DNA of 21,317 bases, from IMG/VR virus record IMGVR_UViG_3300025759_000846, positions 1-21,317 of that record. One strand, given 5' to 3'. The notes under the pieces are model-generated. The model searched no databases. It worked only from the letters and a program-made list of their open reading frames with translations, and was not told where the DNA came from. This DNA comes from a virus. Shown here piece after piece: positions 1 to 21,317 of the stretch (its first letter is position 1; each line of letters opens with the position of its first letter). The translations under genes were made by a program, and so were the position numbers.

Positions 1-357
1 TGATGATGCTGAAGCTACGGGTATATTTGCAGATATTGCTGACCTTGTAGCAAGCGGATCTACACGAGATGAAGCAATACAAGCAGTTGCTGATAATTTA
101 GGTACTACAAAGACTGACTTAGAAAAAGCAATTGGTACTGTAGAAACGTCCCTTGGCGCGGATATTACCAATCTTGCAGGTGTTATAGGCACACCCGCTA
201 CTGATGATGCTGAAGCTACGGGTATATTTGCAGATATTGCTGACCTTGTAGCAAGCGGATCTACACGAGATGAAGCAATACAAGCAGTTGCTGATAATTT
301 AGGTACTACAAAGACTGACTTAGAAAAAGCAATTGGTACTGTAGAAACGTCCCTTGG
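1..357. repeat. 201-bp tandem repeat (67 codons), two DNA-identical copies
   Basis: Bases 1-156 are identical to bases 202-357, a period of 201 bp. The 45-bp remainder of the first unit (157-201) matches 358-402 only loosely. A third, diverged unit is visible at protein level over about codons 'TGLFATVKKYENAG' to 'SLLGKI' (450-609). Perfect identity between copies 1 and 2 against clear divergence of copy 3 points to recent duplication or gene conversion. The window starts exactly on a repeat copy, so the true copy number is unknown. Confidence 0.95.
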
Positions 358-1339
358 TGAAGACATTAGCGATCTTGCGGGTATATTAGGGATACCCGAG
401 GTACTTGATGATCCTAACACGTTAGATGTAGATGAGAGCCAAGACCCTACAGGTTTGTTTGCTACAGTAAAAAAATACGAAAATGCGGGTATAAAACGTG
501 ACGAGGCACTTGATCTTGCTATTGGTGATGTAGCTTCCGCACTTGGCACTACAGAGACAAACCTATTAACAGCCATTGGGGAGACAGAAACATCCTTATT
601 AGGTAAAATAGACGCTGCTACTGAAGCATTTACTGAAACTATTGGTGATGTGGAAACTAACCTCGGTGCAGATATTGACGCAATAGCGGATCTTGTTGGT
701 AAACCTGCACGAGAAGTTACACAGGTAGACGTAGATTTTGTTATTGATCTAATCGCGCAAGAAAATATCAGTCAAGAGCTAGTAACGCAGTATGATGTTA
801 CTGGGGACGGTATCATTGACATAAATGACCAAACCCTGCTAGAAACAGCATTACAAGGTGAAAATGTTGCCTTTGCGGATACATCTATATTTGGTCCTGC
901 CACTGGGCTGTATGGTACCGCTGCGGATATTCAACGGCAGCTACAGTCCGATATAAACACGCAGACAGATACGATCACTGATTTAGTTACGGACCTGAAC
1001 ACGCAGCTTAACACGCAGCTTAACACAAAAATAAATACGCAAAGACAACAACAAGCACTACGGGATTTAGCATCAATGGAGCAAGCAGGGTTATTTAAGG
1101 GGGCAAAAGCTACAGTTTCGTCTGCAGACCCTATGAACATTGATTACCTATATGACTTCAGCAGTATCTTTGCCAATCCTTCACAACAAGGATTGTTTGC
1201 AAGCCCGTATAGCACCACAACCCGTAATAAAGCAGCAAATCAACCTATGGGACCAATGCCTACAGCGAGCGGATTTGCAAAGGGTGGACAGGTTGAGGAT
1301 GAAAATGATATGCTACTAAGAATACTTGGAGATATGTAA
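2..1339 (+). CDS. Repeat-built coiled-coil virion protein, 3' part (5' end outside window)
   Basis: The frame is open from the left edge to a TAA at 1337-1339, so this is the C-terminal 445 residues of a longer protein. It begins with 67-residue repeats (two DNA-identical copies and a diverged third) rich in heptad-like 'TETxLxxxIG' segments, which suggests a rod-like coiled coil. A calcium-loop motif, DVTGDGIIDIND (794-829), fits the EF-hand/dockerin pattern D-x-T-x-D-G-x-I-D-x-x-D. Next comes a short 'NTQL' repeat stretch, and the protein ends with a 'GFAKGGQVEDEND' tail. I recognise this overall plan from marine phage metagenome proteins of unknown role. Its place ahead of the ejection-type genes suggests a tail or fibre-associated virion part, but that is inference. 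The TTG at 455 is only an internal codon, not a start. The gene end overlaps the next start as TAATG. Confidence 0.8.
   Translation, partial: DDAEATGIFADIADLVASGSTRDEAIQAVADNLGTTKTDLEKAIGTVETSLGADITNLAGVIGTPATDDAEATGIFADIADLVASGSTRDEAIQAVADNLGTTKTDLEKAIGTVETSLGEDISDLAGILGIPEVLDDPNTLDVDESQDPTGLFATVKKYENAGIKRDEALDLAIGDVASALGTTETNLLTAIGETETSLLGKIDAATEAFTETIGDVETNLGADIDAIADLVGKPAREVTQVDVDFVIDLIAQENISQELVTQYDVTGDGIIDINDQTLLETALQGENVAFADTSIFGPATGLYGTAADIQRQLQSDINTQTDTITDLVTDLNTQLNTQLNTKINTQRQQQALRDLASMEQAGLFKGAKATVSSADPMNIDYLYDFSSIFANPSQQGLFASPYSTTTRNKAANQPMGPMPTASGFAKGGQVEDENDMLLRILGDM
998..1033. repeat. 12-bp in-frame tandem repeat (NTQL NTQL NTKI)
   Basis: AACACGCAGCTT occurs at 998-1009 and again at 1010-1021, followed by a degenerate third unit at 1022-1033. 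It encodes tetrapeptides in the coiled-coil part of the repeat-built virion protein. This is a small in-frame slippage product rather than a separate element. Confidence 0.8.
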
Positions 1340-2031
1340 TGGGTATCCTAGAAGATGGACTTGATGCACTAGGCGGTCTTTTCAAAAAAAAGGATGGCAC
1401 CACTGATTATGGGTCGCTTATATCTTTAGGCGGTGCTGTTTTAGGTGGTACTGGAATGTTAGGAACAACAACACCCACAACAGGATACCAAGGTACAGTA
1501 CCAAAATACGATGTTATACGTGAAACTGTACCAGACACATATGATCCTAACAGACGACCCGGAAGTGGTGGACAGCGATATTTTACGCAAGCGCGATATG
1601 TACCTAAAGGTAGTGGACTAACAGCGCCCATGTCTGCCGAAGGACTAGCAGCGTTAAATGCAGCAAATCCCGCACGACAAGAGCGCAGGCCCGGCGGACC
1701 GCGTATTCCAGAGGTAGTAGACGAAACTGTAGAAGAAACTACAGGAATGGCTGCAGGTGGTATTGCTACACTGAAAGAAGGCAAATATCTCAACGGTGCT
1801 ACAGACGGTATGGCAGACAAGGTACGCGCAAATATTGATGGCGTGCAAGAAGCCCGACTGAGTGACGGTGAGTTTGTTATTCCCGCTGATGTCGTAAGTC
1901 ATTTAGGCAACGGTAACTCTGATGCGGGCGCGAAAGTATTAAAAGATATGATGGCTAGGGTGCGTAAGGCACGAACTGGTAGTACGAAACAGGGTAAAGA
2001 AATAGACCCTAAGAAATATATGCCTGCGTAG
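1339..2031 (+). CDS. Phage virion-associated protein with SDGEFVIPADVV segment
   Basis: A 230-aa protein with a small glycine-rich N-terminal stretch (residues 29-42), a Pro/Arg-rich middle, and a conserved C-terminal module from about residue 136. The module contains MAAGGI (137-142), ARLSDGEFVIPADVVSHLGN (172-191) and RVRKARTG (207-214). I recognise this module from many marine phage structural-region proteins; no biochemical role is established to my knowledge. The start ATG overlaps the previous stop (TAATG), with GGAG at 1328-1331 about seven bases upstream, so translation is probably coupled. Its position between the coiled-coil protein and the ejection-type proteins suggests a virion part. 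Function is inferred from context only. Confidence 0.85.
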   Translation: MGILEDGLDALGGLFKKKDGTTDYGSLISLGGAVLGGTGMLGTTTPTTGYQGTVPKYDVIRETVPDTYDPNRRPGSGGQRYFTQARYVPKGSGLTAPMSAEGLAALNAANPARQERRPGGPRIPEVVDETVEETTGMAAGGIATLKEGKYLNGATDGMADKVRANIDGVQEARLSDGEFVIPADVVSHLGNGNSDAGAKVLKDMMARVRKARTGSTKQGKEIDPKKYMPA

Positions 2032-2041
2032 GAGGTGAAAC

Positions 2042-2869
2042 ATGGTTACTCCCGTACTTACAGGAACTGGGGAAGACCCCATCGCAACAGGCAAAGAGTC
2101 TGGACTAGCAACATATGCAGGTGATTATGTCACTGAGATGCTTGGCAAAGGTCAAGCGCTAGCTAATGAAGGCTACAATGCATACATGGGACCGCTTACG
2201 GCGGGAGAATCGGGACTGCAAACTCAAGCCTTTGAGGGTATTGCAGGGTTAGCTGGCGCACTTGATCCTACGCAGATGGGTACGGGTGGGTACCAAACTC
2301 AACAATTTACGGGGGATATTGCACAGCAATATATGAATCCGTATATACAAGCCGCGCTGCAGCCTCAAATTGATGAAGCAAGACGGCAAGCACAAATTCA
2401 GTTGTTGCAAGATCAGTCCAAACTTACACAAGCGGGAGCGTATGGTGGAGCACGGTCAGCATTAACTGGAGCAGAAGCTAGCCGTAATTTACTACAGAAT
2501 TTAGCAGGTATCACAGGTGCAGGGTATGCAGATGCGTACACACAGGCACTTAATCAGTTTAACACTGAACAAGATCGGGGTATGACCGCGCAAGACAAGA
2601 TTAACCTGTACGGTATGGAAGGGTTACAACGTCTCGCGGATATGGGCGCAACGCAGCGTGCTATTGAGTCTGAAGGTATTACAGCCGACAGACTACAGTT
2701 TGAAGAAGAACGTGACTTCCCATACAAACAAGTACAGTACATGCAGTCTCTATTACAAGGACTGCCAGTCGGTGCACAAACGGTGCAGTATGAAGAACCG
2801 GGATTACTGCAAAAAATGTCAACAGGTGCTAGTGACCTTGAAGGGTTCATTGAAAGCCTATTCGGATAG
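2042..2869 (+). CDS. Conserved marine phage virion protein, Ala/Gln-rich
   Basis: A 275-aa, mostly helical protein rich in Ala, Gln and Gly. Recognisable segments are YMNPYIQAALQPQIDEARRQ (97-116), AGAYGGARSA (131-140) and a C-terminal DFPYKQVQYMQSLLQGLPV (225-243). This series is familiar from uncharacterised proteins in marine podovirus genomes and metagenomes, next to internal virion or tail genes. No enzyme motif, signal peptide or membrane segment is visible. The ribosome binding site is nearly ideal: AGGAGGTGA overlaps the stop of the upstream gene (2029-2037) and sits five bases before the ATG, implying high expression as expected for a structural protein. A role in the ejection apparatus or tail is inference. 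Confidence 0.85.
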   Translation: MVTPVLTGTGEDPIATGKESGLATYAGDYVTEMLGKGQALANEGYNAYMGPLTAGESGLQTQAFEGIAGLAGALDPTQMGTGGYQTQQFTGDIAQQYMNPYIQAALQPQIDEARRQAQIQLLQDQSKLTQAGAYGGARSALTGAEASRNLLQNLAGITGAGYADAYTQALNQFNTEQDRGMTAQDKINLYGMEGLQRLADMGATQRAIESEGITADRLQFEEERDFPYKQVQYMQSLLQGLPVGAQTVQYEEPGLLQKMSTGASDLEGFIESLFG

Positions 2870-2881
2870 TAGGGGGTTAGT

Positions 2882-5245
2882 ATGGCTTTAGAATCAGGCG
2901 GTATCGACGCACAAGTAGAGCAGCGTATGGATGCTTACCGCAACAACCCTCAACAGCTACAGCAACGTAGTAAAATGAGCGGCAGTCTTTTGGACTTGCT
3001 GGCACTTCAAAAAATCACGTCTGAGAAACAGGCTGTAGCACGCGATATGCAGATGAAGATGCAGCAGCAGCCCGGCACCATTGCACAGCAGCGCGAACAA
3101 CAAGCAGTACAGCTAGCAAAACAGGAGATGGGTAGCACGCTTGGAGAACTAGCAGGACGTACTAAAGGCACGCTAGATCAAAAACAAAAGATGCAACAGC
3201 AGAATATGCAGCGCATAGCAAAAGCACAGCCACAGCGCCCTGCGGGTATTGCGGGTCTTCCGGGCCTTGCAGGTATGCAGCCGCAACCTCGTCGTGTACC
3301 ACCCCCACAAACACAGGGTTTAGCAGGTGCACGTATGGCACAGGCCGCAGCACAAGGTGGGCCTCGCCGCATGGCAGGCGGTGGCATTGTGTCGTTCCAA
3401 ACAGGCGAAAAAGTTTCTTTGAGCGCAGATCAGAAGGCTAAAGCACGTAAAATATTTGGGGATCGCTATGAACGTATTATGACTTCACTATCACAGATGG
3501 ATGCAAATAGTCCTGAAGCTCAAGCTATTATTAGCCAACTTGGCCCTAAAGTGCAGTCTAGTCCGTTTGGACGTACGATCAGTAATGTCTTTACGCCAGA
3601 CTCAGAAGATGCAGAGCGTAAACGCTTAGAGCGTGAAGTACAGAATAAATATGGTCTTTCCGCAGGGTTATTTGGTGGATTCCAACAACAATCTGACGAA
3701 GCACGTAAATATGCACAAGATGTTGCGTCTACATTTAGTATGGGGTCATCTAGTTTATCTACTGACATGTTACGTAAACTTGCAGCGGCACCATTTTCAG
3801 GCGACCTAACCGCAGATGATATAACAACACTACCACAGCTTCCGTTAGCAGAAGAAGTAGAAGTGGCAAGTACGGAAGAAGAAACTCCACCGCCACCACA
3901 AAACGTACAACCCGAAACAGGCAATGTTTTCTTTTTACCCGCAGAACAGGAAAACTTCTTTGAAGGTATAGAAACATCGTACGAACCTGTAACGCCTAAA
4001 GAAGCCGATAAGACTGCGTTAAATGCGTCTATTGCAGAGATGGTAAAGCAGGCAGGGCAAGTGCCAACTAGAGGTGATGTTACACCACTAGAAGTCGCAC
4101 CGTTAGAGTTTGTAGAGGCACCTTATGATGCACAAGGGCAAGAAATTCTACGTAGTCTAACCGCACGCTACGCTCAGGATATGCAGGCTGATCCACTGGC
4201 AGCGATGCAGGCCGCAGGGGCAAGTTCTGATGCATACTTTGATCGCGCAGGGAAAGCCGCTATATATAAACAGCAAGAAGCAGACGAGCGTGCGCTACAG
4301 GCAGAGACACTAGACCCCGATAGACTAAAGAAACTAGCACGTATGCAGACGTTGGCAGGTGGTCGTCGTGGTGCAGGTGGTATTGGTCAAGCATACGTAG
4401 ATGCGCAGCTAGGACAAGACACACGTAGAAGTGCAGGTTTAGAAACACTACGCGGCATTCAAGATACAGGCGTGACGACTGACACAACCATTGCTGGTTA
4501 CGGAGCGCAGTCAAGAGAGAACGCCGGGTCTCGTGCAGAAGCGCGTAGAGCAGCAGGTATTCTTGGGGCACGTGGGCTACTTACTGACCAAGAGAACCGT
4601 GCGTTACAGCAACAAACACTACAGAATCAAGTAAATGTTCTAAATAAAGAATACGAACAAAATGTAGAAACAGGCAAATACAACGCTGCACGGGAAGCAC
4701 TAATACGTCAAGGCCAAGCTGCACGTGAAGTTGTTGAGGTAAACGCAGATGACGTTAACAACCAAGTTAAAGTAAACATCTCTGTATCTGAAGATGAAAA
4801 CAAAGCCCGTAAGGCTGCGGTAGAGAACAAATTAGAAATAGCAAAAAAACGGTCTGACGAACGCCTAGAGTTAAACAGAGAGCTGTTTACCAATGAAATT
4901 AAGTTGATGGAGCTAGCAGAGGCACGCGCAAAGTCTCTTAGCGAGATGGTGACTACACAGTTATCAAGCAGTCCATTGGCTATGGAGCTACAAAACAAAC
5001 TACGAAAACTTTCAAAATCAGAAAACCCAGTAGAATATGCAGAAACTGAAGCCGCTCTCAAAGAACTTGAACGCGCTACAATCGAAGAATTAATACGTAG
5101 ACATGATTTTTTTGCAGACATATACGCCGATGTGATAACATTAAGTCAACGTATTCAGCAACTTAGAGCGCAAAACACTGCTGTATCTAGCGCACCTGCA
5201 CGAATGAACCCGAATACTACTACAATAGAAACAATCGAACCATAA
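2882..5245 (+). CDS. Large coiled-coil virion protein, probable internal/ejection protein
   Basis: 787 aa. The N-terminus (about 20-115) is very Gln-rich and helical, followed by a Pro/Gly hinge (118-150) and a tag MAGGGIVSFQ (164-173) of the kind seen in the neighbouring proteins. The middle (about 290-410) is acidic, low in complexity and probably disordered. From about residue 420 to 770 the protein is charged helix with Ala, Glu, Gln and Arg in coiled-coil-like spacing. There is no catalytic motif. Length, composition and position just before the giant polyvalent-type protein fit an internal core or ejection protein of a podovirus, comparable in position to T7 gp15, though I see no sequence match to it. 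The start has AGGGGG at 2871-2876, just after the upstream stop. Confidence 0.85.
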   Translation: MALESGGIDAQVEQRMDAYRNNPQQLQQRSKMSGSLLDLLALQKITSEKQAVARDMQMKMQQQPGTIAQQREQQAVQLAKQEMGSTLGELAGRTKGTLDQKQKMQQQNMQRIAKAQPQRPAGIAGLPGLAGMQPQPRRVPPPQTQGLAGARMAQAAAQGGPRRMAGGGIVSFQTGEKVSLSADQKAKARKIFGDRYERIMTSLSQMDANSPEAQAIISQLGPKVQSSPFGRTISNVFTPDSEDAERKRLEREVQNKYGLSAGLFGGFQQQSDEARKYAQDVASTFSMGSSSLSTDMLRKLAAAPFSGDLTADDITTLPQLPLAEEVEVASTEEETPPPPQNVQPETGNVFFLPAEQENFFEGIETSYEPVTPKEADKTALNASIAEMVKQAGQVPTRGDVTPLEVAPLEFVEAPYDAQGQEILRSLTARYAQDMQADPLAAMQAAGASSDAYFDRAGKAAIYKQQEADERALQAETLDPDRLKKLARMQTLAGGRRGAGGIGQAYVDAQLGQDTRRSAGLETLRGIQDTGVTTDTTIAGYGAQSRENAGSRAEARRAAGILGARGLLTDQENRALQQQTLQNQVNVLNKEYEQNVETGKYNAAREALIRQGQAAREVVEVNADDVNNQVKVNISVSEDENKARKAAVENKLEIAKKRSDERLELNRELFTNEIKLMELAEARAKSLSEMVTTQLSSSPLAMELQNKLRKLSKSENPVEYAETEAALKELERATIEELIRRHDFFADIYADVITLSQRIQQLRAQNTAVSSAPARMNPNTTTIETIEP

Positions 5246-5254
5246 GGCCGTACA

Positions 5255-8200
5255 ATGGCACTATATGAGCTAACCGATCAAAGCGGCAACAAAGTACGGG
5301 TAGAAGGTCCATCAGGCGCTACTAAAGAACAGATTGTAGAACTCTACAACCGCACTATGGCGGAGCGGGAACGTGAGCCAGAGCGTAGAATGGTTTCGGG
5401 ACTGCAAAGATACTATGACACGCAACGTGATATAGCGGGGCAGATAGCGCGTAGCAGAAGACCTACTTTTGGTGATTATCTTGGGGAAGTTCCCAAAGGT
5501 CTTATCGGCGGTGCCGCAGGGTTAGTAGAGACAGGTGCCTTGGGTCTTGCAGCTTTACTTCCAGAAGACGCAGAAAATGTCGTACGTGATGGCATTAAGA
5601 AGGCAGGCCAAGCTGTACAAGATTATGTACCACCAGACTTTAACCTAGAAGATAGCATACCACGTAAAGTCAGTGAGGCAGGTGGTTCGTTCGCAGGTAT
5701 CGTCGGTGCATCACTTATCAATCCTGCCGCAGGTGCTACATTGGCTGTATCTGCAGGAGCGGGGGAAGCTAGTGAACGTGCACGAGCCGCAGGTGCTACT
5801 CAAGAAGAACGTAACTTAGCGGCACTACAGGGTATCCTTCCGGGTGCATTGGAGCTTATTCCTGCAGGTCGTCTAGTCAAAGGTATCAAGCAAGTATACC
5901 GTGGCGAGGCTAACCCTGTTGAGCTTGTAAAAAACCGTATTCTACGAGCAAGTCGTGAAGGTGGTATAGAAGCCGCACAAGAAACTGCGTCTAGCATTGC
6001 GCAAAACATGATCGAGCAAGGATACAATCCATTACAAGGAACTTTTGAAGGTAGCGGAGAATCTGCAGGTATAGGCTTTACAGTCGGTGCACTAGCACAA
6101 GCGTTGCTTGACCTTGCAACACCCAGAAGTCGTGGCGGTGCATCAGACGTAGAAACAGCCGCACAAGGTGAATTATTCCCTGATGAAGATTTGGGACAAG
6201 CGCCAGAACGTGCGCCAATAGATTTTGCAGCATTAGAGGTAGGCACTCAACGCGAGTTGTTCCCCGATGCAGATTTAGGACAAGCACCAGAACGGACAGA
6301 TGAGCGCCAGCTAAATTTGTTTACACCTGAAAGCCAGCAAGATGCTGTGTTCCGTCAACGCGCTAGAAAAGCCGACGAAGAACGTGCACGGTTAATGCAG
6401 CGCCCTATTTCTGAGTTTGAAACTGAAGGTGACCCGTTCTTTGAACGCACAAAAGCTGAACGTGATGAAGCGTTATCAGGGTTAGCCGCACTACAAAAAG
6501 CTCGTGCACAGCAGCCCGAACAACGTACTATGATGCCGCAGCTTGAAGCCACACGAGAAGAAATGTTTGATGAGCAAGCGCGGGAACGTGAAATTGCGCG
6601 GGCGTCAGAGCGTAATGACTTAGAAGCATTTGAACGTGCCGTCACTGAACCCGACCTGTTCCCCAGAGATTTGGAAAAAGCGCGGCGTGATCCTAGAGGG
6701 CGTTCATTACAAAACATCCCTGCACCAGAACAACGGCCTATTACAGAACAACAACCTGCGCCTACAGAGCCTAATTTACTAGATTTAATAGCACAGGATG
6801 AACAGCGAGAAACTACAGAAACCAGAGATAGGCAGTTACGAGCGGAGTCAGCCGCAGAGACTGCACAGGGTAAATTAGATGCAGACCGCGCAGCGCAAAC
6901 CGAAGCAACACGTACAAAAATACTACAAGATACTGTAGCCAATGCAGGGGAAGTACGCAGACCTGAAGCGCTACGTAAACTATATGAAAACGCACTAACA
7001 GAAGCGGGGCTTACAAACACCACGGCAACACCACAAGAAATGGAAAGTTTACGCCGTGCGTCTAATGTGATTCGTGCAAAAGACCCTGCCGCAGAAGCAG
7101 CAGTTATACAGGAACAACGCAAAGACCCAAAACAAATAGAATTAGAGGCTATGGTAGCCCCTAAATCCGTGAAACCTTTAGGAACACCGGAAGGAGCCGC
7201 CGATGCTAGACCAATTGACACAGCAACAAGTGGAGCTAGCGTTCCGCTTGTTGAACCAAGCAGTGCAATCAGATCCGCCGAAGCCTTTGCAAGTGCCACC
7301 GACACTACGACACCTGACGACGGACGAGTGGGACGCTCTGTGCTTCGCACTGGAACAGCTACTGTACCAGAAGGGACGCAGCCCGCTGCACTAAAAGACA
7401 GGTCCAACGTCAAGATTGACAAACAAGCTGCCCGGAAACCCACTAAGGTACAGGCCGAACCAAAACGTGTTACACAGAAAGAAGAAGCTGATACCGAACC
7501 GGGTGTACGTAAAGTTAAAGTGACACCTAAATTCCCAGAGAAACAAACGCTTACAAAAGTTTCAAAAGACCTGAAGCGCAGAGGAGCGGCAGGTACATCA
7601 GTTCGTGGTACTCGTAAAGTCCAAGCCAAAGAAGACACCACACGTGCCGAGCTACGTAAACGGTGGGATGAAACTGCGCCAGCCGTGGTCAAACAAGACA
7701 CTAAGACTACAGACACTTTGGTCAGAGGCGATGTGCTATCGAATAGCGACAACAAGAAAATCCTAGACTTCTTGGAGGGTAAGGTCACTACCCGTGATAA
7801 GATCGGTCTTGCCGCCAAACGCTACCTGTCTATGCACCCGAACCCAGAAGAAGGTTTGTTTGTAGCTCTATTCGATATGGTGAACCGCACGCCTAAGTTC
7901 TCTGGTCGTGAAAAAGGTATGACCGATGCGCAAGCCGAGCTACGCAAAGGTACAAGTGACGTGCAAGGTGCACGTGCTGTATACTGGGCCATGAACAACC
8001 TAAGTCCACAAACACAGAAGTGGATGGACGAAACTAAAGTCGAGATACAAAAACAGCTAGACGCAGTGACAGGGCTAGATTACTCGACACGAACAGAATC
8101 ACCTTTAACAACGCGCCAACGTATAGAGAATGCTGCCCGTGCCATAAAAGAACGTGAAGCAGTAACAGTGAAAGCGGGAGTTACAGTTCAAACATCTGAA

Positions 8201-11200
8201 GCTGTAGCAGGTATGCCCGAAGGCCAGTACAGGCCACGTAGGAAGAAGGGTAAGACCGCGTACGAAGCGTATTTATTGGATCAATACACCCCAGAAGAAC
8301 GTAAGGCTATCGCCAAGGATGATGACCTTGCACTTAAAGCATATGCAGACTTTGAATTCTTACAGAAGCAGGGGTTTGCTTTAGAGACAGACGCGGTGGT
8401 TGGTTTGGACGCTGCACCGCATCCCACTGTCACACAAGCAATACAACAGGGTGATCTGAAAGCCGCGCTTGGTGCACTAGCCAACACAAGCGGTAACGCG
8501 CAGGTGCGAGAGCTAGCCGCTAAGTTTGCCAATGTAGCAGGTGACACAAAACTTGTTGTGGTGAAGAACCTGAAGGCTGAAGACGGACGCCCTGTTGCAG
8601 GATTGTTTGATCCTAAGACAAACACAATCTCGTTAGACGCGGATACTGGTATCAACACGCACACACTAATGCACGAAATGTCCCACGCAGGGATGTCGGC
8701 GGCGTTGGCTGATCCTAAGAACGGGTTTAGTATTCAACTTAAAAATCTGTTCAAAGACTTGGATGGTTTGTTAGGTACAGCATACGGCTCAAAAGACCCT
8801 GATGAATTTTTATCTGAGGCGATGAGCAATCCAGAGTTTCGATCAGAACTAGCAAGTATAAATCCAAAAGGCGAACCCGTTGCCGCGTTGCAACGGTTCT
8901 TCAATATAGCTAACAATTTCCTAAGTCGGTTTGTGCCATTCATTAAAGCTCGCAACATAACCGCCCTACAGGAAGTAGACGCACTTGTGGATGCACTGTT
9001 AGCCCCTGCACCCATGTACCGTTACGCTAATCAGATGGCAATGATGACCACGGCAGACGGTGTTAAAAAATTTACGCGAGACGCAGTTGATGCCACACAA
9101 AAGGCTATAAACAAAGAAAGCCGCGAGCAGTTTCAATACAGTGTGCGTGATTTCTTTACTCAAGGATTTTCAAAGAAGGCCAAAAATCTATTGCTTAGAC
9201 TTACTGGCCTACAAGGTATGGGCGACATCGCAAAAGCGGTTGGTCTTGGTAACATGGGGTATAGACTAGATGAGCTTGTTTCGCAGCAGCGTGGAGAAAT
9301 CCAAACCGCGAACAAACTTATCGAAAGAAAGATCGAACAAATCCTAACCAAGCTAAACAAAGGTACGGATGAGCAGGCACAAAAACGCAAAGAAGCCTTG
9401 GATCGTTTGATCTATGACAACGACTACGGTGCCACGATCTACCAAGTAGACCCAACAAAACCACAGGGTGCATACATCAATAAAGATGGTAGCCCCCGTA
9501 TGGACAACGATGGTAACGACCTGTTGGAAGTATGGAAGAAACAGCGTGCAGATTGGCAAGCCTTGGGGCCAGAGGGGCGTGCAGTATTCAATGAGATGCG
9601 TGCGGTATACAAAGATCAGTACGAGAAGCTAAAAGCGGTTATCCTGAAACAGATCGACGAGTTGGTGCAAAACCCTGACGATGCTAAGAAGCTGAAGCGG
9701 GACATCTTTGCTAAACTATTCGACGCGAGCACCCTAGATGTGTACTTCCCGTTGATGCGCGAAGGTGATTATGTATTACGTTATGAGGTTAAGAACCCTA
9801 AATCCTCACGCGAAGCCACTGTGGTGCAGACGTTTACTACAGATGCAGAACGTCAAGACGCCGCCAAGATGTTCCGAGCGAACAAAGACTATAAGAATGT
9901 AGAGATTGTTGACGAAGTATCAGCAAGAACATTCAGAGGTACAGGAGTAGACCCAAGTTTCGCATACGACACGCTAAGTATTTTGGACAAAAACAAAGTC
10001 CCACGGGATGTGAAAGATCAGATAATCAAGCTGTTTATAAACTCACTACCTGAGACATCATTTGCCAAGTCGTTACAGAAACGTAAAGGTACCCCGGGCT
10101 ACATGCAAGATTCTGTGTATGCTCTTAAGACAAAGGGGTACAGCCTTGCGAGCCAAACAGCCAAGCTAAAATTCGGTGCGCTTTTGCGCCAGTATGAAGC
10201 CGATCTTGATGCATTTCAACAACTTGAAGTCCCGAAAGCAAAAAGTTTGGCAGGTAAAAGCGCGGAACGTCTGACCGCCGCATTTGGTGATGTAAAGGCA
10301 GAATTGAAAGACCGCGCACAGTTTGCACGTAAAGGTGCAGACAACAAAGACATTGAAGCAATCGCACGTAGACTTAACCAAACTGCATTTATCTACACCA
10401 TCGGTTTTAACGCATCATCTGCTTTGGTCAACCTGTCACAAATCCCGTTGTTCGTTGCACCGTTTTTGGGTGGAAAATATGGATACGTAAAAACGTACGC
10501 CGCGATCAAGTCTGCATACGGTAACACACTACTAGGTGGTAAACGTGGCGGCGGAACAAACGCGATCTTGGACTTCTACGATATATCCGACAAGGGCATA
10601 TTCACCCTGAAGAAAGGGTTAAAACTACCTGAAGGTAAAGAAGCTGAACTGAAGCGCATGGAAGCCTTGGTGCAAACTGCATCGCAGCGTGGCCTGCTAG
10701 GTCAAGGGTTCCTTGCAGAAGCCATGGGGCTAAATGAAACAAGCCGTATCAAAAAAGGTAGCAAGTTTGGTAACGCACTAGATAACGCCTCTGTGTTATC
10801 TGCGTGGCTGTTTAACCATGCAGAACAGTTGAACCGTCAAGTAACCTTGATGGCATCATTTAACCTAGCGTTAGACAGCATAACAAATGGCAAAGTAGAT
10901 AAAGCAAGCGAAGCACAGATCGAAGAAGCGGTGCAGCAAGCTATCTATGATACACAGCAAACAAACGGGGGTACGTTCCTAGAGACTGCGCCTAGTATTG
11001 CACGGCAGGGCATCGGGCGCGTGGCGTTCATGTATAAAAACTACGGCCTGCAGATGTACTACACCATGCTGAAGACCGCTAAGATTGCATTGGACAGCGA
11101 CAGGGGAAAACTAGATTTATTTGGTGAGAAAGGATCACCCGAACGTAAGGCCGCAGTAAAACAACTTATCGGTATGCATGGGACTGCCTTGTTCTTTGCG

Positions 11201-11995
11201 GGTGTTCAAGGCATACCACTGTACGGCGCGGTAAAACTTTTTGCTAACTTGTTCCTTTTGGATGACGAGGAAGAAGATTTTGATACACTTGTGCGCCAGT
11301 ATTTCGGTGAGGGTTGGTACAAAGGTGCAGTGACTGAGATGGCAGGCATTGATGTTGCAAGTCGTATGGCACTTACTGGTCTTCTTATTCAAGAGAACCG
11401 TTATAACAACAACCCATCCCTAGAAGAAACATTGGGCTTCTACGCAGGTGGGCCTGCACTAAGCGTAGCTAACCGCTTGATCCGTGGGGGCAACGACCTG
11501 TTGTCAGGTGAAACGCAACGAGGCATCGAAGGTATCTTGCCTGCGGGTATTGCTAACGCATACAGATCATCGTTTGGTAGATACGCACAACAAGGCGGTG
11601 CATTCACTAGACGTAACGACCCCATCTATGACGATGTTACCAATGGCGAACTACTTATGTGGGGACTTGGGTTCCCTCCAAGCGAATACACATTCCGTCA
11701 GGAACAAAACTCTATCACCAAGCGTATAGACATAAACGTGAACAAAAGACGTTCGCTGCTCAACAAAAAGTATTATGTCGCTATGCGCATGGGTGACTAC
11801 GATGAGATGATGAATGTCTATGATGATATGATAGAGTTCAACAAGCGGCACCCAGAAGCTGCCATTACTCCCGAGTCCATAGAGCGTTCTATGAAACGTC
11901 ACGCCGAAACTACAGAGAATATGCACTACGGTGCGTCATTCAGCACAACGTACGGTGCAGCAATCCAAGAGATACGGGACGCCTTCAAGCAATAA
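5255..11995 (+). CDS. Giant polyvalent-type virion protein with zincin-like metallopeptidase and PLxRFG/LPD38-like C-terminus
   Basis: 2246 aa. The N-terminus (1-38) resembles the short 'ExxDxxGNKxxVEGPSGAT' lead seen on phage internal virion proteins. Residues 75-290 are Gly/Ala-rich amphipathic helices that could contact membranes. Residues 300-800 form a charged, low-complexity linker. Residues about 1070-1215 hold HEMSH (H1140, E1141, H1144), the HExxH zinc motif, with an acidic DEFLSE segment (1183-1188) that may supply a third ligand. The C-terminus (about 1330-2246) is helical, with hydrophobic stretches near 1710-1735 and 1970-2000 and a GRVAFMYKNYGLQMYY segment near 1921. It resembles the LPD38/PLxRFG region of phage polyvalent proteins, which are thought to enter the host with the DNA. 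This is probably the ejected protein that acts first in the cell; the peptidase substrate is unknown. The start is preceded only by a weak TAAGG. Confidence 0.85.
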   Translation: MALYELTDQSGNKVRVEGPSGATKEQIVELYNRTMAEREREPERRMVSGLQRYYDTQRDIAGQIARSRRPTFGDYLGEVPKGLIGGAAGLVETGALGLAALLPEDAENVVRDGIKKAGQAVQDYVPPDFNLEDSIPRKVSEAGGSFAGIVGASLINPAAGATLAVSAGAGEASERARAAGATQEERNLAALQGILPGALELIPAGRLVKGIKQVYRGEANPVELVKNRILRASREGGIEAAQETASSIAQNMIEQGYNPLQGTFEGSGESAGIGFTVGALAQALLDLATPRSRGGASDVETAAQGELFPDEDLGQAPERAPIDFAALEVGTQRELFPDADLGQAPERTDERQLNLFTPESQQDAVFRQRARKADEERARLMQRPISEFETEGDPFFERTKAERDEALSGLAALQKARAQQPEQRTMMPQLEATREEMFDEQAREREIARASERNDLEAFERAVTEPDLFPRDLEKARRDPRGRSLQNIPAPEQRPITEQQPAPTEPNLLDLIAQDEQRETTETRDRQLRAESAAETAQGKLDADRAAQTEATRTKILQDTVANAGEVRRPEALRKLYENALTEAGLTNTTATPQEMESLRRASNVIRAKDPAAEAAVIQEQRKDPKQIELEAMVAPKSVKPLGTPEGAADARPIDTATSGASVPLVEPSSAIRSAEAFASATDTTTPDDGRVGRSVLRTGTATVPEGTQPAALKDRSNVKIDKQAARKPTKVQAEPKRVTQKEEADTEPGVRKVKVTPKFPEKQTLTKVSKDLKRRGAAGTSVRGTRKVQAKEDTTRAELRKRWDETAPAVVKQDTKTTDTLVRGDVLSNSDNKKILDFLEGKVTTRDKIGLAAKRYLSMHPNPEEGLFVALFDMVNRTPKFSGREKGMTDAQAELRKGTSDVQGARAVYWAMNNLSPQTQKWMDETKVEIQKQLDAVTGLDYSTRTESPLTTRQRIENAARAIKEREAVTVKAGVTVQTSEAVAGMPEGQYRPRRKKGKTAYEAYLLDQYTPEERKAIAKDDDLALKAYADFEFLQKQGFALETDAVVGLDAAPHPTVTQAIQQGDLKAALGALANTSGNAQVRELAAKFANVAGDTKLVVVKNLKAEDGRPVAGLFDPKTNTISLDADTGINTHTLMHEMSHAGMSAALADPKNGFSIQLKNLFKDLDGLLGTAYGSKDPDEFLSEAMSNPEFRSELASINPKGEPVAALQRFFNIANNFLSRFVPFIKARNITALQEVDALVDALLAPAPMYRYANQMAMMTTADGVKKFTRDAVDATQKAINKESREQFQYSVRDFFTQGFSKKAKNLLLRLTGLQGMGDIAKAVGLGNMGYRLDELVSQQRGEIQTANKLIERKIEQILTKLNKGTDEQAQKRKEALDRLIYDNDYGATIYQVDPTKPQGAYINKDGSPRMDNDGNDLLEVWKKQRADWQALGPEGRAVFNEMRAVYKDQYEKLKAVILKQIDELVQNPDDAKKLKRDIFAKLFDASTLDVYFPLMREGDYVLRYEVKNPKSSREATVVQTFTTDAERQDAAKMFRANKDYKNVEIVDEVSARTFRGTGVDPSFAYDTLSILDKNKVPRDVKDQIIKLFINSLPETSFAKSLQKRKGTPGYMQDSVYALKTKGYSLASQTAKLKFGALLRQYEADLDAFQQLEVPKAKSLAGKSAERLTAAFGDVKAELKDRAQFARKGADNKDIEAIARRLNQTAFIYTIGFNASSALVNLSQIPLFVAPFLGGKYGYVKTYAAIKSAYGNTLLGGKRGGGTNAILDFYDISDKGIFTLKKGLKLPEGKEAELKRMEALVQTASQRGLLGQGFLAEAMGLNETSRIKKGSKFGNALDNASVLSAWLFNHAEQLNRQVTLMASFNLALDSITNGKVDKASEAQIEEAVQQAIYDTQQTNGGTFLETAPSIARQGIGRVAFMYKNYGLQMYYTMLKTAKIALDSDRGKLDLFGEKGSPERKAAVKQLIGMHGTALFFAGVQGIPLYGAVKLFANLFLLDDEEEDFDTLVRQYFGEGWYKGAVTEMAGIDVASRMALTGLLIQENRYNNNPSLEETLGFYAGGPALSVANRLIRGGNDLLSGETQRGIEGILPAGIANAYRSSFGRYAQQGGAFTRRNDPIYDDVTNGELLMWGLGFPPSEYTFRQEQNSITKRIDINVNKRRSLLNKKYYVAMRMGDYDEMMNVYDDMIEFNKRHPEAAITPESIERSMKRHAETTENMHYGASFSTTYGAAIQEIRDAFKQ
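6170..6295. repeat. Direct repeat coding ELFPDxDLGQAPER
   Basis: Residues 306-319 (6170-6211) and 334-347 (6254-6295) of the giant protein are the same 14-mer apart from one residue (E or A after the second D). The DNA copies have diverged by several synonymous changes, so this is an old duplication kept at protein level. Each copy carries a Q-x-E-L-F core. Confidence 0.8.
7203..7394 (+). CDS. Nested small gene in alternative frame inside the giant gene
   Basis: A 63-codon frame lies wholly inside the giant gene, in the +1 frame relative to it. AAGGAG at 7191-7196 sits six bases before its ATG, a better ribosome binding site than the giant's own. The product is compact and amphipathic: a helical N-terminus (LTQQQVELAFRLLNQAV), a Pro-rich turn, then LTTDEWDALCFALEQLLYQK and a C-terminal SPLH. 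I recognise the 'EWxxL...LL..K..SPLH' ending from small uncharacterised proteins of marine phages. The giant's own product here (about residues 650-713) is low-complexity Ser/Thr/Ala-rich linker that can tolerate overprinting. Function is unknown. Alternatively this is a chance frame, but the ribosome binding site and protein-like composition argue against that. Confidence 0.65.
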   Translation: MLDQLTQQQVELAFRLLNQAVQSDPPKPLQVPPTLRHLTTDEWDALCFALEQLLYQKGRSPLH

Positions 11996-11999
11996 AAGA

Positions 12000-12018
12000 C
12001 CCCCGCACGTGGCGGGGG
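12000..12018 (-). terminator. Intrinsic terminator at the convergent junction
   Basis: CCCCCGC (12000-12006) pairs with GCGGGGG (12012-12018) around a five-base loop, giving a very GC-rich 7-bp stem. On the minus strand it is followed by TCTTTTATT, a good U-tract, so it should end the replication operon transcript. On the plus strand the hairpin starts five bases after the giant's stop but is followed by CAGTGTGAGG, without a U-tract, so it would be weaker in that direction. Confidence 0.8.
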
Positions 12019-12065
12019 CAGTGTGAGGAGAACGACAAGGTATCGAGCTTGTCACCTAAGATGTA

Positions 12066-12293
12066 TCACACTGTCCTCCACATGCGAACCCCAAACATAC
12101 CGTTTTCTATACGAACGCGGGTTTCAATCTGCCAATTTTTGCGTTGCGCTATATCAATAAGCTGCTTTCGGGCTTTCACATTGTTGATGCAAGGTATGAA
12201 AACAGAAGCACCAACCACCATTTTATCCCAGTCTACGATAATCTTTATTCGGTCTGGCGCAATATCATCAAACTTCAGTGGCTTCTGGTACAC
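12066..12293 (-). CDS. Conserved 75-aa phage protein at end of replication operon
   Basis: A 75-aa protein that starts with GTG inside the 3' end of the primase-helicase gene (26-bp overlap, different frame) and has AGGG eight bases upstream. Its sequence is well ordered: VDWDKMVVGASVFIPCINN, an ARKQLIDIAQ helix, then strands ending GVRMWRTV. The shape (short beta strands around a helix, with a 'G.R.WR' end) is one I have met among small unannotated proteins of marine phages, always without known function. The tight overlap with the primase-helicase suggests translational coupling and perhaps a role beside replication, which is inference. An internal ATG at codon 25 is the alternative start, but it would remove conserved-looking sequence. 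Confidence 0.7.
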   Translation of the reverse strand: MYQKPLKFDDIAPDRIKIIVDWDKMVVGASVFIPCINNVKARKQLIDIAQRKNWQIETRVRIENGMFGVRMWRTV

Positions 12294-15081
12294 CGCTAAA
12301 CCCTGTTAACTTTACAGATAGAACCCAGACAGGTGGTAGATTAAGGTTCGTGCCCTTACTCAAACGCATCTTCACAGATTTAGCCCCCATGTCTTTCATC
12401 ATACCTTCTTTGGTACTCACGTAGTCTATCTTTTGTTCGCCAAGCCATGTTTTGAATGGTTTGGTTACAATGTACAGCATGTTTGTGTCTGTCTCATACC
12501 GTGCGACAAACTTGTTTCGTGGGTCTTGTTCTGGAATAACCATGGGTGTGATACCATCAGCATTCTGCGCTCTTTCAGTGCTTTTGATCTTAAGGATGCT
12601 ACCCCAATGCTCTGTGATGAACTCGGTGATCAAAGTTTCAACAGACGCTGCGCTATCATCAACAAACGCTTTGACACGTGTTAATATGTTAACCACCCAC
12701 TTGAACAGTTTCTTCATGTCGTAGTCTATAATCCCTGCACGTTTAGCAGCCAATGCGCCTGCCAGTATTGCGGAGCAGCCCCCAGACCAGAAACGGTTCT
12801 TCTGGTTCAACCCTGCAGCCTTGTCCAGTTGCGCTTTTATCTTTTCGTAGTCTGCTTTTATCGTGTTCTTGTTCTCTATCACATACTGCACAAACTCTGG
12901 TCCGTAATGTCCGTAGTTTAGTTGTATATCCGTAAACAACTTAGCAGATACAAGAGGGTCAACCTCTACCAGTGGTATCTCGTCCACGCGTAACTCTAAC
13001 AAACGCTGCATCTCTGCTCGCGTGTCGCCCTTCGCCATAGCCATCTGTGCGTACATACTTACGTTACCTGACGACAGCGCTATCAACCGCCATGGCCTAC
13101 CCCTAACACGTTCGTAGTTCCCGCCACCTGCCATACGGTTTTTCTGCGTCCCTTCCGATAACTGATACGCATAATCCGATGCTTGTCTGCCGTGAATGTT
13201 TGTCATCTCGTCGGTGTTCAGTCCAAGATTGTGCATGACCTCTGCGCGGTTCATACGTGAATTTGGTGTATCGCCCTTCGTCCCTGTAAGACCACGCGGC
13301 TCACCCCATATCGCGGTGCCAGTGTACATCGCCGTAGTCTTACCACCGCCTGTCTCACCAAACAAATGAACGCCCAAGCTATACAAACCTGTCAGTGGCA
13401 TAAGAATAGTGCCGAACCCTGCGCATACTGTGAACTGCTGTAGCTCCATACCGTCTTGGTTGTAAAAGTCTAGTATTTCTTTGTGACGTTCCCTCGTTCC
13501 CTTGGGTCTAAACAAACTAATCAACCCTGCGGTCTTACTGGATGGTGGGTTATACTCTATACCGTTGGCGGTAATCAGTTGGTCACCCAAAACAAACGCC
13601 TCCATATTCTCGTCATCAGTCCACCCAAACTGTTGGTGCGCTTCACTGGCGGTGGTTGTCTGTTGTAGCTCGTTTATCCATGCTGTTGTATACGTCATCA
13701 GCTTATCTATATCCTTACCAAAAGTTGTTATGCCCTTCATGGACATATGTTTGCGGAACTCTTCGCGTGAGGTGATAGCGGCTAGTGGAACTACGAACTC
13801 TCGAACCCCATCTCTTGGCAAATGTAACGCAAACGCTACGACTTCGCCAAGCTCCACATCGTGCAGCCTGCGTGTAACGTAAAAGTCGTTGTGGTATATA
13901 CAAACTTCTTCGGGGTCACCGTCTTCGTTGGTGCTGCGTAGGTACACACCCCCGTTCTGCCCCCTAAAGTATGGTCGTGGCAGTGCGGGTATGGTGATAC
14001 GTTTTACGCTGTCCCCATCCATTTCCTCCACCACATTGTCTTCCTCTGTGGCTTCTTTGACTTCTTTTGTCAGCACGGCAGGCGTTGTAATCTTGCCCTT
14101 GTTTGGGCACCCCTCGCAGCCCTCTGGGTTCAATCGTTCTATCGTACTACAGAATTGTGGACCACCTGTGTCGTGCATCTTCTTCAAGGTGCTCTGCACG
14201 TTATAATCTTCGTGCCTGTGCGACATGATATGGGCTGCTTCTGCGCCATCTTCACACACGTTAGCTATAGACAACCCTGCTCGCCATAGATCGTGCGATA
14301 TATCTTCTTGGTGCTTTATTATGTGTTTGATCTGATTGCACCCTGTGCCACTCTTGGTCTTCAGTAGTAGGCGTCTGAAGCTACCCGTATAGTTTTTATA
14401 CATTGCGCTTTTAAATGCGCTGATCGCAGATGGCTCGCGTTTCTGGGGTACTGGTATCGGATCACCCCCAAGCAAAGTAGCAAAGCTGTCAAAATCTACG
14501 GTGTTGAAATCCTCCACACCATAAAAATCTACAGGCAACGGCTGCTCATACTTGTGGTTGTTCGTGCTCGGTACACGTAAGATACTAGCGGCATCAGATG
14601 TACGTGACGGGTCAGCCGCAAATCCTTGTTCGTCACATAATCTCTTTAGACGTTCAGCTACAGGCCACCAATCTTCACGACATACAGGCTCGGACAATAT
14701 CCAGTATACGTGCACACCACGTCCTGAGTTAATCAGTGTAGGTGTTGGCAGGCTGTTATTCTCACAAAAGTTACGCAGTTCATCAATCGCAACTTCTTGG
14801 GACGGAAATTCTTTATCTGGGCCGCAGTCTAGGTCCAAGAATAGAGACTTCATCCATTGCATATTATTCGCGGTCCGCGAACTTGCGTCAAAGAACGTAC
14901 CCAGTGCAAAGAAGGCGTTCCACCCATTAGCGTCTAGGTCACGCGCTGCCTGCAATACTTCGTCAATAGAGGAGTAAAACGATTGATTTATACGTTCATT
15001 TGGTTTTACACCCTTGTTGGCCCATACGCAGTATTCTCCCTCATGCGCTAGGACCAATTCTAAAAATCGTTTTGTTTTCAT
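12268..15081 (-). CDS. Primase-helicase: AEP-type primase fused to DUF927-like ATPase
   Basis: 937 aa, counted from the ATG. The N-terminal third is an archaeo-eukaryotic primase (prim-pol) domain: FLDLD with metal-binding D83 and D85, SGRGVHVYW with H124 (119-127), and DAASILRVP with D163 and R169. A linker follows with C311, C322 and C325, which may bind zinc or iron-sulfur. The C-terminal half is a P-loop ATPase like DUF927: Walker A GETGGGKTT (575-583) and Walker B-like LNTDE (D624, E625). It probably makes primers and unwinds DNA at the fork, replacing the TOPRIM-DnaB type primase-helicase of T7. A GTG at 15090 would add three residues, but the ATG at 15081 has GAGTGG five bases upstream and is preferred. 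It follows the SSB gene, separated by a hairpin. Confidence 0.9.
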   Translation of the reverse strand: MKTKRFLELVLAHEGEYCVWANKGVKPNERINQSFYSSIDEVLQAARDLDANGWNAFFALGTFFDASSRTANNMQWMKSLFLDLDCGPDKEFPSQEVAIDELRNFCENNSLPTPTLINSGRGVHVYWILSEPVCREDWWPVAERLKRLCDEQGFAADPSRTSDAASILRVPSTNNHKYEQPLPVDFYGVEDFNTVDFDSFATLLGGDPIPVPQKREPSAISAFKSAMYKNYTGSFRRLLLKTKSGTGCNQIKHIIKHQEDISHDLWRAGLSIANVCEDGAEAAHIMSHRHEDYNVQSTLKKMHDTGGPQFCSTIERLNPEGCEGCPNKGKITTPAVLTKEVKEATEEDNVVEEMDGDSVKRITIPALPRPYFRGQNGGVYLRSTNEDGDPEEVCIYHNDFYVTRRLHDVELGEVVAFALHLPRDGVREFVVPLAAITSREEFRKHMSMKGITTFGKDIDKLMTYTTAWINELQQTTTASEAHQQFGWTDDENMEAFVLGDQLITANGIEYNPPSSKTAGLISLFRPKGTRERHKEILDFYNQDGMELQQFTVCAGFGTILMPLTGLYSLGVHLFGETGGGKTTAMYTGTAIWGEPRGLTGTKGDTPNSRMNRAEVMHNLGLNTDEMTNIHGRQASDYAYQLSEGTQKNRMAGGGNYERVRGRPWRLIALSSGNVSMYAQMAMAKGDTRAEMQRLLELRVDEIPLVEVDPLVSAKLFTDIQLNYGHYGPEFVQYVIENKNTIKADYEKIKAQLDKAAGLNQKNRFWSGGCSAILAGALAAKRAGIIDYDMKKLFKWVVNILTRVKAFVDDSAASVETLITEFITEHWGSILKIKSTERAQNADGITPMVIPEQDPRNKFVARYETDTNMLYIVTKPFKTWLGEQKIDYVSTKEGMMKDMGAKSVKMRLSKGTNLNLPPVWVLSVKLTGFSGVPEATEV

Positions 15082-15106
15082 TACTACCACTCATACCATA
15101 AGAGTA

Positions 15107-15142
15107 ACCACGGCTACCTAAGTAACCGTGGTGTTTTGTTTT
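15107..15142 (+). terminator. Hairpin with plus-strand U-tract between SSB and primase genes
   Basis: ACCACGG (15107-15113) pairs with CCGTGGT (15126-15132). After one mismatch, TAC/GTA can add three pairs around a CTAA loop. The plus strand continues GTTTTGTTTT (15133-15142), which is terminator-like, yet both flanking genes lie on the minus strand. It may stop antisense transcription. As a minus-strand RNA hairpin it could instead act between the SSB stop and the primase start, for example as a processing or stability element. Confidence 0.5.
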
Positions 15143-15869
15143 AATCCTCGTCGTCAAATAGATCGTCCACGATGTCGCTTAGATCACCACTTGTCTTAGA
15201 GTTTACCGCTGCTTTTTTAGCAGTCTTCTTAACTGGTTCCGCGTCAAACCCATCATCGTCTTCATCAACTGCTGTAGCAGGTTTCATTTCCAAGACGTTG
15301 TTTGTCTTAGGTTTGTCTTTGAATGGGTTTGGGTCTTCTGCCACAAAACCACCATCCACGGTGCCGAATGGATTAGCACGTTCCATTGGAACATACTTGA
15401 TAACCTGCACGGCGTTCAGACGTAGCGACACGCTTTGGCTTCCCCCAAAGTCATATGGTACCAACTTCACAGCAACATTGACTGTGCTGCCAGTAGTCAA
15501 CTGAAAGTTATCAGGTAATGTGTTACCCTGAGAATCATACTGTGCAGGCTTGTTGGTAGTCTGACCGTTATACGAACCCTTCAATGTGGCTTTGTGCGTA
15601 TACATGCCATTATCATCTTTGACGAACGGGTTGGCAAGTTTCTCTGCCCACTTGTCTTCACGGTTTGCTTGATACGCCGCGCTCATAGCTTTGAACAACG
15701 CCTTTGCTGTGGGTTGATCCATACGAAACTGAATAGAAAATTCAGCATTCGTATCACGTGGGCCGCAGGGCATACTGCGATTAGCCTTCTTGTCGAAAGC
15801 ATAAGTTTGGTCAATCTTAGGCCACAAGGCTTCGATATTTTCAATGATGTAAGTGTCAGCCAATGTCAT
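15141..15869 (-). CDS. Single-stranded DNA-binding protein (gp2.5/Enc34-like)
   Basis: 242 aa. The first 180 or so residues are beta-rich with aromatic and basic residues and look like the OB-fold single-stranded DNA-binding proteins of phages (Enc34/DUF2815 type). The rest is a flexible charged tail ending DIVDDLFDDED. An acidic C-terminal tail is the hallmark of SSB and T7 gp2.5 and recruits polymerase and helicase. The protein would coat exposed single strands at the fork and aid recombination. AGGAG lies one or two bases before the ATG, which is unusually close, but no better start is visible. It sits between the HTH gene and the primase-helicase, as expected for a replication module. Confidence 0.8.
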   Translation of the reverse strand: MTLADTYIIENIEALWPKIDQTYAFDKKANRSMPCGPRDTNAEFSIQFRMDQPTAKALFKAMSAAYQANREDKWAEKLANPFVKDDNGMYTHKATLKGSYNGQTTNKPAQYDSQGNTLPDNFQLTTGSTVNVAVKLVPYDFGGSQSVSLRLNAVQVIKYVPMERANPFGTVDGGFVAEDPNPFKDKPKTNNVLEMKPATAVDEDDDGFDAEPVKKTAKKAAVNSKTSGDLSDIVDDLFDDED

Positions 15870-15881
15870 TCTCCTTTTTGT

Positions 15882-16139
15882 TTATACGTCTACATCAGCG
15901 TCGAAATCAAATTCTAGCTGTTCTTCTGGTGGCTCATTGCGGATTTCTGACTGTTCCGCTTCTTTGACTGTATTTGTTAACGCTTCAGTCACGGCGTTCC
16001 TGTTAAAACGGTAGGTATTACCGATCTTAATGTACGTGGTTTTAGGGATATGCCCCTGCCGTACCCACGCACGGATGGTAGAGATTGACACCGCAAAGTG
16101 CTTTGCCAAATCCTCTATTGGTACAAATGGTTCTGCCAT
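15882..16139 (-). CDS. Excisionase/MerR-like helix-turn-helix protein
   Basis: 85 aa. Residues 5-55 form a winged helix-turn-helix of the excisionase/MerR (HTH_17) type: VPIEDLAKHFAVSISTIRAW (6-25) is the HTH, followed by VRQGHIPKT and a wing with KIGNTYRFNRNAV. The C-terminal 30 residues are acidic (EEQLEFDFDADVDV) and probably disordered. Such proteins bind DNA as small regulators or architectural factors. With no integrase in view, a role in controlling operon transcription or origin architecture is as likely as excision. Its ATG shares a base with the upstream stop (TAATG), with AAGGA about eight bases before it, so it is translated together with the 133-aa protein. Confidence 0.85.
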   Translation of the reverse strand: MAEPFVPIEDLAKHFAVSISTIRAWVRQGHIPKTTYIKIGNTYRFNRNAVTEALTNTVKEAEQSEIRNEPPEEQLEFDFDADVDV

Positions 16140-16540
16140 TACTTCTTCCTTACTGATATGACATACTCGGTATCGACGTTCATACCCTTGGGCATTACGT
16201 CTGGGTTCTCCTCCAAAAACTGTTTGATGTTAGTCTGGTTCAAACGCTTGTCTAAGAATTCAGGTACGTCATGCTCCTTTATGAAGCTGTACATTTGTTC
16301 CCAATCGTTAGTCCAATATTTCGTTTTAGTAGACCGAAAAAACAAACCTTCAGAGGTTCTAACGCTCTCGACATTATGTGTTTCACAGTAGTCCAGCAGC
16401 GCATTCTTTAGGATTTCCTGTTGGCGAACCAACGCTCCATCTTCTTCTTTAAACCGCGCAGATAGCTCCGCTCTTTTTGCCCGTAATTTGATATAGGCTT
16501 TGGTTAGCTTATCCGCAGGGATGTTTGGTACATCCTCCAT
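16139..16540 (-). CDS. Conserved 133-aa phage protein, N-terminal coiled coil
   Basis: 133 aa. Residues 10-50 are a charged helix (KLTKAYIKLRAKRAELSARF) likely to form a coiled coil. The C-terminal part is an ordered alpha/beta region with VESVRTSEGLFFRSTKTKYW (58-77) and an EFLDKRLNQTN segment. I recognise it as a recurring hypothetical protein of marine phage replication modules, loosely like Gp157-type nuclease-associated helices, but the function is not known. It has a good ribosome binding site, AGGAGA, about seven bases before the ATG, and follows a possible promoter in the short gap after the helicase gene. It ends in TAATG overlap with the HTH gene, so the two are probably made together. 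Confidence 0.8.
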   Translation of the reverse strand: MEDVPNIPADKLTKAYIKLRAKRAELSARFKEEDGALVRQQEILKNALLDYCETHNVESVRTSEGLFFRSTKTKYWTNDWEQMYSFIKEHDVPEFLDKRLNQTNIKQFLEENPDVMPKGMNVDTEYVISVRKK

Positions 16541-16568
16541 GTGCGTTCTCCTATTTATCAGGATTTAC

Positions 16569-16597
16569 ACTCTAGTTATTAATCGTAACCTAGTCAA
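16569..16597 (-). promoter_or_regulatory. Possible sigma70-type promoter within the replication operon
   Basis: On the minus strand TTGACT (16597-16592) and TAGAGT (16574-16569) are separated by 17 bases. The -35 box matches five of six consensus bases and the -10 box four of six. It lies at the end of the helicase gene and the start of a 49-bp gap, so a transcript from here would begin about 20 bases before the ribosome binding site of the 133-aa protein and serve the HTH, SSB and primase genes. Confidence 0.4.
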
Positions 16598-18125
16598 GCA
16601 ATTCTTTGTAAAGGTCGATCATTTTTGTGTGTACGTCTATTCTGTTATTCAGAAGTGAATAAATACGCTTTTCTACAGCAGAACCTTGTAGCTGCACAAC
16701 CGTACAACGGTGCTTCTGACCGGATCTGTGCACCCGTGCGTTAGCTTGGGCGTATGTCTCTAGTGAAGATGTCGGTCCCCACCATACTACAGTGTTGGCT
16801 GCTGTTAACGTCACACCATGTGCCGCAGACTGCGGTTGAATAACTAACACCTTCGGATCATCAGTATTCTGGAACCGTTTAAAGATGTCAGTTCGTTGTG
16901 CGACAGAAACATCTCCGCGTATTACTTCCGTAGAAACCCCATCATTACGCAACTTTTCAGTCAGTATGTCAATGGTATGTTTGAAGGGCACGAACACTAG
17001 AACCTTTTGACTGCTTTCATCTATGACTTCTTTGAGCACGTTGTATCTGTGCTTGATGTCAAACTCTAACGTGTCGCCTTCGTCTGTGTATACCGCACCC
17101 GCTGATATTTGCAGTAGCTTGTTCATAATGTTAGCTGCGTTCATCGCAGACACTTCGTCGTCACCTACCGTCATCGTCATGCGTTTGCGTAGCATCTCAT
17201 AATATTTTTTCTGTTGGCGCGTAAGCTCCACATGTCGGTGAGTATATGTCATCGTGGGTAGATCAAGGCACTCTTCTTTGGTGAACCGTATGGCAGGCTG
17301 CAATATATTAAACACTGTGTCCGATGCATGAGGTTTTATAACCCACCTAAACTGTGACACCTTATTCATAACCATGTCACGAAACGAACCAAAGAACCGT
17401 GGTACAGAATTGGGATTAATTAGTTTAGCCAATCCGTATGCATCTAGTGGTGACTGTGCAGCAGGTGTACCCGTCATCATCCACAACCACGTGTCGTCTT
17501 TTACGATGCGCCGTAGCACCTTCCATCGTTTCGCTTGTGTGTTCTTGTAGTGTGTGGCTTCGTCTACAACGATAAGGTCGAACCCACCATTGATTATCTC
17601 CTCGGCTACAATCTCTACACCGTCATAGTTTATTATGACAAAATCAGAACCTTGCTCGATAATCTCTTTACGTTTCTTAGATGCACCATAGGCTATGGAT
17701 ACACTGCGATGCGGTGCAAAGGTAAACAAGTCTTCGCGCCATGCTGTGTCCATGATCGACAGCGGACATATAACTAGCACACGATTTATTTTGCCCTGCT
17801 TCATCAAAAAGTCAGCGGCCCATATAGCTGATGCGGTCTTACCTGTGCCTTGTTCGTTAAAGCAAAACGCTTTCTGGTTCATGGTCAGGAATGCTGCGGT
17901 CTTTTTCTGGTGCGCAAACGGCGTGTACTTGCCTGTCCATTCGTACCTACCGTTGATCGGTGACGGTACATCTATGTTTAACTTCTTTAGTGTATGTACT
18001 TCGTCGATACCCCACTTCACCAATACTTCGTGATCTTGCACTGTTTTGCTTTTTGGTATTGTTTCAGTGACGCGGTTTGGATTGCGTAGCCGTAACAGCA
18101 ACGCCTTATCATCCACTATTCGCAT
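16590..18125 (-). CDS. SNF2-type superfamily 2 helicase/ATPase
   Basis: 511 aa, a complete two-lobe SF2 motor. Visible motifs: Q-motif-like PFAHQ (Q73), motif I EQGTGKTAS (K96), motif Ia VICPLS, motif II VVDEATHYKN (D188-E189-A190-T191), motif III MTGTP (217-221), and in the second lobe motif V-like QPQSAAHGVTL and motif VI QANARVHRSGQ (R464 and R467 as arginine fingers). The HRxGQ ending places it in the SNF2 group, which translocates on double-stranded DNA, rather than in DnaB-type fork helicases. In phage replication operons such proteins probably help remodel or restart forks or recombine DNA. AGGAGG lies six bases before the ATG. A palindrome (18137-18154) sits directly upstream. Confidence 0.9.
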   Translation of the reverse strand: MRIVDDKALLLRLRNPNRVTETIPKSKTVQDHEVLVKWGIDEVHTLKKLNIDVPSPINGRYEWTGKYTPFAHQKKTAAFLTMNQKAFCFNEQGTGKTASAIWAADFLMKQGKINRVLVICPLSIMDTAWREDLFTFAPHRSVSIAYGASKKRKEIIEQGSDFVIINYDGVEIVAEEIINGGFDLIVVDEATHYKNTQAKRWKVLRRIVKDDTWLWMMTGTPAAQSPLDAYGLAKLINPNSVPRFFGSFRDMVMNKVSQFRWVIKPHASDTVFNILQPAIRFTKEECLDLPTMTYTHRHVELTRQQKKYYEMLRKRMTMTVGDDEVSAMNAANIMNKLLQISAGAVYTDEGDTLEFDIKHRYNVLKEVIDESSQKVLVFVPFKHTIDILTEKLRNDGVSTEVIRGDVSVAQRTDIFKRFQNTDDPKVLVIQPQSAAHGVTLTAANTVVWWGPTSSLETYAQANARVHRSGQKHRCTVVQLQGSAVEKRIYSLLNNRIDVHTKMIDLYKELLD

Positions 18126-18136
18126 GTGTCCTCCTA

Positions 18137-18154
18137 TTTAGGGATTTCCCTAAA
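18137..18154. promoter_or_regulatory. Perfect 8-bp inverted repeat upstream of the helicase start
   Basis: TTTAGGGA (18137-18144) and TCCCTAAA (18147-18154) are exact inverted repeats with a two-base centre, directly before the AGGAGG of the SNF2 helicase gene. It could be a dimeric operator or, in RNA, a small hairpin next to the ribosome binding site. There is no U-tract after it on the minus strand, so a terminator is unlikely. Confidence 0.55.
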
Positions 18155-18159
18155 CGATA

Positions 18160-18429
18160 TTATTTTTTCTTTTTGTAGTTACGTGCGCGGTTCTTGCTGC
18201 GGCTTTCGATTGTTACACCGTCTTTATTTGAACCGCCTTTTGACAAGGCTTTCTTGTGGCTAATATCTTTACCCTCGCGTTTGTCAGCCTTACCGTTCTT
18301 GTTCCTGTCTACACCTTCGCGGTCCATCTTACGTCTTGCACGTTGCCGTTCCATACGGGCTTGGAAGGCTTTGCTGCCGACAGGTTTGTTCTTTTGTTTT
18401 GGGCGATCTTCGGGATTTTTGTAGGGCAT
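18160..18429 (-). CDS. Small basic HNH-like phage protein
   Basis: 89 aa when started at the ATG that overlaps the upstream stop (TGATG); an in-frame ATG eight codons earlier lies inside the nuclease gene and is less likely. The protein is very basic, with an Arg/Lys-rich helix (about 18-36). Its C-terminus, KDISHKKALSKGGSNKDGV followed by KNRARN, resembles the core of small phage HNH proteins ('DHKKPLSKGGSN...N.R'), with Ser in place of the usual Asp before the His. It also contains DRNKNGKADKRE, which matches the spacing of an EF-hand loop. It may be a DNA-binding HNH derivative or a nuclease; activity cannot be judged. It ends 34 bases before the helicase start. Confidence 0.75.
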   Translation of the reverse strand: MPYKNPEDRPKQKNKPVGSKAFQARMERQRARRKMDREGVDRNKNGKADKREGKDISHKKALSKGGSNKDGVTIESRSKNRARNYKKKK

Positions 18430-19097
18430 CAGTTTGCTCCGTTGTATATACACTCAATGATAGGACAGTATCGCTTACACAACCCATTTGGCTTTGCGTT
18501 CCACATGTCTTCTTTTGCTGCGGTTTCCATACGCCCGTATTTATCAAGCCACTTCATCCACAACTTGGCCTTATCATACTCCATGTATGTATCTTTTACC
18601 AAGTCATTACAGACGACAAACAATAAGGCTGCGCGTACCTTCTTTATCTGTGGGTAACGTGCCATGAGTGCGAGGGCCATCAACTCTAACTGTCCCTTGT
18701 CCGCATACTTAGACGACTTGCCTGTCTTGTAGTCCACAACTGTAGCCACTTCGTCATCTAGGATTACAAGGTCAGCGATACCCCGAAACCAAACATCACT
18801 TGCGTAAAAATCACAGGCTTCTAGGTTCTCCGTTAGGCCCATCTTTATTTCACACAATTTTTGCCCATTACGTTCCTTCAAAGATGTTAGGGCTTTCTCT
18901 GCATAGCTAAACTTGCCAGGGATAGGTACGTCTTTGTCGATAAAATCTTCAGCCATTTTATGGAACTCGTTGCCGTACAGAATAGCTTCGGTCTGCACGA
19001 ACGGTATCTCTTTCAAGATATGTTTGTGGTAATATTGTTTGGGGCACTGTTCAAAGTCTTTGATCTTACTGAACGACCAAGGCCATACTTTTGTCAC
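18429..19097 (-). CDS. Cas4/RecB-like PD-(D/E)XK exonuclease with probable Fe-S cluster
   Basis: 222 aa from the preferred GTG. Features in order: SFSKIKDFEQCPKQYY with C18, GNEFH (H46), RGIADLVILDDE (D109), VVDYKTGK (D122, K124), KGQLELMAL (Q136), and a C-terminal cysteine trio LCKRYCPIIEC (C207, C211, C216). One N-terminal plus three C-terminal cysteines is the iron-sulfur pattern of Cas4 and AddB, and D-H-D-x-K-Q is the RecB-family nuclease core. It probably trims DNA ends as a 5'-3' exonuclease for recombination, as in other phages. I chose GTG 19097 because it makes a GTGA overlap with the polymerase stop and has GGAG seven bases upstream; GTG 19103 would be only one base from that site. 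Confidence 0.85.
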   Translation of the reverse strand: MTKVWPWSFSKIKDFEQCPKQYYHKHILKEIPFVQTEAILYGNEFHKMAEDFIDKDVPIPGKFSYAEKALTSLKERNGQKLCEIKMGLTENLEACDFYASDVWFRGIADLVILDDEVATVVDYKTGKSSKYADKGQLELMALALMARYPQIKKVRAALLFVVCNDLVKDTYMEYDKAKLWMKWLDKYGRMETAAKEDMWNAKPNGLCKRYCPIIECIYNGAN

Positions 19098-20923
19098 TCG
19101 CACTCTCCATATGATTTGCCTGTTCCGCTTTCACATGTGATCGGTAATCCATCAGCCCACTTAGGTGTTTGGCTCATACATTCTTCGACATATGCTCGCG
19201 CTTCATCCAACTCCTCGTCGGATACACAAGCCACAATACTGTCATGTACAGTTAGCACAACTTTGTATCTCTTGGCAATGAGTAACATTTGGTATCCAAT
19301 GATGCAACGTGCTATAGCTTGGCACACATTCTCTACAACCTTACCACCGTATATACGGGTGTAGCCACGCCGTGTCTTATACATGTACTCGGCCCCGCGC
19401 TCTCCTTGCTCTGCTATCAGGCCATTGTAAAACATGGGTAGGCCAGAAGGTAAGATTATTGCGTTGCGCTTTGCGTCCACTTGCAACACACCATCACGTC
19501 CAAAGTCTAAACTCTCCCCCCGCTGCATGTACTGCACCATGTTGTTGGCGGCTCGCCACAAGGAACTGATTGCGCCGTTTGCATCACGGTACACCTGTAT
19601 AATACGCCGCGCTTCTTCCAAGTCTATCTGGACACCCATGCCCTGTAACTGTGCTTGGAACTTAACAGCCCCCATGCCGTACCCTGCGCCAAGGATTGTA
19701 GTCTTGCCAACAAACCTCTGATCTTTGCTCACCCCATCTACGGGCACGTTATAGATACTGGATGCCATGTACTTATATACGTCCTCACCATCGGAAAACT
19801 GTTGGGTCAAATCATCTTGCTCTGCAAGCCACGCCAACACACGCGCTTCGATCTGGGAACTGTCGCAGTCTATCAACGAATGTCCTTCGGGTGCGATAAG
19901 GCTTTGCTTTAACTTCTTACCATTTGGTCCACGGCTCGGTAGGTTTTGCAGGTTGATCTTATCGTCGCCACCCCACCGTCCAGTGTGTGCAGCATAATAT
20001 CTTACAGGAACAGGCAACTTGCCACGTTCGGCTATATCTATAAATCGCTGCGTACGTGTTTCTTCTAAGGTACTTTTGCTACCCAAACGTGCCGCCACCA
20101 GAGATTGCACACGATCATCCGCATGTTCTAACAGTTGTTTGAACGCTTCGTCATTCTTAGCGAATGCGTATGTCTCTTTACCTGTGGTCAAACTGGTTTT
20201 CATGGGTGGCTTTACACCAAACCCTTTCAACAGATCGGCAAACTTCTGGTTAGACATCAGGTCTTTCCTGTCGTTTACACCTGCCTCTGCTAATAACTTA
20301 TCCTTACGATCTTTCACATCTTGAAGGTGCGACTGCAACAAGTCACGGTCTAAGTCCAAGGTAGGTTCGGTAAACATACGCAAGGTGGCGTCTATCAAAC
20401 GTAACTCCTGCTTAGGGAACTGTCGGGCCATCCTACTAAAAAGTTTATAGGTGAGGTCCACATCATTGATACAGTAGTCGCCGTACTCCGCTAAATCTAC
20501 GGGTCCAAAATCTCCACGCCTTTTCCCGAGGGCACGTACGACTTCTGTCCCTTTAACGCCGAGATTGTATCTTTCAGATAACGCTGCGAGACTTGCGCGA
20601 GCCTCAGTCCCATGTAGAGCACGGGCGACACACAGAGTATCGGTATACATCCGAGGACGAATATTAAAATGCCAATTAAGAATGGCACCATCAAACATAG
20701 TATTATGGCAAAGTACCATAGCTTCATGCCAGTTGAAACCTTTGAGGTACCTTTCAAGTTGTTCATGTGTCCCACTAGCCCACTCCGCTTCTCCATTGTT
20801 TATTTTTATAGCTACGCCGATCACCTCAAAGCGAGGGTCACGGACGTAGGCTTCTGTGGTTAACTTAGACAGGGAATAATCCCTGTCATAGTATGTTTCA
20901 AAGTCGAGTGTGATTAGGTCCAT
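19094..20923 (-). CDS. polA: Family A DNA polymerase (PolA) with 3'-5' exonuclease domain
   Basis: 609 aa. The exonuclease domain has LDFET (D7, E9), HNTMFD (N74, D78) and YCIND (Y150, D154), so proofreading looks intact. There is no 5' nuclease domain, as in T7 polymerase. The polymerase domain has motif A LIDCDSSQIEAR (D354), motif B RFVGKTTILGAGYG (R403, K407, L411, Y415) and motif C TVHDS (H560, D561, S562). L411 is at the position of E. coli Phe762, and S562 replaces the usual glutamate of HDE. It would be the phage replicative polymerase, working with the primase-helicase and SSB of the same operon. The ATG follows the upstream TAA directly and the ribosome binding site is weak, so coupled translation is likely. 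Confidence 0.95.
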   Translation of the reverse strand: MDLITLDFETYYDRDYSLSKLTTEAYVRDPRFEVIGVAIKINNGEAEWASGTHEQLERYLKGFNWHEAMVLCHNTMFDGAILNWHFNIRPRMYTDTLCVARALHGTEARASLAALSERYNLGVKGTEVVRALGKRRGDFGPVDLAEYGDYCINDVDLTYKLFSRMARQFPKQELRLIDATLRMFTEPTLDLDRDLLQSHLQDVKDRKDKLLAEAGVNDRKDLMSNQKFADLLKGFGVKPPMKTSLTTGKETYAFAKNDEAFKQLLEHADDRVQSLVAARLGSKSTLEETRTQRFIDIAERGKLPVPVRYYAAHTGRWGGDDKINLQNLPSRGPNGKKLKQSLIAPEGHSLIDCDSSQIEARVLAWLAEQDDLTQQFSDGEDVYKYMASSIYNVPVDGVSKDQRFVGKTTILGAGYGMGAVKFQAQLQGMGVQIDLEEARRIIQVYRDANGAISSLWRAANNMVQYMQRGESLDFGRDGVLQVDAKRNAIILPSGLPMFYNGLIAEQGERGAEYMYKTRRGYTRIYGGKVVENVCQAIARCIIGYQMLLIAKRYKVVLTVHDSIVACVSDEELDEARAYVEECMSQTPKWADGLPITCESGTGKSYGECE

Positions 20924-21292
20924 TTAATCACTACCCGCAATCTCACCGCCAAGCGCAGCATAGCCGCATATATCTACAAAGGTGTCTACGTCCTTGGAGC
21001 CATCTCCGTGCAAGCGAGATATTTTTAGCAAGACCATCATAGCCGCTACATCACGCGGTGTGATAAACGCGTTAAGACCAAGGTGGGCATTCCAGTACCC
21101 CGCAATGCGATCAAAGTTTTCTGCCGCATCGCCGTACTCTTCGTGGCGATCACCGTTTATCTTACTAAGTGCATCCTCTAATATGTCAGCACGCGTAGAT
21201 AATGGTGGTAGAGTAGGTGGTTCTTCGGGTATTGTTTCACGTGAAACAACGTCCTTTTCTAACACTTCCTTCGGCGTACCGATCTTACTCAT
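20924..21292 (-). CDS. DUF6378-like phage protein, possibly extending past the window edge
   Basis: 122 aa from the ATG at 21292, which has GGAAG four bases upstream. The frame is open to the right edge, so a longer form starting outside the window cannot be excluded. Residues 1-35 are Pro/Glu-rich and look disordered. From about 36 the sequence ILEDALSKINGDRHEEYGDA, ITPRDVAAMMVLLKISRL and VDTFVDICGYAAL matches the pattern of DUF6378, a common small helical phage protein of unknown role that I associate with nucleotide and replication genes. It is the first visible gene of the replication operon and abuts the polymerase start. A parS-type palindrome is embedded in its N-terminal coding region. 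Confidence 0.8.
   Translation of the reverse strand: MSKIGTPKEVLEKDVVSRETIPEEPPTLPPLSTRADILEDALSKINGDRHEEYGDAAENFDRIAGYWNAHLGLNAFITPRDVAAMMVLLKISRLHGDGSKDVDTFVDICGYAALGGEIAGSD
21233..21248. other. parS: parS-type centromere site (ParB-binding palindrome) inside a coding region
   Basis: TGTTTCACGTGAAACA is a perfect 16-bp palindrome identical to the widely conserved bacterial parS consensus bound by ParB. The symmetry extends to 18 bp (21232-21249). It encodes VVSRET in the N-terminal, probably disordered part of the DUF6378-like protein. The sequence match is certain; whether ParB binds it in the infected cell is inference. Confidence 0.8.
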
Positions 21293-21317
21293 TAGCTTCC
21301 AAACGTAGGCATAGGAC

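Follow-up and report, generated by a model that had tools for sequence, protein, structure and literature searches.

An exact chromosomal-type parS site in a phage gene and the probable recruitment of host ParB

Results and Discussion

A bacterial centromere site at the end of a phage contig

Why should a phage carry the centromere site of a bacterial chromosome? The question is raised by a 21,317-bp IMG/VR contig, here analyzed as a whole and called the window, in which a perfect 18-bp palindrome, TTGTTTCACGTGAAACAA, spans positions 21232–21249, about 70 bp from the contig end. It encloses the 16-mer TGTTTCACGTGAAACA at 21233–21248, which meets the definition of a chromosomal-type parS as a 16-bp palindrome (consensus TGTTNCACGTGAAACA, PMC7022226) by an exact match. 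An earlier note on this DNA had claimed that the palindrome includes the full parS, that an exact 16-mer is improbable by chance and that this is a chromosome-type site, and each of these statements was borne out: the exact 16-mer occurs only once in the window, where shuffles lead one to expect just 0.13 matches even with up to 3 mismatches, and the same type of site is found in alphaproteobacterial chromosomes. Read on the minus strand, the site becomes GTT TCA CGT GAA ACA, i.e., V S R E T. The relevant features are:

21233–21248, no strand assigned: parS, exact 16-bp palindrome (conservation in the closest relatives, codon-level constraint)
20924–21317, minus strand: HTH-linker-DUF6378 gene, 5′ end cut by the window edge (PF19905 match, full-length relatives L122–L152, AlphaFold2 model of L122)
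21197–21280, minus strand: linker between HTH and DUF6378, hypervariable and predicted to be disordered, bearing parS as V-SRET (alignment, pLDDT)
20936–21184, minus strand: DUF6378 domain (Pfam match, residues 37–119 of the in-window ORF)
19094–20923, minus strand: family A DNA polymerase gene (polA), with the parS carrier immediately upstream
16590–18125, minus strand: SNF2 helicase, replication module
15141–15869, minus strand: SSB, replication module
12268–15090, minus strand: DUF927 primase/helicase, replication module
12268–18125, minus strand: replication module context, including an HTH_17 protein

The carrier gene and its modular locus

The site had been placed in a phage replication gene, an attribution that has to be withdrawn: the carrier consists of an HTH, a linker and DUF6378 (PF19905, E-value 1e-28 in the parS-bearing ORF) and is not a known replication gene. 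Comparison with relatives indicated that the ATG at 21292 is internal and the true start lies past the window end, and that the full protein is approximately 163 aa long, the HTH being N-terminal. AlphaFold2 modeled a three-helix HTH with confidence in the relative L122 (residues about 8–45), whereas linker residues 46–73, including the motif at residues 57–61, had pLDDT values below 50, in line with the disorder proposed earlier for the VVSRET segment, as far as a model of a relative can tell. The label “phosphofructokinase” attached to DUF6378 proteins (PHROG 474, several RefSeq records) looks doubtful; the domain has only about 80 aa.

The locus upstream of polA is modular (window 20900–21317; L122, L204, L262, L277), while the polA genes are otherwise similar; it is occupied by HTH-linker-DUF6378 with parS, by a linker-less HTH-DUF6378 or by unrelated HTH proteins. 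The polA of the window is 93% identical to that of parS-negative sister phages and 70% to that of the nearest parS-positive relative. These sisters possess the linker-less allele, and no parS was found within 2 mismatches in their 60–65-kb contigs. More broadly, parS was absent from the loci and from 25 records of polA relatives at 75–93% identity, and four 60–65-kb polA-relative contigs contained nothing closer to parS than 3 mismatches. The parS-positive gene of the window, in turn, shares 95% protein identity with L122, yet is joined to a polA of the parS-negative clade. This places a recombination breakpoint at the boundary between the two genes, a junction not seen in other contigs, which reflects either recombination in nature, the locus being modular, or a chimera at the end of the contig. 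Given the position of the gene at the very edge of the contig and this unmatched junction, we cannot rule out that the last ~390 bp of this contig were joined on by chimeric assembly; the parS-positive allele itself is independently supported by 31 other contigs. At the opposite end (window 1–398), a 197-bp direct repeat with two copies of 94% identity lies in a coiled, structural-looking protein.

Sites in other phage genes and in host chromosomes

Further copies, for which the earlier note had proposed to look, were found neither in the window nor, as a rule, in its relatives: 18 of 18 DUF6378-family records, including a 67.5-kb contig, hold one parS each. In L132 (826–1485), where the linker unit is tandemly duplicated, a parS variant site occurs twice. 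The site is not tied to a single gene. Within the same phage group, the sole exact parS of the loci L092 and L109 lies inside the DUF927 primase gene, at a place where the DUF927 protein of the window reads EPVCREDW, and L003 has it in the polyvalent-protein gene. The polyvalent protein of the window itself (5255–11995, 2246 aa) contains LPD39 and matches a DarB-like antirestriction PHROG.

In a separate phage family, parS is located in the variable N-terminus of a scaffold/head-assembly protein (PHROG 1052), again with invariant codons, and two scaffold lineages lack VSR/parS through a 9-bp in-frame gap. Together with the parS-negative sister phages, these lineages show that the site is dispensable. 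At the homologous scaffold position, the cultured Pelagibacter phage Hodr (L330, 609–624) carries TGTTTCAAATGAAACA, which may be a centromere variant of the SAR11 type, and its relative L417 carries TGTTTCACATGAAACA. Proteins of 93–95% identity encoded by L389, L440 and L452 have VSHET (CAT) or VSCET (TGT) at one and the same place; both are a single double-stranded CACATG variant of parS read in opposite orientation.

The same 16-mer and the same tolerated variants characterize chromosomal parS of Alphaproteobacteria such as Caulobacter and Hyphomonas, with the difference that these lie near the chromosomal origin, the present one on a phage genome. Two alphaproteobacterial MAGs contained exactly two copies of the 16-mer, 1.6–2 kb apart, and many of 115 alphaproteobacterial genomes showed paired 16-mers about 2 kb apart. 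The CACATG variant stands beside canonical parS in genomes G110 and G132, and TGTTCC, the other variant tolerated in the phages, lies ~1–2 kb from the canonical site in G091, G125, G148, G172 and G180; the Caulobacter consensus t/cGTTt/cCACGTGAAAca permits t/c at the position that varies in TGTTCC (PMC7022226). At the level of sequence, the phage site thus fulfills what one would ask of a real parS, namely constraint on the DNA together with variation known from real sites. As the phage variants are one transition off canonical parS, the CACATG class may also include decaying sites. The collections searched yielded neither a cultured phage of this group nor a cultured host for it, and bacterial-genome matches to polA came from phage-bearing MAG bins of mixed taxonomy.

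A 16-bp palindrome inside an HTH gene could also be an operator for a phage-encoded regulator, e.g., for the HTH of the same protein. We regard this as very unlikely, since the sister phages have HTH proteins without parS, other families carry the site in unrelated genes such as that of the scaffold, and its variants are those of host parS.

Selection on the DNA letters

Searches of viral contigs yielded 31 close relatives of the carrier with 58–95% identity, and all 31 had parS with 0–2 mismatches, persisting in the alignment within a linker whose length and sequence vary strongly. Among more distant DUF6378 genes (L153–L201), no parS-like site was found within 2 mismatches. The earlier note had suggested comparing third codon positions of the motif with their neighbors, and the outcome was clear-cut: the freely varying synonymous codons that the note had named as a refutation were not seen. 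Over 15 comparisons between six lineages, the motif codons were 98–100% identical, as opposed to 41–69% for other codons of the same residues (one recently mixed pair stood at 91%) and 27–69% for four-fold sites (92% in that pair). Among seven representatives, all five wobble positions of the motif were invariant, with a mean wobble identity elsewhere of 0.51, and none of 119 other five-codon windows had fully invariant wobble positions; random draws of four residue-invariant columns matched this in 0.02% of trials. Invariant motif codons amid heavily diverged synonymous sites mean that selection acts on the DNA itself, and on these comparative grounds we infer that the DNA sequence of parS, and not merely the peptide, is under selection.

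The codon test rules out that V-SRET is a conserved peptide motif which spells parS by accident, a reading to which we give next to no credence. Its residues are mostly conserved in the closest relatives, as such a motif would require, but a short linear motif should keep the peptide while synonymous sites vary, and here the third positions are fixed. Where residues do change (R to H, C or N; S to P), they do so at bases also variable in host parS. Moreover, the identical 16-mer occurs in unrelated proteins, for which a shared peptide cannot account, and sister phages have the carrier gene without the linker. Chance or contaminating host DNA, conceivable for one 16-mer in one contig, can be dismissed, as the site sits inside phage genes, is kept in the 31 relatives and remains exact in the window allele at 84% DNA identity to L122 over 639 nt.

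Absence of phage partition genes from the records searched

The earlier note had seen no parA or parB and proposed to search relatives; the wider search gave the same picture. ParB_N (PF02195) was absent from all 40 parS-carrying or related records, and the ParA domain AAA_31 (PF13614) from all 17, among them the window and the relative with 67.5 kb; most of the records were fragments. A phage-encoded ParB or ParA as partner of parS was therefore not found in the records searched. An own ParABS system, with parA and parB encoded alongside the site, is accordingly not supported, and the combination expected for hitchhiking on host ParB, a host-type parS without an own ParB, is met. Because no integrase was detected in 19 records, the window included, the phages of this group look lytic.

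Possible roles of the site

Constraint on the DNA, a count of about one site per genome, its occurrence in differing genes, host-like variants and the failure to detect phage ParA/ParB lead us to consider it likely that the palindrome functions as a host-type parS, retained by selection on the DNA, on which host ParB loads; binding is inferred and the host unidentified. The phage thus probably recruits the chromosome-segregation protein of its host to its own genome, although binding data are lacking. After injection, host ParB-CTP would load at the phage parS, spread across neighboring phage DNA and so tie the genome to the ParA/SMC machinery of the host. The likeliest benefit, which we put forward tentatively and at somewhat less than even confidence, would be joint positioning and segregation of the phage genome with the host origin, which would save it from being lost if an infected cell that grows slowly or starves divides ahead of lysis. 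Disturbed segregation of the host chromosome could be a side effect or an alternative benefit. We rank segregation and positioning before a decoy function and this before SMC loading; none has been shown.

As a decoy, replicating phage copies would titrate ParB/ParA and block host segregation and division, making the segregation of the phage itself irrelevant. In Caulobacter, plasmid-borne parS cuts viability 100–1000-fold, with plasmids segregated in place of the chromosome (PMC5815017), so that a phage site could disturb host segregation as well. The seemingly lytic, integrase-free lifestyle would suit such a takeover. Titration would, however, favor many sites, and nearly all genomes have exactly one, save for the duplication in L132; we consider a decoy function possible but unlikely.

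In many bacteria, SMC is loaded at parS by ParB clamps. The phage site might likewise load SMC or promote ParB-driven condensation, giving a nucleoid-like packing or protection from host nucleases or SMC-type defenses. The apparently free position of parS in the genome (early genes in one family, a scaffold gene in another) is what a spreading loader would predict, but direct evidence is absent and the parS-negative sister phages do without the site, which leaves this explanation doubtful, more so than the decoy.

Comparison with known systems and occurrence among phages

Recruitment of host ParB by phage DNA, the explanation we prefer, has a precedent. Through Spo0J (ParB) of Bacillus subtilis, phi29 DNA becomes trapped in the spore (Meijer et al. 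2005, cited in PMC9437464), so that phi29 is a virulent phage exploiting a host chromosome-segregation protein, as is inferred here. In its relatives B103, Goe1 and Chedec 11, a lysis/morphogenesis gene contains an exact parS, and B103 lacks ParB_N. Unlike phi29 with its spore trapping, the present group shows no sign of a sporulating host. Roseophages are among the nearest cultured DUF6378 matches. Given these matches, the missing hint of sporulation and the alphaproteobacterial site type, spore entrapment is unlikely here and another benefit is needed.

The element SGI1, whose parS mimics capture the ParABS system of an IncC plasmid (PMC10954446), resembles the phage as a mobile element that has the site only and is stabilized by the ParB of another replicon, but it is integrative, has two sites and exploits a plasmid system, whereas the phage site is of the host chromosome type. 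Extrachromosomal prophages with ParABS (e.g., PMC7157519, mycobacteriophages) share a centromere-like site on a phage genome; they encode ParA and ParB with centromere types of their own, neither protein being found here.

Exact parS was present in at least 120 viral contigs, some of which may be prophage edges or contain host DNA, compared with 11 and 1 for two control palindromes of the same base composition. A query with an 18-mer found 315 annotated phage records that match it at a 16–18-base core, and a scrambled palindrome found none. These matches are not independent of each other; they span phages of Listeria, Microbacterium, Gordonia and Arthrobacter, phi29-like Bacillus phages, Lactobacillus phages and roseophages. 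Many cultured phages (L331, L351–L364) have an exact parS, often intergenic, e.g., the Ruegeria phage DSS3P8, which is without ParB_N, and Gordonia Woes; Listeria P100plus has one too, and such phages are mostly without ParB_N. In 12 of the 15 cultured parS-carrying phages checked, ParB_N had no match.

We found no report of a lone chromosomal parS as a general phage feature, which is weak evidence, as bioRxiv and most subscription journals were outside the search. A 2026 Nature paper combining phage, parS and ParB used lambda-parS/CFP-ParB merely as a label.

That a phage can use host ParB is already known from phi29 and Spo0J; the surprising part is the apparent breadth. We lean, by a small measure, towards lone-parS recruitment of host ParB being a widespread, repeatedly evolved and often gained or lost strategy of lytic phages outside sporulation, in Alphaproteobacteria, Actinobacteria and Firmicutes, with variants that track the host centromere and with the site frequently concealed as an in-frame V-SRET within disordered protein segments. 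Since synonymous changes can remove parS without altering the protein, a role of ParB/SMC in infection is directly testable, and because site variants appear to follow those of host centromeres, parS may help to predict hosts. Beyond the single case of phi29 and sporulation, these results suggest, lytic phages that lack partition genes plug in many instances into the centromere machinery of their hosts.
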